The notes under the pieces are model-generated. The model searched no databases, was not told where the DNA came from, and was given only the letters and a program-made list of their open reading frames with translations. A DNA stretch of 64,000 nucleotides, taken from assembly GCF_003697815.1 (NCBI RefSeq), contig NZ_RDQG01000085.1, forward strand, positions 1 to 64,000, given 5' to 3'. Both the position numbers and the translations under genes were made by a program. Shown one piece after another: positions 1 through 64,000 of this stretch. Source of the stretch: Halalkalicoccus subterraneus. GTDB taxonomy: Archaea > Halobacteriota > Halobacteria > Halobacteriales > Halalkalicoccaceae. Numbering within the stretch: the first letter of the stretch is position 1; each line of letters opens with the position of its first letter.

Positions 1-246
1 TACTGACGCGGTTCCGTCATCGTAGCGTTTGATGGCGAGTGTGATCGCAGTGTTGCCCGGCGTGTTGGTGGCCGTGTATGGCCGGACGACCTCTTGGTCC
101 TCGTCTTCGTCGGGATCATCTTGTTCAAACTGAACCGTCGTATGCTGTCCGGGTTCGAATTCGAACGGCTCGTCGGCTTCAATGATGAACTGTTTTACTT
201 GGGGAGTCATCTGGTGGATCGATGTGATCGTTGCTTCGAATGGCAT
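1..246 (-). CDS. FAD-binding ferredoxin reductase-type oxidoreductase (5' part only)
   Basis: The reverse strand reads from an ATG at 246 to the window edge without a stop, giving about 82 residues; the rest lies outside the window. The N-terminal motif MPFEATITSI followed by FEPGQHTTVQF and RPYTAT is the first half of the flavin-binding barrel of ferredoxin-NAD(P)H reductase-like proteins, where the RxY(S/T) motif holds the FAD. The expected role is electron transfer between NAD(P)H and an iron-sulfur or other acceptor in the cytoplasm. The NAD-binding half is not visible, so the partner cannot be inferred. Confidence 0.75.
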   Translation of the reverse strand, partial: MPFEATITSIHQMTPQVKQFIIEADEPFEFEPGQHTTVQFEQDDPDEDEDQEVVRPYTATNTPGNTAITLAIKRYDDGTASV

Positions 247-553
247 GTAGACACAACCGGCTGCGAGTCTCCTAAGTGACCGGCTTGAGGAAAACCGTGA
301 GAGCAGCCCAATTGAGACGATCAGATAGAATTTTCGCCTGATTATCTGCGGCGCTTACGTACGATATTTTGAGAGCGGGACCGATCTCGTGACTGATGGC
401 CCAGAGACAGGGAACTGCCGTATGCGGATCCCGGTAGGGTATTTTCTCAGTATTGAATTCTGCAATACGATACGGCGGTCTGTTGGGCATCAAACGCCTC
501 GTAGCGGTCTTCGCATCGGCTAGTTTTACTCCGACGCGGTCCAACAGTACTTG
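247..553. other. Intergenic stretch, no supported gene
   Basis: About 300 bases between the reductase start and the small glycine-rich gene. An open frame on the minus strand (272-820) crosses it, but its upstream half runs antisense through the better-supported glycine-rich gene and its composition is not convincing. I see no RNA gene or strong hairpin. Confidence 0.4.
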
Positions 554-775
554 ATGAATGCAAAAGCCAAGCGTCGGATCAACCGGGCGAAATATGCAGC
601 TCTTGGTGCAGCTGGCGGGGCTGCAATCGGAGGAGTGACCAGTCGAAACGCAGCACGGACAGGCGCCAGCATCGGTGCGTTCGTTGGTGCGACGGTCGGT
701 GAAAGCGGAGCTCCAGTGAGATTCGACAAATGGCGAGCAAAGCGAGACAAGGATACTACAGTCTCCAGCAGCTGA
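554..775 (+). CDS. Small glycine/alanine-rich (glycine-zipper-like) protein
   Basis: A 73-residue basic protein. After a Lys/Arg-rich start (NAKAKRRINRAKY) comes a Gly/Ala-rich hydrophobic stretch (AALGAAGGAAIGG) and a second one (GASIGAFVGATVG), then a charged tail. This pattern resembles glycine-zipper small membrane-associated proteins, often annotated as hypothetical in haloarchaea. A TTG lies directly before the ATG at 554; I take the ATG. No operon partner is evident and no function can be assigned. Confidence 0.55.
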   Translation: MNAKAKRRINRAKYAALGAAGGAAIGGVTSRNAARTGASIGAFVGATVGESGAPVRFDKWRAKRDKDTTVSSS

Positions 776-859
776 TCTGGTAGAGCCAGTGTTGAGTGTT
801 ATCTTCTGGATGGAGCCCAAACATCCCGAAGTATCCCGAGAGCGGCTTGCTAAAGCGAT

Positions 860-1105
860 TTAGAGATACTGTGCGCTTGCTGTCCGTTCATCCGTATCTC
901 CTTCTTCGAGATCACGTTCGACGGAGATCACTCTTCGTGTCGGGATATTGAGTTGGCGTTCGTCGTCTGTAATTCGTATTTGGAGATAGCGCTCTTGGGG
1001 CGTTATATTCGCTTCATTAGCCTGAACCGTCGTTACCTCATTAGTGGCGTCCTCGTATGTGACTTCGATCATATGGGAACGAGTCCTTTGAGGCAGATCA
1101 ATCAT
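860..1105 (-). CDS. Small conserved haloarchaeal protein, unknown function
   Basis: An 81-residue acidic protein, soluble by composition, with alternating beta-type segments (IEVTYEDATNEVTTV, ERYLQIRIT, RQLNIPTRRVISVER). The start at 1105 is supported by a Shine-Dalgarno-like GAGGAG about five bases upstream; a second ATG twelve codons in is possible. I do not recognise a named domain. It stands alone between the glycine-rich gene and the Cys-rich paralogue. Confidence 0.6.
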   Translation of the reverse strand: MIDLPQRTRSHMIEVTYEDATNEVTTVQANEANITPQERYLQIRITDDERQLNIPTRRVISVERDLEEGDTDERTASAQYL

Positions 1106-1195
1106 TCCGTCTCCTCACGTGGTGAGCTCCTTTGTAGTGAAAGCCGCATGCAACATCGGTAATTGGGATCTGGATGGTGTTACACGCGGCCTCAA

Positions 1196-1378
1196 TCAGG
1201 CTATCACTTCAGCTAGTTCGTTCTCGTCGAGGTCCCAGTAGTGAGCGATGTCACCGAGCAGGACGTCGATGGTGTCACATTTGTAGCATCGACAGTCCTC
1301 ATGCATTGTGGCGGTGAGTGCGCGGGCGGTCAGCTGCCAGTCGTCGAACAGCCATTCGTCAGGGATCCCGGCGGGCAG
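1196..1378 (-). pseudogene. Cys-rich small protein, copy A (no ATG start)
   Basis: Sixty codons closely matching the intact gene at 5334-5516 (PDEWLF, CRCYxCDTID, LLGDIAHYWD), with stop TGA at 1196. Where the other copy has ATG, this one has CTG at 1376-1378. No ATG, GTG or TTG was noticed close upstream in frame, so it may be silent or use a non-standard start. The reading frame itself is undamaged, which argues that loss of the start is recent or that the protein is still made. The three cysteines suggest metal binding. Confidence 0.5.
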
Positions 1379-1459
1379 ACGCTTGGGTGGGTCCGTCTTC
1401 TGGGAAAAATCTCAGAGTTTTGAGTTGGTAGTAGTGGAACTGGGCAGCGATCACATGAG
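1196..1459. repeat. Duplicated segment, copy A (partner at 5334-5598)
   Basis: DNA similarity with 5334-5598 covers the small Cys-rich gene and about 80 bases upstream of it, up to a shared GCGATCAC-TGAG end. Both copies lie on the same strand about 4.1 kb apart with the copper ATPase pair between them. This looks like a segmental duplication rather than an insertion sequence, as I see no terminal repeats. Confidence 0.6.
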
Positions 1460-1539
1460 ACTTAGTTAGTGGACTCGCCCCCAATCCCAAATACATCACT
1501 CAGAAGATGCGGAAACAGGTAGACAGAGGAGACGTTACC

Positions 1540-3957
1540 TCACGAAGGGGTGTCGTTAGTAGCACTTCCTACTGATGACGTTTCAGTGCCCCCATCCGCA
1601 TTTGATCCGAACCACGGTAGTGAACGTCGTCCCGAGTTTGCGACAACAATGAGACTGCTGATTGCCATTATGACGGCAGCGATTAGCGGATTGATGTAGC
1701 CGAGCACTGCTAGTGGAATTGCGATCAAATTGTAGCCGATCGCCCACGCGATGTTCTGTCGGATCCGTTTCTGTGTCGAGTGGGCGATTTCGAAAATCTC
1801 GGGGATCGCCGAGAGGTCGTCGTTCATTACGACCGCGTCGGCGGCATCCATCGCGACTTCCGTCCCGCTCGCTAGCGCGATACCGAGGTCCGCGCTTGCG
1901 AGCGCGGGCGCGTCATTCGTCCCATCGCCGATCATTGTCGTGGTCCCCTCGGACCTAAGCCGACCGACGATTGCCTCCTTGGATTCGGGGCGAACGCCTG
2001 AGAAGACGTCATCAACATCGGGGTGGTCGGAGAAACGCCTGGCCATGCGTTCATCGTCGCCCGTCAGGACGACGATCTCCCGGCCCTCAGAGGCGAGCTC
2101 GGAGACAACCGACTCCCAGCCCTCCCGCGGGGTGTCTCGGATCGTGATCACGCCTCGGGCGACACCGTCCCAACCAACGACTGTCGGGTGAGTATCGGCC
2201 TCAAAAGCACCCTCGATGGCTTCCGTGACCGATTCGGGGATCTCCCAGTCGGTCTCGAAAACTGTCGGGTGACCGACCGTCACGGGCGTCTCATTGACGA
2301 CGGCGGAGACGCCCCGGGCCTCGCGCTCAAAGCCTTCGACAGTCGCATCCGTAGCCCCGCCCGCCGCGGCAATTGCCTCGCCGACGGGGTGGCTCGACCG
2401 GCCCTCGATCGCCGCCGCTCGCGAGAGTACCTCCGTTGCGTCCTCGCCGGTAGCCGGAATCGTCCGTTTGACGCTCATCTTGCCGGTCGTGAGCGTTCCC
2501 GTCTTGTCGAAGACGATGACCTCCGAATCGGTGACCCGCTCTAAGACGTTCGAGTTCGGGAGCAGGATCTGGCGCTCGGAGGCTTCGTTGGTCCCCGCGG
2601 CGAGCGCGAGCGGCGTCGCGATCCCCAGCGAGCACGGACAGGAGATCACCAGCACAGACACCCCGATCAGGACCGCGCTGCCGACCGGAAGCCCGAGCGA
2701 GACCCAAAGCGCAGCCGTCAGCAGCGATATCGTGACGACCAGCGGGACGAAGATCACCGCGAATCGGTCGGCGAGCCGCTGCATCCCCGAGTCAGAGCTC
2801 TTGACGTTCCATAGCAGTTCGACGAGCCGGTCGAGCGTGCTCTCAGCGTCGTCGCCGACCTCGATGACCAGCGCGCTGTCGGTGACGACCGACCCCCCGA
2901 GGACGTTGTCGCCGGACGATTTCGGCTGAGGAATTGACTCGCCGGTCATCAGCGCCTCGTCGACCGCGGCCGTCCCGTCGACCACCGACCCGTCGACCGG
3001 AATCCGCTCGCCTGGCCTGACGAGCACGCGATCGCCGGTCGTACAGCTGCCGACGTCAACCGACTCAGTTGAGCCGTCCTCGAGGAGCTTGCGGGCAGTC
3101 GTAATCCGGGATTTAGTGAGATCTGAGTGGTTTCCCAGCGCGCTGCGTTTAACGCTCGACTCGATGTGGTTGCCGACGGTGATGACTACGAGGATCATCA
3201 CCGCGACGTCGAAGTAGAGGTCACGCTGACCCATAGCAAACGCCGCAGCTGAGTAGCCGTAGGCCGCAAGTACTGCGAGCGATATCAAGACGTCCATGTT
3301 GGGTTGGCCTACCTTGAGACTCACGTAGGCGCCCCGGAGCATCGGATAGCCGAGGCCGGCAATGATGAGCGTGCTCCAGACGAACAGCGGCGCGTATACC
3401 ATCGCTCCGAGCGTCGAGTTGTAGAGGAACTCCTCGGGATAGAGCCCCAGATAGGTCGGATAGATGAACAGGATGTATGGTACCATGACCGGCATCATGA
3501 CCAGCAGCGCGATCACTGAGCGGTACTTCCCGAATTCGAAGCGGCTCCGCGCACCCTCGTCCTCCTCCGTCGGGCGTGACGCCCGGTAACCCAGCCTGCT
3601 GACCTCGTCGATGATATCGTCCTCGCTCAGCGTCTCGGGGTCGTACTGGATGCGGACCATCTCGGTCGCGTAGCTCGACTGGGCATCGTAGACGCCCTCG
3701 ATGTCGGCCGCGATCTCGTCGATGAACAGCTCACAGGTCTTGCAGTGCATTCCGTCGACCGAGAGGTAGGTGGTCTTGCCGAGGTCAGGGTCGATGGCGG
3801 GTTCGTCCGCGAGATCCGTCGCGTCGAGCTCTTCGACGTCGATATCGCCGAGCGTCCGATAGACCTCGAGACAGCCCCGACAGCAGAACTCGCCGTCGAC
3901 GTCGCTGTCGGTTACCGGCTGTTCGCCCGTCGGCAGTTCACAGAGTGTGCAGGTCAT
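1540..3957 (-). CDS. Copper-translocating P1B-type ATPase
   Basis: An 805-residue P-type ATPase that pumps Cu+ across the membrane. The N-terminus has a Cys-rich metal-binding domain (CTLCELP...CCRGCL, about residues 3-30) and an HMA domain with GMHCKTC (about 69-75). The CPC transport motif in SCPCSLG lies near residue 440, the phosphorylated Asp in DKTGTLT near 483, and the hinge motif GDGTNDAP follows. The Cys-rich domain plus HMA layout and the adjacent UreH-like gene are typical of FixI/CopA2-type pumps, which load copper for haem-copper oxidase assembly. It starts six bases after the stop of its partner at 3964, so the two are probably cotranscribed. Confidence 0.9.
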   Translation of the reverse strand: MTCTLCELPTGEQPVTDSDVDGEFCCRGCLEVYRTLGDIDVEELDATDLADEPAIDPDLGKTTYLSVDGMHCKTCELFIDEIAADIEGVYDAQSSYATEMVRIQYDPETLSEDDIIDEVSRLGYRASRPTEEDEGARSRFEFGKYRSVIALLVMMPVMVPYILFIYPTYLGLYPEEFLYNSTLGAMVYAPLFVWSTLIIAGLGYPMLRGAYVSLKVGQPNMDVLISLAVLAAYGYSAAAFAMGQRDLYFDVAVMILVVITVGNHIESSVKRSALGNHSDLTKSRITTARKLLEDGSTESVDVGSCTTGDRVLVRPGERIPVDGSVVDGTAAVDEALMTGESIPQPKSSGDNVLGGSVVTDSALVIEVGDDAESTLDRLVELLWNVKSSDSGMQRLADRFAVIFVPLVVTISLLTAALWVSLGLPVGSAVLIGVSVLVISCPCSLGIATPLALAAGTNEASERQILLPNSNVLERVTDSEVIVFDKTGTLTTGKMSVKRTIPATGEDATEVLSRAAAIEGRSSHPVGEAIAAAGGATDATVEGFEREARGVSAVVNETPVTVGHPTVFETDWEIPESVTEAIEGAFEADTHPTVVGWDGVARGVITIRDTPREGWESVVSELASEGREIVVLTGDDERMARRFSDHPDVDDVFSGVRPESKEAIVGRLRSEGTTTMIGDGTNDAPALASADLGIALASGTEVAMDAADAVVMNDDLSAIPEIFEIAHSTQKRIRQNIAWAIGYNLIAIPLAVLGYINPLIAAVIMAISSLIVVANSGRRSLPWFGSNADGGTETSSVGSATNDTPS

Positions 3958-3963
3958 GGCTGA

Positions 3964-4827
3964 TCAGTGGTGGTTGTGGCCGCCTGGGAGGTACTCGCCG
4001 AACGGCTGGTAGAACGGGAGATCGAACATCGGAGCGGGAACGCCGAGCAGTGCCAGCCCGTGTGCGAGCGGGATATATCCAAGAATCACAAACCCGATAC
4101 CGAGCGCTCGATTGAGGACGAGCCGCTCGTCAAGGCCGATCGAACCGATAACGGTTCCATAGAGAAACACCGAAGGGATCGTTCCGATACCGAGGGCGCC
4201 CAGAGCAACAATTCCGTAAACTGCGCTTCCGTGTGCGAGTACGTACAGGTATGCTGGATAGAGTAACATACAGGGCAACAGGCCGTGGAGGGCCCCCAAT
4301 CCGACGATTCCGGGTGTGTTGACCCACTGATTGATCCGGCTCGTGAGAAGAGCGTACACTCGTCCGAACAGAGCACTCACGCCGAGCTTCGAGGTCGCAT
4401 GTTCAACCGATCCCTGCCGGTAGCCGAACAGGCGGGTGAGTCCGGCGGCGATGATCAGCGCCCCGATTACGACCCCGAGGACCGCCTGGATAGGCTGTAG
4501 CAGGCCGACGATCGAGACTGTCCCGTACAGGACCGACCCGAACAGTCCGAACAGGCCTCCGATCAGCGCGTAACTTACCGCCCGCCCGACGTTGAACAGC
4601 CCGTGTTGTCGCACCTCGTGGGAGGTGAGCGTGCCCTCCGTGCTCGTCATTCCCTTCGAGTAAGTCGTCACAAGTGGGCCACACATTCCAATACAGTGGG
4701 CGCCGCCCAGGAGACCAATGAGAAAAAAGACGACTAGATCGGTGTAGATCGGGACGCTACTGACGGTTATGAGATGCAGTATATCGATGCTCATTGTTAG
4801 GACGTGCTGATGGATTTTGGACGGCAA
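3964..4827 (-). CDS. UreH/DsbD-like (sulfite exporter TauE/SafE-type) membrane protein
   Basis: A membrane protein of about 280 residues with six or more hydrophobic segments. The first carries the GGAHCIGMCGP motif that marks the UreH/cytochrome-c-biogenesis-like transmembrane family. In bacteria and haloarchaea this family sits beside copper ATPases of the FixI type and is thought to act in copper supply or redox handling for oxidase maturation. It is the first gene of a two-gene operon with the ATPase. The start may be ATG 4827 or ATG 4794 (MSIDILHL); the latter begins nearer the first membrane segment. The C-terminus ends in GGHNHH, possibly metal-binding. Confidence 0.8.
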   Translation of the reverse strand: MPSKIHQHVLTMSIDILHLITVSSVPIYTDLVVFFLIGLLGGAHCIGMCGPLVTTYSKGMTSTEGTLTSHEVRQHGLFNVGRAVSYALIGGLFGLFGSVLYGTVSIVGLLQPIQAVLGVVIGALIIAAGLTRLFGYRQGSVEHATSKLGVSALFGRVYALLTSRINQWVNTPGIVGLGALHGLLPCMLLYPAYLYVLAHGSAVYGIVALGALGIGTIPSVFLYGTVIGSIGLDERLVLNRALGIGFVILGYIPLAHGLALLGVPAPMFDLPFYQPFGEYLPGGHNHH

Positions 4828-5047
4828 TCGCGTAATCTGTCTGGACTACGCCTCTCTCTACAGGCAATGATTCGAGGTAGATCATGCGCGCCAATAAGGG
4901 TACGGAACTGGCTGTTGGACACAGGCTGAACAACCAATCGACGACGAGTGTCGGGCATCTAGCGAGATATCTGACTGGCCTCTTTCGCGTGTTCTGGTTT
5001 GTCCGTCGAACGAAGAGATCATAAAACACTGTAGTGGTTGAATTCAG

Positions 5048-5242
5048 CTAGCATAGTTCCGTTTCTCCTGATAATGATACTTTGTAGGAGTAGGCATTCA
5101 TCGGACGATCCGTTTGAATGTCGAGATCGTTGGCTAGGACGTTAACGACTTTGCAGACCGTGCCATGGGTGTGAGCGTCCGGGTCAGCTGGATCTAGGTA
5201 GATTTGGACCTCCTCACCGGGAGAAGAGAGCTTCAGAGCCAA
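5048..5242 (-). CDS. Small conserved protein, unknown function
   Basis: Sixty-four residues with a mixed composition typical of a folded domain (VQIYLDP, GTVCKVVNVL, PMNAYSYKVSL). A stop codon directly precedes the TTG at 5242, so the protein must start there or within the frame; no ATG occurs before residue 48. It could therefore be a TTG-started gene or a shortened remnant. It lies just downstream of the Cys-rich gene at 5334-5516 on the same strand. I do not recognise the family. Confidence 0.45.
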   Translation of the reverse strand: MALKLSSPGEEVQIYLDPADPDAHTHGTVCKVVNVLANDLDIQTDRPMNAYSYKVSLSGETELC

Positions 5243-5333
5243 CTAGGGGATGGTTCGATATGGAGTATCAGACTATTGCTGAGCGGCAATAGACCTGATT
5301 GGGGATCTACGACAGCTTCCCGGGGGTTTGCCG

Positions 5334-5516
5334 TCAGTGCAGTAGTTGGGTCAGTTCGTGGTCGTCGCGGTCCCAGTAGTGAGCGATATCGCCGAGCAGG
5401 GCATCGATCGTATCACACTCGTAGCACCGGCAATCTTCGTGCGTTGCAGCGGTGAGTGCGCGGGCGATCAGTAGCCAGTCTTCGAACAGCCATTCGTCGG
5501 GGGTTCCGGCGGGCAT
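5334..5516 (-). CDS. Cys-rich small protein, copy B (intact)
   Basis: A 60-residue protein starting with ATG at 5516: PAGTPDEWLFEDW, then CRCYECDTID and LLGDIAHYWDRDD. The CxCxxC cluster suggests a single metal site. It is the intact partner of copy A at 1196-1378, with a conserved upstream region of about 80 bases, so promoter and coding sequence were duplicated together. No function is known to me; the family recurs as an uncharacterised small protein in haloarchaea. Confidence 0.6.
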   Translation of the reverse strand: MPAGTPDEWLFEDWLLIARALTAATHEDCRCYECDTIDALLGDIAHYWDRDDHELTQLLH

Positions 5517-5598
5517 ACGCCTGGGTGGGCCCGTCTTCTGGGATAAACTCTTGGAGGGCTAGGTTGGTAGTGCTGGGCTTGGGTAGCGATCACGTGAG
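5334..5598. repeat. Duplicated segment, copy B (partner at 1196-1459)
   Basis: Second copy of the duplicated segment described at 1196-1459. It covers the intact gene and its upstream region, ending at GCGATCACGTGAG. Confidence 0.6.
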
Positions 5599-5819
5599 CA
5601 GTCTGCGTGGAAATCGGCCCGTTGGGGTGAGGGCCGATAAGATCTCTGTCGATGGCAGGTAGCCCGTCGACAGCCATGTTATAGGGTGACGCAATTTAAT
5701 TCCGTTGCTCCTTTTCAGTGGTGCCTTATGCAAGGGAGTCGTTTTGAGATCGACGTTGCATACTGTGGGTCGCTTCTGAAATGGGGAGACCCGTTTGTTC
5801 TCAGTAGAGGATAAGCTCT
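5599..5819. other. Intergenic, no supported gene
   Basis: Between the duplicated segment and the HhH gene. Several short frames overlap here on both strands, but none has plausible protein composition. It probably holds the promoter for the Cys-rich gene and the terminator of the HhH gene; I could not place either with confidence. Confidence 0.35.
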
Positions 5820-6158
5820 TTACCAACGGCCAACAGTGTGTGCGGCTCGATACTGCTGGTAGTAGGCCTTCTCGACAGTCCGGAGATCAAACTCACCCGG
5901 ATTCCGGTCACGGAGTGCAGTGAGGAGTCGCGGGTAGTCAGAGAACCGTAGTGCTCGATCCTCACCGAAGAGAGCTGCAACCATGTATCGATCACCGATT
6001 GCATAGTTCATCGGATCGTGAAACGCGAGAACGACTGTTGCGGTCGCAGGCCCGATCCCAGGGATCGACGTGAGGATTTCCAGCTGGAGCTTCGGATCGT
6101 CGACGAGGAACGCTGCTTCGCTTATTCGCTGGACGAACGCTACAGGAACCTCGGACAT
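5820..6158 (-). CDS. Helix-hairpin-helix protein, possible DNA-binding
   Basis: A 112-residue protein with a helix-hairpin-helix motif, LTSIPGIGPATATVVLAF (about residues 29-46), followed by AIGDRYMVAALFG, a layout like the core of HhH-GPD base-excision enzymes where the hairpin grips DNA. It is much shorter than a complete glycosylase and lacks an obvious catalytic Lys/Asp pair or FeS cluster. Plausible coding sequence continues upstream of the ATG (RRDRYIEW) to a stop without an alternative start, so the N-terminus may be slightly longer. It is divergent from the nuclease gene at 6211 with only about 50 bases between them, which suggests a functional link, possibly nucleic-acid recognition in the defence island. 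Confidence 0.65.
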   Translation of the reverse strand: MSEVPVAFVQRISEAAFLVDDPKLQLEILTSIPGIGPATATVVLAFHDPMNYAIGDRYMVAALFGEDRALRFSDYPRLLTALRDRNPGEFDLRTVEKAYYQQYRAAHTVGRW

Positions 6159-6210
6159 CCACTCGATGTATCGATCTCGCCGTCCGGGTTGGGCGTTTAG
6201 CTTTCACTGC

Positions 6211-6612
6211 ATGGAGCCAGTGAACGGGGATGAATCGTCGGATCTTTTCATCGCTGTCTCTAACGCTTCGATCATGGACCGTGATATTGCAGGACAGGTG
6301 AGAGATGTGTGGGAGACGTACCAAGCGAATTTCTCGGACGTTGAATCCGTGAGTGCCGGCGGGTTTCCTCCAGATAAACTCGATACCGCTCGTAGAGAAC
6401 GGATCCCGACTCTTCTCGAAACGCTGAGTGACTTCGTTGAGGGAAATCTCGCACCTGGGGAATTCAAATCAGAAATAGACGGCCAAAACAAGCGACATCG
6501 GCTCTGGGGGTTCAAAGGAATGAACGGGATGATGTTTTTCAATATGCTCTATAACTCCTCTGGGGAATCTCGTGAACAGGAGCTTGCCGAGTTACTCCGG
6601 ACCGTCCTGTAG
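6211..6612 (+). CDS. N-terminal part of a FokI-like nuclease gene, ended by an amber codon
   Basis: 133 codons from ATG 6211 (MEPVNGDESSDLF) to TAG at 6610-6612. The product is helical and charged, with no recognised enzyme motif (AGQVRDVWETYQ, KRHRLWGFKGMNG). The reading frame continues immediately after the TAG in the same phase into the nuclease part, whose first residues (EPQDDSEIEAQIRTLEQY) have coding character. The simplest reading is one gene of about 484 codons broken by a CAG-to-TAG change. A separate N-terminal protein or stop readthrough cannot be excluded. An internal ATG at 6274 is an alternative start. Confidence 0.6.
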   Translation: MEPVNGDESSDLFIAVSNASIMDRDIAGQVRDVWETYQANFSDVESVSAGGFPPDKLDTARRERIPTLLETLSDFVEGNLAPGEFKSEIDGQNKRHRLWGFKGMNGMMFFNMLYNSSGESREQELAELLRTVL

Positions 6613-6753
6613 GAACCACAGGATGACTCCGAGATTGAAGCACAGATACGGACGCTTGAACAGTACGTCGAGGAACTGAGAGCGGACGTTGATAACCTTC
6701 GAAGCGCGCCGCGACTCGGCTCGATTCCGTACTTTCTCTCCTACTTTTGGCAG

Positions 6754-7665
6754 TTGCAGAATCCGGATACGCACCCGATCTACTACACCTCAATGCGGCG
6801 GGCACTGTCGGACTTAGCGATCTGGGAGCCAACAGAGGATCTTGCAGAGACGTACCTTCAGTTCCGCGCACTGAACGAACGAATGCGCGAGATCCTTACT
6901 GAGTATACCGGCGAGGATATCCATCTCTGGGATATTGAGCATGCCTTTTACTACTGGCAACACCGCGAAGAGGCAGAGGTGGAGGCGACTACGGAGTCGG
7001 AGCCAGCTAGTGAACCAGAGTCTGAGACGGTAGCTGTAGCCGAACCAGCCGAGACACTGCCGAGTAGTTATATCCCACCGATCGTCTCGATCCTCCCCGA
7101 CTTGGCGAGACGGACGGACCAGATGATAGCCTTGGCAGAGCAAAACGGGACAACCGTTGAGTCATTGTTCGAGAATCGGCTTGCAGTGTGTTTCCGAATT
7201 CTTGGCTACAATGTCGAGGATCTCGGGCAAGGAAGTGGGCGCAATCCGGATGGGATTTTCACCTACCGGGGGAACGACAGCAGTTACGCGGTTATTTACG
7301 ATGCCAAATCAAGTGGTGAGCCCTATCGACTACGAACGGACGCTGAACGACAATTTGAAGACTACATCAATCAGCATATTAGCGAGCTCCAACGGCGAGG
7401 CTTTGACAATATCTATTTCGCCGTTATCTCGGGGTCGTTCGTTGATGAGGCTCGTGAAGAAATTCGTGCGCTGAAGATCCGGACGCCGATTCGGGAGGTC
7501 CGGTTGCTTGAGGCTAACGCCGTTATTGAACTGCTTGAGAATTCGCTCCGAGATCCGGAGTTTCGGCTTGGTCCTGGTGGATATCAGGGTGTTGGGTTAC
7601 AGGATTTCTTTGTTGAGAGCGGGGTTCTTACTGAGGCCGACGTTCGTGAAGAGCTTGGATTGTAG
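6754..7665 (+). CDS. FokI-type PD-(D/E)XK nuclease domain protein (C-terminal part)
   Basis: Coding character starts at 6613, in frame right after the amber codon; the first usable start is TTG at 6754. The N-terminal half is helical with an acidic Glu-rich linker near 6975-7060. The C-terminal 190 residues match the FokI cleavage domain in order: FENRLAVCFRILGYNVEDLGQ, then RNPDGIF with the catalytic Asp, YAVIYDAKSS with the Asp-x-Lys pair, a VISGSF strand and a final LTEADVREEL helix. That domain cuts DNA as a dimer when fused to a specificity domain. Here the recognition part would be the upstream fragment. All catalytic residues are present, so the nuclease half looks under selection despite the stop. 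Confidence 0.75.
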   Translation: MQNPDTHPIYYTSMRRALSDLAIWEPTEDLAETYLQFRALNERMREILTEYTGEDIHLWDIEHAFYYWQHREEAEVEATTESEPASEPESETVAVAEPAETLPSSYIPPIVSILPDLARRTDQMIALAEQNGTTVESLFENRLAVCFRILGYNVEDLGQGSGRNPDGIFTYRGNDSSYAVIYDAKSSGEPYRLRTDAERQFEDYINQHISELQRRGFDNIYFAVISGSFVDEAREEIRALKIRTPIREVRLLEANAVIELLENSLRDPEFRLGPGGYQGVGLQDFFVESGVLTEADVREELGL

Positions 7666-7713
7666 AGGGGATTGTGAGGATACTCGCAAAATCAGTGGCT
7701 ATTCTTAGCGCCG

Positions 7714-8682
7714 CTAAACACGGTCATGAAAGACATTGTAGAAACGCTCGCCATAGGTCAGGAACCAACCGATGTGATCTTCCCACATATCCCGATCGGC
7801 CAGCGTCCCGTTAGTTCGCAGCTGGAGCTGGCTACGCATGTTTCCACCGCGGGTCTTTTCAGGTTCGATCCAGACGAGTGACTCGCCGATCTCGTCTTCG
7901 ATCTGCTCACGCTCGGCTTCTAGTTGCCAATAGGTCTCCTCGTCGTCCTCAATAATCAGACTGATGTACCGCTCGTCTTCTGTCGTATTGAACACGAAGG
8001 AGAGATGGAATCCGGACTTTCCGATCGGGTTCGAATAGTACAACCGGGGACTGGGTTTTCGTGGCTGGAGCGGTGTTTCATCTTCCTCAATCCTGTCCCG
8101 AAACGCAATCCAGAATTCCTCGCGTCGTTCCTCTTGCTCAGATAGTTCGTTCTTCGCGCGTCGAGCCCGTTCTTTCCACTCGCTGGGCTGTTCAGCAGGA
8201 TTAAATCGCACTGCCGGATCAGAGTCGCCGATCTTCCATACCTCCAATCGGATCGCGAATAGATCGATCCTTTCGCGGCTATTGTCGTTGAGCCATTGAA
8301 TCGCATCACTGTGTTCGTCATTGAACTGGGGTGCGATCCAGACGATGATGTCCGCATCAACACCAGCTGCGTACGCGATTGCTTTCCCGAGGTGATCATG
8401 ATCGGAGGTAGTGAGCTGATTTTCAATGACGACGTTTCGTCCATCTCCTTCAACGCGGGCCAAAATATCGACACTGTACTTGCCGACGCGTTTCTCGACT
8501 TCAATTACCTCGAGATCTAACTCAAGAACATCCTCTAGATAGGATGTGTCCTCTGATTGGATTTCAGTAGCCAACCACGGCGTGAACTGACGTGCTTCAT
8601 CCGCCCAGTATTCCCGAACGTCCTGAGGTTCGAGTTCTTGAAAATACAGTCCCTCAAACGCTGGCATAGGTATACCACTCAT
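7714..8682 (-). CDS. DUF4268-type protein with N-terminal PD-(D/E)XK-like domain
   Basis: A 322-residue protein. The N-terminal half holds a restriction-endonuclease-like core: a VGKYSVDILAR strand with Asp, then VVIENQL in place of ExK, and the helix DHDHLGKAIAYAAG typical of DUF91/NucS-like folds. The C-terminal half (LYYSNPIGKSGFHLSFV...WIEPEKTRGG) resembles the DUF4268 domain. Proteins of this kind occur in defence and restriction islands; their exact role is unknown. It lies convergent with the FokI-like gene and is followed upstream by an insertion sequence. Start at 8682 or the internal ATG at 8667. Confidence 0.7.
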   Translation of the reverse strand: MSGIPMPAFEGLYFQELEPQDVREYWADEARQFTPWLATEIQSEDTSYLEDVLELDLEVIEVEKRVGKYSVDILARVEGDGRNVVIENQLTTSDHDHLGKAIAYAAGVDADIIVWIAPQFNDEHSDAIQWLNDNSRERIDLFAIRLEVWKIGDSDPAVRFNPAEQPSEWKERARRAKNELSEQEERREEFWIAFRDRIEEDETPLQPRKPSPRLYYSNPIGKSGFHLSFVFNTTEDERYISLIIEDDEETYWQLEAEREQIEDEIGESLVWIEPEKTRGGNMRSQLQLRTNGTLADRDMWEDHIGWFLTYGERFYNVFHDRV

Positions 8683-8711
8683 TCCAGTGCTTCAAATAGT
8701 ATGCGGCTAAC

Positions 8712-9950
8712 TACTTGACTTCGCACGTTATGCTGACTGAGCGCGTAATGAGTGTAGAAACTGCTGATGCTGCCGATCACGTCGTTCTTGTCATGTACGG
8801 AGCCGATTGACCAGTTAGAGTGTTTCTCGACGAGGCAGAAACACCATGCCAAGACCTACGTCACAGGTCTTGTTGCGGCCAGCAACAAGACCGTTCAAGG
8901 GATTTCGACGCTTGTCCTCCCGGCCAAAAGCGAACGGGTGTTGAACAAGTTCCTCACCGAGTACGACTGGGACGAAGTCCAACTCAACAAAGAACGCTTG
9001 GAGCTTCTTCAACAAGCCGACGACACGAGGTGGAGCAGTGAAGGTGTCGTCGATGATGACGACACCTTCACGCACAAGACCGGCGAGCAGATTCTCAATG
9101 CCGGGAAATTCTACGACCACACCGGTCCTGGGTACATCTGGGGACAGAATCTCATCTACGCACTCTACGCCGACGAAAAAACCCCCGCTCGGATTTCGTC
9201 TCTATGAAAAAGACGCCAAGCGACGCGTCGAACTTGCCATCGAGCTCATTGACGAACTCATCGAGATAGGTGTCCCGGCGGACACCTATCTCTTCGACAT
9301 GACCTATTGTTCTGAGGAGTTTGTCACCCACCTCGAAACCAACGGGAAGGAGTGGGTTTCAGCGGTCAAAAGCGACGCACGCGTCACCTATGGAGGTGAG
9401 CGCATCCGTGTCGATGCGCTGGCCGAGCGCATCGACACAGTCCCACGCACGATCAACGGTGAAACCTATCACATCTGGACGCAGAAACGTGACGTAAGCC
9501 GTCTCGGGAAGGTGAAGTTGCTCATTACGAAGAAGGAATCGAGTGAGGAAGACGAGGAACCAAGCGTGAAGTACATCGTCTCGAACAAGACCGACGCGCC
9601 AGCGAGCCATCTCATCGAGTTGTACGCGATGAGATGGCGGGTGGAGACGTTCTTCAGAGACACTAAGCAGGATCTTGGTTTTGGAGATTGCGAGCTCCGG
9701 CATGGCGCAAGTGCCAGTCGGCACTGGCACCTGCTGATGCTGGCCTACAGTCTCCTCAAGCTCGGTGCTGCATCCAGCACTCTTGGAACGATTCTCGCAC
9801 GTGCGACTTCGCTTCGCAACGACCTCAAACGATCCTTCCGGGAAAGCGTCGAGAACCTTCTCTCTTGGGCACTCACCAGCCCCAACCGCAGCATCGACGA
9901 GCTAATGCACCAGATCGAAGGCATGTTCCTCTAACGTGCGAAGTCAAGTA
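8712..9950 (+). mobile_element. IS4/IS701-like insertion sequence, 1239 bp, decayed
   Basis: Bounded by perfect 19-bp inverted repeats, TACTTGACTTCGCACGTTA at 8712-8730 and its complement at 9932-9950, the latter overlapping the end of the transposase gene. It holds one transposase gene with a frameshift. I could not find a clear target-site duplication in the flanks. It sits between the DUF4268 gene and the 3' end of the DUF1998 helicase, so it did not break either gene. Confidence 0.8.
8767..9934 (+). pseudogene. DDE transposase, frameshifted
   Basis: Frame 1 from ATG 8767 gives the N-terminal half with the first catalytic Asp cluster (VVDDDDTFTHKTG, near residue 95) and GQNLIYALYADEK. The match then jumps to another frame (LGFRLYEKD onward) that runs to 9934 with RWRVETFFRDTKQDLGF carrying the catalytic Glu. 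The break is at a run of A6C5 near 9175-9186 and needs one extra base to be skipped, so transposase from this copy is probably inactive unless ribosomes shift there. The coding sequence contains several long perfect inverted repeats (9040-9069, 9263-9292, 9408-9438). Confidence 0.8.
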
Positions 9951-9976
9951 ATTAATGAGTTCTACTAACGCGGGAA

Positions 9977-12900
9977 TCACAAATTGTCAAGATGATTCCC
10001 GATCTGCGCTCGATAAACGTCCATCATTGGATCATTTTCAAAGTCTTCGATATGAATCTCAATCACAGTCCACCCTTCTGCCTTCAACGCATTTCGGAGA
10101 TACTTGTCTTTCTGTTTCTGTTCTTGTTCACTGTGTATTGGACCATCCAAATAAATAGCAATCTCGGCTTCTTCATGGAATAAATCAGGGAGAGTGTATG
10201 CATTGATATGCGGAAGATCGATCTTTCCCTGTGGCTCGAATCTATTATAGCCCCATTCATTACAGACAATATCCTCGAGTCGTTTCTCCCATATGTTCGT
10301 GTCCTGGTTACTCTCCTCTTCGACCTCGTTAATAGGTTCGATTGGGTTCGATGCTATTGATTCCTGACCCATTCCTTGAATGAGCTCAAGTGCACGGTGA
10401 CGGTCGAGTTGGTCGTGGTAGAATTGATTAAAGTACGTCCGAAGACAGTCATAACAACTCGTCGAACAGGCACTCGGACAGCTCCCAAGAAGCTCTATAG
10501 CGGCGTCGTAGACTGCATCCCATTCATTGATGAATTGCTCAAGCAGTCCGCTCCCGCCAGGCATTGGATCGTAGAGAAACAGTTGCCACATTTCGTCGTC
10601 CACGGGAATTGGAAGCCATTGCAGATCGTCGCGCTCCATATCGAAGAGGTGGCTGCCGATAAGCGTCATCGCTTCACCCAGGCTCACAGCGTCCCCCTGT
10701 GAGGCTAGTTCCGTGAACAGGAGGCCATCAACGTCGCTGTGAACATGGAGTGCGAAGTACCCTGGTTCTTCGCCACAATGCTCCTCGTGATACTCGACGA
10801 AATCTTCGATCCGATCGTCGCTATCGTAGGGGCTCCGAACGCCGCCACAAACGGTACAGATCGGATAGCCGAGCGGTCGATCTTGATCAGGCTGCTCGGG
10901 ACCAAAGTTCAGAATTGTCACGAACTGGCTTTCACGGTGGTCAACGGTCTGGTCAGTAAACTCGTAGCGACGCCCCCCGTCATGTCGTTTTCGAAGCACC
11001 CCAGCAGTGACACTCGGCATTCGAAACCGCGTATTCTCGAGTTCCTCGACGTGACTGATGAATCGGAGCTGTGAGTCAACGAGCGGAAGCGATGAGACCT
11101 CTGTAGCTTGTGGGTTATTGTAGCCTGCCTCCACTTCCATTTTGTTCGTGACTGCGTAGCGGGCGGGATCAACGTCCCACTCTCGTGGGTTCTTGATCTC
11201 GTCGCTCGCCGGGAATTTGTAGTAACTCACCTGGTACTTGCCCCCATTCGCGTAGATTCGATTCCCAGGGACGTGTTCGTGAATCGCGATCGTGTTTGGC
11301 CGATTGATATCGAACTCAAATTTGTCCCAGCCACGTGAGTACGCGCGTTCTGCCGACGCGACCACGCCTTCGCGAGACGTCGCGTAGCCCGGTAGGAATC
11401 CTTCTTGGGAGAGAACCGAGAGTGTGTACGTACGATAGCCCTGATCGGCGTCATTCGAATCACTAGTCGAGTAGGGTCGAAGTATGTCAATGGTGCTCTC
11501 ACACCGAGATTTGAACCGGCGTTCTTCGTCTGTCAGCGTTTCCCCATCGACCTCCTTCTGAGCGAGGCGGCGTCGCTGCTCCCACGCCCATGTGAGACGA
11601 TCAAGAACGCGCTGGTACGTTCCTTCAAGCTCGTCTGCCATCTCGCCGACGTACGTCTCAAGTTGATCACGAGAGACGTAATCTGGATCATCTGGCCACT
11701 CTTGGGTGAACGAGTTTTCGAGTCGATTGAGAATGCGCTCTTTACGGCTCTCATCAGCAAGTGCTTCGCGGAGTGGCTTGACGACTGGTTCCAAATTTTC
11801 TCGTGGTTGTCGGTCGTCGAAGACGACATCACCGATTCGACCGGGGATGACAGCGTCAATCCACTTCTCATCCTCGTCGAGGAGCTCCGCATGTATTTCG
11901 GTGAGAACCGCCGCATGAACGTGCTTACGGATCATCACCGGATTTTGTAAGTTGAAATTCGGTGGTCGGACGTCCCCGTCAAGAAGCGCCTCTGGCTGTT
12001 TGAAGAAGTGGAGATCGTGGGGATTCGAGCGAGCGTAGGTATAGATAATCGCCATCCGGTTACGCCGTCCTGCTCGGCCTGCACGCTGCCAGTAGTTGGC
12101 GGCTTGCGGTGGGACGTTCCGAAGGAGAACCATATCAAGAGCCCCGATGTCGACGCCAAGCTCGAGTGTCGGCGTCGCGACGAGGGCGTTAACGTCACGG
12201 CCTTCTTTGAACTCGCGCTCGATACGTTCCCGCTGTTTGTTCGGGACCTGTGCCGTGTGCTCTTCAGCCATCACGAAGGTATCTGCATCTTCGAGTTCGA
12301 CGAGGTCGTAATCCCTCGGTTCGGTATCCTCCATAAATTCCACTTCACCCTCCGAGCACCGCCAGCGAGTGCAAGCGTGATTTGGTGTGGGTCGTGGATG
12401 GATGCGACCGCAGAACGAGCAGCGATATCGCTCGTCCTGCTTTGAGATACCGATTCGGTGAGCGTCGACCTGATAGACGTTCTGCGTCCCTTTAATGGGG
12501 TCGCCTGACGCCCATTTGAGCGAATCAAGCCTGGTCAACAGGCCAAGTTCTTCAGTAAGCAAGTTCCAGACATCTCCGAGGAACGATTCACGTTCGGTAT
12601 TCTCTAAGTCGAGACGCTGAGCCCAGTCTTCGATTCCAGTTGTGCTTTTCCCCACCCATTTCTTGATATATTGAGATCCAGCGTCATTGGAGGACCCTTC
12701 AAGTCGCATCCCGGAGGGATAGAAATCAATGGGTGGCAGGTACTGGTTTCTCACCAAGTCGAGCCGGTTGTCCCACGTTTGCGAGAAAATCGGTTCACGC
12801 TGATGGTGAAGCATCTGCCGCTTCCGTGCGCCATCGAGTAAGCTCTGAAGCCATGCCACCAGTGTTTCGGGGGCTTGGTGGTACTCGGCCGCGAGATCAC

Positions 12901-15349
12901 GGATGGCCTCATTCGAGGTGTCGACACCGGCGTAGTGGACGCGAAGCTTACCCCAGGTCTCGAGGCTGGCCCGGGTGCTGTATGATGTTGAAACCTCACG
13001 AAGCACCTGAACAGTCAGATAACGTTCGAGTGACCGTCGAAGCTTCGAGTCGTATGCGTTCTCGAGATTTTCCTCGAAGACTTCTGGCGCGATGAGTTTC
13101 GCTCGCCCCTTGTCTTCCATCAGCGTATCAGCGAGTCGCTCGACAACCGTCGTGATGCTAATCTCGGGAGGTTCCTCGTCCGGATCATCCGGCAGTTCGG
13201 GGAGATAGTTATAGAGCAGGCGCCGGAAGCGATACCGGCGTGCACGGTCCTGCATCCAACCAGCCTGAAACGCCGCCTCTTGGCGGTTATCAGTGAAGAC
13301 AATCAGGCGTTCGCCTTCGTCATCTGCTTGATTGAGCATGTCCTGAGCGAGGACATAGACGTTCGCGACGGTGACCTCGCGAAGGGCTCGGAACGGGTCG
13401 TCGTAGTAGTTGTTCCCGTAACCCTGGTTGTAGCGACAGACAGGACAGCTGGAGACCTCGTCGACGCTCTCGAGAATCAGTACTTGGAGGAGCGTTCCCT
13501 TTCGCTCACAGCACCCACAGGAGTCCTGTTCGCCCTTGTGGAGTGCACCGCACGCATAGCAGACGTAGCCCTCTGAGTGTTTGTTCGAGTCACCGGGACC
13601 CCACTCGTCGTCGTTATGGACGATAGTATCTGTGAAGAGAACGCGTGACTCGGTGTCGGTTTCATCGGGGAAAAATACAGTTCCACTCTTCGTCTGGTGA
13701 CCACCTTTCAGTTCGTCACCAGGCGAACTCGTGGCGTCCTGTACGTACTGCTCGTAGTGGTGCTGACCACACTGAGGACAGACGAGAACCGGGAAAAATG
13801 CGGTATCATCACGCCGTCCGTCGTAGCGTTTCTTCGCGTCATCGGCGTTAAGGAAGAGATCCGGGCGGGCTGGGCGTGCATCGTCGCCCTTCTCGAGGAC
13901 TGCGACCGCCCCTTCTAGCCCTTTCACGAAGTAGTGCAGTTTCGGTCTGAACAGCGGCGTTTCCTCTTTTTCCGCCGCAGCACCAAGCACGAGGTACGTT
14001 AGAATCTCCTCGCGATCACCATCGCGTGTGGCCGTCACACCTCGGTCGGATCCCTCCCAGACGCTATCGACGAGGTCTTCCAACGACCGAACGGTGTTTC
14101 CGTAGTAGTGAATCAGGTGAGCGAATTCGTTCTGCAGCAACCCATCAAAAAGTCGCTCCTGGATATCGTCGCCTGCTGGTAACGCACGGCCCGTGAGTTC
14201 CTCGTAGATGATCTCGATTTCGGCGTTCTTCGCTGGGCCATCGTCCATCGAGATGGCCTGGAGCGTTCGCTGAAAGAGGTCTGTTGGCTTCGGCGGAAGC
14301 GTCGTGTCGTATCGGTCGTCGGGCCAGTCGATGCCCTGGTACGACTCACGGACGATGGAGACGTTGCCTTTGTCGACGCCGAACAGACGAGCCATGAATC
14401 GCTGCCCCTCATCCTCGTGTTTCTCGTCGACGATGGTCGCACTCGTCGCGATGTTCGAGGTATAACCCTTTGGCGGTTTCGCGAGCGATTTCAGCCGGCG
14501 GAGCAGCAGTGAAATCTCAGCACCCTGCGCACCGGTATTGGTGTGAGCCTCGTCCATCACGACGTACTCCAGCGGAGCGTCAAGGAACAGATCGAGGTCT
14601 TTTCCACGGGTGAGTTGGAACTCGAGGATGGCCTTGTTCACCAGAAGGATTTGCGGAGGGTCTGCTCGAATCTGCTCACGGGTGTAGCGCTCTTCAGGTG
14701 GCAGGTGGACGACGTTCTCGTCCTCGTCGACCTCCTCACGGAGTTCCTGGTACTCTTCGCGAGACGTTCCTTCGGGGACTTTTCGACCCTCGAACGAGAG
14801 CCCAGTTTCGTCTTCAGGGGTTGGGCCGACGTATCGACCGAACGTGACGCCGGTACCCACGAGGAGTTCTCGAAGGCGATCGAGCTGGTCGGCTGCTAGG
14901 GCGTTCATCGGATAGACGATGACGGCCGTCACGCCATCAGGAGCGTCAGGATCCTCGTTGAGCCTAAGGCAGCGGTCGACGATCGGATAAAGGAATGCCT
15001 CAGTCTTGCCGGATCCCGTTCCGGTCGTCACAAGCGTGTCATTGCCGTCTTTGATCGAATGAAGCGCTTGCTCTTGGTGTTCGTAGAGGTGTTCATACGG
15101 CACGATTCCTCGCATGCGATTGTGGAGCGTCCCGTCGTCAACGAGGTCGCTGACTCGAGAACCTTCCTTGTAGGCACGGCTCAGTGAGACGAACGGGCCT
15201 TTGAATAGCGGGGAGTCGTTTCGCCAGAGCTTCTCTTCGAATTGGTTGCTAAGAATCTCGTCGGTAAGGCGGGCAGAGGTTAGTTGATAGCGAAGGTATT
15301 GCTTGTTAACCTCTTCAGAAAATTGGAGTGGGTTAAGAGTCATTCTCAC
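9977..15349 (-). CDS. DrmA-like helicase with DUF1998 region and C-terminal nuclease-like domain
   Basis: A 1790-residue helicase. Walker A TGTGSGKT lies near residue 107, the DEAH box (VMDEAH) near 265, and the second RecA domain with LELGVDIG and QRAGRAGRR near 1055-1095. Between and after are zinc-binding clusters (CPQCGQHH, CYACGAL, CPVCRYN, CSFCGR). The C-terminal third carries the DUF1998 signature, a PMPGGSGLLEQ strand followed by a Cys cluster (CPSACSTSCYDC, about 1625-1636). The last 90 residues (PDLFHEEAEIAIYLDG...EGWTVIEI) look like a DUF559/Vsr-type nuclease fold. In DISARM the helicase DrmA and the DUF1998 protein DrmB are separate; here they appear joined. It is the last gene of the operon, 49 bases after the TBP-like gene. 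An intact alternative would be an MrfA/Lhr-like repair helicase. Confidence 0.8.
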   Translation of the reverse strand: MRMTLNPLQFSEEVNKQYLRYQLTSARLTDEILSNQFEEKLWRNDSPLFKGPFVSLSRAYKEGSRVSDLVDDGTLHNRMRGIVPYEHLYEHQEQALHSIKDGNDTLVTTGTGSGKTEAFLYPIVDRCLRLNEDPDAPDGVTAVIVYPMNALAADQLDRLRELLVGTGVTFGRYVGPTPEDETGLSFEGRKVPEGTSREEYQELREEVDEDENVVHLPPEERYTREQIRADPPQILLVNKAILEFQLTRGKDLDLFLDAPLEYVVMDEAHTNTGAQGAEISLLLRRLKSLAKPPKGYTSNIATSATIVDEKHEDEGQRFMARLFGVDKGNVSIVRESYQGIDWPDDRYDTTLPPKPTDLFQRTLQAISMDDGPAKNAEIEIIYEELTGRALPAGDDIQERLFDGLLQNEFAHLIHYYGNTVRSLEDLVDSVWEGSDRGVTATRDGDREEILTYLVLGAAAEKEETPLFRPKLHYFVKGLEGAVAVLEKGDDARPARPDLFLNADDAKKRYDGRRDDTAFFPVLVCPQCGQHHYEQYVQDATSSPGDELKGGHQTKSGTVFFPDETDTESRVLFTDTIVHNDDEWGPGDSNKHSEGYVCYACGALHKGEQDSCGCCERKGTLLQVLILESVDEVSSCPVCRYNQGYGNNYYDDPFRALREVTVANVYVLAQDMLNQADDEGERLIVFTDNRQEAAFQAGWMQDRARRYRFRRLLYNYLPELPDDPDEEPPEISITTVVERLADTLMEDKGRAKLIAPEVFEENLENAYDSKLRRSLERYLTVQVLREVSTSYSTRASLETWGKLRVHYAGVDTSNEAIRDLAAEYHQAPETLVAWLQSLLDGARKRQMLHHQREPIFSQTWDNRLDLVRNQYLPPIDFYPSGMRLEGSSNDAGSQYIKKWVGKSTTGIEDWAQRLDLENTERESFLGDVWNLLTEELGLLTRLDSLKWASGDPIKGTQNVYQVDAHRIGISKQDERYRCSFCGRIHPRPTPNHACTRWRCSEGEVEFMEDTEPRDYDLVELEDADTFVMAEEHTAQVPNKQRERIEREFKEGRDVNALVATPTLELGVDIGALDMVLLRNVPPQAANYWQRAGRAGRRNRMAIIYTYARSNPHDLHFFKQPEALLDGDVRPPNFNLQNPVMIRKHVHAAVLTEIHAELLDEDEKWIDAVIPGRIGDVVFDDRQPRENLEPVVKPLREALADESRKERILNRLENSFTQEWPDDPDYVSRDQLETYVGEMADELEGTYQRVLDRLTWAWEQRRRLAQKEVDGETLTDEERRFKSRCESTIDILRPYSTSDSNDADQGYRTYTLSVLSQEGFLPGYATSREGVVASAERAYSRGWDKFEFDINRPNTIAIHEHVPGNRIYANGGKYQVSYYKFPASDEIKNPREWDVDPARYAVTNKMEVEAGYNNPQATEVSSLPLVDSQLRFISHVEELENTRFRMPSVTAGVLRKRHDGGRRYEFTDQTVDHRESQFVTILNFGPEQPDQDRPLGYPICTVCGGVRSPYDSDDRIEDFVEYHEEHCGEEPGYFALHVHSDVDGLLFTELASQGDAVSLGEAMTLIGSHLFDMERDDLQWLPIPVDDEMWQLFLYDPMPGGSGLLEQFINEWDAVYDAAIELLGSCPSACSTSCYDCLRTYFNQFYHDQLDRHRALELIQGMGQESIASNPIEPINEVEEESNQDTNIWEKRLEDIVCNEWGYNRFEPQGKIDLPHINAYTLPDLFHEEAEIAIYLDGPIHSEQEQKQKDKYLRNALKAEGWTVIEIHIEDFENDPMMDVYRAQIGNHLDNL

Positions 15350-15398
15350 GTATTGGATTCGTTACTGAAAGTCAGTAGTCAGCCCTCATAAATTGTAG

Positions 15399-15938
15399 TC
15401 ATGGTAACAGTGTTGTGAGGTCTTCAAATAACTCATCAAATGCTTTTTCCGCCTCTGAACGGGTGGCGAGCCCAGTTAGTAAAATATTTCCAGTACGGAA
15501 TATTAGAAACGTTCCTTCAAGCTCATTAGGACGATATAACAATCCAGGGAATTGTTCTGGTTCATACTCTGTCGATTCTAGTCCTAATGCGATCGCGATT
15601 TGTCCAAGATCGAGCTCTTTTCCAAGATCGTCTAATAGTACCAGATTGCGTACTTCAAAATAAGGATCGGCAACGACTATCTCGATTTCCTCTAATCTTG
15701 AAAGAAATTCGCCATTAGATCCCAATAGATGTTCAATAGATGTTGCACCTGCAATATTGTATTTTCCACTTGAGAATACGAGAACCGCAGGAGAGTTTGG
15801 GGTCAATCTTAAATATAATCCAGGCCAATGTTCAGGATCATATCTAGCGATCTCCCCATCAATCACGCTATGCAAAATATTAAGATCCAGTTCTTGATGC
15901 AAATCCCCTCCGCCGACCGCGTTTACGATTTTTGCCAT
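15399..15938 (-). CDS. Divergent TATA-binding-protein-like protein inside the defence operon
   Basis: A 179-residue protein, the usual size of archaeal TBP, with the two-fold repeat: first half IVNAVGGGDLHQELDL, WPGLYLRL, VLVFSSGKYNIAGA; second half VRNLVLLDDLGKELDLGQIAIALGLES, FPGLLYR, FLIFRTGNILLTG. These are the saddle strands that bind and kink TATA DNA. One intercalating Phe position is Trp in repeat one, and other key positions differ, so DNA preference may have changed. Haloarchaea carry several TBP paralogues, but this one lies between the methylase and the DUF1998 helicase with gaps of only about 50 bases on both sides, so it is part of the operon. It could drive transcription of the system or act as a DNA-bending subunit. 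Confidence 0.85.
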   Translation of the reverse strand: MAKIVNAVGGGDLHQELDLNILHSVIDGEIARYDPEHWPGLYLRLTPNSPAVLVFSSGKYNIAGATSIEHLLGSNGEFLSRLEEIEIVVADPYFEVRNLVLLDDLGKELDLGQIAIALGLESTEYEPEQFPGLLYRPNELEGTFLIFRTGNILLTGLATRSEAEKAFDELFEDLTTLLP

Positions 15939-15990
15939 ATTATATTTAGTGTCTCAATTGGCGGATCGATATAGAAAACCATCTGGACGT

Positions 15991-18900
15991 TCATTTTTTT
16001 AATAGTGAATCCCAAATCACTGAAAAAGAACCAGAACTCGACCGTAATTCATTCTCAAGGGCTTTCATTTGGTCAGATGTCAGGACCTGTTTCGTGGTTT
16101 CTTTAAGGGTAGAAATATCAGGCGAAGGGTTCCAACCTTCATGAGTTGTGGATGACGTGGGTATATTCCAGGGGTTTTGACAAAATGAATCGATATCATT
16201 CTCATCCAAGTAATTGTATGCAGATAAGCAATTCTGTTTTATTTCTGAGTCTACTAAACGGAAAGACCGGGGATCCTCAGTCTCAGCCAAGACATGTTTA
16301 AGATCCTCACTAGATAACCCATAACCTTTCGCTACAAGAGCTTCACAGTTTGCTCGGATCACCTTTTCCGAGACATCAGAGATCGCTAACGGAAGTTGAA
16401 CTACTTCAGGGTTGATATGGCATAAGTAGTATCGATAAGGAGCGTACATTTCCGCGTCGAAGACAATACTAGCTATAAGTGAAGCAAGCAAGCTCGATTC
16501 TTTCGAGCTGAACTGGGGTAGGGGTTGTTCCCTTACGAAGCAGTTGTTATGATTAGCATCGATTCGGCGTCTGAAGACATAATCAAAAGTGTGAGATTGC
16601 ATAACACCGGCGAGTTCGAGCTTTGTCTCAATACTTTCATCTGGCATCATGGCACGAGTAGCGCTATTGACCATTGGCCAGTTCGGTAAAACCCCTGGAC
16701 AGAACGATCGCTCCATCTGACAATTTCCGGTGTTTCGGAAAACTAGCCGTATATTCTCGACTTTTCCGTGGCTATTTTTATATTCTTCAATTGGAACCCA
16801 GTCATTAGAGGCAGGGAATGACGTTGGCCATCGGTTATCGGATACCGTTGCTTGTGTGACTCCTAGCCAGTAGTCCTTTCCTTCAATTACTGGCAAATAT
16901 CCATCATTCACCACACCGTATGTGAAGTCTTCGTTAGAAGCATCAATTGATGTGAATTTGTTAGCATCGTCTGTTGAATGATATTCCCGGCCAAATTCCA
17001 AAGTCCCTTCTGCCACTAAGTCGTATACCCTAGGAGCATTCTTGCAAATTTTCAAGATGGTTTTCGCTGTATCTTTATCAAATAGAGGTGGGAAGCTATT
17101 TAGTTCTGGTGAAAATTCGGAAATAAAATCGGAACCCACCATGATAGTTCGTATATCTTGCTCCGCCCACTCACGGAAGTCAAGGATAGGACGAGTTATT
17201 CGTACTTCTTCAGAGTTTTGATGGCATATTAGAATAGAAAACCTGTCGAAATTTGCTCCAAAAGCCTTTCTTCCGTCTGGGGCACGATTTTCGATGGTGG
17301 CAACCCAAGAAAGCCCTCTGTTTGAACAAGCCTCTCGCAATTTGGATGCTCGTTGTGCAAATCGAACGCTTGAAGGCAACAACATCCCTATATTTTTACC
17401 AATATTTAGAGAATGGCTCATGAACGCCTTTGAAGTCTGAATATTTCCTTTCCCATGTGAGGCAAAATCCCGGACTTGACCAATATTTGACTTTTTTCCG
17501 AATACACTATCTGGTCTTCCCACAGATTTTATCCAATGTTTTCGAGCTTTGATTTTTGCTCTATACTCGGACCATTCGGTCCTTATATCACCATAGTTCT
17601 CTAATAGAGAGTTCCGTCTCTGATTGAATTCCCGGCGCTTTAAAGCGCGAGCATGTGGAATATAGCGCTGGAACCACTCTCGACTCTGTGGCTTCACAAT
17701 ATCCCATGGTGGATTCCCCAAGACTGCATCAAAACCGATTTGTTGCCCAGAGAAGACATCCGGGAATTCGAATTCCCAATGGAAGAACTGTAAATCTGAA
17801 TCTGATTTAATCTCTTCAATAATCTTACGCTCCTCATCTGACGGCGGATCCTCCCAATCTTGCGGTAACGGCGCGGAATCAAGTTTCTCAATTGGCCAAA
17901 ACCAAAGAGCGCACCACCGATCCATGCGGGTTTTTAATCGGTTAGAGCCAGCATTTTCCAGAACTTCTTTTTGATATTTTTGATCTCGTTCGTTTTCATC
18001 AATCAAGTCGTGCATTTCGCTATATGTGTCAGCAAGACTCGATTTAATATCAGTTGTTTTAGTTTTCTTGAACCAGTGTGTTTGATATTGTCGTTGTTTT
18101 TCTATTATTTCGATACCGGGCTCAATTTTTTCCTTACGTATCTGTTTAATTTTCTTTGTATTATCTCCAGATCTTCCGTCACCTCCACCTCTATTCCATG
18201 CTCCAATTGGATATGATTCAAATTCTTGAGTCCAAGCACCAATAAGACTATTTCCGGTCTTCAATTTATGATCTAAGAAAGTAAATGGAAGATCCGAATC
18301 AAGTGTCTCAATCCAAAGACTGAGCTTGGAAAGCTCCACTGCTAGTGGGTTAATATCAACACCATAGATGCATCTCTCAACAACCGAACGTTTGAGTTGA
18401 ATTTCAAGTCGGCCCTGCCAGTTTTCGTCCTCCTCCATATGGATATTGAGCAACCGTTCATTCAGATATCCCTTTGCAGTCTCACCAAGTGGAGCAGAAA
18501 CTGGCTCGCCTTCACGAAGTTCTGGGAAGACGTATTCTTCAAAGGACTCTTTGAGGGCTTCTGTGAGATAATTTAATGCTGCTACGGGGAATGTTCCAGA
18601 TCCCATAGCAGGATCACAAATTTCCAACTCGAGTATCTCTTCGGGGGTCTTGGGAACCTTTGAGTTATCGCTCTGTTTGTATGCAAGCGGCTCAAGTGTC
18701 CGTTTGACAGTCGGAATTGCTAGTTCAGGAGGAGTATAGAAGGTTCCCGTTGATTTTCGAGTGCCTCCGTAACTCACAAGATATGTACCACCCTGGCGAA
18801 CAATCTTATCAACTACGCGCTTCGCAGCTTTGTTTTCATATTTCTCCTTGGTCGTAGGATCCATCGCACGGACGGTATTATGATGAGGCATGAACACTTG

Positions 18901-20538
18901 CGTTTCTTCCACAACTCGTTTCGCCCACCGATGGACTCTTTCTTCTAACTCATCCCCGAACTTTATCTCATTAGCTATACCCTCCGAAACATCATCAGGC
19001 TCATTTTCATCGAAGTCACTTTCTGACACCTCTTCGTCGCCGAGGAAAGACCCCGAGGCATCGCCTTTTAGGTTATCAACTAAAGTATTTATCTGGTCCT
19101 CATCTAGATCTTCGAGAACACTAAACGGAAGTGCTGGTTGGTCCCCAATGTTCAGAAATACGATAGCTCCATCTTCCTCACTCGCCTCTCGAAGTTCGTA
19201 GTCCAGCAGCCCCTCGTACATCATGCCAATGTACTCGGTTCGCAAATCGCTGAAATCGACAGGGCCGGTGCGGCGCTGTCCGCCACTCTTGAACTCGGCG
19301 ATCTTCAGCTTCTCCAGAACTTCGAGGATGGTCGCATCGCTCAGTCGGATATCGTCATCCTCGAATACAGCGAGTCCTGCGAGCACGTCATCATCCCCGT
19401 CTTCACCGGGCGGTCGGAATAGACGACCACCGTACGCGCGGAGGGGGACATCGCTGTGCGGACTCCCGTAGTAGACGAGACGGGACAGGGCCTGCAGACG
19501 CGGCCACGCACTGTACTGCTTTTCGAGCGTGTCCTCGCCTTCCTCGATGCGGGCCTCCCGAAGATCTTGGAACAACCCTTCGACACTGTACGAGTTGTAG
19601 TAGACTGGGTTGCCCTTCGGGAATAGCTCGCGACTCTCGGCGTACAGCGCAACGACGAGTCGCATTACGATTCGAATCGCAGCCTGGTAGCGAGCGCGAA
19701 GTTCGTCACGCTGACTGAGATCCTGCTCTGTCAACGGTGCGAGTATCTCCTCGCGTTCCTCCTCACTCATCTCCATCAGGATCGCGTCGAGGTCTTTCAG
19801 GAGGAGTTCGACCGCCTCGCGAACCTGCGTACCCATCACGTCCGAAAGGTCTGCCTGCCGGTCTCGGCTGGCCTTGATCCGACCAATAAGTGATTCCTCT
19901 TCGTCCTCGGACGGCGTCGGGAGGACGTCGTCCCTTAGCAAACCGTAGAACCCACGGAGTGCTCGTCGACCCTCGCCGCCCTGGAACCACGCCTGTGCAT
20001 CCCATTCAGTCCAGCTCTCGTGGTCGAGCGTTGCGTGGATGACGCGGAACTGATGGCCATTTGTGAGAATGCCGATATCAGTTCCAGTCTCCCGGAGTAA
20101 TCGAACGAACTTTGCGTAGGTTCGCTTCCCGCTGTAGATCCCGATCTGATCCGGGTCACCGTTATCATCCGTGACGCGATCGGTGTCGATCCACACCATC
20201 GCCCGAGCCTCGTCGTCCTGATTGAGAAGGACGCGATTCGGTCGGAGGTCCCCTCTTCGGAACTCTGCGGGAACATTTGTCTCCTTCATCCACCACGACT
20301 TCGAATGGCCAAGGAGGTCTTCGAGAACGACGTCGAGCCAGTCGTAGAGTTCGTCAGAGTCGTTCCGGAAACTCTTGTACGACCGCCTGAGCGTCTCGTA
20401 CTCACGCTCGCCGAGACTTGGCGGTCCATCCGGGAAGATCTCCTCGAGGACGATTGGACTCAGGAGGACACCCTGATGTTTGAGTGTCGTCCACCAGGCG
20501 TTGGGTTCGTCCTCTTGGACAACTTCGACAGCGCTCAT
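15991..20538 (-). CDS. Large N6-adenine methylase (DrmMI/PglX-like)
   Basis: A 1515-residue protein. Motif I DPAMGSGTF (SAM binding) lies near residue 641 and the catalytic motif IV NPPW near 941, in the order of gamma-class adenine methylases such as PglX, Eco57I and DrmMI. The first 600 residues are a helical N-terminal region with an ENxxRVLLNQ-type segment and no clear nuclease triad; the last 500 would hold target recognition. ATG overlaps the stop of the upstream helicase by four bases (ATGA), showing translational coupling. By eye the 5' third is GC-rich while the rest is clearly AT-richer, which suggests a mosaic gene with an exchanged recognition part. Role: mark host DNA so that the system spares it. 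Confidence 0.85.
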   Translation of the reverse strand: MSAVEVVQEDEPNAWWTTLKHQGVLLSPIVLEEIFPDGPPSLGEREYETLRRSYKSFRNDSDELYDWLDVVLEDLLGHSKSWWMKETNVPAEFRRGDLRPNRVLLNQDDEARAMVWIDTDRVTDDNGDPDQIGIYSGKRTYAKFVRLLRETGTDIGILTNGHQFRVIHATLDHESWTEWDAQAWFQGGEGRRALRGFYGLLRDDVLPTPSEDEEESLIGRIKASRDRQADLSDVMGTQVREAVELLLKDLDAILMEMSEEEREEILAPLTEQDLSQRDELRARYQAAIRIVMRLVVALYAESRELFPKGNPVYYNSYSVEGLFQDLREARIEEGEDTLEKQYSAWPRLQALSRLVYYGSPHSDVPLRAYGGRLFRPPGEDGDDDVLAGLAVFEDDDIRLSDATILEVLEKLKIAEFKSGGQRRTGPVDFSDLRTEYIGMMYEGLLDYELREASEEDGAIVFLNIGDQPALPFSVLEDLDEDQINTLVDNLKGDASGSFLGDEEVSESDFDENEPDDVSEGIANEIKFGDELEERVHRWAKRVVEETQVFMPHHNTVRAMDPTTKEKYENKAAKRVVDKIVRQGGTYLVSYGGTRKSTGTFYTPPELAIPTVKRTLEPLAYKQSDNSKVPKTPEEILELEICDPAMGSGTFPVAALNYLTEALKESFEEYVFPELREGEPVSAPLGETAKGYLNERLLNIHMEEDENWQGRLEIQLKRSVVERCIYGVDINPLAVELSKLSLWIETLDSDLPFTFLDHKLKTGNSLIGAWTQEFESYPIGAWNRGGGDGRSGDNTKKIKQIRKEKIEPGIEIIEKQRQYQTHWFKKTKTTDIKSSLADTYSEMHDLIDENERDQKYQKEVLENAGSNRLKTRMDRWCALWFWPIEKLDSAPLPQDWEDPPSDEERKIIEEIKSDSDLQFFHWEFEFPDVFSGQQIGFDAVLGNPPWDIVKPQSREWFQRYIPHARALKRREFNQRRNSLLENYGDIRTEWSEYRAKIKARKHWIKSVGRPDSVFGKKSNIGQVRDFASHGKGNIQTSKAFMSHSLNIGKNIGMLLPSSVRFAQRASKLREACSNRGLSWVATIENRAPDGRKAFGANFDRFSILICHQNSEEVRITRPILDFREWAEQDIRTIMVGSDFISEFSPELNSFPPLFDKDTAKTILKICKNAPRVYDLVAEGTLEFGREYHSTDDANKFTSIDASNEDFTYGVVNDGYLPVIEGKDYWLGVTQATVSDNRWPTSFPASNDWVPIEEYKNSHGKVENIRLVFRNTGNCQMERSFCPGVLPNWPMVNSATRAMMPDESIETKLELAGVMQSHTFDYVFRRRIDANHNNCFVREQPLPQFSSKESSLLASLIASIVFDAEMYAPYRYYLCHINPEVVQLPLAISDVSEKVIRANCEALVAKGYGLSSEDLKHVLAETEDPRSFRLVDSEIKQNCLSAYNYLDENDIDSFCQNPWNIPTSSTTHEGWNPSPDISTLKETTKQVLTSDQMKALENELRSSSGSFSVIWDSLLKK

Positions 20539-23500
20539 TGTGCGTCACCCCCTCGAACAGGGACGTACAGTTTTGCGCCTAGTTCGGTGACGTCGATTTC
20601 ATCAGCCAGCGTGTAGCGTTTCGGGAGCACTTCTTCTAAGAATCGTTCGTTCTCACGCTCGAGTCGTTCTCTCATGAGCCGCTGGTTTTCTTCCCACACT
20701 TGCAGGTCCTCTTCGGACAGCTGGCGACGTAATTCTTCAACGCGCCGCTGACGGTCGACGTTCTCTTCGGGGTCAAAGGTGAGTTGCTGTGCTTTCTCCT
20801 CGGCTTGCGCAAGCTCCTCGCGCAGTCGTTCCTTCCGCTGATCGGTGAGGTCTTGTTCGAGTTCCTTCATCCGTTGATCGAATTCTTCTTCGAGCTGTTC
20901 GCGAGCATCCTCGCCTGCGGCGTCGAGTTCTGACTCGAGTTCTTCTCGCGTCTCTTGTCGGAGGTTCTCTTCGAGGGGTTCGACGTGTAGGTCAACGTTA
21001 ACGAAAGCAGGGCGGAGATCGTTCCACCACTCGACCATCGTCGACTCATCCAGTGTTCGCTCATTGTCTACCGTCGGCGGGTTCTCCGCTCTTGAGAGGC
21101 CATCAGGTGTGACGTGGAACCACCACGACCCGACATCGGCGTGTACGACTTCTTGGAGCTGGTTACGTGCAGTCAGTAAGTAGTGGAACTCGACGTATGC
21201 CTCCCGTCCCATATCTGGGTTGTAGCCGACGAGTGTCCAGCGGTTGATATCGTCTTCCTGGCCCCAGATTGCCCGGCGGAAATACGACATACTCGTCTCG
21301 ACGAGCGGATGACCGATACGGATCAAACGGGAGCCTTTCTGCGGCCGATAGATCTCCCGGCCGTTTACCTCGTTGATGAAGGTTTGCGGATCGAAGACGA
21401 GCTCGGGCATCGACTCCTGGGCATCAGCGAGATTTCGAGTTAGGAACTCTTTGAGTCGTCCGCGGGCACCAGTGATGCGGTATCCGTTCCGATTCTGCTG
21501 GAGATCTGCATTATGCAGTTCGAGATACGAGTTGACGACATTCCGTATCGAGCTAGGGGTCAGGTCGTACTCGCGACTTGCCTGTTGGAACTGCTGCTTG
21601 GCTTCGAAGAACTCCTCCTGCGTGGGTGCATCAAGTTCCTCAAGGTCCTCTTTAGCGGGATCGTCACTACGGACTCGTTCAACGCGGTCATCTAGCGTAC
21701 TTTGTTCGATGCTACCGCCCCAGAACCGACGCTGGACACCGCTATCGATGACTGTGCTAACGCTACCGAGATCGTCGCGTGCTTCATTAACCTTATTCAG
21801 CACATACGCGAGGAAGCGCTGATCGGCCTGCTCATCGCTCGTGTAATGGAAGATACCGACGTCACGTTCCTGTCCGTGGCGATCCACGCGACCATTGCGT
21901 TGTTCAAGTTTCATCGGATTCCACGGTATCTCGTAGTGACTAACGTAACGACACATTCGCTGGAGATTCAACCCCTCACTCGCGCTGTCCGTCCCCACGA
22001 GAATTCGGAGAGGTGAATCAGGATCGTTGAATGCTTCCTTGATATCATCTCGCTCCGTCCGCGACATCCCGCCATAGACGGCTTGCACAGTGTGACCGCT
22101 GTAGCCAGCATCTTCGAGTCGAGCTAAGACGTGATCTTGCGTGTCCTTGTATTCAGTAAAGAGAATAAGGCGCTCATCGTCTTTCGGATCGGAAGGGGCA
22201 CCGAGAAGCGGCTGAAGGTTTTCTGTTGGGAATCCGTGTTTGAGATGTTGAACGAGTGCGTCAGCCTTCGAATCTGGAATGTCGAGTCCCGTCTCAGGAC
22301 CCTTCGCTGTGACTTCTGCCGTCCACCCAAGGTTGCGTAGAGCTTCGCTTACCACCTCAGCAGGGTCCTCCAAGCTGGGTGCTTCCTCGAAAAGCCACGA
22401 GCCACCTTCGGCTGCTGCAAGCCGTTCACGATCCTCTCGCTCGATATCGTCTTCGATATCCTCTTCCACCTCGTCGAAGGTCTGTTGCAGCTCTTGTTCA
22501 GTGGTGTAGAACTCTCGCGATCCAACGTGACGCCACCACGTTCTAGCGAATGCGTACGGCGAACTGAGGAGTCGCTTATTGAGAATTGTGAATATGAACT
22601 GTCCCCAGTTCTCTTTTTGCTTTCCTCGCTCGGAGAGTTCTGATTTCGCCCGATCACGGTACTCACGCAGGGCTTCGAACAATTGCTTTTCCTCTGGCGT
22701 CAGATCGACAGGAACGCCATTCACGTGCCGGTCGGGGAATCTGTCGATAGTCGATGCCTGATTGATTTCCCTCTTTAGCCGCCTCGACATGATGGTATCG
22801 AGATGTCGGCGGTCCGTTTCGGAGAGGCTCGGTTTTTGGATGAAACGAATGGGATCCAGCAGTTCGAGTAACCCAAGGAAGTGCGAGGTATAGCCGTCGT
22901 GTGGCGTGGCAGTGAGGAAGAGGCGATGCTCAAACCACTTTGTGAGACGCCGCATCATCTGTGTACGGACCTTCTCGTCACGCGTGGATTTCGGCGCGAA
23001 GTGATGAGCCTCATCGACGATGAGAAGATCCCACGGTGCGAAGGTGCCGCCCATCTCCTCTTGACGTTTTTTCGCACTCGCTTCGAAGTCCTGGTAGATG
23101 ACCTCCTGTCGGAGGTAGTCCATGCTCGTAATGATGTGGTTGTGGACTGCCCACGGATTCACGTCACTCCCGAGTTCACGCTGCGTACGACGTGCCTCGT
23201 CAGCATCGAGAATGGTAAAGTTGAGGTGGAATTTCTCCTCCATCTCCTCCTGCCACTGGACCTGAAGACTGGCTGGACAAACGATAAGGATCCGTTTGAT
23301 CCGCCGACGAAGAATGAGTTCCGTTGCGATCAAACCGGCCTGAATCGTCTTGCCGAGCCCCACGTCGTCTGCGAGAAGAAGCGAAACCTGGGGCATGCTC
23401 ATCGCCTTCAATAGTGGCGTCAGTTGATAATCTTCGATTTGAATTGCTGATGCCCATGGTGAGACTAATGGTAAATCTTCATTCGAATCGATAAGAGATT

Positions 23501-23813
23501 GAATGGACTGGAGACTAGTCCATTGGACAGAATCTAGATAGGCATCATAATATTGTGGTTGATCGGGCTGTTGTTGTGGAATATTCGGCCAGCCAGCATT
23601 CTCTAAAAATCCAGAGGTGGGTTCAAGTTCCCACAGAATTTGATCAGTTTGGGGATGCTCATGACCATCGAGATAATCGACAGTGACTAAGTTCAAGGGC
23701 TGTTCCTGACTATTCGAGTTCGTCACTCCTGTTACGAGTGCTGGCCGATTCCGAACCTGTATGAGTTGCCCACGTTCAGGGGGCTGCGAGGCGATTTGAC
23801 GAGAACTATTCAT
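20535..23813 (-). CDS. SNF2-type helicase (DrmD-like)
   Basis: A 1092-residue SNF2-family ATPase. Walker A DDVGLGKT lies near residue 148, DEAH (IVDEAHHFAP) near 265, and the C-terminal RecA motifs (SEGLNLQ, QRNGRVDRHGQ) near 608-640. A long charged coiled coil (QRMKELEQDLTDQRKERL onward) occupies about residues 930-1050. Class 1 DISARM begins with such a protein (DrmD), followed by the adenine methylase, exactly as here. It would translocate on DNA; in DISARM the helicases help detect or process unmodified invading DNA. First gene of the operon, divergent from the unknown operon at 24122. Confidence 0.85.
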   Translation of the reverse strand: MNSSRQIASQPPERGQLIQVRNRPALVTGVTNSNSQEQPLNLVTVDYLDGHEHPQTDQILWELEPTSGFLENAGWPNIPQQQPDQPQYYDAYLDSVQWTSLQSIQSLIDSNEDLPLVSPWASAIQIEDYQLTPLLKAMSMPQVSLLLADDVGLGKTIQAGLIATELILRRRIKRILIVCPASLQVQWQEEMEEKFHLNFTILDADEARRTQRELGSDVNPWAVHNHIITSMDYLRQEVIYQDFEASAKKRQEEMGGTFAPWDLLIVDEAHHFAPKSTRDEKVRTQMMRRLTKWFEHRLFLTATPHDGYTSHFLGLLELLDPIRFIQKPSLSETDRRHLDTIMSRRLKREINQASTIDRFPDRHVNGVPVDLTPEEKQLFEALREYRDRAKSELSERGKQKENWGQFIFTILNKRLLSSPYAFARTWWRHVGSREFYTTEQELQQTFDEVEEDIEDDIEREDRERLAAAEGGSWLFEEAPSLEDPAEVVSEALRNLGWTAEVTAKGPETGLDIPDSKADALVQHLKHGFPTENLQPLLGAPSDPKDDERLILFTEYKDTQDHVLARLEDAGYSGHTVQAVYGGMSRTERDDIKEAFNDPDSPLRILVGTDSASEGLNLQRMCRYVSHYEIPWNPMKLEQRNGRVDRHGQERDVGIFHYTSDEQADQRFLAYVLNKVNEARDDLGSVSTVIDSGVQRRFWGGSIEQSTLDDRVERVRSDDPAKEDLEELDAPTQEEFFEAKQQFQQASREYDLTPSSIRNVVNSYLELHNADLQQNRNGYRITGARGRLKEFLTRNLADAQESMPELVFDPQTFINEVNGREIYRPQKGSRLIRIGHPLVETSMSYFRRAIWGQEDDINRWTLVGYNPDMGREAYVEFHYLLTARNQLQEVVHADVGSWWFHVTPDGLSRAENPPTVDNERTLDESTMVEWWNDLRPAFVNVDLHVEPLEENLRQETREELESELDAAGEDAREQLEEEFDQRMKELEQDLTDQRKERLREELAQAEEKAQQLTFDPEENVDRQRRVEELRRQLSEEDLQVWEENQRLMRERLERENERFLEEVLPKRYTLADEIDVTELGAKLYVPVRGGDAQ

Positions 23814-24121
23814 GATTGGGGATCAAATATATTCTGATGAATGGATTACTTCTATCGAATAGTAATGAACCTGTTGATAGGAGAAATCGGCAGGAACTTT
23901 CGGCGGCTATCTTGACAATGAATACAGTCTTCGAAACCTAGACGAGGACCAAACTACACATTCCCTGGAATTTATCGCTAAGAGTAGTACCCGCAAGATT
24001 GGTCGTTGTAATTAGCTTCCACGGAAATCAAGAGCTGCGGCTCAGTCAAGTTCGGTTCATCCCGCGTCAAAGAACGTTCTACACGAGGGTTTATTATGTA
24101 AGTGGGTACTTGGATTAATCG
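23814..24121. promoter_or_regulatory. Divergent promoter region between the two operons
   Basis: A 308-base AT-rich spacer. For the plus-strand operon a TATA-like TTTATTATG at 24090-24098 lies centred about 28 bases before the ATG at 24122, the distance expected for a leaderless haloarchaeal transcript. For the helicase operon an AATATATT lies near 23826-23833, closer to the start than usual, so its true promoter is less clear. No long inverted repeat was found. Confidence 0.4.
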
Positions 24122-25213
24122 ATGCAGTCGGCAGCTGAAGATGAAAAACCAGATTTTAGCTACAGTGGTCAGCTACTCTTCAACGGCATTTACACATCAA
24201 CACTTAAAGAGAGTCCGTCTAATGATCTCAATCAACAGGATGCCAAAGAGCGCATTCGTGCTCAAATTCCAGAATTAGCGGCGTCAACAAGCGGCGGCCC
24301 TCAATCTGGCTTTCGGCACATCGGATTCTCGGAGGCCCTTGAACGGTACGACTTCAATGCAGAGAACGCGAAGCTCTCCGAACCGATCCATTCTAAGATT
24401 GTCTCGGATATGCTTGACTTAGAGTACGTTAAGGAGGAATTCACTGGGAAGACACTTGTTCTGACTGAGGATAACCAGCGAATCAGCGGTGAGGAGATTG
24501 AAGAACACTCAGCATATCTCTACTGGAATCTTACATCACTGCTCTTGGTTCATGGTGCAAAGCCGGATCGGGAGCGAGCGATGAAAGCGATTTATCATGC
24601 GCTAGGCATTACTAATGACAAGATTGAAAGCCTTCTTAGCATCAAGCCTGTCGACTTCGACCCGTGGTTTCTGTTCTGGCTTATATATCAAAACAACAAC
24701 TCGAACCCAATAAGTAAAGATATTGGTATTTTTCGAATTCAGAATATTCAACTGAAGCAGCAGGCCGACATCAGAGACACGTTTGGAGATAAAACGCGGG
24801 TGACCGGCTCTACTGACGCCGTTGAGTCTGTGCAAGTGATTGCAGGTCTCCTCCACGGAATGCTACCCATCGGGCTTGAAGCGAAGTTCGATATTGGTGG
24901 CGAGTATCTAATTGCCGACATTAGTGCTTCCGGTCGAATACATATACGCGCAGAAGAGGCCATCAGTGCCGCCTCCAAGCTTGAACGGGCACTCTTGGGA
25001 ATTCAATTTGTCCAAAACCTCGTTCAAGCACAACAGAGATGGGAGTACTTCGATCCGGACAAGAAGTTCGTCTCTCCGGAGTTCTCGAAAACGCTATATG
25101 ATAACGCGAAAGATCAAAACGTTTCAATTGACTTTGACAAGGAACTTGTCCGCAAACAGGTGGCCAAGCGCAAGGAATCGCTAGATGACTGGAAGCACCT
25201 AGACTTCTCGTAG
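24122..25213 (+). CDS. Unrecognised protein, paralogue A of a four-gene operon
   Basis: A 363-residue acidic, soluble-looking protein with no family I can name. Its start FSYSGQLLFNGIY, a middle VDFDPWFLFWLIY segment, and a C-terminal pattern (GLLHGMLPIGLEAKF, LIADISASGRIHI, ISAASKLERALLG) can be aligned with the protein of 26690-27688 (FDYTGQLRYHAY, IEFEPAFFLWIYA, ASLNVNGQVHVHV). The two appear to be distant paralogues. The order of helical N-terminus, beta-rich C-terminus and charged tail suggests a two-domain protein. It is the first gene of an operon facing away from the DISARM-like genes. Confidence 0.7.
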   Translation: MQSAAEDEKPDFSYSGQLLFNGIYTSTLKESPSNDLNQQDAKERIRAQIPELAASTSGGPQSGFRHIGFSEALERYDFNAENAKLSEPIHSKIVSDMLDLEYVKEEFTGKTLVLTEDNQRISGEEIEEHSAYLYWNLTSLLLVHGAKPDRERAMKAIYHALGITNDKIESLLSIKPVDFDPWFLFWLIYQNNNSNPISKDIGIFRIQNIQLKQQADIRDTFGDKTRVTGSTDAVESVQVIAGLLHGMLPIGLEAKFDIGGEYLIADISASGRIHIRAEEAISAASKLERALLGIQFVQNLVQAQQRWEYFDPDKKFVSPEFSKTLYDNAKDQNVSIDFDKELVRKQVAKRKESLDDWKHLDFS

Positions 25214-25283
25214 ACAACTATGACACCTACTCACCGTTTCGAAACTGCCATTATGTCGGCCATCATAGACTCAGTACCCGGAG

Positions 25284-25949
25284 ATGCCAGTGAGTAAGAG
25301 CAGCGTTCGACAGGTCGGATTTGATGGCGCTGACTCACAAGACTTCCCTGGAGAGTCTCCGATTACCGAGTATTTCGTCCATTCTCGAACGGTAGACGAA
25401 GTCTACATTCGGCCGCGTGACGAGTATCCGTACCCTGAACAGAGCATTCTTGAAGGTACGTTCAAGTATGAAGACGAGAGCTTCTTGGGGATCGCCTCTG
25501 CGTCAGTAGCGTTTCAGCTCCGTCGCGGCTCTCGTGTCCTGTTTGTCCAGAAAAAGAGCGGATCAGCGAAGCTCCGGTCTATTGTGAGCGCCTTAGACGA
25601 GCGACTGGACCACGAGTTGGGAGAAGATGTTACTGTTCACGACCAGTTTCATCCGTCCCGCGAAGGCATCTGGTCGTTTATCCATTCCGCAGAATGGGTA
25701 AGCTCGCTCACGCTACGGATTCAAAGCGAGGACGTCTCGTTTACCGAGTACGCAGAGTCCGAGAATATCTCCTTCGAGGATATCGATGGCGAGTATCCTA
25801 TTGCCTTCGCCGACCTCGTATTCGAGGCTCCTTGGGGTGATCCGGTTAGCGTCATTTACGATCACGGCCACCTAGAGGTTGCCACCAACAGCGACGAATT
25901 ATACGAGTTTATTCTCCAGCGGTTCGAGACAGACGTTCTAGCTCAGTAG
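25284..25949 (+). CDS. Unrecognised protein, second gene of the operon
   Basis: A 221-residue acidic protein rich in predicted beta strands (SFLGIASASVAFQLRRGSRVLFV, ADLVFEAPWGDPVSVIYDHGHLEVA). No catalytic motif or membrane segment is visible. It follows the first gene by 70 bases and its TAG stop is directly followed by the ATG of the third gene, so translation is probably coupled. I do not recognise the family; the composition would suit a sensor or scaffold, but that is a guess. Confidence 0.65.
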   Translation: MPVSKSSVRQVGFDGADSQDFPGESPITEYFVHSRTVDEVYIRPRDEYPYPEQSILEGTFKYEDESFLGIASASVAFQLRRGSRVLFVQKKSGSAKLRSIVSALDERLDHELGEDVTVHDQFHPSREGIWSFIHSAEWVSSLTLRIQSEDVSFTEYAESENISFEDIDGEYPIAFADLVFEAPWGDPVSVIYDHGHLEVATNSDELYEFILQRFETDVLAQ

Positions 25950-26687
25950 ATGGTTCTTGAGCGAATAATCACCTCTGGTCGCTCACTTTGGCCCTCCGGA
26001 TACGGGGCACGATTCAAGCTCTTCATTGCGGCGTACCGTGAATCAGTGGAGTACGCTCGGACGACTGTGCTTACGACTGTCTGCTGGATAATCGCCGGGA
26101 TCTGTGTCAGACTTCTTCCCGGTGCACAAATTCCTCTGTACGGAAACGTCAGTCGGGGTGTCGCTAATGATCTGTTTTTCATCTTCGCTGCCCTCGCGCT
26201 GGCGATAGTTTTTATTATTCAACCTTTCCGCTTCTATTGGCGCTCGGGATCGTTCATTTACGAGGCGAGCTGGTTCCCAATTCGGCCCACCGCCCGCGTT
26301 ATTGAGGAAGCCCAGCACGGAACGTTCCGAGCTGAACGCAAGACACCGTACGATATTGCGCTCATCTTACGCATCCCTGGGCAAGTCGATGCAATGGATA
26401 TCCAACTACACTCGCCAAGCAACAGCGTGACCTTCACGCTCGGCGACGAGCTGCCAACTGACATATCTGCCTATCCTAAGAACCAGGGGTTTCGGTTCGA
26501 CCGAGAGATGAATAACGATATCGTCACACCGATCCTGCAGATTGAGCGCATCGGCCGGCTCGCAGGTGGTCCCGACACGTATGTCTACGTGTATGATGTC
26601 TCGAAGAACGATACCGGCGGACCACTCCCGCCAGATGAACTAAAGCGAGACGGTAACGAACTACTAAAAATCAAGGTGACTGATTAA
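25950..26687 (+). CDS. Unrecognised protein with two membrane segments
   Basis: A 245-residue protein. Two hydrophobic helices lie at about residues 33-52 (VLTTVCWIIAGICVRLLPG) and 70-90 (LFFIFAALALAIVFIIQPF), separated by a short loop and followed by a soluble C-terminal domain of about 150 residues with beta character (YDIALILRIPGQVDAMDIQL). Basic residues flank the helices, which would put the C-terminal domain in the cytoplasm. Small two-helix proteins often serve as membrane effectors in defence modules, though nothing here proves that. It is placed between the two genes for coupling and starts at the base after the previous stop. Confidence 0.65.
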   Translation: MVLERIITSGRSLWPSGYGARFKLFIAAYRESVEYARTTVLTTVCWIIAGICVRLLPGAQIPLYGNVSRGVANDLFFIFAALALAIVFIIQPFRFYWRSGSFIYEASWFPIRPTARVIEEAQHGTFRAERKTPYDIALILRIPGQVDAMDIQLHSPSNSVTFTLGDELPTDISAYPKNQGFRFDREMNNDIVTPILQIERIGRLAGGPDTYVYVYDVSKNDTGGPLPPDELKRDGNELLKIKVTD

Positions 26688-26689
26688 CG

Positions 26690-27688
26690 ATGGCTACTGA
26701 CGCTACTCCGTTCGATTACACAGGCCAGCTAAGGTATCACGCATACGAGTACCGAGGACCTGAGATGAGCGTTGAGGAACTACTCGAAGCGCTCCCTAAC
26801 GGCCCCGGTCGCAGTGGACTGTCTACGACCCATCCAGAGTGTTATGAACGCGAAGACCTTGTCGCCCATCTCAGTGCCGAACTCGCTGAAACGCACATGC
26901 AGCTTCCGCCGACCTTGAGCGCGGTTCGGCTTACGCAGTACCAACTTGGGGCCCGTATTGAAGCCATCGACCCCGACAGCAACACCGTTGTCGACGTCCA
27001 TCAGATCAACACCACTCAGGCCGATATCGCGGCGATGTCTCCCCAGCGGTTACTAATACGCGGCCCACATCAGTTTACTGAAAATATCAAGCAACAAATG
27101 GAGCAAAACCTCGGCCGCGAGGGTCGTCTCTTGCCAATTGAGTTCGAACCTGCGTTCTTCCTGTGGATCTATGCGGGCCACTGGCATGATACGACTGCCC
27201 GCTTCGACAAGATTACACCGATTCGACTGACCGGTGCTACAATGGTCGGCGATACTGACACCTTTGGTCGTGATATTACACTTGATGGCGACGAGCTGGT
27301 GACCAGTAGTCTAATACACGCAGCCTTGCTCTCGGAAAATCAATTCGAAAAATTACGTGGACAATTCGAGCTAGACGACCGCTACATTCAGGCCAGTCTC
27401 AATGTGAACGGGCAAGTACATGTCCACGTCGCTGGAGATCTGCGGCAACGGGGTATGGCGGAGCGGTTTGTCACCGCGACCCGTGTTGTAGATCAGTTCG
27501 TCACGGAGTATCTACGCTGGTTGGAACTCCCTCGAAATGAGCGCTACCCGCCAGCGAGTTTCTTCAAGCAGTTGGACGAGGCCGCGGAAGCTCAAGGACT
27601 TGAGTTATCTGCGGATATTGACGATATGTTGGCAATGTTCGCGGAGCAGAGAGGAGAAACAATCAACGAGTATCTCGAAAACGGATAG
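26690..27688 (+). CDS. Unrecognised protein, paralogue B of the four-gene operon
   Basis: A 332-residue acidic protein beginning two bases after the stop of the membrane protein gene. It shares a pattern with the operon's first protein: FDYTGQL at the start, an FEPAFFLWIYA block in the middle, TATMVGDTDTFG before a long helix, and a QASLNVNGQVHVHVAG strand pair near the C-terminus. The shared features suggest a common fold and an old duplication within the operon. No enzyme motif is visible. Confidence 0.65.
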   Translation: MATDATPFDYTGQLRYHAYEYRGPEMSVEELLEALPNGPGRSGLSTTHPECYEREDLVAHLSAELAETHMQLPPTLSAVRLTQYQLGARIEAIDPDSNTVVDVHQINTTQADIAAMSPQRLLIRGPHQFTENIKQQMEQNLGREGRLLPIEFEPAFFLWIYAGHWHDTTARFDKITPIRLTGATMVGDTDTFGRDITLDGDELVTSSLIHAALLSENQFEKLRGQFELDDRYIQASLNVNGQVHVHVAGDLRQRGMAERFVTATRVVDQFVTEYLRWLELPRNERYPPASFFKQLDEAAEAQGLELSADIDDMLAMFAEQRGETINEYLENG

Positions 27689-27839
27689 AAGTTAATAATT
27701 CCGTATATAAAATAATATACTATATGTTGCGAATATATTTGTTCAATTTGTGCCATTTGTTTTCCGTTCCGATTCTCCCGTTACAAATGAGTACACACCT
27801 CTCCCTCCCACTAACCAATTTTATTATTTCAGTATATAA
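27689..27839. terminator. AT-rich convergent intergenic region
   Basis: Two operons converge here. The spacer is strongly AT-rich with T-runs (for example TTTTATTATTT near 27819) that fit archaeal T-rich termination on either strand. There is no stable hairpin. Confidence 0.3.
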
Positions 27840-28082
27840 TCAGGAATGATCTCTTGACTCTCGAGGATCTTCTATTAGTCGGTATTCACCGGTTGGTGCA
27901 TACATCTGTTCAGCATAATCAGCTGCGATCAGTTGCTTAAGATTATTTCGAATCGTCTCTCGCGACCAATCAACTTCGTTCTCAATCCGACCAACAGTTG
28001 CACAAGAACAGGGCTGGCCGGCAAACCAGTCAAGTAACTCGACCATAGATTCAGTCAGTTGAATCGGCATACAATTGCGCAT
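27840..28082 (-). CDS. Winged-helix transcriptional regulator
   Basis: An 80-residue protein: LTESMVELLDWF, then ATVGRIENEVDWSRETIRNNLKQLIAADYAEQ (helix-turn-helix) and a wing ending in GEYRLIEDP. This matches the small phage PhiH1-repressor/MarR-like winged-helix proteins of haloarchaea. The frame opens at 28127, but a repeated ACTTTGC motif covers that part, so I prefer the ATG at 28082 (or 28070) as start. The repeats just upstream suggest autoregulation and control of the divergent zinc-finger genes. Confidence 0.65.
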   Translation of the reverse strand: MRNCMPIQLTESMVELLDWFAGQPCSCATVGRIENEVDWSRETIRNNLKQLIAADYAEQMYAPTGEYRLIEDPRESRDHS

Positions 28083-28106
28083 AGGCGCTTTGGGTATTAG
28101 TATCTG

Positions 28107-28150
28107 CTTTGCAATAATACTTTGCACTAGTACTTCGCAATACGCAAAGT
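28107..28150. promoter_or_regulatory. Candidate operator: repeated ACTTTGC motif
   Basis: Within 44 bases the motif occurs as CTTTGC (28107-28112), ACTTTGC (28119-28125), ACTTCGC (28132-28138) and inverted GCAAAGT (28144-28150). Three direct copies sit at spacings of 12-13 bases and the last copy faces them. The cluster is just upstream of the winged-helix gene and in the region dividing it from the zinc-finger genes, as expected for a repressor binding several sites. No binding data support this; it rests on the repeat pattern alone. Confidence 0.4.
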
Positions 28151-28256
28151 TAAAGTAGCATTAAGCCACACTAGTAGTTGAGGAGGATGGTTTCGCCAGA
28201 ACTGATCTGGCCCGGTGTTTGTGGCACCGAACCATGCTTCTCGCCAGGGAGAAGCA

Positions 28257-28463
28257 ATGAGCACTAGCAACTCAACCGCAGAAAACAGTATCGCCTCCGA
28301 ACAGACGCACCGAATCACGGGTCCCCACGCCGAACCCCCAACGGTTGCAAACGCCACCACCTACTGGCGCTGTGAGTCCTGCGAACGCGAATCCATCCGC
28401 GAGCAGGACCTCCACCGCGAGACCTTCCACGCCGACGAGTGCGAGGTGATCGACCAATGCTGA
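28257..28463 (+). CDS. Small C2H2-like zinc-finger protein
   Basis: A 68-residue protein. The N-terminus is Ser/Thr/Glu-rich and low complexity; the C-terminus carries WRCESCERESIREQDLHRETFHADEC, with two Cys and His/Cys ligands for zinc. ATG 28257 follows a Shine-Dalgarno-like GGGAG. Its stop overlaps the next start (ATGCTGA), so the two are cotranslated. No function is assigned; such pairs occur in accessory regions of haloarchaea. Confidence 0.6.
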   Translation: MSTSNSTAENSIASEQTHRITGPHAEPPTVANATTYWRCESCERESIREQDLHRETFHADECEVIDQC

Positions 28464-29212
28464 CCGAAATTCCCACCGACACCACCCAACTGTTCGCCGG
28501 CGCGCGACTCTCCCAAACCAATCCCAACTGCACGGCCTGCAACCGAACCCTCAGAGAAGGCGAACAGGTCACGATCTATGCCGCCCGTCAAGAAGACGCC
28601 CCCACGTTCGCCATCGAACGCATCTACTGCCGACAGTGCACCCCCGAGGAACTCACCAATCCAACGCTCGGCCTAAGCGAACACCTCCTCCAAACCCGGC
28701 TTACCCGAACGCTGGACGTTCGCACCCAGCGTGAGTTCCAGACACTCGGCGAGATCCAGACGCTCGATACAAGCGCCCCGAGCCAAGGCAGTGCCGAAGC
28801 CCACGCCGACGACCCCCCGACAGCACTCCTGCGGGATACCCACATCCAGAACCCCGCCAGCGCCGTCTATCACATCGACGACGGGGAGGGCCAGCCCCTC
28901 TGTAACTGCGAGACGAACGCTCAGTACACGCCGGTCCCACTCGAAGAAGCCGAGGCGAGTACGGCCCGCCGGTGCGAGAACTGCCAGATCGCCCGCGAGG
29001 GCCAACAGGCGACCAAGTCCTGTCCCCACTGCAATACCAAGATCGGGATGAGCGCGTGGCCCCAACACGTCCGGGCATGTACGGGTGATCCGACCGACGC
29101 CGCCGAGGAGACCACTCCCGACGGCGACCCCGCGATCACCGACACTCAGCGCGCGACGAGTCCGGCCACACGCACGGGCGCTCGGACACCGCTCCACCAG
29201 AGCCAGGAGTAA
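28457..29212 (+). CDS. Multi-zinc-ribbon protein, unknown role
   Basis: A 252-residue protein with several Cys pairs: CTACNRTL and CRQC in the first 70 residues, then CNCETN, CENCQIA and CPHCNTKIG near the middle to C-terminal part. The last 40 residues are low complexity (Thr/Pro/Arg). Together with the preceding small finger protein this looks like a nucleic-acid or protein-binding module controlled by the winged-helix regulator. It is GC-rich compared with the region before it. No specific family is recognised. Confidence 0.55.
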   Translation: MLTEIPTDTTQLFAGARLSQTNPNCTACNRTLREGEQVTIYAARQEDAPTFAIERIYCRQCTPEELTNPTLGLSEHLLQTRLTRTLDVRTQREFQTLGEIQTLDTSAPSQGSAEAHADDPPTALLRDTHIQNPASAVYHIDDGEGQPLCNCETNAQYTPVPLEEAEASTARRCENCQIAREGQQATKSCPHCNTKIGMSAWPQHVRACTGDPTDAAEETTPDGDPAITDTQRATSPATRTGARTPLHQSQE

Positions 29213-29384
29213 CCCGCGCCACAATGGGCGGGCTTTCGCACAGCGCCAGCGCTGTACGCCCACCGAGAGCCTTGCCTGTCCCAGTCTGTGTTCTACGTGT
29301 CATCACCCCGCTGCGCCACGTCGTCGAAACGCTTGCCAGCCACGAGACGGGCCCCGCGATCGTCTCATCATCATCCTGTTTCCA

Positions 29385-30083
29385 ATGACCGACACTACAA
29401 CGACCGAGAGCACCGCCACCGACCAGTCCGCGACGACCAATGAGCCAACGCTTGAGTCGGTCTATGAACAGCTCGAGGCGCTCACCGACCGCTTCGAGCA
29501 GCTTGAAGCCGAAGTCGAACGCAAAGACGAGCGCATCGAGGAACTCGAGGCAGAGCTCACCGAGTACAAGCGCTTTGCCGGCTCGGAATTCGCCGACGTT
29601 CGCGGACGGATTACCGATGTCGAAGAACAGACCGACGAGCTCGAAACAACGCTTCAGGAGACGCCCATGGAGACTATCGACCCCGAGGAGAACGGCTCCC
29701 AGACCACGACCACGGAGACACCATTAGAACGGATCTGTACGCTCCCCGAGCACGTCGCCGATCGCGAGCTCACGACGAATCAGAAACGCGCTCGCTTCAT
29801 CGCACGTGACGTGCGCGACTACGCCGAGAAGGCACCTGTTGGGCTCGTGCTCGATAGCCGGACGATTGCGAAGGTCATCACTGCCGCCGAAGGGTCGAAG
29901 CCTCACACGCAAACTGTGGCCCGCGTCATGGATTTCCTCGCAAAACTTGGAAAAGACGAGGTCGAGCAGACGAAACGGCGTGGCAAGAAGCTCGTTGTCG
30001 TCGACGAAGAGGCGGCCGACCGCTATCACGATCGTTGTGATCGGGATAGTGAGCACGCCCCTACGGAGAGCGTGATGTCCTAA
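29385..30083 (+). CDS. Coiled-coil accessory protein (full-length copy)
   Basis: A 232-residue acidic protein from ATG 29385. A Thr/Ser-rich N-terminus leads into a coiled coil (YEQLEALTDRFEQLEAEVERK onward, about residues 28-75), a linker, and a C-terminal domain starting LTTNQKRARFIARDV with the conserved VARVMDFLAKLGKDEV and VVVDEEAADRYHDRC blocks that look like a winged-helix DNA-binding fold. The last 65 codons and about 110 bases of 3' flank are repeated at the right end of the window. It may be a DNA-binding or partition-like protein, but this is unproven. Confidence 0.6.
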   Translation: MTDTTTTESTATDQSATTNEPTLESVYEQLEALTDRFEQLEAEVERKDERIEELEAELTEYKRFAGSEFADVRGRITDVEEQTDELETTLQETPMETIDPEENGSQTTTTETPLERICTLPEHVADRELTTNQKRARFIARDVRDYAEKAPVGLVLDSRTIAKVITAAEGSKPHTQTVARVMDFLAKLGKDEVEQTKRRGKKLVVVDEEAADRYHDRCDRDSEHAPTESVMS

Positions 30084-30205
30084 CAACGGGACAACAACAA
30101 GGAGCAGAGCCGACGACAACCACCCCGGGTAAGCCCTCCTCTCCTAGTCACAACTCCGAACACCCTCTTCCCGTTATAGTAGTAGTAGAGGGAGGAGAAA
30201 CGAAT
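29889..30205 (+). repeat. Direct repeat, left copy (partner at 63690-64000)
   Basis: This segment holds the 3' end of the coiled-coil gene and its downstream flank, including the TAGTAGTAG-AGGG stretch near 30180. The right copy at 63690-64000 matches it in order and orientation with scattered differences, and is cut by the window edge. The two bracket about 33.8 kb, so recombination between them could delete or excise the catabolic block. Confidence 0.75.
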
Positions 30206-30230
30206 TTGCTGGTTCTGCCTTCGGACGCGT

Positions 30231-30248
30231 ATCACACCACGGTGTGAT
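30231..30248. repeat. Palindrome TCACACC-AC-GGTGTGA, copy 1
   Basis: Arms ATCACACC and GGTGTGAT are perfect, with two central bases. It is preceded by CTTCGGACGCGT; the same leader and palindrome recur at 42271-42299 and, weakened, at 46481-46496 and 53577-53600. It may be a protein-binding site or the end of a mobile element. Confidence 0.6.
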
Positions 30249-30283
30249 TGGGTTGGTTATCTCAATCAGACTCTTCATACAGT

Positions 30284-30440
30284 ACCTTGTTCAACACTAT
30301 TTGAGCCTTTCATTGAGACTGAGATCGCCACCATTTCGAAACAGATCGAAACGTCGGCGTGAATAGTCGGTCCGTTGTGCGTGTCTCATTGGTGGCTGTA
30401 AAGCTCAAATTCTTTGCCCATTCCGTATGTTGAACAAGGT
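30284..30440. repeat. MITE-like element, 12-bp inverted repeats
   Basis: ACCTTGTTCAAC at 30284-30295 is matched by its exact complement GTTGAACAAGGT at 30429-30440. The inside is 133 bases with no gene and has inner matches TTTGAGC and GCTCAAAT. The ends resemble those of shorter hairpins at 40255, 42314 and 53615, so this may be a non-autonomous relative of one insertion sequence family. Confidence 0.5.
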
Positions 30441-30763
30441 TTTGGAGCAGGCGCTACAATCCGAGAATCACTACAGTACTCCTCGAGAGGCCGTCAAGCG
30501 AACTTCCCGACAAGCTACTGGCGAACGACAACAGCCGGTTGGTTCGTGACCGTGTCTCTGACGATGAATCGACGGGTAGCCCACTTCTCAGAAGTAAGCA
30601 GGCGGATACGCGTAGTTGGCTCTCATCTCTTTCTCTTTATTTACCATCTCCCGTAAACATATACGATAAATATCGCGATGAAAAGCGTCTAAAGTCATTT
30701 CGACGGAGCCCCAGAAATCGACGGGATTAATCCGAGAGGTGCCGACTTTGGCAACTGTCTATC

Positions 30764-31507
30764 ATGCCCAACGGTGATACAGCTCTTGTGACCGGTGGCT
30801 CGGGTGCGATCGGGCGTGCGGTTGCTCCGACGCTCGCCCGGGTGGGGTTCGATGTCACTGTCGCATACCATCGAGACGAAGCGGGAGCGAAAGCGGCTGC
30901 CGAAGCGGTCCGAGAGCACGGTCAGCGAGCGACGATCGTCCAGGCCGATATCCGCGATACCGAAGAGGCGGCTGCACTCGTCGAACAAGCAGCCACCTTA
31001 GGGCCGGTCGCCGTCGTGGTCAACGGCGCGGGGGCCGTCAATCCCGGGCCGGTTGAGGAGGCACCCGATAGCATCGGGAACGTGCTCGCAGTTAACGTGG
31101 AGGGCGCGATCAACGTCACGACACCGGCGATCAAATTGCTTCGAGAGAACGATGGAAGCGTGGTCAACATCAGCAGTGTCGCGGCGGTCCACGGTACCGT
31201 CGATACGACCTACGCGACCGCGAAAGCGGGCCTGCTAGGATTTACGAGATCGCTCGCGCGGGAAGTCAGCCCAGATGGCGTCCGCGTCAACGCCGTCGCA
31301 CCCGGACCGGTAGACACCCCGATGAACGACACGATCACCGATTCGCTCGAGGACCGCCGGTTTCGTGGCCACCACACCGTTGATACGCTCCTCGATCGGT
31401 ATGAGGCGACGCCGGAGGAGGTCGCATCCGCAGTGCGGTTTCTCGCGACCCACGAGTTCATCACCGGCGAAATACTGCATGTCGACGGCGGGATGTCGCT
31501 CAGTTGA
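30764..31507 (+). CDS. Short-chain dehydrogenase/reductase (FabG-like)
   Basis: A 247-residue SDR. The Rossmann motif TGGSGAIG is at residues 7-15, the NNAG-like segment reads VVNGAGAV, catalytic Tyr150 and Lys154 lie in YATAK, and the end is GEILHVDGGMSLS as in 3-oxoacyl-ACP reductases. It would reduce or oxidise a keto/hydroxy group with NAD(P)H in the cytoplasm. It faces the LuxC/LuxE-like genes convergently; with them it could act on fatty acyl or aldehyde intermediates. Full length. Confidence 0.85.
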   Translation: MPNGDTALVTGGSGAIGRAVAPTLARVGFDVTVAYHRDEAGAKAAAEAVREHGQRATIVQADIRDTEEAAALVEQAATLGPVAVVVNGAGAVNPGPVEEAPDSIGNVLAVNVEGAINVTTPAIKLLRENDGSVVNISSVAAVHGTVDTTYATAKAGLLGFTRSLAREVSPDGVRVNAVAPGPVDTPMNDTITDSLEDRRFRGHHTVDTLLDRYEATPEEVASAVRFLATHEFITGEILHVDGGMSLS

Positions 31508-31553
31508 GCACGGGCCGCCACCAATCGAACCCTACGGGCGGCTCGGGACTCGA

Positions 31554-32939
31554 TCAGCTCGGATCGTAGGTTGTCGTCCGATAGAGGAACGAGGTGAGAT
31601 ATGTCTCGTGTGTTTCCCGGAGATCGACGGACGCGGGGTACCGCCCGCCGTACACGTTCGCGATCGCTGGCGAGCGGACCAGCGTTCGTTCGAGGTCGTC
31701 GCTCCCGACCACGACCGCAAGGTAGGCGCCATCGGGGGGCACGACGGCGTCGGACTCGCGGTTGGTAACGCCGGCGAATTGGAATGGGAGTTCGGGGACC
31801 AGCGTATCCGTTCGAAAGACAGTCGGACGCAACCGGGCGATACCGTCTCGTTCGACGAGGCGCTGCTCGCAGTACGCGGCGGTGACGTCCTGTCCCGGAA
31901 TACGCCTTATAGCGTTAGTTACCTGTTCAGCCGTATCCGGGGCGAATCCCGGAACGGTGGCCTGCTCGTCGATTAATGATCCGTATGTCGGTCCGCTCAG
32001 TTCCGTGACCCGACGGGCGAGCCGCTTGGCCAGCACGTCGCCGTTACACTCGCCCGTCGCGACGATCCGAGTGAGGCAATAGCATGCCCGTCCGGCCGAA
32101 CGGAGCACGCCACGAGCGAGGGAATCGAGTTCTTGCTCCGTCGGCTTACGGGCAAGGACGGCGATGCTCTGTCCCGGCCCGTACGTCTCGACGCTCGGCT
32201 CAGTCCGAAACGACCCTACCGCGTCTTCGGTGCCGAACGTCATCGCGTGGTCGGTCTCGCGACACACGGTCTCACCGATCGACCGATCGCCTGGGAGCAC
32301 GTGGACCGCCGATTCGGGGACGCCGGCACCCCGGAGAGCGCGCGCCAGTCGAATCGCCGTCAGGGGATCACGGTCGGACGGCCGGAGGACGATCGGTATC
32401 TTCATCGCAAGCGCGAGAGCTGGCCAAGCGTACACCGCGGGATCGTTCGACGGCATCATCCCGCCGAGGACCCGCACACGAGGTGTGAACGCCAATCCGA
32501 CGTCGGTTTCCCGGGTGTAGGCCGGGTCGTCGTACACATCGAGGGCGCCGGTGGGCGATTGGGCACGCAGCGACTCGGCGGCGTGTCTGAGGCCGAACGC
32601 AAGCCAGTGAGCGCTCGTCCGTACCCAGCCCGCCGGCAGCCCCGTCGCCTTGACGACGCTTCGCTGGTATCGGTCGAACGGGACACAAAAGGTAGTGGAA
32701 CTCGCCGCCGGCGCGCCCTCGTCGACGAACAGCTGCCCGGCGGTCGCGATCCGATCAAGCAGGGTCCCTACCGGTAGCGCCTGCAACGCGTCGAAGCCGT
32801 CCTCGCGTGCCGTCGAGACGGCGTCGTGGACGGTGACATGGGGCGTTCGCGCCACCTCGTAGAGCGGTTCCCCATCGATCGCCTCGAAAAGCATGGTGCG
32901 AGCCGTTTCGGTCTCGCCACTGGAGACGACGGGGAGCAT
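31554..32939 (-). CDS. LuxC-like acyl-CoA reductase (aldehyde dehydrogenase superfamily)
   Basis: A 461-residue protein of the LuxC/aldehyde dehydrogenase fold. The NAD-binding region IPIVLRPSDRDPL and the nucleophilic Cys in GRACYCLTRI (about residue 286) are in the right order, followed by LPFQFAGVTNRESD. LuxC reduces activated fatty acyl groups to aldehydes using NADPH. The gene lies 136 bases downstream of a LuxE-like gene, with which it would form a fatty-acid reductase pair. No luciferase genes accompany it, so the product serves other metabolism. Alternative: a general acyl-CoA or aldehyde dehydrogenase. Confidence 0.75.
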   Translation of the reverse strand: MLPVVSSGETETARTMLFEAIDGEPLYEVARTPHVTVHDAVSTAREDGFDALQALPVGTLLDRIATAGQLFVDEGAPAASSTTFCVPFDRYQRSVVKATGLPAGWVRTSAHWLAFGLRHAAESLRAQSPTGALDVYDDPAYTRETDVGLAFTPRVRVLGGMMPSNDPAVYAWPALALAMKIPIVLRPSDRDPLTAIRLARALRGAGVPESAVHVLPGDRSIGETVCRETDHAMTFGTEDAVGSFRTEPSVETYGPGQSIAVLARKPTEQELDSLARGVLRSAGRACYCLTRIVATGECNGDVLAKRLARRVTELSGPTYGSLIDEQATVPGFAPDTAEQVTNAIRRIPGQDVTAAYCEQRLVERDGIARLRPTVFRTDTLVPELPFQFAGVTNRESDAVVPPDGAYLAVVVGSDDLERTLVRSPAIANVYGGRYPASVDLRETHETYLTSFLYRTTTYDPS

Positions 32940-33075
32940 CAGTGCCCGTTCACCGATATGCGGATCCGGAATTGGGGCTGAGGGGATTTTACCGCGGCCG
33001 TGGTCGCGGGCGGAGCGGGACGTTTTCCCGTAGGACCAAGCCCGTATCGGTGATCAGTCGCCGGCAGCGGCACCA

Positions 33076-34170
33076 TCAGTACACCCCCTCGACTGCGTCC
33101 TGTTCGGCGTCTTCGCCCGTTGCGGGCGTCCGTACCCAGTCCCAGGGAAATGGATCCGTTCCTGGGATTCGCGTGGCGACGTCACGCTCCTCGAATAGGG
33201 GGAGGAAAAATTCCTCGTTGAGCACCGTCAGTCGAACAGTCCCTCGCTCGCCGTAGTCGACGAGGCCGCCGTCCTTGTCGACGGTTTCGGGAACGAACTG
33301 CGGGTAACACGGGACGTAGTCCAGATGGTATCCACGGTCCTCAGGGGCACTGATTGTGGGCGGTACCTCCGGTGCCACACCCATGAGAGTGTTACCGTAC
33401 TCGCCGACAAGCGTCTGATCGGCGTACCACTTCTCCCGAAAGACGCGGTACGTGTCCCTATCGAGGGACGTTCCGCCGTGGATGATTCCGTCGATCTCCG
33501 AATTAGCTATCAGATCCCGGACCGCGGGTCGCTCGAGCAGGCGGGCCGTAGTAAACATAACGTCGATCGACTGGGTACCGAGGACGCGCTCGGCCTGTTC
33601 GAGCAGGTGATCGACGTATGCGTCGAACTCCCCGCGGGACGGACGCTCGGAGAGGCGTTTCGCCCAGCGTGGATCCATTGTGACGTGGAAGGGGAGACTA
33701 CCCCATTCATGCGCGAGATGCTGGACGAAGGTCCCGGCATTGTTCGCACCGCCGGGCGGTGCGACCCCGAGGACGTTGCCCGTCGGGAACTCCCAGTGAT
33801 CAAGGACCCGTGTCATCCAACCCGCCTGCTGGCGCCAGTAGTCCCGCATGAGCACCCGTTTCGGGGCGCCGGTCGTTCCGCCGGTCTCGTAGACGCGCCG
33901 CTCCCCATTAAGCGAGCGTGGTGCGAACTGCTCAACGGGCAGCGTCCGGAGAACGTCCTCGTCGAATGGCTCGAAGATGTCGGTGAGGTCGTCGAACCCG
34001 GTAACGCGGGCGCGAACGTCGATCCCTTGCGCCTCCTGCCAATCGAGCCAAAACGGCGTCCCGGTGTCGGGGTCAAAGTGCGTTTCGATTACCCGTCGCA
34101 TCCACTCGTTGAGGGTCGTATCTACCGGTCCGTACGGATTCGTCCACGTGGTGGTTCCGGTCATGGTCAT
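33076..34170 (-). CDS. LuxE-like acyl-protein synthetase (adenylate-forming enzyme)
   Basis: A 364-residue adenylate-forming enzyme with the P-loop-like YETGGTTGAPKRVLM (residues about 92-106) and motifs of the LuxE/phenylacetate-CoA ligase branch (IIHGGTSL, LVGEYGNTLMG, YGERGTVRLTVL). LuxE activates a fatty acid with ATP and passes the acyl group to LuxC. The length suits LuxE rather than the 430-residue PaaK. Its ATG overlaps the stop of the transporter gene by four bases, so it is cotranslated with the symporter, suggesting that the imported solute is a carboxylic acid activated here. Confidence 0.7.
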   Translation of the reverse strand: MTMTGTTTWTNPYGPVDTTLNEWMRRVIETHFDPDTGTPFWLDWQEAQGIDVRARVTGFDDLTDIFEPFDEDVLRTLPVEQFAPRSLNGERRVYETGGTTGAPKRVLMRDYWRQQAGWMTRVLDHWEFPTGNVLGVAPPGGANNAGTFVQHLAHEWGSLPFHVTMDPRWAKRLSERPSRGEFDAYVDHLLEQAERVLGTQSIDVMFTTARLLERPAVRDLIANSEIDGIIHGGTSLDRDTYRVFREKWYADQTLVGEYGNTLMGVAPEVPPTISAPEDRGYHLDYVPCYPQFVPETVDKDGGLVDYGERGTVRLTVLNEEFFLPLFEERDVATRIPGTDPFPWDWVRTPATGEDAEQDAVEGVY

Positions 34171-35606
34171 GATTCGAGGAGGGCGGTGAACTCTGTCGGC
34201 TCCGATTCTGGGGAAAGAAGCGATCCGAGAACGAGACCGCTACATGCAAGCACGAGTGCTGGGAGGAATGGCATGAACATAAACGAGGGTGCAGGGCCGA
34301 ATGTAGCCGCGAGGAAGTACCCCTGGCCGAGCATGACTGACGCGATCGCGCCGGTTGCAGTCACTCTCGACCAGTACAGCGGGGCGATGTACGCCGGTAG
34401 GAGGAGGGCGTTCCCCTGAATGAAATATATCGCGAGGTCGATGATCGTTCCTTGCTGGGGCAGGGCAAGTGCGAGCCCCCCAATTAGCAAGCCGACGGTC
34501 GTAAGACGGCCGACCCAGGTCTCACGTCGATTGCTCGCAGCCGGGGCGAGATGGGCCCGGTACAGATCATGAGATACCAATGAAGAGAGCGTCAGTACGA
34601 GGCTATCGGCGGTACTCATCATTGCAGCTAGCGCCCCACCCATGATGATACCGAAGATCCACACCGGGGTGTACTCCGCGAGCAACGCCGGGAGGATCGT
34701 ATCGGGGGAGTCCAGTCCAGGCATCGTCACGACACCCCACACCCCCAGCAGGACCGGGACTAGTGCGGCCACGATGACCATCACTGGCCACCAGATCAAT
34801 AGCGATCGGAATGCCCGTTCGCCGTCGGCCGCCAGAAATCGCTGAAACATCTGTGGGTACGCGATGATCGCCATCGTATTCATCAGCAGAAACGAAACCC
34901 AGACGCCGGGCGTGAAGAATCCGAGATCGCCGCTGGGTTCGAGGTGGTTCGAGGTTTCGGCGAGCATCGCGGTCGTCCCCGCGGGCTCCAGCGTCGGAAA
35001 CAAATAGAGGAAGGCGGCGACGAGCAGGACGACCATCGCAATACCTTGAAGGACGTCTGACCAGGCGACGCTTCTGAGCCCACCCAGACCCAAATAAATA
35101 GTCGTGACAAGCGTTAGGAGGATAGCTCCCTGGGTGAACGTGATTGCTCCCTCTGTGATTGTTTCGAACAGGAGCCCTCCTCCCATCGCCTGAATGGAGA
35201 GATACGGAATCGCCCAGACAAACTGCACTCCCAAGATCAGGAGCTTCACTGTCGTGCTGTCGTACGCGTCCCCGACATATTCGGTCGGGGTGAGATACCC
35301 TCGTTGGCGGCCGATGCGCCAGACTTTCAACCCGACGAGTGCAAGCGGAATCCCGGCAAGTGCCTCAACACCTAACAGAGCGAACCACGCCATCCCGTGC
35401 TGATAGCCCCAGCCGGCACTCCCGAGGAAAATGAAGGCGCTCATGAGTGTTGCGAACATCGTGAGAGGAAACACCACGACCCCCAACGTGTTGCCCGCGA
35501 GGAAGTACTCCGTGGGCGTCGATCCGGTGCGGACGTAGCCAGCCCAGCCGATCGTTAGCGTCACGAGGAGATAGACGGCGATGATGCCGATGACGACGGT
35601 ATTCAC
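34167..35606 (-). CDS. Sodium:solute symporter (SSS family)
   Basis: A 479-residue membrane protein with about 13 hydrophobic helices, typical of SSS transporters such as PanF or PutP relatives. The N-terminal GYVRTGSTPTEYFLAGNTLG and the STADSLVLTLSSLVSHDLY sequence are family hallmarks for sodium binding and the helix 8 region. Substrate cannot be read from sequence; the coupled LuxE-like activase suggests a carboxylate. Overlaps the preceding small subunit gene and the following LuxE-like gene by four bases each. Confidence 0.85.
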   Translation of the reverse strand: MNTVVIGIIAVYLLVTLTIGWAGYVRTGSTPTEYFLAGNTLGVVVFPLTMFATLMSAFIFLGSAGWGYQHGMAWFALLGVEALAGIPLALVGLKVWRIGRQRGYLTPTEYVGDAYDSTTVKLLILGVQFVWAIPYLSIQAMGGGLLFETITEGAITFTQGAILLTLVTTIYLGLGGLRSVAWSDVLQGIAMVVLLVAAFLYLFPTLEPAGTTAMLAETSNHLEPSGDLGFFTPGVWVSFLLMNTMAIIAYPQMFQRFLAADGERAFRSLLIWWPVMVIVAALVPVLLGVWGVVTMPGLDSPDTILPALLAEYTPVWIFGIIMGGALAAMMSTADSLVLTLSSLVSHDLYRAHLAPAASNRRETWVGRLTTVGLLIGGLALALPQQGTIIDLAIYFIQGNALLLPAYIAPLYWSRVTATGAIASVMLGQGYFLAATFGPAPSFMFMPFLPALVLACSGLVLGSLLSPESEPTEFTALLES

Positions 35607-35839
35607 CGTTTCTCATCCTCTACTGGTCGCCTGAGAGGCCATTCGTAGCGGACACCGGCTATCGCCGCAATGAAGGCTGCGGTAATCATGAATAGTAGTG
35701 TTGCAGCGGCCCAGAGCGGGAGCCCCCAAACGATTGGTTCGACCGGAAGCCACACGGCTAGACTCATCAAGACGAACAGGATTCCAAACAACCACCACAG
35801 TCCGGTCTCGGAATCAACCGATATCATTTCCGAAGTCAT
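35603..35839 (-). CDS. Small membrane subunit of the symporter (DUF3311-like)
   Basis: A 78-residue protein with two hydrophobic helices (WWLFGILFVLMSLAVWLP and GLPLWAAATLLFMITAAFIA). Small proteins of this sort commonly precede SSS genes and may be accessory subunits. It is the first gene of the operon. A TATA-like TATAAC on the minus strand lies about 24 bases upstream of its ATG, consistent with a leaderless start. Confidence 0.7.
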   Translation of the reverse strand: MTSEMISVDSETGLWWLFGILFVLMSLAVWLPVEPIVWGLPLWAAATLLFMITAAFIAAIAGVRYEWPLRRPVEDEKR

Positions 35840-36105
35840 AATCGGATAGTATTATCTGGTTATAGCGGGTTTGATTAATCTATCGAATCGGCTGTCCAGC
35901 TCTGGTATCCCCATCGGTAGGGCTGATCGTCCTGATGATGTTTTTCCTCACACCGTAGGTGACGATGGAAAACCGTACAGTCGGTGACTTCGGAGCTGCT
36001 GCGTTCACGTCTCTGCTAGGCTAGCTTTCCCCCTCGGAATCCGCGTTGCAACTGGTGAGATACCCAACCTACGTGCTTTATGGGTTGAGGGAAAGATTCC
36101 GTTTT
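35840..36105. promoter_or_regulatory. Promoter region of the symporter operon
   Basis: Contains a minus-strand TATA-like element near 35858-35865, about 24 bases before the operon start. Beyond it lies the left side of the TnpB element; I see nothing else here. Confidence 0.3.
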
Positions 36106-37293
<1,188 letters not shown>

Positions 37294-37441
37294 TGACTGC
37301 CTTCTTCGTCCACTACTAGAATACACAACGGCCGAATCAAGCATTGGATGAGCGTACACCTGCCAGGGAAGTAAGAAACCGATAACTAGACGCTGCCTAT
37401 AACAGATGTGGCTTATCTATTGTCGTGTACTAGGGTGAGGC

Positions 37442-38209
37442 ATGCACGCGAAGGACAGCAAGACGATCAAGTCTCTTGAACGGTCGTTCTCCATACTAGA
37501 ATATATTGTAACGAACGGTGCCAAGGGAGTAAACGAACTCGCAGAGGAACTCGATTATTCACCGAGTACAGTTCACGCCCATCTAACGACCCTCCACCAA
37601 CTCGGGTATCTCATTATGGTTGACGGGAAATATAATCTCTCGAATCGATTTCTATATTTTGCGAGACATGGGCAGAAGAGAGTAGAGGGCCTTGATCGTA
37701 TCAAGACAAACGTTAGGCGATTAGCTGAGGAGACGAATGAGCGTGTCCAGTTCATGGTCGAGGAACAGGGGCGTGGAATCTACATCGATAAAGCTGAAGG
37801 CGTCCATGGAGCGCCGAACAATACGTCCCTTGGAAAACCTCGATACCTCCATATATGCGCTTCAGGGAAAGCGATATTAGCACATCTTCCAGAAGAGCGT
37901 CGAACCGAGATTATTGATCACTGGGGCCTCCCACAGCAGACGGAGAATACCATTACAGACGAAAAAACACTCGCATCAGAATTGGAAACGATACGAGAAG
38001 ATGGGATTGCAACGAATAACGGTGAAACCGTAGCCGGATTAATAGCTGTCGGTGCACCAATTCTATCGGTTGATGATCAAGTAATCGGGGCTATTAGTAT
38101 CTCTGGGCCAGCTCATAGAATCGCGACTGATGGTGAGGTAAACGAGGAATATCGTGACAAATTACTGGGGGCGATCGAAGATATTGCACTCAATCTCAAA
38201 TATACGTGA
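37442..38209 (+). CDS. IclR-family transcriptional regulator
   Basis: A 255-residue protein with an N-terminal winged helix (GVNELAEELDYSPSTVHAHL, about residues 29-48) and a C-terminal IclR effector domain (GKPRYLHICASGKAILAHL, NNGETVAGLIAVGAPI). IclR proteins control catabolic operons in response to small aromatic or carboxylate ligands. A TATA-like CTTATCTAT at 37412-37420 is centred about 26 bases before the ATG. It precedes the HAD hydrolase gene and is the nearest regulator to the hydroxylase and amidase genes further on. Confidence 0.9.
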   Translation: MHAKDSKTIKSLERSFSILEYIVTNGAKGVNELAEELDYSPSTVHAHLTTLHQLGYLIMVDGKYNLSNRFLYFARHGQKRVEGLDRIKTNVRRLAEETNERVQFMVEEQGRGIYIDKAEGVHGAPNNTSLGKPRYLHICASGKAILAHLPEERRTEIIDHWGLPQQTENTITDEKTLASELETIREDGIATNNGETVAGLIAVGAPILSVDDQVIGAISISGPAHRIATDGEVNEEYRDKLLGAIEDIALNLKYT

Positions 38210-38449
38210 TCTCTATTCGCTAGTGTAATTCGGTGATAGAGAACAGCAGTAATTGGTGGCAAATCGGCGGCTCTCTAGTTACCACGAGTGCAACGGCATA
38301 TTTGCTGCAGTAACTGTGCCGAAGGTGTATTCGGTATTAGTGAATGCGGTAGTGAATTTGCTGGCATTATTCGCTATTGCTACACTTATTTCAATAGTTC
38401 ATACAATACATACTATTATTACCCATAAATTCGTATATTTACTCGTCAA

Positions 38450-39163
38450 ATGTCCAAGATTGCTGCGGAGACAATCCAAGAAGAAGCGAGCGTTCTCGCC
38501 TTCGATCTGTGGGATACGCTGCTCGATCGTGAATCGACACTAATCCCTGCATTAGATGAGTTGCTGACTGATCATGACTGCGATTATGATCCAGAAATCT
38601 TACTGCGACGATATCTGGCGATGCACTTCCGCGACTCGATGATTGACTCACTGATTCCCGGGCCTCATACTCCGTTCAAGGAGATTAGCCGTCGAGCGCT
38701 CAGTTACCGGTTAGAGCAACTCGGTCTCGATGTCCCTGACGAGGAAATCCGTCGAGTCATCCGACAATGGAAGACCCTGCAACCCTATCCGGACGTAGAT
38801 TCAGCTCTGGATCGCTTAGGTGACGAGTACAAATTGGTCGGGCTTTCGAATGGTGATCCGGATATGCTCAACGCGGTACGTCCAAACTTCGAGACAGAGC
38901 TTGACGGCGTTGTATCGGTTGCTGATGCTGGCGCGTACAAACCACACCGAGCGTCGTATGATCTGTGCTGTGACGAATTCGATGTCGCACCTCACGAGGT
39001 AGTATTTGTAACTTCTCATACATTCGACCTCGTTGGTGCAAAAGCGGTCGGAATGCGCGGAGCATTCCTTAACAGGCATGAGAACCCGTACGGCGGCTGG
39101 ATACACCGACCGGATCTTACCGTTGCTGATACCGGAGAACTGGCTGATAGGCTAACTTCTTAG
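38450..39163 (+). CDS. HAD-superfamily hydrolase (haloacid dehalogenase type)
   Basis: A 237-residue HAD protein: AFDLWDTLLD with nucleophile Asp19, the Ser/Thr motif GLSNGD near residue 130, Lys in AYKPHRASYD and a final VTSHTFDLVGAKAVGM. It resembles L-2-haloacid dehalogenases, which hydrolyse a C-halogen bond, but phosphatases share these motifs. The cap is helical, as in type II dehalogenases. It stands alone downstream of IclR. A TATA-like ATAAATTCG lies about 23 bases upstream. Confidence 0.8.
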   Translation: MSKIAAETIQEEASVLAFDLWDTLLDRESTLIPALDELLTDHDCDYDPEILLRRYLAMHFRDSMIDSLIPGPHTPFKEISRRALSYRLEQLGLDVPDEEIRRVIRQWKTLQPYPDVDSALDRLGDEYKLVGLSNGDPDMLNAVRPNFETELDGVVSVADAGAYKPHRASYDLCCDEFDVAPHEVVFVTSHTFDLVGAKAVGMRGAFLNRHENPYGGWIHRPDLTVADTGELADRLTS

Positions 39164-39296
39164 GAGGAGCCGGGACTGCTTCATCTTTACCGAAGCAACT
39201 GTCTGAAGGCACTGATCGAGGTTGGCACCGCTTCAACTCCAGACAATAGACGACTCTACCGAGTGCCGACACTGTGTTCAAAGCACGTAGTCCGGC

Positions 39297-39520
39297 CTAC
39301 ACTGGAGTGAACCATTCTTCGTAGTCATCAGTCCGACCTGCAACGATGTCGAAGAACCGAGACTGGATCTCATCCGTAACAAGGTCATTGGTACCGTTGC
39401 CGATGGCGATATCAGTAACCGAGCGGATTGGCGTGATTTCCGCAGCTGTCCCTGCGAAGAACAACTCACTGGCAGTCTCCAGTTTGTCGCGCGATATAGT
39501 CGACTCGAAACGTGTTTCAT
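39297..39520 (-). pseudogene. Remnant of branched-chain aminotransferase gene (3' end)
   Basis: About 70 codons matching the C-terminus of IlvE: SRDKLETASELFFAGTAAEITPI, then DEIQSRFFDIVAGRTDDYEEWFTPV with the normal stop. The 5' three quarters are absent and the frame upstream (to 39584) is unrelated. The remnant is evidence of past insertion or deletion at this point. Confidence 0.7.
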
Positions 39521-39589
39521 TGTGGCTGCAGTGGCAGGCTCTCTTTTTAACTGGAATTAGGCTACCTAGCCATGTGGAGAACACTCACA

Positions 39590-40144
39590 ATGGCAGATCC
39601 ACTCACCGATACCACTGTCGCCGTCTTTCTTGCACAGAGAGGCACTGAAGAGGTTGAGTTCACCGAACCAAGGGAAGCTGTCGAGAACGCCGGAGCCGAT
39701 GTTGAGGTTCTCGGTACGGAAACCGGCGAGGTACAAACCGTCAATAACGATCTCGAACCGGGCGATTCCTACGAGATAGAGAAAACCTTCTTAGAGGTTT
39801 CCGCAGACGACTATGATGCGCTGATCGTCCCGGGCGGCACGGTTGGGGCCGATACCCTTCGGATGGATGAAGATGCAGTGGACTTAGTTAGTGAGTTTGC
39901 TGAAGCACAAATGCCAGTGGGGATAATCTGTCATGGGCCGTGGGTGCTGGTTGAGGCGGATGCAGTTGAGGGTCGGACCGTAACCTCCTATCCCAGCCTG
40001 CAGACCGATATTCAAAATGCAGGCGGTGAGTGGGTCGACGAAGAAGTCGTCGTCGACGAAGGACTGGTAACCAGTCGCAACCCCGATGACTTGCCTGCCT
40101 TCTGCGATAAAATCGTTGAGGAATTCGAAGAAGGACAGCATTAG
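39590..40144 (+). CDS. DJ-1/PfpI-family protein
   Basis: A 184-residue protein of the DJ-1/PfpI glutamine-amidotransferase-like fold. The nucleophile elbow is IICHGPWVLVEAD with Cys about residue 110, preceded by YDALIVPGGTVGAD and a Glu upstream. Members act as glyoxalase-like or stress-protective hydrolases and some as proteases. An in-frame ATG 18 bases upstream (39572) exists; I choose 39590 because the family starts there. Single gene. Confidence 0.8.
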   Translation: MADPLTDTTVAVFLAQRGTEEVEFTEPREAVENAGADVEVLGTETGEVQTVNNDLEPGDSYEIEKTFLEVSADDYDALIVPGGTVGADTLRMDEDAVDLVSEFAEAQMPVGIICHGPWVLVEADAVEGRTVTSYPSLQTDIQNAGGEWVDEEVVVDEGLVTSRNPDDLPAFCDKIVEEFEEGQH

Positions 40145-40685
40145 CGGGTGTAGCAGCCGAGTAGCGGTATCGCTATTTTAATATGCCATAACTGATTAGA
40201 TCGACGATACTCCGATTTTCCAGCCAGAACGTTACCAGATTTCATTTTGACGCCCTTGTGCAATATCGACCCCTTCTCCACAACTGTGTTGCACAAGCTT
40301 CGGTTTCTGAAACACTCTCGGCATACGATATATCCGCCTGATCATCGGTTCCACAATCATGGGTCGGGCTCAAAACGAGTCGCGACTCTGTTGAGATCCT
40401 CTACAGATGAACTGGTAGGACCACCCAGCGCTACATACAGACGAACGATGTGTCGCTCTGGGTAGCCATCTACTTAATCTCTATCAGAAATCACGTGCGA
40501 GATTCAGAGGCAGTAACTAGGCTGCCATTTCTGCCCCGTATTCAGCCGTAAATACTGATAACCCGTTCGTACGCGTATCTCACCGTTGTATCTTCGAGGG
40601 AACAACCATATTGAGTGACAAGTCATATGTGGGTAAAGCATCATCCGTTCTAGTTTAACGAACCGATGTATCCGGCGACGTCGAA
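40145..40685. other. Intergenic region with an inverted-repeat hairpin
   Basis: No gene is supported. CTTGTGCAA at 40255-40263 and TTGCACAAG at 40289-40297 form a hairpin related to those at 42314 and 53615. The remainder is AT-rich and featureless to me, ending at the insertion sequence. Confidence 0.4.
40255..40297. repeat. CTTGTGCAA inverted-repeat hairpin, copy A
   Basis: Perfect 9-base arms separated by 25 bases. Spacer sequence differs from the other copies, which argues that the arms, not the loop, are conserved. Confidence 0.5.
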
Positions 40686-40720
40686 CTAAAATAGTCAGTA
40701 ACTAGGAATGTGAGAATCCG

Positions 40721-42049
40721 GTGGAGAGTGTGTACACACCACCGGATTCTATAGTTGTGGATCGAATTCAAAGAGCGTTTCCCTCCGATGAGTTGCGCGA
40801 GCGTGCTCGCGCAACGAACCTCATCCAGCGAGAGCGGAAACGCGACGTCGTCGCGCTGTTTTACACGCTTTCGCTCGGCTTCGCTGCTGGATCTGACCGA
40901 TCCATTCAGGCGTTTCTCGAACGCTACGTCGAGATGGCTGATTGTGACGAACTCTCCTATGCGACCTTTCACGGATGGTTTGAACCTGGATTCGTTGCAC
41001 TCCTTCGAGAGATTCTCGATGACGCCATCGAGAATCTCGATACCGGCCAAAGCGAGCTTACCGGACGTCTCGAACGATTTCGAGACGTCCTGATTGTTGA
41101 CGCCACGATCATCTCACTCTATCAAGACGCTAGAGATGTCTATACACTCGATGACGACCGAGCCGGGGCGAAACTCCATCTCACCGAATCGCTCTCGACT
41201 GGCCTTCCGACGCGATTCCAGACAACCGACGGTAAAACGCACGAACGAAGCCAGCTACCCACCGGTGAGTGGGTAGCTGGCGCCCTCGTCCTGTTCGATC
41301 TGGGCTACTACGATTTCTGGCTGTTCGACCGCATTGACGCCAATGACGGCTGGTTCGTCTCTCGCGTCAAAGAAAACGCAGACTTCGAGATTGTCGAAGA
41401 ACTCCGTACGTGGCGAGGGAACAGCATTCCTCTAGAAGGACAGTCGCTGCAGGCCGTCCTCGACGACCTGCAGCGACAGGAAATCGACGTACGGATCACT
41501 CTCTCGTTCGACCGTAAACAAGGGTCGGGCGCCAGCGCGACCCGAACCTTCCGATTAGTCGGCGTTCGCAACGATGACAGCGGCGAGTATCACCTGTACC
41601 TGACGAATCTGGCCAGAGACGACTACCGCGCGCCCGATATCGCACAGCTTTATCGGGCGCGCTGGGAGATCGAACTGCTGTTCAAAGAACTCAAATCACG
41701 GTTTGGCCTCGACGAGATCAACACGACCGACGCCTACATCATCGAGGCGCTGATCATCATGGCAGCACTCTCGTTGCTGATGAGTCGGGTTATCGTCAAC
41801 GAACTCCAGAAACTGGACGCAACCCAGCGAGACTGCGCCGACGACGCCTCAGCGTCGTCGACGCGGCTTCCTCGACGGCGCTGTTCACACGCCGTCGAAC
41901 GGCACGCGCATCTGATCCAGTTGTACCTAATGCTGGATCTGGGGTACGAGCTACCGGATCTCGATTCGTTGTTGCTGTGGTCGTCACGAGATCCAAATCC
42001 ACACCGACCGAGGTTACGTGAACAGGTGGAGTCAGGCGAGTTCTGGTAA
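40721..42049 (+). CDS. ISH8-type DDE transposase, intact
   Basis: A 442-residue transposase with GTG start. Catalytic residues: Asp in VLIVDATII (about 127), Asp in LVLFDLGYYDFW (about 190) and Glu in RWEIELLFKELKSRFGL (about 315), the YREK-like signature of IS4. No frame damage is visible, so the element may be active. Hairpins overlap the start codon (40717-40747) and several points in the gene (40792-40815, 41250-41281, 41443-41477, 41839-41860); a hairpin over the start could block translation from readthrough transcripts, as in IS10. Confidence 0.85.
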   Translation: MESVYTPPDSIVVDRIQRAFPSDELRERARATNLIQRERKRDVVALFYTLSLGFAAGSDRSIQAFLERYVEMADCDELSYATFHGWFEPGFVALLREILDDAIENLDTGQSELTGRLERFRDVLIVDATIISLYQDARDVYTLDDDRAGAKLHLTESLSTGLPTRFQTTDGKTHERSQLPTGEWVAGALVLFDLGYYDFWLFDRIDANDGWFVSRVKENADFEIVEELRTWRGNSIPLEGQSLQAVLDDLQRQEIDVRITLSFDRKQGSGASATRTFRLVGVRNDDSGEYHLYLTNLARDDYRAPDIAQLYRARWEIELLFKELKSRFGLDEINTTDAYIIEALIIMAALSLLMSRVIVNELQKLDATQRDCADDASASSTRLPRRRCSHAVERHAHLIQLYLMLDLGYELPDLDSLLLWSSRDPNPHRPRLREQVESGEFW

Positions 42050-42108
42050 CGAACTCGCCTGACGAGACGGACTGGATCGCCCGGACTGATCAGCGACGGC
42101 CTTGGAAC

Positions 42109-42140
42109 GGCGGCGCACTCACGACCGCGAGTGCGCCGCC
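42109..42140. terminator. Strong hairpin after the transposase
   Basis: GGCGGCGCACTC (42109-42120) pairs perfectly with GAGTGCGCCGCC (42129-42140) over an 8-base loop, followed by TTCGAC rather than a T-run. It lies 60 bases after the transposase stop and inside the element, so it may end the transposase transcript or stop outside transcription entering in reverse. Confidence 0.45.
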
Positions 42141-42283
42141 TTCGACAGAAGAGATGACCAATAACCGACTGGTTTGCTGAAACAGCAGCTATCACGGCAT
42201 GATTGCGGTCAGACTCAACGCAATTTCGGCGTGATCGCCGTCTCAGTCAATCGCTAAGCTAGAACGGATGCTTCGGACACATA

Positions 42284-42299
42284 TCACACCCCGGTGTGA
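42284..42299. repeat. Palindrome TCACACC-CC-GGTGTGA, copy 2
   Basis: Perfect 7-base arms. The preceding CTTCGGACACATA matches the leader of copy 1 at 30220-30230. A weaker relative ACACACCACGGCGTGAT occurs at 46481-46497. Confidence 0.6.
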
Positions 42300-42313
42300 G
42301 TAGTCTAACGGTA

Positions 42314-42359
42314 CCTTGTGCAACTTCATCACTTACCTAACGAAATCTGTTGCACAAGG
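42314..42359. repeat. CCTTGTGCAAC inverted-repeat hairpin, copy B
   Basis: Perfect 11-base arms CCTTGTGCAAC and GTTGCACAAGG flank a 24-base spacer. The palindrome copy 2 lies 15 bases before it, the same order as at 30231/30284 and 53577/53615. Confidence 0.55.
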
Positions 42360-42566
42360 CCAAACACGCCGCTGATAGTTTATTCGGACTAGAATGTCGC
42401 GGAGAAGACTCCAGAGCGAGATTTTTGCAGTACTGACCGTTGGGACCTGATATTTCGAGTCCAAACCTATTTACCTCGATATGGTGAGTGTGATATGTGG
42501 TCTTCTAACACGGATGTTGGAAACAATACGCATGAATGAGTAAGCCACGTACTGTGAGGATTCTGA

Positions 42567-43046
42567 ATGTCAGAACACAATATATCGATAACAGTTAACG
42601 GTGAACAACACGAGCTGACCGTCGAGCCACGAACATTGCTCGTATCGGCACTTCGAGATGAACTCGGCTATACCGGGGCGAACGTCGGCTGTGAAACGGG
42701 ACGATGCGGTGCCTGTACCGTCAGGGTGAACAGTGAAACGATCAAGTCCTGTACGCGCCTGGCCGTCCAAGTCGACGGATCGGAAGTCGAGACGGTCGAG
42801 GGAATCGCCGACAACGGCGATCTCACGACCCTACAAGAGCAGTTTCAGGAACAACACGGACTCCAGTGTGGCTACTGTACGCCAGGGATGCTCATGACCG
42901 CCGATACGTTCCTCCGTGAGAACGACGATCCAACCCGTGAGGAAATTCGAGAGGCGATCGAGGGGAACCTCTGTCGGTGTACCGGCTACCAGAACATCGT
43001 AGATGCCATCGAAGCCACAGCTAACCAGTTGGGTGGACAACCATGA
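42567..43046 (+). CDS. 2Fe-2S subunit of molybdenum hydroxylase (CoxS/XdhC-like)
   Basis: A 159-residue protein with a plant-type ferredoxin domain (CETGRCGACTV, one 2Fe-2S cluster) and a four-helix domain with the second cluster (QCGYCTPGM and LCRCTGYQNIV). It carries electrons from the molybdenum site of the large subunit to the FAD subunit. It overlaps the large-subunit gene by four bases. Complete for the family. Confidence 0.9.
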   Translation: MSEHNISITVNGEQHELTVEPRTLLVSALRDELGYTGANVGCETGRCGACTVRVNSETIKSCTRLAVQVDGSEVETVEGIADNGDLTTLQEQFQEQHGLQCGYCTPGMLMTADTFLRENDDPTREEIREAIEGNLCRCTGYQNIVDAIEATANQLGGQP

Positions 43047-45451
43047 GCGACGCGGATACGAATGAAGCGACGGCGGCAGCTGCCGAACCCGACGGGGACG
43101 GTAGTAGTGGCACTTTCGGCTCTGCCATCAAACGCGGCGAGGACGTTCCACTGCTAACCGGTGACGGGGAGTACACCGACGATATCTTCCTGCGTGGAAC
43201 GACTCATCTGGCTATTCGCCGGTCCGATCACGCCCACGCACGAATCGAGAGTATCGATACCAGCGACGCCGAGGCTATGGACGGCGTTATCGCGGTGTAC
43301 ACCGGCGAGGACGTCGTCGAAAGCGGTGTTCCGAACACGATTCCGACCGCGTGGGACCTTCCTGGCCTCGTCCAACCACAGTATCGCATGCTCGCCACGG
43401 ACAAGGTTCGTCACGAGGGAACAGGTATTGCCGCCGTCATCGCGGAGACGCCCCACGTGGCCCACGACGCACTCGAGCGGATCACAGTCGAGTACGAGCC
43501 GCTTGAGCACGTCACCGATCCGGTCGAGGCCGTCGAACGCGACGTGCCCCCGGTTCACGACGAGGCAGCAGACAACGTCGCCTTCGACTTCGAACTCGGC
43601 GACGTGGATGCCACCGACGAGGCGTTCGCCGACGCCGACCGGGTTGCGAGCGTCGACCTCCGACAGCCACGTATCATTCCGAACGCGATGGAACCGCGTG
43701 CGGCCCTCGCGGACTGGGAGGACGCAACCGGAAAACTGCGTCTCTGGATGACGAGTCAGAACCCCCATCTCCATCGAATGCTGCTCTCAGCGGGCACATT
43801 GGGGCTTCCGGAGAACAAGATTCAGGTAATCGCTCCTGAAGTCGGCGGTGGCTTCGGGAGCAAGATCTACCACTATCCGGACGAGGCCGTGACAGCCTGG
43901 TGTTCGATGCAACTCGGCCGGCCGGTAAAGTGGCAGGCGACGCGCTCGGAGAGCTATCTGACCGACTGCCACGGCCGGGATCACGTGACGACCGGCGAGA
44001 TCGCTCTGGACGATGACGGAACGATCCGTGGAGTTCGAGTCCAAACGCACGCTGGCCTCGGCGCACAGCTTTCTCAGTTCGGCACAGCGACACCGTCGTA
44101 CCTTTACTCTACGGTTCTCTCCGGCCAGTACACCATCCCGGCGATTCACTGTCGGGTCATTGGCGCGTTCACGAACACGACACCCGTCGACGCCTATCGC
44201 GGTGCGGGTCGGGCCGAGGGGATCTACGTGATCGAGCGACTCGTTGACGTCGGTGCACGGGAACTCGGGATGGATCCGGCTGAACTGCGACGGCGCAATC
44301 TTGTCCAACCCGACGAATTCCCCTACGAATCGGCGGCGGCGCTCGTCTACGACAGCGGCGAGTACGAACGCGCGATGGATCTGGCGCTCGATCACATCGA
44401 CTACGACGAACTACGCGAGCGCCAGCGCGAGCTTCGAGACGAAGATCGGTACCTCGGAATCGGAATCGGTAACTTCGTCGAATCCGCGGGGCTCTCGCCA
44501 TCCGGACTCGCCGGCGATCTCGGCGCACAGGCCGGCGGCTGGGAGAGTTCGATCGTCCGCTTTGATTCGACGGGGTCGGTAACGGTCCTCGCTGGAACCG
44601 CCGACCAGGGACAGGGACACCGAACGACCTACGCCCAGATCGCGGCCGAAGAACTGGGGCTCTCCGTTGACGACATCGATGTCGTCGAAGGCGACACCGA
44701 TCGGATTCCGCAAGGAATGGGGACGTACGGCAGCCGAAGCGCCTCAATCGGCGGCGGCTCCATCGCTCGGGGTGCTCGCGAAGTTCGGGAGAAAGCTCGT
44801 CGGATCGCCGCCCACCAGCTCGAGACGAGCGTAGACGACCTTGAGTTCGAGGACGGCGAGTTCTGCATCACCGGTGCGCCAGATCGATCGCTTCACATTC
44901 AGACGATTGCACACGAGGCATACCTCGGTCACGACCTGCCTGAGGGAATGGATCCCGGTCTCGAGGAAACTAACTTCTACGACCCGGAGAACTTCACCTA
45001 CCCCTTTGGAACCCACGTCGCGGTCGTCGAAGTCGATCCCGAAACGGGTGAAATCGAGATCGAACGCTACGTCGCGGTCGACGACTGCGGCGAGATCATC
45101 AACCCGATGATCGTCGAAGGGCAGGTTCACGGCGGAATCGCACAGGGGATCGGGGCCGCACTCTACGAGGGAGCGGCGTACGACGACAATGGCCACCTTC
45201 AGACTCGTCGAATGGACGAGTACGCCGTCCCGCACTCGACGCAGCTACCGGAGTTCGAGACGGACAACACGGTAACGCCGAGTCCACACAACCCGATTGG
45301 GGTGAAAGGCGTCGGCGAGTCGGCTACCATTGCGGCGACACCGACGATGGTGTCGGCCGTCGTGGACGCGCTCGAGCCGTTCGGCGTCGACCACCTCGAT
45401 ATGCCTCTCACACCGGAGTCGGTCTGGCGGGCCATGGAGGGTGATCGGTAA
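43043..45451 (+). CDS. Molybdopterin large subunit of a hydroxylase (CoxL form II/xanthine dehydrogenase-like)
   Basis: An 802-residue protein of the xanthine dehydrogenase/CO dehydrogenase large-subunit family. VGGGFGSKIYHY lies near residue 270, AYRGAGRAEG near 385, and GTYGSRSASIGGGSI near 565, with the conserved C-terminal GVKGVGESATIA. Form I CO dehydrogenases have AYxCSFR at the active loop; this has AYRGAGR, the form II signature, so the substrate is more likely a purine, aldehyde or N-heterocycle than CO. It binds Mo-cytosine dinucleotide. Large, middle and small subunits follow in one operon. Confidence 0.85.
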   Translation: MSDADTNEATAAAAEPDGDGSSGTFGSAIKRGEDVPLLTGDGEYTDDIFLRGTTHLAIRRSDHAHARIESIDTSDAEAMDGVIAVYTGEDVVESGVPNTIPTAWDLPGLVQPQYRMLATDKVRHEGTGIAAVIAETPHVAHDALERITVEYEPLEHVTDPVEAVERDVPPVHDEAADNVAFDFELGDVDATDEAFADADRVASVDLRQPRIIPNAMEPRAALADWEDATGKLRLWMTSQNPHLHRMLLSAGTLGLPENKIQVIAPEVGGGFGSKIYHYPDEAVTAWCSMQLGRPVKWQATRSESYLTDCHGRDHVTTGEIALDDDGTIRGVRVQTHAGLGAQLSQFGTATPSYLYSTVLSGQYTIPAIHCRVIGAFTNTTPVDAYRGAGRAEGIYVIERLVDVGARELGMDPAELRRRNLVQPDEFPYESAAALVYDSGEYERAMDLALDHIDYDELRERQRELRDEDRYLGIGIGNFVESAGLSPSGLAGDLGAQAGGWESSIVRFDSTGSVTVLAGTADQGQGHRTTYAQIAAEELGLSVDDIDVVEGDTDRIPQGMGTYGSRSASIGGGSIARGAREVREKARRIAAHQLETSVDDLEFEDGEFCITGAPDRSLHIQTIAHEAYLGHDLPEGMDPGLEETNFYDPENFTYPFGTHVAVVEVDPETGEIEIERYVAVDDCGEIINPMIVEGQVHGGIAQGIGAALYEGAAYDDNGHLQTRRMDEYAVPHSTQLPEFETDNTVTPSPHNPIGVKGVGESATIAATPTMVSAVVDALEPFGVDHLDMPLTPESVWRAMEGDR

Positions 45452-46323
45452 TGTACACGAATGACTTCGAGTACTACCGGGCAGACAGCGTCGACGACGC
45501 ACTCTCGTTGCTCGGTGACCACGCCGGTGCCGAACTGGTCGCCGGCGCACACGGGCTGTTACCGCGAATGAAGACAGGGGACGAATCGCCGCCAGCGCTC
45601 GTCGATATCGGCCAACTGCGTGGGCTCGATATGATCGAAGAGGATGACGATGGGACTGCCCTCTCGATCGGCGCACTCGCTACACACGCCGAAATCGCCG
45701 ACTCCGAGACTGTCCGACAGCGTGCGAGCGCACTCGCCAACGCTGCGGCCGAGTTGGGTGACCCACAGGTTCGAAACGGTGGGACGATCGGCGGCAATCT
45801 TGCCCACGGCGATGCGCGTTCGGATCCGCCGGCCGCCTTGCTCGCACTCGGCGGTTCGCTCAAGGTTCGCGGGTCAGACGGCGAGCGAACGATCGACGCG
45901 ACCGACCTTTTCGAGGGACCGTTCGAGACGGCGATCGCTAATGACGAGATCGTCACTGGCATTCGGATACCGACCATCGACGATGCAGTAAGCGGCTATC
46001 GCAAACGTCGAGATCCGCTCTCGGGCTATGCATTAGTCGGTATCGGCGTCTGGCTTCGAACCGACGGCGAGACGATCGAGGAAGCTCGAGTCGCCGTCAC
46101 CGGTGCGACGACGACTCCTGCGAGACTGCCGGCTGTCGAGGACTCACTCGAGGGGGAAGCGATTACCGAGGATACGATCACCGCGGCATCGGCCAAAGCC
46201 GGTACAACAGTCGACGACGGAGCGTTCGTTTCGGACGTGCAGGCGAGCGCCGAGTATCGCGAACACCTGTTGACGATCGATACCGAGCGTGCGCTGTATG
46301 ATGTTCTGGATATCAGTCGGTGA
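45451..46323 (+). CDS. FAD subunit of molybdenum hydroxylase (CoxM-like)
   Basis: A 290-residue protein with the FAD-binding PCMH fold: LVAGAHGLLPRMKTG, NGGTIGGNLAHGDARSDPPAAL and a C-terminal CO-dehydrogenase FAD domain (EARVAVTGATTTPARL). It passes electrons from the FeS subunit to an acceptor such as quinone or NAD. It shares its first base with the stop of the large-subunit gene, so translation is coupled. Complete. Confidence 0.9.
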   Translation: MYTNDFEYYRADSVDDALSLLGDHAGAELVAGAHGLLPRMKTGDESPPALVDIGQLRGLDMIEEDDDGTALSIGALATHAEIADSETVRQRASALANAAAELGDPQVRNGGTIGGNLAHGDARSDPPAALLALGGSLKVRGSDGERTIDATDLFEGPFETAIANDEIVTGIRIPTIDDAVSGYRKRRDPLSGYALVGIGVWLRTDGETIEEARVAVTGATTTPARLPAVEDSLEGEAITEDTITAASAKAGTTVDDGAFVSDVQASAEYREHLLTIDTERALYDVLDISR

Positions 46324-46480
46324 ACCGCCTCGGGGCCAAGTGGTTCGAGACACTCGGCCCGCTACCTGTAGACGATCGATGTGCTGGACGCGACCACAGG
46401 GGTCGTCGTCGCGTGCATTCGAGTCGAGAATGCTCGTATCCGGCTGAAAAACATTTCGTCGATTCTACTCTCGGAAACGT

Positions 46481-46497
46481 ACACACCACGGCGTGAT
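46481..46497. repeat. Imperfect copy of the CACACC palindrome
   Basis: ACACACC-AC-GGCGTGA with one mismatch, downstream of the hydroxylase operon and 25 bases before the amidase stop. The preceding CTCGGAAACGT is similar to the CTTCGGAC leader of the other copies. Confidence 0.4.
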
Positions 46498-46521
46498 CAG
46501 TCAGACGGTGTCTACTGATCT

Positions 46522-48039
46522 CTACAGATCTTCGAGCGGCGGTGCATTTTCGGGTGGTTCTCGTAGATCGGTATGCTGGTCGAATGCGTATGCCAACGAC
46601 AGCAGCATCGACTCATCGTATGGCTTCCCGAGAAGTTCGACACCGACGGGGAGGCCGTTGTCCGTCAGCCCTCCTGGAATCGATATTGCACACAGTCCGG
46701 ATTGAGAGGCAATGACGGTGTTTGTCGGAAACGTTAGTGTGTCGAGTGCACCTGATTCGATATCCGTTGCTTTGGGTGGCAGGACTTGGACATCAGGACA
46801 CAGCAACACATCGAGATCGTTGGCTGCATAGACGTTCAAAACATCACGCTGGAATGAGAGTTGTGCGGCTACACTTTTCCAATAGTCGGGGTCCGACTCT
46901 GGGTCCGTTGGTGCTTCTTCGGCGATCCCGATAAACAGATCGAGAATTTCGGAGTACTGGTTCGATTCGTACAACTCAGCAACCGAATCAACTGGTGCAT
47001 CCGGACGTGCTTGGAAGAATTCGTTCAAATCTCGCTTTGACTGCAGAAGATACAGTGACGTGCTATCGAGATGCTCATCGAGATTCGGGATACTGACCGG
47101 CTCAACAATCTCGGCTCCTAAATCGGCCATTGTGTCAATTGCCTCGTCGACCAGTGTTGTGACCGGTCCACTCTCCGGATCGTTTTCATCGCCGAACGCA
47201 TCCCGGAGGACGCCGATTCGTGTGCCATCGAACGCGTCGGCGTCGAGGTGATCAACATACGAGCCCGCCTCATCCGCGAACTCGGTCACAGCAGTATACT
47301 CGTCTTCAGCATCGTAACCTACTGTAACGTCAAGCACGGATGCGAGATCCTTCGCGGTTCGGGCCATCGGTCCAGGCGTGTCTTGCGAGGCGACAAGTGG
47401 TGACATACCCGTCCGGCTGAGAAGCCCTGGTGTCACGCGAATTCCAAAGAGATTATTGAACGAAGCAGGGAGTCGGATCGATCCACCGGTGTCTTCACCA
47501 ATTCCGATAGCTCCGAGATTCGCCGCAACTGCGGCGCCAGTCCCGCTACTTGATCCTCCTGGATCGCGTTCCGGATCATACGGATTTTTCGTTCGCCCGA
47601 TTACCGACGAGTAGCCAAACCAGGATGTCGCCCAATCTGGGAGGTTCGTCTTTGCCAGTATGATTGCACCTGCTTCACGGAGATGCTTGATGAGTGTTGC
47701 ATCTGCTGATGGCTGGTAGTTGGCAAATGCTTCCGACCCGAACGTGGTTGTGATCCCTGCCGTCTCGACTTGATCTTTTACCACGAACGGAATACCGTGT
47801 AGAGGTCCAACACGCCCTTCAGCATCGAATTTCTCGTCCAGCTCGATTGCCTGCTCTACTGCTTGTGGGTTGATAGTGATGATTGCGTTGAGTTCAGGGC
47901 CGTGCTGATCGTACTTTTCAATACGGTTGAGATATGTCTCGACCAGCTCTTGAGCGGTGAGGTCATCTGATTGGTAGGCTGTGTGAATCTCGTCGATCGT
48001 TGCGTCTGTTACTTCGAATGCCACGGATCGACGGTACAA
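46522..48039 (-). CDS. Amidase (amidase-signature family)
   Basis: A 505-residue protein with the amidase signature: catalytic Lys in FVVKDQ (about residue 87), the Gly/Ser stretch GGSSSGTGAAVAA and the nucleophile region GEDTGGSIRLPAS, forming Ser-cisSer-Lys. Such enzymes hydrolyse amides; GatA is the closest known relative but no GatB/C neighbours occur, so a catabolic amidase is likely. Divergently oriented to pxpA with about 100 bases between. It would cleave a linear amide after ring opening. Confidence 0.85.
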   Translation of the reverse strand: MYRRSVAFEVTDATIDEIHTAYQSDDLTAQELVETYLNRIEKYDQHGPELNAIITINPQAVEQAIELDEKFDAEGRVGPLHGIPFVVKDQVETAGITTTFGSEAFANYQPSADATLIKHLREAGAIILAKTNLPDWATSWFGYSSVIGRTKNPYDPERDPGGSSSGTGAAVAANLGAIGIGEDTGGSIRLPASFNNLFGIRVTPGLLSRTGMSPLVASQDTPGPMARTAKDLASVLDVTVGYDAEDEYTAVTEFADEAGSYVDHLDADAFDGTRIGVLRDAFGDENDPESGPVTTLVDEAIDTMADLGAEIVEPVSIPNLDEHLDSTSLYLLQSKRDLNEFFQARPDAPVDSVAELYESNQYSEILDLFIGIAEEAPTDPESDPDYWKSVAAQLSFQRDVLNVYAANDLDVLLCPDVQVLPPKATDIESGALDTLTFPTNTVIASQSGLCAISIPGGLTDNGLPVGVELLGKPYDESMLLSLAYAFDQHTDLREPPENAPPLEDL

Positions 48040-48139
48040 TCACCACATACTGCCATAGCTCTACCTACTGGAGACGTGATGGAGTACATTTGCGACACCT
48101 CAAGTAGGAGGGCGATAAACCAAACAACGACCATCAACC

Positions 48140-48901
48140 ATGACAGCAATGGACATCAACGGCGATATGGGCGAGAGTTTCGGAAATTGGGAAATGGGCC
48201 GCGACGAGGAAGTAATGCCCTACATCACGTCCGCAAATATCGCTGGCGGCTATCATGCTGGCGACCCGCACGTACTACGAGAAACCGTCGAACTCGCCGC
48301 TGAGCACGATGTCGGACTCGGCATTCATCCCGGCCTCCCAGACAAAATGGGGTTCGGTCGCCGGACGATGGACGCCTCTCCTGAAGAACTCCGAGACTAC
48401 GTCATCTATCAGCTGGGCGCTTTGATGGCGTTTGCACAGCGCCATGACGCGTCTGTCCAGCACGTCAAACCCCATGGGGCGATGTACTCCATGCTCTCGG
48501 AAAGCGAGGACCATTGTCGTGCTGTCCTCGAGGGAATCCTCGAGGTCGATCCCGATCTCATCTATCTGGCGACGGATATGAACATCTACGAGGTAACGCA
48601 GGAGTACGACGAGCTAGACGCTGTTTTCGAAGGCTACGTCGATCTTAGCTACAATCCGGATCGAACGCTGATCGTCGAGAAGGAAGTTGAACCAAAGGAC
48701 CCTGATTTGGTCGCCGATCGAGCCGTCTCTATTGCAACGCGTGGCGAAGTCGAAGCCGCTGATGGAACGGTGATCGATATTCCTGCCTCGTCGATCTGCA
48801 TCCACGGTGATGGTCCCAATTCCGTCGAACTTCTAGAAACGATCCATGATCGATTCGAACAACACGGCGTCGAGCTGGCCCGCCTCGACGACATCGTATA
48901 G
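48140..48901 (+). CDS. pxpA: 5-oxoprolinase subunit PxpA (LamB/YcsF family)
   Basis: A 253-residue LamB/YcsF protein with the conserved MDINGDMGESFGNW, ANIAGGYHAGDP and HVKPHGAMY blocks. PxpA with PxpB and PxpC makes the ATP-dependent 5-oxoprolinase that opens 5-oxoproline to glutamate. Start at 48140 or 48149 (MDINGD). pxpB and pxpC and a biotin carboxylase lie downstream on the other strand, so the set is split across both strands. Confidence 0.9.
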   Translation: MTAMDINGDMGESFGNWEMGRDEEVMPYITSANIAGGYHAGDPHVLRETVELAAEHDVGLGIHPGLPDKMGFGRRTMDASPEELRDYVIYQLGALMAFAQRHDASVQHVKPHGAMYSMLSESEDHCRAVLEGILEVDPDLIYLATDMNIYEVTQEYDELDAVFEGYVDLSYNPDRTLIVEKEVEPKDPDLVADRAVSIATRGEVEAADGTVIDIPASSICIHGDGPNSVELLETIHDRFEQHGVELARLDDIV

Positions 48902-48936
48902 AGTAACTTTACACGTATCAACGCTAGTCGATTCGA

Positions 48937-50289
48937 TCAGGAGTCGTCGAGTCCACTGAACTGCTGATCGAGATATTTCGTCGTGTGATTGCTCTCGACG
49001 AAGACCTCATCCTCGAGGACGGCACGGTGGAACGGAATCGTCGTCGCGATACCCTCGATGTCCGTCTCCGTGAGCGTCCGTTTGCTGCGTGCAAGCACTT
49101 CCGATCGGTCTTGTGCGGTGACGATGATCTTCCCAACGAGCGAGTCGTAAAACGGACTGATTCGGTCTCCCTCATTGACGCCGTCATCGACACGAACCCC
49201 CATGCCTGTCGGGGGCCGATAGGTTTCAAGTGTTCCTGGTGTTGGCGTGAACTCCTCGAACGGATCTTCTGCGTTGATACGGAACTCCATGGCGACGCCC
49301 CTAGGTTCGACTTCGGACTGGTCGAACGACACCGTCTCGCCCGCGGCGACGCGGAACTGTTCTTTGACGATATCGATCCCCGTTACAGCCTCCGTTATGG
49401 TATGTTCGACTTGGATTCGGGCATTGACCTCGAGGAAGTAGAACTCGCCGTCCTCATAGAGAAATTCCACTGTACCGGCGCTGCTATAGCCGGCTTCGCC
49501 AACCCCACTTCGGGCTGCCTCACAGAGATCAGCCCGTGTGTCCGCATCGAGTACCGGCGACGGTGTCTCTTCGATGAGCTTCTGCTGGCGACGTTGCACA
49601 GAACAGTCGCGCTCGTAGAGATGCCGTACGTTCCCGTGTGTATCACCGATAACCTGTACTTCGATGTGACGTGGGTTCTCAAGGAATCGCTCGACGTAGA
49701 CTGCGTCGTTGTCGAAATACGCCTCGCCTTCACGTTTGGCGTCTTGGAACTGCTCGTCGATCTCCTCAGGCCCAGTAACGACCTTTAGCCCTCGTCCACC
49801 GCCACCACCGTCGGCTTTGATCGCTACCGGATAGCCATGTTCGTCAGCAAACGCTTTCACTTCGGACGCATCGTCGATCGGTTCGTCCGTTCCGGGGACC
49901 GTTGGAACACCCGCCTCCTGCATGATGGCGCGTGCTTTCGTCTTCTCACCGAAATCAGCCATCAGCGTTGCTGGTGGCCCGACCCAGATGAATTCGGACT
50001 CTTCGACGCGACGAGCGAATGATTCGTTTTCCGCAAGGAATCCGTAGCCAGGGTGGATTGCGTCTGCGTTAGCTTCGGTTGCCGCCTCTATTAGCGATTC
50101 CTGATCGAGATAGCTTTTCCCGGCAACTGATGATCCAATATGGTACGCTTCATCGGCACGGCGAACGTGTTTTGCCGTCTCATCAGCGTCGCTGTAGACG
50201 GCGACCGTCTCGATTCCAAGCTCGGCCGCTGCTTGCATCACACGAACTGCGATTTCGCCCCGGTTTGCGACGAGTACTTTATCAATCAT
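48937..50289 (-). CDS. accC: Biotin carboxylase
   Basis: A 450-residue biotin carboxylase. Start [19 protein letters not shown] at 50289, ATP-grasp glycine loop [28 protein letters not shown] and the C-terminal biotin-carboxylase domain. It overlaps the pxpC stop by eight bases. Extra codons upstream (to 50373) are out of family and not used. It carboxylates the biotin of a carrier, probably the gene at 53194. In several bacteria such carboxylase/carrier genes are linked to pxpABC. Confidence 0.9.
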
Positions 50290-51271
50290 CTGTTGAAGGG
50301 GAATCTTCCTGCAGTGATGTGCGGATCTGCTCGAGGGTCTGGTCTCGCTCGCGCCGCATCGCAAGTGCGTCATCGATATCGACCGCGTTGAAAGTGACTG
50401 TATTGTGGGTTCGACACTGCGAAAGCAGATCTCGGTCCGGACTCACAATGGTTCCAACAGTCGTATACCCACCACCGGTAACGGCATCTCGCATGAGGAT
50501 GATCGGTTGCCCGGCCATCTGAATGGACCCAACGGGGTAGCCAAGGTCCACAACGTTGGTCACATCCGGACCAGCACCAAAGGGTTGCTCGCGCTTTTCG
50601 AACATATCTGTGATGTCCGGTCCATTAAATCGATAGCCGACCCGATCGGCTTCATCGGAGATCTTCCACTCGGCATCGATGAACCGATCCCGTCCATCGT
50701 CGGTCAGACGATACGCACACAGACCCATCACAACGTTGATCTCGTGTGTCGCGTAGTCGGGTTGGTTGTCCTCATCGATCGATGTGCCGATCATCTCCTC
50801 GGCGTTCGACGAACTACCGATCGGCAATGTATCGCCCTCTTCGAGTGAGCGCCCTTCATGACCACCGATGCCAATGAGTGTATAGGTCGAACGGCTTCCC
50901 ATTACGGGTTCAATATCTATTCCCCCAGCAACGGCGAGATATGCGCGTGTTCCCTCCGTTGCGAATTCGAAGGCAAGCGTATCACCGGCCTCAGCCTGCA
51001 CAGCCGTCCATAGGGGAACCTCCTCATCGTTGAGCGATGGATCCATGTCGGCACCAGTAATGGCGAAGACGGTGTCCTCCGCAAACTCGATATCCGCCCC
51101 CATGTACGTCATTTCGAGAGTGGCATCGGATTCGTCGTTCCCGACAAGCCAGTTAGCGACTTTGTGAGCAAACTGATCCATCGCACCGGATGGCGGCATT
51201 CCGATATGATAGTGGCCATAGCGACCAGTGTCTTGAACCGTCGTAACGAGTCCCCCATCGAGGATACGCAT
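50282..51271 (-). CDS. pxpC: 5-oxoprolinase subunit PxpC (KipA, biotin-dependent carboxyltransferase family)
   Basis: A 329-residue KipA/allophanate-hydrolase subunit 2-type protein: [23 protein letters not shown] at the start, [27 protein letters not shown] and [15 protein letters not shown]. It follows pxpB directly (ATG and stop share 51271) and overlaps accC. With PxpA and PxpB it forms the ATP-dependent ring-opening complex. Confidence 0.9.
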
Positions 51272-52173
51272 CAGTCAAGCACCTCCAGAAGCTGCTCGTT
51301 GTAGCCATGTGGATCTTCGAAAAACGCCTGCGGTTCGAAGTCTATCTTCGAGTAATTGTATTGGTAGGAGTTGTCTTCAACGTCTTCTCGAATCGAATCG
51401 TATTCGTCGCGATCGATTTGACGGAAGCTGATAATATCTCCTGGGTTCGGAAGTACCATCGAATCCTCAAATGCCGACAGCTTCTGATCAACGTCTAACA
51501 CCTCAACAGGTGTTCGTCCATAGAGCTGATAGCCCCCAGCACCAGGAACAGGATAGATCGCAGTGAACGCACCACCGAACCCAACTGCTCGACTTGGCGT
51601 TGCTGTTCGTGGCTGTTCGTATTTTGGCACCTCGATCTGCTCGTCACGAGGGACCATTTGGAAGCAAAATGGGAGTCCAGGAACGAATCCGATCATCGTC
51701 ACCATATGTGGCGCGCCGCTGTGATGATCGATGAAGGCCTCAACCGAATCGAATCCGTTGATCTCAGCAGAATACTCGAGGTCGGTCGAATCCGGATCTT
51801 GATGTCGATCCCGGAAATCCATCACCGTTTCATGCGTCCATGGGTCATCGTAGAAGACGGGAATCTCGAATATGCGTGCTTCCCACTGATAGTCTGAGAC
51901 GTCGATTTCTTCCTCGAGTGCCTTGAGCTCGTCAATTAGATCATCAGGGTGGAGTGTCCCTGGATCGAATTGAATCAGATACGAGGCATTCGATGGTGCT
52001 ACTTCAATAAGGCCGTCAGGACCGTTCTGGCGAATCTCCTGTGTTATCGCCTGTGCTTTAAAATTCGCATCGAAGCTCATTGCTTCATCCAGCTCAACGA
52101 ACACCCAATCATCCCCACCGTATTCATATCGTGGGGAGGAAAGCTCCTGTCTCGTTATCGTTTTATTCGCCAT
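51271..52173 (-). CDS. pxpB: 5-oxoprolinase subunit PxpB (KipI, allophanate hydrolase subunit 1 family)
   Basis: A protein of about 300 residues. The family core is visible: YLIQFDPGTLHPDDLID, FEIPVFYDDP and the hallmark FVPGLPFCFQMVPRD, then AVGFGGAFTAIYPVPGAGGYQLYGRTPV. I start at ATG 52173 (MANKTITR); a GTG at 52200 extends it. The usual size is about 230, so an N-terminal extension exists. Operon order pxpB-pxpC-accC. Confidence 0.9.
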   Translation of the reverse strand: MANKTITRQELSSPRYEYGGDDWVFVELDEAMSFDANFKAQAITQEIRQNGPDGLIEVAPSNASYLIQFDPGTLHPDDLIDELKALEEEIDVSDYQWEARIFEIPVFYDDPWTHETVMDFRDRHQDPDSTDLEYSAEINGFDSVEAFIDHHSGAPHMVTMIGFVPGLPFCFQMVPRDEQIEVPKYEQPRTATPSRAVGFGGAFTAIYPVPGAGGYQLYGRTPVEVLDVDQKLSAFEDSMVLPNPGDIISFRQIDRDEYDSIREDVEDNSYQYNYSKIDFEPQAFFEDPHGYNEQLLEVLD

Positions 52174-52442
52174 TCTACTGCGATAGAGAGTAGTTACCAC
52201 CGTATAGGTATCGACTCAACCCTAATAGCGAACATATTGAATGCACCCGTTTGCTCACAATTGACACTACTGAAGGATTTACCAAAACGCAGGCGCTAAG
52301 GCCCCTTCCTCAACAAGCGACCGAAGGGAGCGAGTAGGGAGGGGATACAGCGCCGTCATCGTCTTCCATCAATGCGATACTGCCGACCCGCAGGCCCACG
52401 CCATCGGTAGCTTTATGCGTATCTACTTCGTAGATACACTCA

Positions 52443-52589
52443 ATGGATCGGTACGAGGTCGAAGGACACGAAGTCCTCGAAACAGAAGCCAAACGATCCG
52501 GCAACGGCGCGCACGTCTACGTCCCGAAAGCGTGGGCCGGCGCGACCGTCAAGGTCGTCCGCGTCACCGATCCATCCGCCGACGAGTAG
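52443..52589 (+). CDS. DUF2080 transposase-associated protein
   Basis: A 48-residue protein, MDRYEVEGHEVLETEAKR, then GNGAHVYVPKAWAGATVKVVRV, the standard form of the small DUF2080 protein that precedes haloarchaeal tnpB genes. Three bases separate its TAG from the ATG of the tnpB remnant. It is intact although its tnpB partner is dead. Role in transposition is unknown. Confidence 0.8.
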   Translation: MDRYEVEGHEVLETEAKRSGNGAHVYVPKAWAGATVKVVRVTDPSADE

Positions 52590-52592
52590 ACC

Positions 52593-53114
52593 ATGCGCTA
52601 CAACTACCGGTACAGGCTCAAACCGACCGACGAACTCCACGAACGATTAGCGTGGACCGTCGATACCTGCCGGTAGGTCTACAATCACTTCCTTCACCGA
52701 CTTAACCGAGTAGACGGCACACTCCCGTCGAACTCCCGCAACCGCGCCGGAGCGGCGTGGGGGACGTTCCTCCGAATGTTGGAGTACAAGTGCGAACGCG
52801 AAGGTACGCACTTCGCCGCCGTCGATCCACGAGGAACGACGAAAGAGTGTTCGGAGTGTGGCGTTTCGACCGACAAACCGCTGTGGGTCCGGGAACACTC
52901 GTGTCCGTCATGCGGGTTCGAGGCGGACCGCGACCTCAACGCCGCCTACAACATCCTTTCACGCGGTCTCAATCAAGTAGGGGTGGTTCACCCCGATTCA
53001 ATGCCTGCGGAGACTGCACTCCCTACGGGAACCGATTCGGTTCCTGCAAAGCGCGTCTTAGAAACAGGAAGCCCCGTCCTCAGCGAGGCCGTCAGGCCGA
53101 GCAGGGCGGGGTAG
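52593..53114 (+). pseudogene. TnpB remnant
   Basis: Starts MRYNYRYRLKPTDELHERL as normal, meets an amber stop (TAG at 52674-52676, where the family has Gln), continues VYNHFLHRLN, then jumps straight to the C-terminal zinc-finger domain (CSECGVSTDKPL, CPSCGFEADRDLNAAYN). About 200 central codons, including two catalytic residues, are missing. Not functional as a nuclease. Confidence 0.8.
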
Positions 53115-53193
53115 TTCACCGCTGATGGTCGACGAATAGGCCTTCTCAAAGATTATGTAGACAGGGGGAAGATAGAAGGGTGAGATTTCAGAG

Positions 53194-53439
53194 ATGGTAA
53201 CAGAACAAATTCAATCGCCGATGCCTGGCGTGTTCTACAGGCGCCCCGATCCAGAAGAAGACGACTTTGTGAAAGAAGGTGATAACGTCTCTGAAGGAGA
53301 TGTTGTCGGGTTAGTTGGAGTAATGAAGAATTTCCACGATATTACCGCTCCGGCAGATGGGACGATCGCTGAGATTCTTGCAGAAAACGAGCAAGAAGTC
53401 GATGCTGGAGACGATCTCTTCGTTCTCGAGGCCGAGTAA
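53194..53439 (+). CDS. accB: Biotin carboxyl carrier protein
   Basis: An 81-residue biotinyl domain. The modified Lys lies in GVMKNFHDI, where Asn replaces the usual Met in MKM; the surrounding fold (MPGVFYR, FVKEGDNVSEGD, APADGTIAEIL, VDAGDDLFVLE) is complete. It would carry CO2 for the biotin carboxylase at 48937. It lies beyond the decayed element, 1 kb from pxpB, and may have been part of the same group before insertion. Shine-Dalgarno-like GGGTGAG lies about 12-15 bases upstream. Confidence 0.85.
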   Translation: MVTEQIQSPMPGVFYRRPDPEEDDFVKEGDNVSEGDVVGLVGVMKNFHDITAPADGTIAEILAENEQEVDAGDDLFVLEAE

Positions 53440-53864
53440 CTCTCGCAAATTCGTTTTACAGTCTTCTTAGATAGTTACCTGTGGACAGTCCTTCGTATAT
53501 AGCTATAATCTCAGTACGTAGAATAGCGGACAAGTTCTGATGGTAGAGGGAGTAGCAACGATTTTGCTGGTTCTATCTTCGGATGTATGTCCCACTACGC
53601 TATGCGCAGTCATCGCCTTGTGCAACACTCGCCTCCCACGACTGGATCTGTTGTACAAGGCTCTCTACCGCAGTTTCCATTGGTCCCTTCTAATTGTCGT
53701 CCCTCAGAGATGCAGTGATTAGTCTTTCAGTCGTAGGTCTCGCTCAGTAATCCCGAGGTCTAAGCACAGACTGAGCTGGTTCACTTAGATTGAAATATAT
53801 CTATCTGAGAAACGGTATCGATAGAGACAACCTGATAGAGACACTCTACCAGAGCAATTGTCCA
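53440..53864. other. Intergenic region with repeats
   Basis: No gene is supported. From 53541 to 53600 it matches the 30181-30240 sequence (TAGAGGGAG-AG, TTTGCTGGTTCT, CTTCGGA) with a broken palindrome, followed by a CCTTGTGCAAC hairpin at 53615-53661. A TTG-started frame from 53790 extends the next gene but is probably its leader. Confidence 0.4.
53615..53661. repeat. CCTTGTGCAAC inverted-repeat hairpin, copy C
   Basis: GCCTTGTGCAAC and GTTGTACAAGGC form a 12-base stem with one mismatch and a 23-base spacer. It follows the degenerate palindrome region by about 15 bases, as in copy B. Confidence 0.5.
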
Positions 53865-54851
53865 ATGAAAGAACTTGAATACAGTGAGGCTTGTCGAGAT
53901 ATCATTGAACAGGTTGGCGATGTGACTGCTGAAGAGGAAGTCGTCGTTCTTACCGATCCTCTTATGGTCGAGATCGCTCGTCCACTCGCTGCCACATCTC
54001 GAGGTATCGGAGCAACGACGACGGTACTCATTAAACCTCGACTCGACGCACACAATGTCGAACTGCCTTCTGCCGTTGCTGGCGCTATATACAACGCAGA
54101 TATCGTGTTCGATGTCGGAACGCACGATATTGCACACACAGAGGCCCGCCGAGCAGCATCCGACGCTGGGACTCGATTTGTCCTGATGCGTGCAATTACA
54201 GAGGACGTGCTAATGGATCAGATGGACACTGATTACGAGGAGCTCCAGAAGGTGACCCGAGCGGTAGCAGCGATACAGACGGCCGCCGATTCGGCGCGGG
54301 TTACAAGCGAACGGGGGACTGATCTGACGGTCAACCTCACTGGTCGATCTGGATTTCCAATCGATGATGGATTCGATGAGGGACTTGTGGTTTTGCCGGC
54401 CGGTAAGTCCGCGATTACGCCCGTCGAAGGGAGCGCTGAGGGAACGGTGGTAGTAGATTATTCGATCGATAGCATCGGCCGTCTCACTGACCCAGTCGAA
54501 CTGACGATTGCAGATGGACGAGTAAAGACTATTTCAGGAGGGTCACAGGCGGAGAAGCTCCGCGAAGTCGTTGCCCACAACGGCGATTGCGCGCGAAATA
54601 TCGCGGAGGCACCGTCAATTGGAACGAATCCGGATGTGAGTCTGACCGGTAACCAATCTACTGATAAGAAAAAGATGGGGACGATGCATATTGCGATTGG
54701 AGATAATGTAACCCTCGGCGGATCGGTTGTGTGTGATATTCATCTCGATATGACTCTGTTGAATGCGACCGTCACGTTCGATGGTGTCACCGTTCTTGAT
54801 ACTGGACGGTTTCAACGGCAGGCTGTGCTGGATCATGCTGCCACGTTATGA
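53865..54851 (+). CDS. M29-type/NicX-like metal-dependent protein
   Basis: A 328-residue protein of the thermophilic aminopeptidase (M29)-like group that also includes 2,5-dihydroxypyridine dioxygenase NicX: EVVVLTD near the start, ADIVFDVGTHDIAHTEARR, TDLTVNLTGRSG, and a C-terminal GTMHIAIGDNVTLGGSVVCDIHLDMTL with metal-binding His and Asp. It could be a peptidase or an extradiol-like ring-cleavage enzyme. ATG 53865 fits the family; an upstream TTG is not needed. It precedes the DUF3100 transporter-like genes. Confidence 0.65.
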   Translation: MKELEYSEACRDIIEQVGDVTAEEEVVVLTDPLMVEIARPLAATSRGIGATTTVLIKPRLDAHNVELPSAVAGAIYNADIVFDVGTHDIAHTEARRAASDAGTRFVLMRAITEDVLMDQMDTDYEELQKVTRAVAAIQTAADSARVTSERGTDLTVNLTGRSGFPIDDGFDEGLVVLPAGKSAITPVEGSAEGTVVVDYSIDSIGRLTDPVELTIADGRVKTISGGSQAEKLREVVAHNGDCARNIAEAPSIGTNPDVSLTGNQSTDKKKMGTMHIAIGDNVTLGGSVVCDIHLDMTLLNATVTFDGVTVLDTGRFQRQAVLDHAATL

Positions 54852-55047
54852 TGTCTGCTCGCTGCCTCGCTCGCCGTTTAACGGGTCCGACCACTGGAAC
54901 TCGCGAGGAATTCTTGGTTGAGGCGGGTGTATTCTTAAACGGCTAGTGACGGTTCTCACCAACGATCCTTGATCAATAGCCACCCCTCTGCCCTATGGGA
55001 AATCTTAAGTAGAGTACCAGATGACAGCACCGTGTGTATAAATCACA

Positions 55048-55935
55048 ATGCCAGAAAATAGTTCTATAGACGACTCTTCAGAGGAAACGGGTGAGAACGG
55101 ACGGTGGGATCCATTACGAACCGCTGGCCGGTGGTCATTTCATCTCAAAGCACATCTACTGGTGCTTGTGATTGTTGTCATTGCCGAAGCCATCGGAACC
55201 CTTGAGTATTCCGTTGGCCCTGGAGCAGTCGTTATCATTCCCATGCTCTATGCAGTGGTGTTTGGGATGCTCCTCAGCTATCGAGCGCTCGGCGCATATA
55301 TCACCCAACTCCAACAGGTAGCCCCAAAAGAGGTCAGCGTGATCAGTTCGCCAATGATTATCGTTTGTCTGATGCCACTTGGCGTGAAGTACGGCACCTT
55401 GGTTGCACCATCCTTCTGGGAGATCGTTGGTGCCGGACCAGCGTTCCTCTTACAAGAACTCGGCAATCTGGGAACGATCTTCATTGCACTCCCCATTGCA
55501 TTGCTGCTCGGACTCAAACGGGAGGCGATCGGTGCAGCAGTCAGTATCGCTCGTGAACCAACGCTAGGAATCATCACTGATCTCTATGGACCGGATTCCC
55601 CGGAGGGGATCGGGGTTCTAGGGACCTACTTGACTGGAACGTTACTCGGCACTCTCTTTTTCGGACTGTTAGGGGGCCTTGCTCCATTGACAGGTATCCA
55701 TCCACTCGCGTTATCAATGGCGTGTGGGATCGGAAGCGCCAGTATGATGACGGCATGTTCCGCGTCTCTGGCTCAAGTTGTTACCGCGGTTCCCGAAGAA
55801 CAGGTACTGTCGTTTGCTGCGACTAGTAACCTCCTCACCGGTCTCACAGGTGTGTATGTCGTCCTGTTCGTCGCAGTGCCGTTGATCAACAAGTTGTACG
55901 CCATCATGAGCCCAATCATTGGTGGTGAACAATAG
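55048..55935 (+). CDS. DUF3100 membrane protein
   Basis: A 295-residue membrane protein with about eight hydrophobic helices (LLVLVIVVIAEAIGTLEYSVG, ISSPMIIVCLMPLG, GTYLTGTLLGTLFFGLLGG, SMMTACSASLAQ). It fits the DUF3100 family, suspected transporters near amide and amino-acid catabolic genes. It is followed after one base by another small membrane protein, so both probably form one complex. Substrate unknown. Confidence 0.75.
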   Translation: MPENSSIDDSSEETGENGRWDPLRTAGRWSFHLKAHLLVLVIVVIAEAIGTLEYSVGPGAVVIIPMLYAVVFGMLLSYRALGAYITQLQQVAPKEVSVISSPMIIVCLMPLGVKYGTLVAPSFWEIVGAGPAFLLQELGNLGTIFIALPIALLLGLKREAIGAAVSIAREPTLGIITDLYGPDSPEGIGVLGTYLTGTLLGTLFFGLLGGLAPLTGIHPLALSMACGIGSASMMTACSASLAQVVTAVPEEQVLSFAATSNLLTGLTGVYVVLFVAVPLINKLYAIMSPIIGGEQ

Positions 55936-55936
55936 C

Positions 55937-56395
55937 ATGGAACGCACAGCATTCACCCTGAACGCACTGAAGATGCTGATTATCGTCGGGATTATCATCC
56001 TCGTTGGGAACCAAGTGGGATACGGCGTGAACATTCTTGCTGCTCTTCCTGGTATGGCGATAATCCTCGCAATTGGCCTTGTCTCTCTGATATTGGCTCA
56101 GGAAATTCCCCTGAAACTCCCCGCCTTTGCCTACGCGATATTTATCGCGACGCTGCTTGCTCTTCCATTTTCGCCAACACAGGACATCTTCCTCCAATTC
56201 ACGGATCGAATCAACTTCTTGGCAACTGCGACCCCAATCTTGGCCTACGCGGGGCTTTCGATCAGTCTCCAGATGGATCGCTTGAAGCAGGTTGGCTGGA
56301 AATTGGTGTTGGTTGCAGTCTTCGTGTTCTTCGGCACATTCTTTGGATCCGCGATTGTTGCGCACATCGTTCTCTCTTTGCAGGGGATTATCTAA
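55937..56395 (+). CDS. Small membrane protein, partner of DUF3100
   Basis: A 152-residue protein with four to five hydrophobic helices (LKMLIIVGIIILVGNQVGYG, MAIILAIGLVSLILA, FAYAIFIATLLALPF, LVLVAVFVFFGTFFG). ATG 55937 is one base after the DUF3100 stop. I do not recognise it beyond its placement; likely the second subunit of a transporter. Confidence 0.65.
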   Translation: MERTAFTLNALKMLIIVGIIILVGNQVGYGVNILAALPGMAIILAIGLVSLILAQEIPLKLPAFAYAIFIATLLALPFSPTQDIFLQFTDRINFLATATPILAYAGLSISLQMDRLKQVGWKLVLVAVFVFFGTFFGSAIVAHIVLSLQGII

Positions 56396-56534
56396 TCGCC
56401 TCCAACGTTTCGATATCGTCGTAATAGCATGTCTGACTCCGACCTTAACCGATGAGTACGCCGATCGTAACCTGGTCGTCACAATGCTTATTCTCAGTGT
56501 CCAAAAATAGCGCGACAGTATATCATACGAGCAC

Positions 56535-57776
56535 GTGGGATCGGTTACACAAGAACTGCGCCAATCGTTGGAAGCGGAACATGCACGACAAGACCAGTCA
56601 TTGATGATGATTGGGTCGGAGAACATCGCGAGTTCGGCAGTCCGTGAAGCGCAGGGAAGCATGCTAACTAATCGTAACGTGCTCGGTTATCCCGATTCCC
56701 GGTTGTATCCTGGTGCCGACAGTATGGACGCGATCGAATCGTTCGCAATTCAATGTGCGAAAGATCTGTGGGATGCAGATCACGTCAATGTCCAACCACA
56801 CAGCGGATCTCTGGCAAATCTCGCTGTGTATCTCGCTGTGCTTGATCCGGGGGATTCTATCTTGGCACTTGACCCCCGAGACGGTGGGCACATCACCCAC
56901 GGAGACGATCGGCATATTACCAGTGATCTGTACGAGACGTTCTATTATCACGTCGATCCCGCAACCGGCCAACTCGACTACGAAGAGATCGCTGATCGTG
57001 CCAAAGCAGTTGACCCTGATCTCATCATCTCTGGCTATTCAGCGTATCCCGGTGAAATCGACTGGGCACGTTTCCGGACAATCACTGATGCGGTTGATGC
57101 ATTTCATTTGGCTGATATCGCTCATATCGCCGGAATCATCGCAGCCGGCGAGTATCCTTCACCGGTCGCTCACGCCGATTTCTGTACTGGCTCAAGGTAT
57201 AAGACGATCCGCGCGGGCCGTGGAGGATTCATCCTGTGTGATCAACAGTATCCAGACGTGGTTGATACTGCACTGTTCCTCTATCTCCAAGGTGGTGCTG
57301 CACTGCCGAACATTGCAGGGAAAGCAGTGGGGTTCGCTGAAGCACTCCGTCCCGAGTTTCAGACATATATCCAGCGGACCGTCACCAGTGCGAAAGCGCT
57401 TGCAACACGGTTGAGTGAGTCCGGTATCGATGTTGTAGCCAACGGGACTAAAACGCACATCGTGGTCATCAATCTCCAGACTTCCCACCCGGACCTAACC
57501 GGGAGCGAAGCCGAACGAGCTCTAGAAGACGCCCGGATCGTTGCGAACAAAATAACGGTCCCTACCGATCCCCGGCATCCGTCAGGTGCAAGTGGAATCC
57601 GATTCGGAACGTCCTGTCTGGCGTCACGGGGGCTCGGCCCGGAGGAGATGGAGACCGTTGCTGACCTGATCGTCCGTGCCCTCAACGCCGCTACTGATCC
57701 AGAGGAACGCAACCGAATTGCACAGAATGTAGCAGCCTTGTGCCATCAGTACCCGATCTCGGATACGGAAGCGTGA
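56535..57776 (+). CDS. Serine hydroxymethyltransferase-like PLP enzyme
   Basis: A 413-residue fold type I PLP enzyme: SENIASSAVREAQGS, GYPDSRLYPGADSMDAIE, VQPHSGSLAN, ADIAHIAGIIAAGEYPSPV and Lys223 in SRYKTIRAGRGGFIL. Canonical SHMT has the KTLRGPRGG form; the altered loop and TDPRHPSGASGIRFGT region point to a specialised paralogue, probably a threonine- or serine-type aldolase or beta-hydroxy amino-acid enzyme. GTG start. It follows the DUF3100 pair after 140 bases on the same strand. Confidence 0.75.
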   Translation: MGSVTQELRQSLEAEHARQDQSLMMIGSENIASSAVREAQGSMLTNRNVLGYPDSRLYPGADSMDAIESFAIQCAKDLWDADHVNVQPHSGSLANLAVYLAVLDPGDSILALDPRDGGHITHGDDRHITSDLYETFYYHVDPATGQLDYEEIADRAKAVDPDLIISGYSAYPGEIDWARFRTITDAVDAFHLADIAHIAGIIAAGEYPSPVAHADFCTGSRYKTIRAGRGGFILCDQQYPDVVDTALFLYLQGGAALPNIAGKAVGFAEALRPEFQTYIQRTVTSAKALATRLSESGIDVVANGTKTHIVVINLQTSHPDLTGSEAERALEDARIVANKITVPTDPRHPSGASGIRFGTSCLASRGLGPEEMETVADLIVRALNAATDPEERNRIAQNVAALCHQYPISDTEA

Positions 57777-58008
57777 GCGAGACACGATTGGCACGAAGTA
57801 ATATCCATAGCCTCAGCAAAATTGAGATCGGCGGAACTAGACCCTTCAATGGTAACGTGACTAGTGATGACGACAGCAGTGAGACGTACACGGCTCAACA
57901 GCGAACAGAACAGTAGGTTTCGGGTTCACTCTCTAGTACTCCCTCTGAACAACTGTCTCTGGTCCCAGTGAGCCAGGAGTAGAGGATCTATAGAACCGAT
58001 TTCACCGA

Positions 58009-58908
58009 TTAGATGTACTGGCTCTCGGATTCATAGACTGACGGGTCATCTTTGTACTTGTGTGCGATCTCCTCGAGCGTTCTGAACTCTGCGTTCTCAT
58101 GCCCTTTGACGTACGTGATGAAGTCCTCCAAGTGTGGAATCATGTGCGGTAGTCCATGCAGATCCGGATGGATCGTGAACGTATAAACGCCGGCGCCCCG
58201 CCGATTGTACAGATAATCGAACTGCTTCTTGTAGTACTGTTCGTACATCATCTCCGGGTTTTTATAGCCGGCATGATAGGTCGGCTGCTTGATGAACAAC
58301 ATCGCAGGAATATCGTCACGGTACCAGCTGATTGGGATTTCGACGATATCCGTCTCTTCCCCGTACTGATAGGGTTCGGTCCATGTCTCGGGATCTTGAT
58401 CGTATTTGATCTTCTCCCAGCTATCGCCTTTGCGCATCCAGCCCGGTTCAAACTCACGTTCCATCAGGCTGCTATCATAGAGGAAATCATGCTTTTCGAC
58501 GAGCTCCGGCGTATTCTCGCTAAATTCCCACCAGCTCGCTCGATGGCCAACCGGTTCTTGTCCAGTTACGTCCTCGATCAGATCTTTCGAGAGCTGTAGA
58601 ATTTCGTCTTCCTGCTCTCGAGAAAGATCAGTAGGATTCTCGTGAGAATAGCCATGGACACCGATCTCATGGCCGGCGTCCGCGACGGCCTGCACCTCTT
58701 CGCGGAACGTCTCGATTGTATGTCCTGGGATATACCACGAGGTATCGATATCCTCATCCTCGAATAGTTGTACCATTCGAGGAATGCCTTCGTTTCCAGC
58801 GGACAGGCCTCGCGACAGATCTGCTGGCGAGTCTTCGCCACCGTATGACCCTAGCCAGCCAGCGACACAGTCCGCATCGACACCAATGGCTACGTCAATA
58901 TCACCCAT
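58009..58908 (-). CDS. Polysaccharide-deacetylase-fold hydrolase (PuuE-like)
   Basis: A 299-residue protein of the NodB fold: VAIGVDADCV with the metal-binding Asp, HEIGVHGYSHENP with the His pair, GHRASWWEFS, and TIHPDLHG. No signal sequence, so it is cytoplasmic, unlike cell-wall deacetylases; the PuuE branch of this fold opens allantoin. It therefore may open a cyclic amide ring. Convergent with the SHMT-like gene and divergent from the asparaginase gene. Confidence 0.75.
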   Translation of the reverse strand: MGDIDVAIGVDADCVAGWLGSYGGEDSPADLSRGLSAGNEGIPRMVQLFEDEDIDTSWYIPGHTIETFREEVQAVADAGHEIGVHGYSHENPTDLSREQEDEILQLSKDLIEDVTGQEPVGHRASWWEFSENTPELVEKHDFLYDSSLMEREFEPGWMRKGDSWEKIKYDQDPETWTEPYQYGEETDIVEIPISWYRDDIPAMLFIKQPTYHAGYKNPEMMYEQYYKKQFDYLYNRRGAGVYTFTIHPDLHGLPHMIPHLEDFITYVKGHENAEFRTLEEIAHKYKDDPSVYESESQYI

Positions 58909-59089
58909 GATCCAAGAGGAACTACTTTCTCCAGGGGAATAGGTCTATGTCTACCAGAATTCTTTGAGCCAAGCGTACTATTAGAATCTCCGAGATTGGC
59001 ATCAATGATCTGGAGGTTGCTCCTACCAAGTCCTCCCTTTTTACAGGTATCCGGATCATTATTGTGCGTACTGTTCCCATGATTCATGG

Positions 59090-60187
59090 ATGGCTTCATA
59101 TGACTTCAAACGACGATCATTCATACAGATGATGGGGATCACCGGTAGCGCAGGACTGGCAAGCAGTACTGCTGCTGGAACCGAGGACGAGGCGGAAGAC
59201 GATGAATCAGCGGAACACGATGGGACTGTCGTGCAAGTACTGAGTATGGGTGGGACGATTGCAAGCACCCTAGGAGAGGGTGGGGCATCCCCCTCTCAAA
59301 GTGGTGAAGCATTGATTGAATCGGTCCCTGAACTAAACGACTATGCTGACGAGATCCTCGTCGATCAAGTCACACAACTCGGTAGCTTCAATCTTGATCA
59401 AGATGATGTCGCCGATCTCGGCGAGGCCGCTCGCGACGTCGAGGACGTTGTCGACGGTATCGTCGTGACCCACGGCACCGATACGATGGAAGAATCAGCA
59501 TACCATCTGGATTTGGCGCTAGATCTCGACGTCCCGGTTGTTTTCACTGGTGCCCAGCGTCGGCCGGACGAAGTGAGTACGGATGGGCCTGCGAATCTCG
59601 TAACCTCATTCCGGGCTGCGACACATGATGAGATCCGTAGCGGCGTCTACATCGCCTTCAACGAGGAACTGCATGCAGCCCGTGATGTAACGAAGGCGCA
59701 CTCGAGCAAGCTGGAAACGTTCGAATCGCCGGATAAAGGCCCGGTTGCAGTGTTTACACGCGATGAGGCACGATTGTACCGTGAACCGAGAAGTTACTCC
59801 ATATCGCTTCCCGAACTCCGTCCCAACAAAACGGTGTCAATCGCCGCCTCCGGACAGGGGATGGATGACCGGCAGATTCGGTTTGCAATCGAACAGGGTG
59901 ATAATGGACTCGTTCTCGATGGATTCGGCCTCGGAAACACCAGCGAAACCTTGAGCGATGCTGTCCGGGATGCAGTCGATACTGGAATGTCCGTTGTTGT
60001 GACGTCGCGGACGCATGCAGGCACACTCAATGCGGTCTACGGAAATGGCGGTGGGCAAACACTGCAGGATCACGGTGCGCTCAGTGGCGAGGATTTACCG
60101 GCTCACAAAGCACGAATCAAGCTCCTATTAGCACTTGAAGCAACGAACAGCATGACTGAACTTCGTGAATACTTCGGCTCCTGGTGA
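59090..60187 (+). CDS. L-asparaginase, twin-arginine exported
   Basis: A 365-residue asparaginase. The N-terminus FKRRSFIQMMGITGSAGLASS has a twin-arginine-like motif and hydrophobic core, as is common for exported haloarchaeal proteins. Catalytic Thr are in MGGTIAST (about residue 56) and THGTDTMEES (about 127-132); the C-terminal domain ends with AHKARIKLLLAL. It hydrolyses asparagine (possibly glutamine or other amides) outside the cell. Intact. Confidence 0.85.
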   Translation: MASYDFKRRSFIQMMGITGSAGLASSTAAGTEDEAEDDESAEHDGTVVQVLSMGGTIASTLGEGGASPSQSGEALIESVPELNDYADEILVDQVTQLGSFNLDQDDVADLGEAARDVEDVVDGIVVTHGTDTMEESAYHLDLALDLDVPVVFTGAQRRPDEVSTDGPANLVTSFRAATHDEIRSGVYIAFNEELHAARDVTKAHSSKLETFESPDKGPVAVFTRDEARLYREPRSYSISLPELRPNKTVSIAASGQGMDDRQIRFAIEQGDNGLVLDGFGLGNTSETLSDAVRDAVDTGMSVVVTSRTHAGTLNAVYGNGGGQTLQDHGALSGEDLPAHKARIKLLLALEATNSMTELREYFGSW

Positions 60188-60209
60188 GGAATCTTCAAGA
60201 TTGAGCTGA

Positions 60210-60370
60210 TGCTGGTAGTTACCCGGATTAGAGCGAGATACGAACGTTGCCTTACTCGTCGCTGCCGAAACGTCGACCTCCTCTGCGATCATGGGTGCGG
60301 TCGTGTTCCGTGCGTCCACCCGAGGGTAGTAGAGGATACGCCTGTCACTGTCGTCAAGCCGTCCCTGCAT
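60210..60370 (-). pseudogene. Remnant of an Lrp/AsnC-type regulator (5' end)
   Basis: MQGRLDDSDRRILYYPRVDARNTTAPMIAEEVDVSAAT from 60370 matches the N-terminal helix-turn-helix of haloarchaeal AsnC/Lrp regulators. Around 60259 the frame breaks: the next helix (VRQR) appears in a second frame, then a third (NYQHQLNLED). The ligand-binding half is gone. It lies between the asparaginase gene and the HTH_10 gene. Confidence 0.6.
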
Positions 60371-60518
60371 AATGACTCTTTGATTAGTCTGTACAATCAG
60401 TCCTTTCGTGTTCGTTAAGAGGGATGGCTGAAATCCATGACCCGGAGGATCCCATCTAAGCTCTCCGCGAACGGCCTCACGTCTGTAGTTATATATCCGC
60501 GATCCCTACGCTGGCTAC

Positions 60519-61267
60519 ATGCGTGAACTAGCCTTCGCTCTCGAATATGAGCCTGGGTGCAACAGGGTGGCCGATACGCTCGCCGACCACCCTGGCGCCC
60601 GTATCCGCTCGTTGTCGCTGCACGTCACCAGCGAGAGCCTCTGGCGGGTTGACCACGCTACGGGCACTCCGGTCGCTCTCGACGACATTGAGGATGCATT
60701 CCTCACCAGCGACTACTACGCAGACTGTCTGGCCACCGAGGACTGCGGTGCTACGCAAACCACGGAGGTTCTCGACCGCACGACGACACACTTGTCCTCT
60801 ACTCTCACTGGGAGCGCACGCCCGACTGCGCGTCCGTTCCACACATTGCCCGCAACCACCTCGGCGATGGCGTACTGTTCGAAACTCGTCACGAGGGCCG
60901 ACACTACACATGGCGGCTCATCCACTCAGGCAAGGGTGATGTGGCCACGTTCTTTGACGACCTCACGGCAGCCGTCGGTGACTGTGCCAGGATGGAGATA
61001 CTTCGGACAGCGGACACCAACGCATCAGCGAGCAGCGCGATCGATGAGGTGAGCAACCTTTCGCCCGAGCAGGAGGCTGCACTTCGGTCCGCTGTCGAAC
61101 ACGGCTACTACGAGTCCCCCCGCAAGGTTGACGTTAGTGAACTAGCCGAGCATCTCGACGTGCCACGCTCGACACTTACCTACCGACTCAGGCGGGCTGA
61201 GGAACACTTAGCCAAGGAGCACGTTGCACACAGTCAAGTCACACAGGAACAGTCGACGTCACTCTGA
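60519..61267 (+). pseudogene. HTH_10 (bacterio-opsin-activator type) regulator, frameshifted
   Basis: Begins MRELAFALEYEPGCNRVADTLADH and runs in frame to about 60790, then the match continues in another frame (LYSHWERTPDC, HIARNHLGDGVLFE, CARMEILRTAD) to the C-terminal HTH_10 domain (LSPEQEAALRSAVEHGYYESPRKVDVSELAEHLDVPRST) ending at 61267. The break lies at ACGACACACTTG; removing one CA restores the frame. This kind of regulator often lies upstream of a metal-exporting ATPase in haloarchaea and would control it. Either the gene is broken or the dinucleotide varies between cells. Confidence 0.75.
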
Positions 61268-61333
61268 CACGCTCACACTACCTTGGAATGTTCCAATGAA
61301 GGCTTATCGAACTGAGTCGCCTACTCCGAAGTA

Positions 61334-63685
61334 ATGATAGACGATTCGAACGCGACGAGACAGCCAAGTGGAGGCGGCCAGCGACGAGAGCTGACCGCCC
61401 GTCTCGCTGTTCCCGAGATGGACTGCCCATCCTGCGCACAGAAAGTCGATAAAAGCCTCCAGCGCGTCGATGGTATCGTCGATACTACGCTCCAGCCGAC
61501 CACCGGCACAGCCACCGTCACATATGACCCTGATCGTACAAGCGAAAAGGACGTAGTCGAGGCAATCGAGGCTGCTGGCTACGAGGTCGTCGGAGGGACG
61601 AATTCTAATTCCGAGACGGACGAGACGAACGACGGCGTCGATATTGCCCCACCGTCGGAGGTTTGGACGAGTCCACGAGCGAAAAAGACGTGGCTTGGCG
61701 CGGTGTTCGTCACCCTTGGCCTTATCTTCGAGTTTCTCCTTCCGGGCCAGAATATCGCCGTGGCGAGCATCCTTGAGTACCCGCTCCACAGTGCGGACGT
61801 GCTGTTTCTGAGCGCGGTCGCCATCAGCGACCTTCCTGTTATCCGTAGCGGTTACTACTCGGCGAAGACCCGGAGTCTCGATATCGACCTGCTGATGGGG
61901 ACGGCGATCATCGCCGCGACTGGCATCGGCTACTTCGTTGAGGCTGCCACACTGGCCGTCCTGTTTAGCATCGCTGAGCTACTTGAAGACTACGCGATGG
62001 ATCGGGCGCGTGACTCCCTGCGTGAACTGATGGAACTGTCGCCCGACGAAGCGACCGTCCAGCGGGACGGTGAGGAGGTAACTGTCCCTACCGAGGACGT
62101 AGCTGTTGGCGAGATCGTAATCGTCCGACCTGGTGATAAGATCCCGCTCGACGGCACGGTCGTTGAGGGTGAGAGTGCAGTCGATGAGTCACCAATCACC
62201 GGCGAGAGTGTTCCTGTCGACAAAATCACCGGCGATGAGGTATATGCCGGCGCGATCAACGAGGAGGGCTATCTTGAGGCGGAGGTCACGTCGACAGCGG
62301 GCGATTCCACCCTCTCGCGCATTATCGAGATGGTGCAGGGCGCGCAGGCAAAGAAGACCGAAACCGAGCAGTTCGTTGATCGCTTTTCGGGCTACTATAC
62401 GCCCGTCGTTGTCGCACTGGCGATCCTGACTGCCGCCATCCCACCGCTGGTCATCGCTGACCCCATCTCAGTGGATGTAGCGGGCTACGGGCTCAGCTTC
62501 GCTGGTGACTGGCAGACGTGGTTCATCCGCGGACTCACCCTGCTGGTAATCGCCTGCCCGTGCGCGTTCGTCATCTCGACACCGGTTTCGGTCGTCTCGG
62601 GCATCACGAGCGCCGCGAAGAACGCTGTTCTTGTCAAGGGTGGCAACTATCTCGAGGCGATGGGCGAAGTCGATGTCGTCGCAATGGATAAGACGGGAAC
62701 GCTCACGAAGGGCGAACTCGCGGTCACGGATGTCGTTCCAATTGGCGACACGGACGAAGCGACGCTACTGGGCTACGCTGCCGGTCTAGAACGACGTAGC
62801 GAGCATCCAATCGCCAAGGCAATTCTCGACCGTGCTGGCAAGGCGGGTGTGGATGACCTGCCCAGCCTGACCGGTTTCGAGAGCCTAACGGGGAGAGGCA
62901 TCCGTGGAGAGATCGACGGCAAGACATACTACGCGGGTAAGCCTGCATTGTTCGACGAGCTGGGATTCAACCTTTCACGAACCCGTGAGACCGACGGCGG
63001 CGTTCCGACCGCGGCCACAATCGAGACTGACGACGAAGAGACGGTTACCGGGGATACCCTCGCCACGCTGGAGCAAGAAGGCAAGACGGTCGTCCTCGTG
63101 GGTACCGAGTTGGAGCTGTTGGGTGCTATCGCTATTGCGGACGAGGTGCGTCCTGCGTCGAAGCGGGCAGTTGCACGTCTGCAGGAGTTGGGTGTCGAAC
63201 GCGTCGTAATGCTAACCGGTGACAACGAAGGAACGGCACGAGCAATCGCCGAGCAGGTCGGTGTCGACGAGTACCGTGCTGAACTGCTGCCGGATGAGAA
63301 GGTCGCTGCCATCGAAGAACTACAGTCCGAATACGGCGAGGTGGCAATGGTCGGAGATGGCATCAACGACGCGCCGGCGTTGGCAACTGCCGAGATCGGT
63401 ATCGCGATGGGTGCGGCGGGTACCGACACCGCATTGGAGACTGCTGACATCGCGTTGATGGGCGACGATGTTGGGAAGCTTCCGTACCTGTATGAACTAT
63501 CTCATACGGCAAACGGTGTCATCCGGCAGAATATCTGGGCGAGTCTCGGCGTGAAGTTCCTTCTTGCGTTAGGTGTCCCGCTGGGATTAGTAAGTGTCGC
63601 GCTCGCCGTTGTGGTAGGTGATATGGGAATGAGTTTTGGGGTGACGGGCAACGCAATGCGGCTCTCTCGAATCACGCCTGAGTAA
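61334..63685 (+). CDS. Zinc/cadmium/lead-type P1B ATPase (ZntA-like)
   Basis: A 783-residue P-type ATPase. One HMA domain MDCPSCAQKVDKSL is at residues about 33-45; the CPC motif ACPCAFVISTPV follows in the sixth membrane helix, DKTGTLTKG lies about residue 453, and GDGINDAP follows. The last membrane helix contains DMGMSFGVTGNAMRLSR; the Asp there is the ZntA-group metal ligand, so divalent Zn, Cd or Pb is the likely cargo rather than Cu. The frameshifted HTH_10 regulator precedes it by 66 bases. Its stop lies only about nine bases before the right copy of the direct repeat. Confidence 0.9.
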   Translation: MIDDSNATRQPSGGGQRRELTARLAVPEMDCPSCAQKVDKSLQRVDGIVDTTLQPTTGTATVTYDPDRTSEKDVVEAIEAAGYEVVGGTNSNSETDETNDGVDIAPPSEVWTSPRAKKTWLGAVFVTLGLIFEFLLPGQNIAVASILEYPLHSADVLFLSAVAISDLPVIRSGYYSAKTRSLDIDLLMGTAIIAATGIGYFVEAATLAVLFSIAELLEDYAMDRARDSLRELMELSPDEATVQRDGEEVTVPTEDVAVGEIVIVRPGDKIPLDGTVVEGESAVDESPITGESVPVDKITGDEVYAGAINEEGYLEAEVTSTAGDSTLSRIIEMVQGAQAKKTETEQFVDRFSGYYTPVVVALAILTAAIPPLVIADPISVDVAGYGLSFAGDWQTWFIRGLTLLVIACPCAFVISTPVSVVSGITSAAKNAVLVKGGNYLEAMGEVDVVAMDKTGTLTKGELAVTDVVPIGDTDEATLLGYAAGLERRSEHPIAKAILDRAGKAGVDDLPSLTGFESLTGRGIRGEIDGKTYYAGKPALFDELGFNLSRTRETDGGVPTAATIETDDEETVTGDTLATLEQEGKTVVLVGTELELLGAIAIADEVRPASKRAVARLQELGVERVVMLTGDNEGTARAIAEQVGVDEYRAELLPDEKVAAIEELQSEYGEVAMVGDGINDAPALATAEIGIAMGAAGTDTALETADIALMGDDVGKLPYLYELSHTANGVIRQNIWASLGVKFLLALGVPLGLVSVALAVVVGDMGMSFGVTGNAMRLSRITPE

Positions 63686-63689
63686 TTGG

Positions 63690-63883
63690 TAGGAACGAAG
63701 CCGCACACGCAGACTGTGGCCCGCGTCATGGACTTCCTCGCAAAGATGGGAAAAGACGACGTTGAGCAGACGAAACGGCGCGGGAAGAAATTCGTTGTTA
63801 TCAATGAGGAGGCGGCTGACCGATCTCACGATCGTTGTAATAGGGATCTTGAGCAAGTCCCCACAGAGAGCGTAATGTCCTAA
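63690..63883 (+). pseudogene. Truncated copy of the coiled-coil accessory gene
   Basis: The last 65 codons of the gene at 29385-30083 are repeated: TKPHTQTVARVMDFLAKMGKDDV, NEEAADRSHDRC and TESVMS with the same stop. The 5' part is absent; the match begins at about 63694 directly after the ATPase stop. The fragment is open but has no start of its own beyond an ATG in the middle. Confidence 0.75.
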
Positions 63884-64000
63884 CAAAATGATGACACTAA
63901 CGAGCAGAGTTCGAACCAACCACCCCACGCACGCCTCCGCTCCTAGTCACAACTCCGAACAGCCTTCCCTTGGTATAGTAGTAGTGGAGGGTGTAGAAAC
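63690..64000 (+). repeat. Direct repeat, right copy (partner at 29889-30205)
   Basis: Continues past the truncated gene into the shared 3' flank (CTCCTAGTCACAACTCCGAACA and TAGTAGTAGTGGAGGG), running to the window edge. By analogy with the left copy, the palindrome should follow just outside the window. Confidence 0.75.

Follow-up and report, generated by a model that had tools for sequence, protein, structure and literature searches.

A divergent TATA-binding protein in a haloarchaeal ARMADA operon belongs to a clade encoded beside DNA-methylating defence systems and may be a dedicated restriction controller

A 64,000-nucleotide stretch of Halalkalicoccus subterraneus DNA (the window) encodes, within a defence operon, a TATA-binding protein (TBP) from a haloarchaeal clade that occurs essentially only beside DNA-methylating defence genes. 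This distribution suggests that, in archaea, a general transcription factor was recruited as a dedicated controller of restriction systems. The reading we favour, to which we assign a probability of roughly 0.6, is that a restriction–modification (R–M)-associated TBP (RM-TBP) selects promoters and controls its own methylation-based defence operon together with host TFB and RNA polymerase. The multiplicity of TBPs in haloarchaea is well known, unexplained and usually read as a set of stress-adaptation factors. A large part of that expansion, TbpC included, is here tied to R–M and related defence, so that the expansion gains a testable explanation. If the controller role is correct, it would (i) provide a restriction controller derived from a general transcription factor, (ii) help to explain how archaeal R–M cassettes enter naive hosts and (iii) connect immunity with the choice of promoter in a lineage whose transcription resembles that of eukaryotes.

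The TBP gene occupies positions 15399–15938 of the window (minus strand, ATG start, exact ORF bounds). As the sequence-only reading of this DNA had proposed, its 179-residue product carries both TBP repeats: Pfam PF00352 matches it in two stretches (E 3e-36; score 123.6 bits, cut-off 22.9). By the PF00352 coordinates and residue comparison, repeat 1 (15690–15935, minus strand) has the altered DNA face of its clade and repeat 2 (15414–15659, minus strand) is canonical. An AlphaFold2 model built from the protein's own family has a pLDDT of 96.3, and its best fold matches in the PDB, at TM about 0.87–0.91, are TBPs of archaea and eukaryotes. With two repeats above the Pfam cut-off and a TBP fold, the product is a genuine but altered TBP. 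A whole-genome search for TBP repeats found both in the window gene and a single ordinary TBP elsewhere in the host (G000:C6); the host contig set contains at least seven TFB genes.

The surrounding operon lies entirely on the minus strand and is transcribed in the order DrmD, methylase, TBP, YprA. Its first gene (20535–23813) encodes a DrmD/BrxHII-type SNF2 helicase (PADLOC DrmD 2.5e-215) and shares a 4-bp overlap with the gene for a 1515-residue adenine methyltransferase of the PglX/DrmMI/IIG type (15991–20538; PADLOC REase_MTase_IIG 2.3e-175 and DrmMI 3.4e-151; Pfam Eco57I 4.8e-16). The TBP gene is separated by 52 bp from the methylase gene and by 49 bp from the helicase gene that follows (9977–15349, GTG start), in agreement with the gaps of about 50 bases noted earlier. 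The 1790-residue product of this last gene is a YprA/DruE-like helicase (PADLOC DruE1 1e-125; Pfam MZB 1.9e-10) with an MrfA zinc-binding (DUF1998-type) domain; its C terminus gives a weak nuclease-like match (DUF559/MTES_1575). Its gene content and order make this an ARMADA type I operon, with a YprA homologue, a BrxHII-like helicase and a PglX-like methylase in one operon. It shares these three proteins and the reversed archaeal gene order with the system described by Bell et al. (2025 preprint; PMC12458937); in the accessible part of that account ARMADA has no TBP, whereas the window has one between methylase and YprA. DruE1, the closest library match of the window YprA, is given there as the nearest relative (PMC12458937). 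Assignment to DISARM class 1 was rejected because drmA, drmB and drmC are absent as such; only DrmD and DrmMI homologues are present, and the third large gene is of the DruE/YprA type. TALON and TOTE were likewise rejected, the four operon genes and their immediate neighbours having no TPR-CSD, OB or NERD domains.

Several other features of the window may be recorded here. A DUF4268 protein encoded near the operon but not within it (7714–8682, minus strand; PADLOC E 1.7e-102) is the candidate defence gene PDC-S11, and its homologue cluster recurs close to three more RM-TBP loci (L038, L051 and L115). Four tightly packed genes on the plus strand (24122–27688), divergent from the ARMADA operon, are matched by neither Pfam nor PADLOC. 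A Cas12f/TnpB-like protein (36476–37282, plus strand; PADLOC Cas12u3 8.6e-43) is probably transposon-borne and possibly truncated. DDE transposases (9038–9934 and 40721–42049) adjoin the defence region, which suggests a mobile island.

When 391 Halobacteria genomes were searched with the window protein, relatives were found in 181 (E <= 3e-22). Their neighbourhoods, retrieved by protein similarity alone and blind to context, contained PglX/IIG-type methylases at 46 loci, BrxHII/DrmD helicases at 31 and type I HsdM/HsdS/HsdR at about 20; PADLOC confirmed these families and added BrxC/PglZ (BREX) and Hma-type methylases. A defence-family HMM match lay within 1 kb of 83 of 117 TBP genes, compared with 4 of 142 random genes (7 of 142 within 5 kb). 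In the phylogeny, 96 sampled Halobacteria sequences, including the window TBP and Halobacterium NRC-1 TbpC, form a clade with SH-aLRT support of 99, and the housekeeping TBPs (TbpE lineage) fall outside it. The defence label changes 9 times on the TBP tree against a mean of 40 for shuffled labels. Because the tree came from a quick search and some long branches are joined in it, no weight is placed on the order of branching within the clade.

A defence-gene HMM match is present within 5 kb in 88 of the 96 clade members, and two more are viral. Five others adjoin a methylase or restriction endonuclease (REase) on inspection: an N6/N4 methylase neighbours the TBP in L124 and is adjacent to it in L153, a Hma-like methylase is adjacent in L120, an HSDR_N protein and a MmeI-like methylase flank the TBP in L033, and L131 is a type II system in which the TBP is followed by a NotI-like REase, with the methylase convergent. 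With L106 left out, a 3-kb contig too short to judge, all 95 assessable clade TBPs adjoin DNA-methyltransferase or restriction genes; none of 37 sampled housekeeping-lineage TBPs lies beside such genes. When TBPs from named GTDB genomes and viral contigs were sorted by HMM margin, the defence association held for 32 of 38 clade-type and 0 of 58 housekeeping-type TBPs, a set only partly independent because its species overlap the first. Both the clade and the conserved neighbourhood uphold the proposal that the window gene encodes a diverged paralogue of TBP and is functionally part of a defence operon.

Across the family the one constant partner is thus a DNA methyltransferase or an R–M system, and nearly every type is represented (types I and II, IIG both with and without BrxHII, BREX, Hma-like and ARMADA, with two members in viruses). 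TBPs are near 15 of 20 loci of one type I HsdR subfamily and 4 of 29 of a distant one; the link is therefore to particular lineages of systems, and an association with all type I R–M is ruled out. Four very divergent TBPs fall outside the clade, three of them at ARMADA junctions. Two isolated observations concern a TIR-domain protein immediately upstream of a TBP from outside the RM clade (L047, 10373–11218) and a TBP match that lies in an open frame of 616 codons and could be a fusion or have a misread start (L149, G246:C23, 9649–11496).

YprA of the window kind is found in 15 of the 391 Halobacteria genomes; one locus is interrupted by a contig end, and among the 14 assessable loci (the window plus 13) a recognisable TBP is present at five, window included. 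The other four (G025, G192, G308 and G191) have one to three recognisable TBPs at the methylase–YprA junction, placed as in the window and more divergent in G191 and G192; G060 has a broken TBP remnant there. Since only 4 of 13 other loci have recognisable TBPs, the TBP is a recurrent option in ARMADA rather than a fixed part. The idea that the gene might always be kept beside drmD/drmMI-like genes did not hold: most ARMADA loci have no recognisable TBP, which rules out strict dependence on DrmD/DrmMI, and the partners vary. At two junctions (L072, 6586–8553; L071, 11984–12970) two or three divergent TBP genes are piled up, some on the opposite strand.

In Halorubrum lacusprofundi ATCC 49239 (on pHLAC01) and in Halorientalis marina a methylase–helicase–TBP arrangement is present; in Halorubrum virus HRTV-9 a type IIG gene is followed 16 bp on by a TBP gene, and in Haloarcula virus HJTV-2 the TBP adjoins an N4-cytosine methylase and an Eco29kI-like REase. 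In some methylase–helicase–TBP operons (L138, upstream of 2392, and the other methylase–BrxHII loci L087, L090 and L107), the methylase gene comes after a small conserved ORF that by eye looks like an AbrB-type antitoxin. In Halobacterium NRC-1, the tbpC gene on pNRC200 overlaps the end of a helicase gene, which in turn follows a methylase gene; deletion of tbpC has no apparent phenotype (PMC2121645). The methylase of that operon is annotated as two pieces with an ISH27-family transposase between them (L146, 481–6059), and this insertion could be one reason for silence in NRC-1. Becker et al. (2014), in the portion of their article available to us, describe TbpC-like genes as specialised or as possibly non-functional because they have lost the repeat-1 Phe pair (PMC4230888). 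The window TBP resembles these proteins in belonging to the same clade, which has methylase–helicase–TBP members and has mostly lost the repeat-1 Phe pair; the same portion reports no R–M link, repeat-1 conservation or selection (PMC4230888).

Housekeeping TBPs of the TbpE lineage and RM-TBPs share the fold, repeat 2, the TFB stirrup and core Asn/Val residues, and differ in the DNA face of repeat 1, in clade and in genomic neighbourhood. The C-terminal stirrup (residues 124–136, EYEPEQFPGLLYR; 15531–15569, minus strand) contains E, Y, E, P, E, Q, F and P positions kept in 90–96 of the 96 clade members (invariant columns in A1). We take the repeat-2 stirrup to be the TFB-binding loop, as in TBP–TFIIB/TFB complexes. 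The paired Asn positions (N6 and N98 in the window protein) and Val positions, presumably minor-groove contacts as in known TBPs, are mostly kept. In contrast to housekeeping TBPs, DNA-facing positions of repeat 1 are changed consistently across the clade: L56 becomes Thr in 71 of 96 members, I63 becomes Tyr in 68, F41 becomes Tyr in 61 and F58 becomes Tyr in 82. Where most of the clade has Tyr/Tyr at the two Phe sites, the window TBP has Trp38 at the first, as the Trp-for-Phe divergence remarked on earlier implied, and keeps Phe (F55) at the second; its repeat-2 Phe pair (F130 and F147) is present. In the clade, repeat 1 has a median dN/dS of 0.17 and repeat 2 one of 0.13 (0.14 is also obtained for the TBP), and both repeats are under purifying selection. 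The repeat-1 changes amount to specialisation rather than decay, and the natural reading of the residue pattern is that RM-TBPs would still recruit TFB while preferring a different half-site.

The best explanation of these features likens the role of the RM-TBP to that of the controller (C) protein of bacterial R–M systems, with the difference that it would be built from a general transcription factor. The RM-TBP would bind a TATA-like element whose downstream half is altered, recruit TFB there and thereby set the level or timing of restriction relative to modification, for example by delaying restriction after a cassette enters an unmethylated host. We favour a controller because it explains TFB-site conservation, the altered DNA face, enzyme promiscuity, co-transcription and divergent placement, as well as the occurrence of the genes on plasmids and viruses, for which it matters to become established in unmethylated DNA. 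The sequence-only reading had offered three roles, as a dedicated initiator, a sensor of virus promoters or a DNA-bending subunit; the near-invariance of the TFB-contacting stirrup across the clade makes the first the best fit, and the other two are less favoured. Selection of promoters by TBP/TFB pairs has genetic support in Halobacterium (PMC2121645). Like the C proteins of type II R–M systems, RM-TBPs are small DNA-binding proteins within R–M loci proposed to set restriction level or timing, and the gene order of L131 (TBP, NotI-like REase, convergent methylase) resembles their C, R, convergent M arrangement (PMC3874152). The resemblance is in proposed role only: C proteins are helix–turn–helix proteins (PMC3874152), whereas RM-TBPs have the TBP fold, presumably depend on TFB and range over type I, II, IIG, BREX, Hma-like and ARMADA systems.

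Gene geometry is compatible with this role in some respects and runs counter to it in others. Among 89 clade genes with full context, 51 have a defence gene directly upstream on the same strand (44 within 60 bp and 24 overlapping) and 15 are divergent relative to the R–M genes. The TBP gene is often the last, translationally coupled gene, but C genes are usually first in their operons. Further counterpoints are that R–M systems of some types mostly have no TBP, as in the HsdR subfamily with 4 of 29, that the promoter stretch is not conserved in the cassette pair described below, and that deletion of NRC-1 tbpC is without apparent phenotype, although the methylase ORF is split by an insertion sequence there. 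A k-mer enrichment that compared 88 upstream regions with 585 controls yielded no common operator or promoter motif that survives multiple testing; TATAAGT, upstream of 5 of 31 TBP-first genes and 8 of 585 controls, is only suggestive.

Elements of this picture were known separately, namely TBPs in TOTE and TALON, C proteins and the expanded haloarchaeal TBPs. The sequence-only reading knew of no general factors in defence operons; TBPs encoded next to defence enzymes have in fact been described in TOTE and TALON, the latter also having an ARMADA-like YprA, as far as the consulted text of the preprint goes (PMC12458937). The same text presents TALON as largely from Chloroflexota and as having TPR-CSD and a NERD nuclease (PMC12458937); neither was seen in the RM-TBP loci examined, where DNA methyltransferases are central. 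We found no report linking a TBP paralogue to R–M in haloarchaea, and no mention of TBP in surveys of archaeal R–M or archaeal immunity, in the open literature searched. The family-wide link, too, was not met in that literature.

Exchange of whole cassettes bears on what the TBP is for. System type changes about 18 times on the clade tree, and one pair of loci (L040 and L138) catches such a change: their flanks and TBP gene match at about 87% DNA identity and enclose type I R–M genes in one and methylase plus BrxHII in the other, and the homology picks up again right at the start codon of the TBP. A single TBP lineage is therefore able to serve enzymes that are unrelated to one another, which argues for a general role rather than that of an enzyme-specific subunit.

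Base composition points to a second kind of mobility. A low-GC module (15399–19200, minus strand; GC 0.35–0.47 against 0.54–0.61 on both sides) comprises the TBP gene together with those two thirds of the methylase gene that encode its C-terminal part, for catalysis and target recognition. GC3 is 0.31 for the TBP and 0.61 for YprA, and steps sharply inside the methylase from 0.69 in its N-terminal part to 0.38 in its C-terminal half (0.87 to 0.38 in the nearest relative, G105). For TBPs at methylase 3' ends, GC3 tracks the C-terminal and not the N-terminal half of the methylase (rho 0.75, from few and related points, n = 17). Because of the GC3 match and the shared low-GC block, the window TBP probably arrived together with the specificity half of its methylase. 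This is not universal in the family: in methylase–TBP–helicase–TBP operons the first TBP resembles the specificity half in GC3 and the second matches the backbone, so that tracking of methylase specificity everywhere was rejected; L096 and L113 have near-identical methylases and first TBPs, and second TBPs only 71% identical. A wider proposal, which we offer tentatively and rate below even odds, is that a dedicated class of haloarchaeal TBPs controls methylation-based defence and moves both between unrelated systems and with the target-recognition half at methylase 3' ends. Promoter choice and methylation specificity would then be one heritable module, the TBP site possibly reading methylation state.

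Two other functions are each unlikely. The TBP could be a structural part of the defence enzyme complex, a subunit that bends or senses DNA and helps, for example, the methylase or YprA to engage virus promoters. The TBP domains of the TOTE and TALON conflict systems (PMC12458937) are in keeping with this, as are the frequent overlap of the TBP gene with a methylase or helicase gene and the GC3 likeness to the specificity half. The partners of RM-TBPs are, however, unrelated enzymes (type I HsdMSR, NotI-type, BREX, IIG and ARMADA); no TBP is recognisable in 9 of 14 assessable ARMADA operons, L040 and L138 keep a closely similar TBP across a change of enzyme type, and such a role would not need the conserved TFB stirrup. 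Alternatively, a spare TBP might keep defence genes transcribed when viruses shut off or titrate the host TBP, viruses carrying one for their own R–M genes. The altered DNA face with a retained TFB surface suits this idea, as does the placement of RM-TBPs beside R–M genes in HRTV-9 and HJTV-2. Against it, the TBP accompanies methylase systems only and not defence systems generally, and a halovirus anti-TBP was not found documented in the open literature searched.

We also doubt that the TBP genes are hitchhikers, serving as homology arms for the exchange of R–M cassettes with no role in the system, although the L040/L138 junction falls precisely at the TBP start codon, the shared flank of L101 and L089 stops within the TBP, and low GC3 is common to the TBP and the 3' half of the methylase. 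An anchor alone would not account for purifying selection on both repeats, for conserved substitutions specific to the clade or for stop–start overlaps with many different genes, and housekeeping TBPs, which would be equally usable anchors, are never found there. Finally, the idea of an ordinary TBP that was inserted by chance or survives as a relic, to which the suggestion that TbpC-like genes are non-functional might seem to point (PMC4230888, as quoted above), is refuted to the point of negligible probability: the window gene neither groups with ordinary TBPs nor stands outside a conserved neighbourhood, the association extends across the whole clade in the 96-member tree and in the named GTDB/viral set, the Phe positions are mostly taken by other aromatics (Tyr or Trp) and not by random residues, and dN/dS is 0.14.
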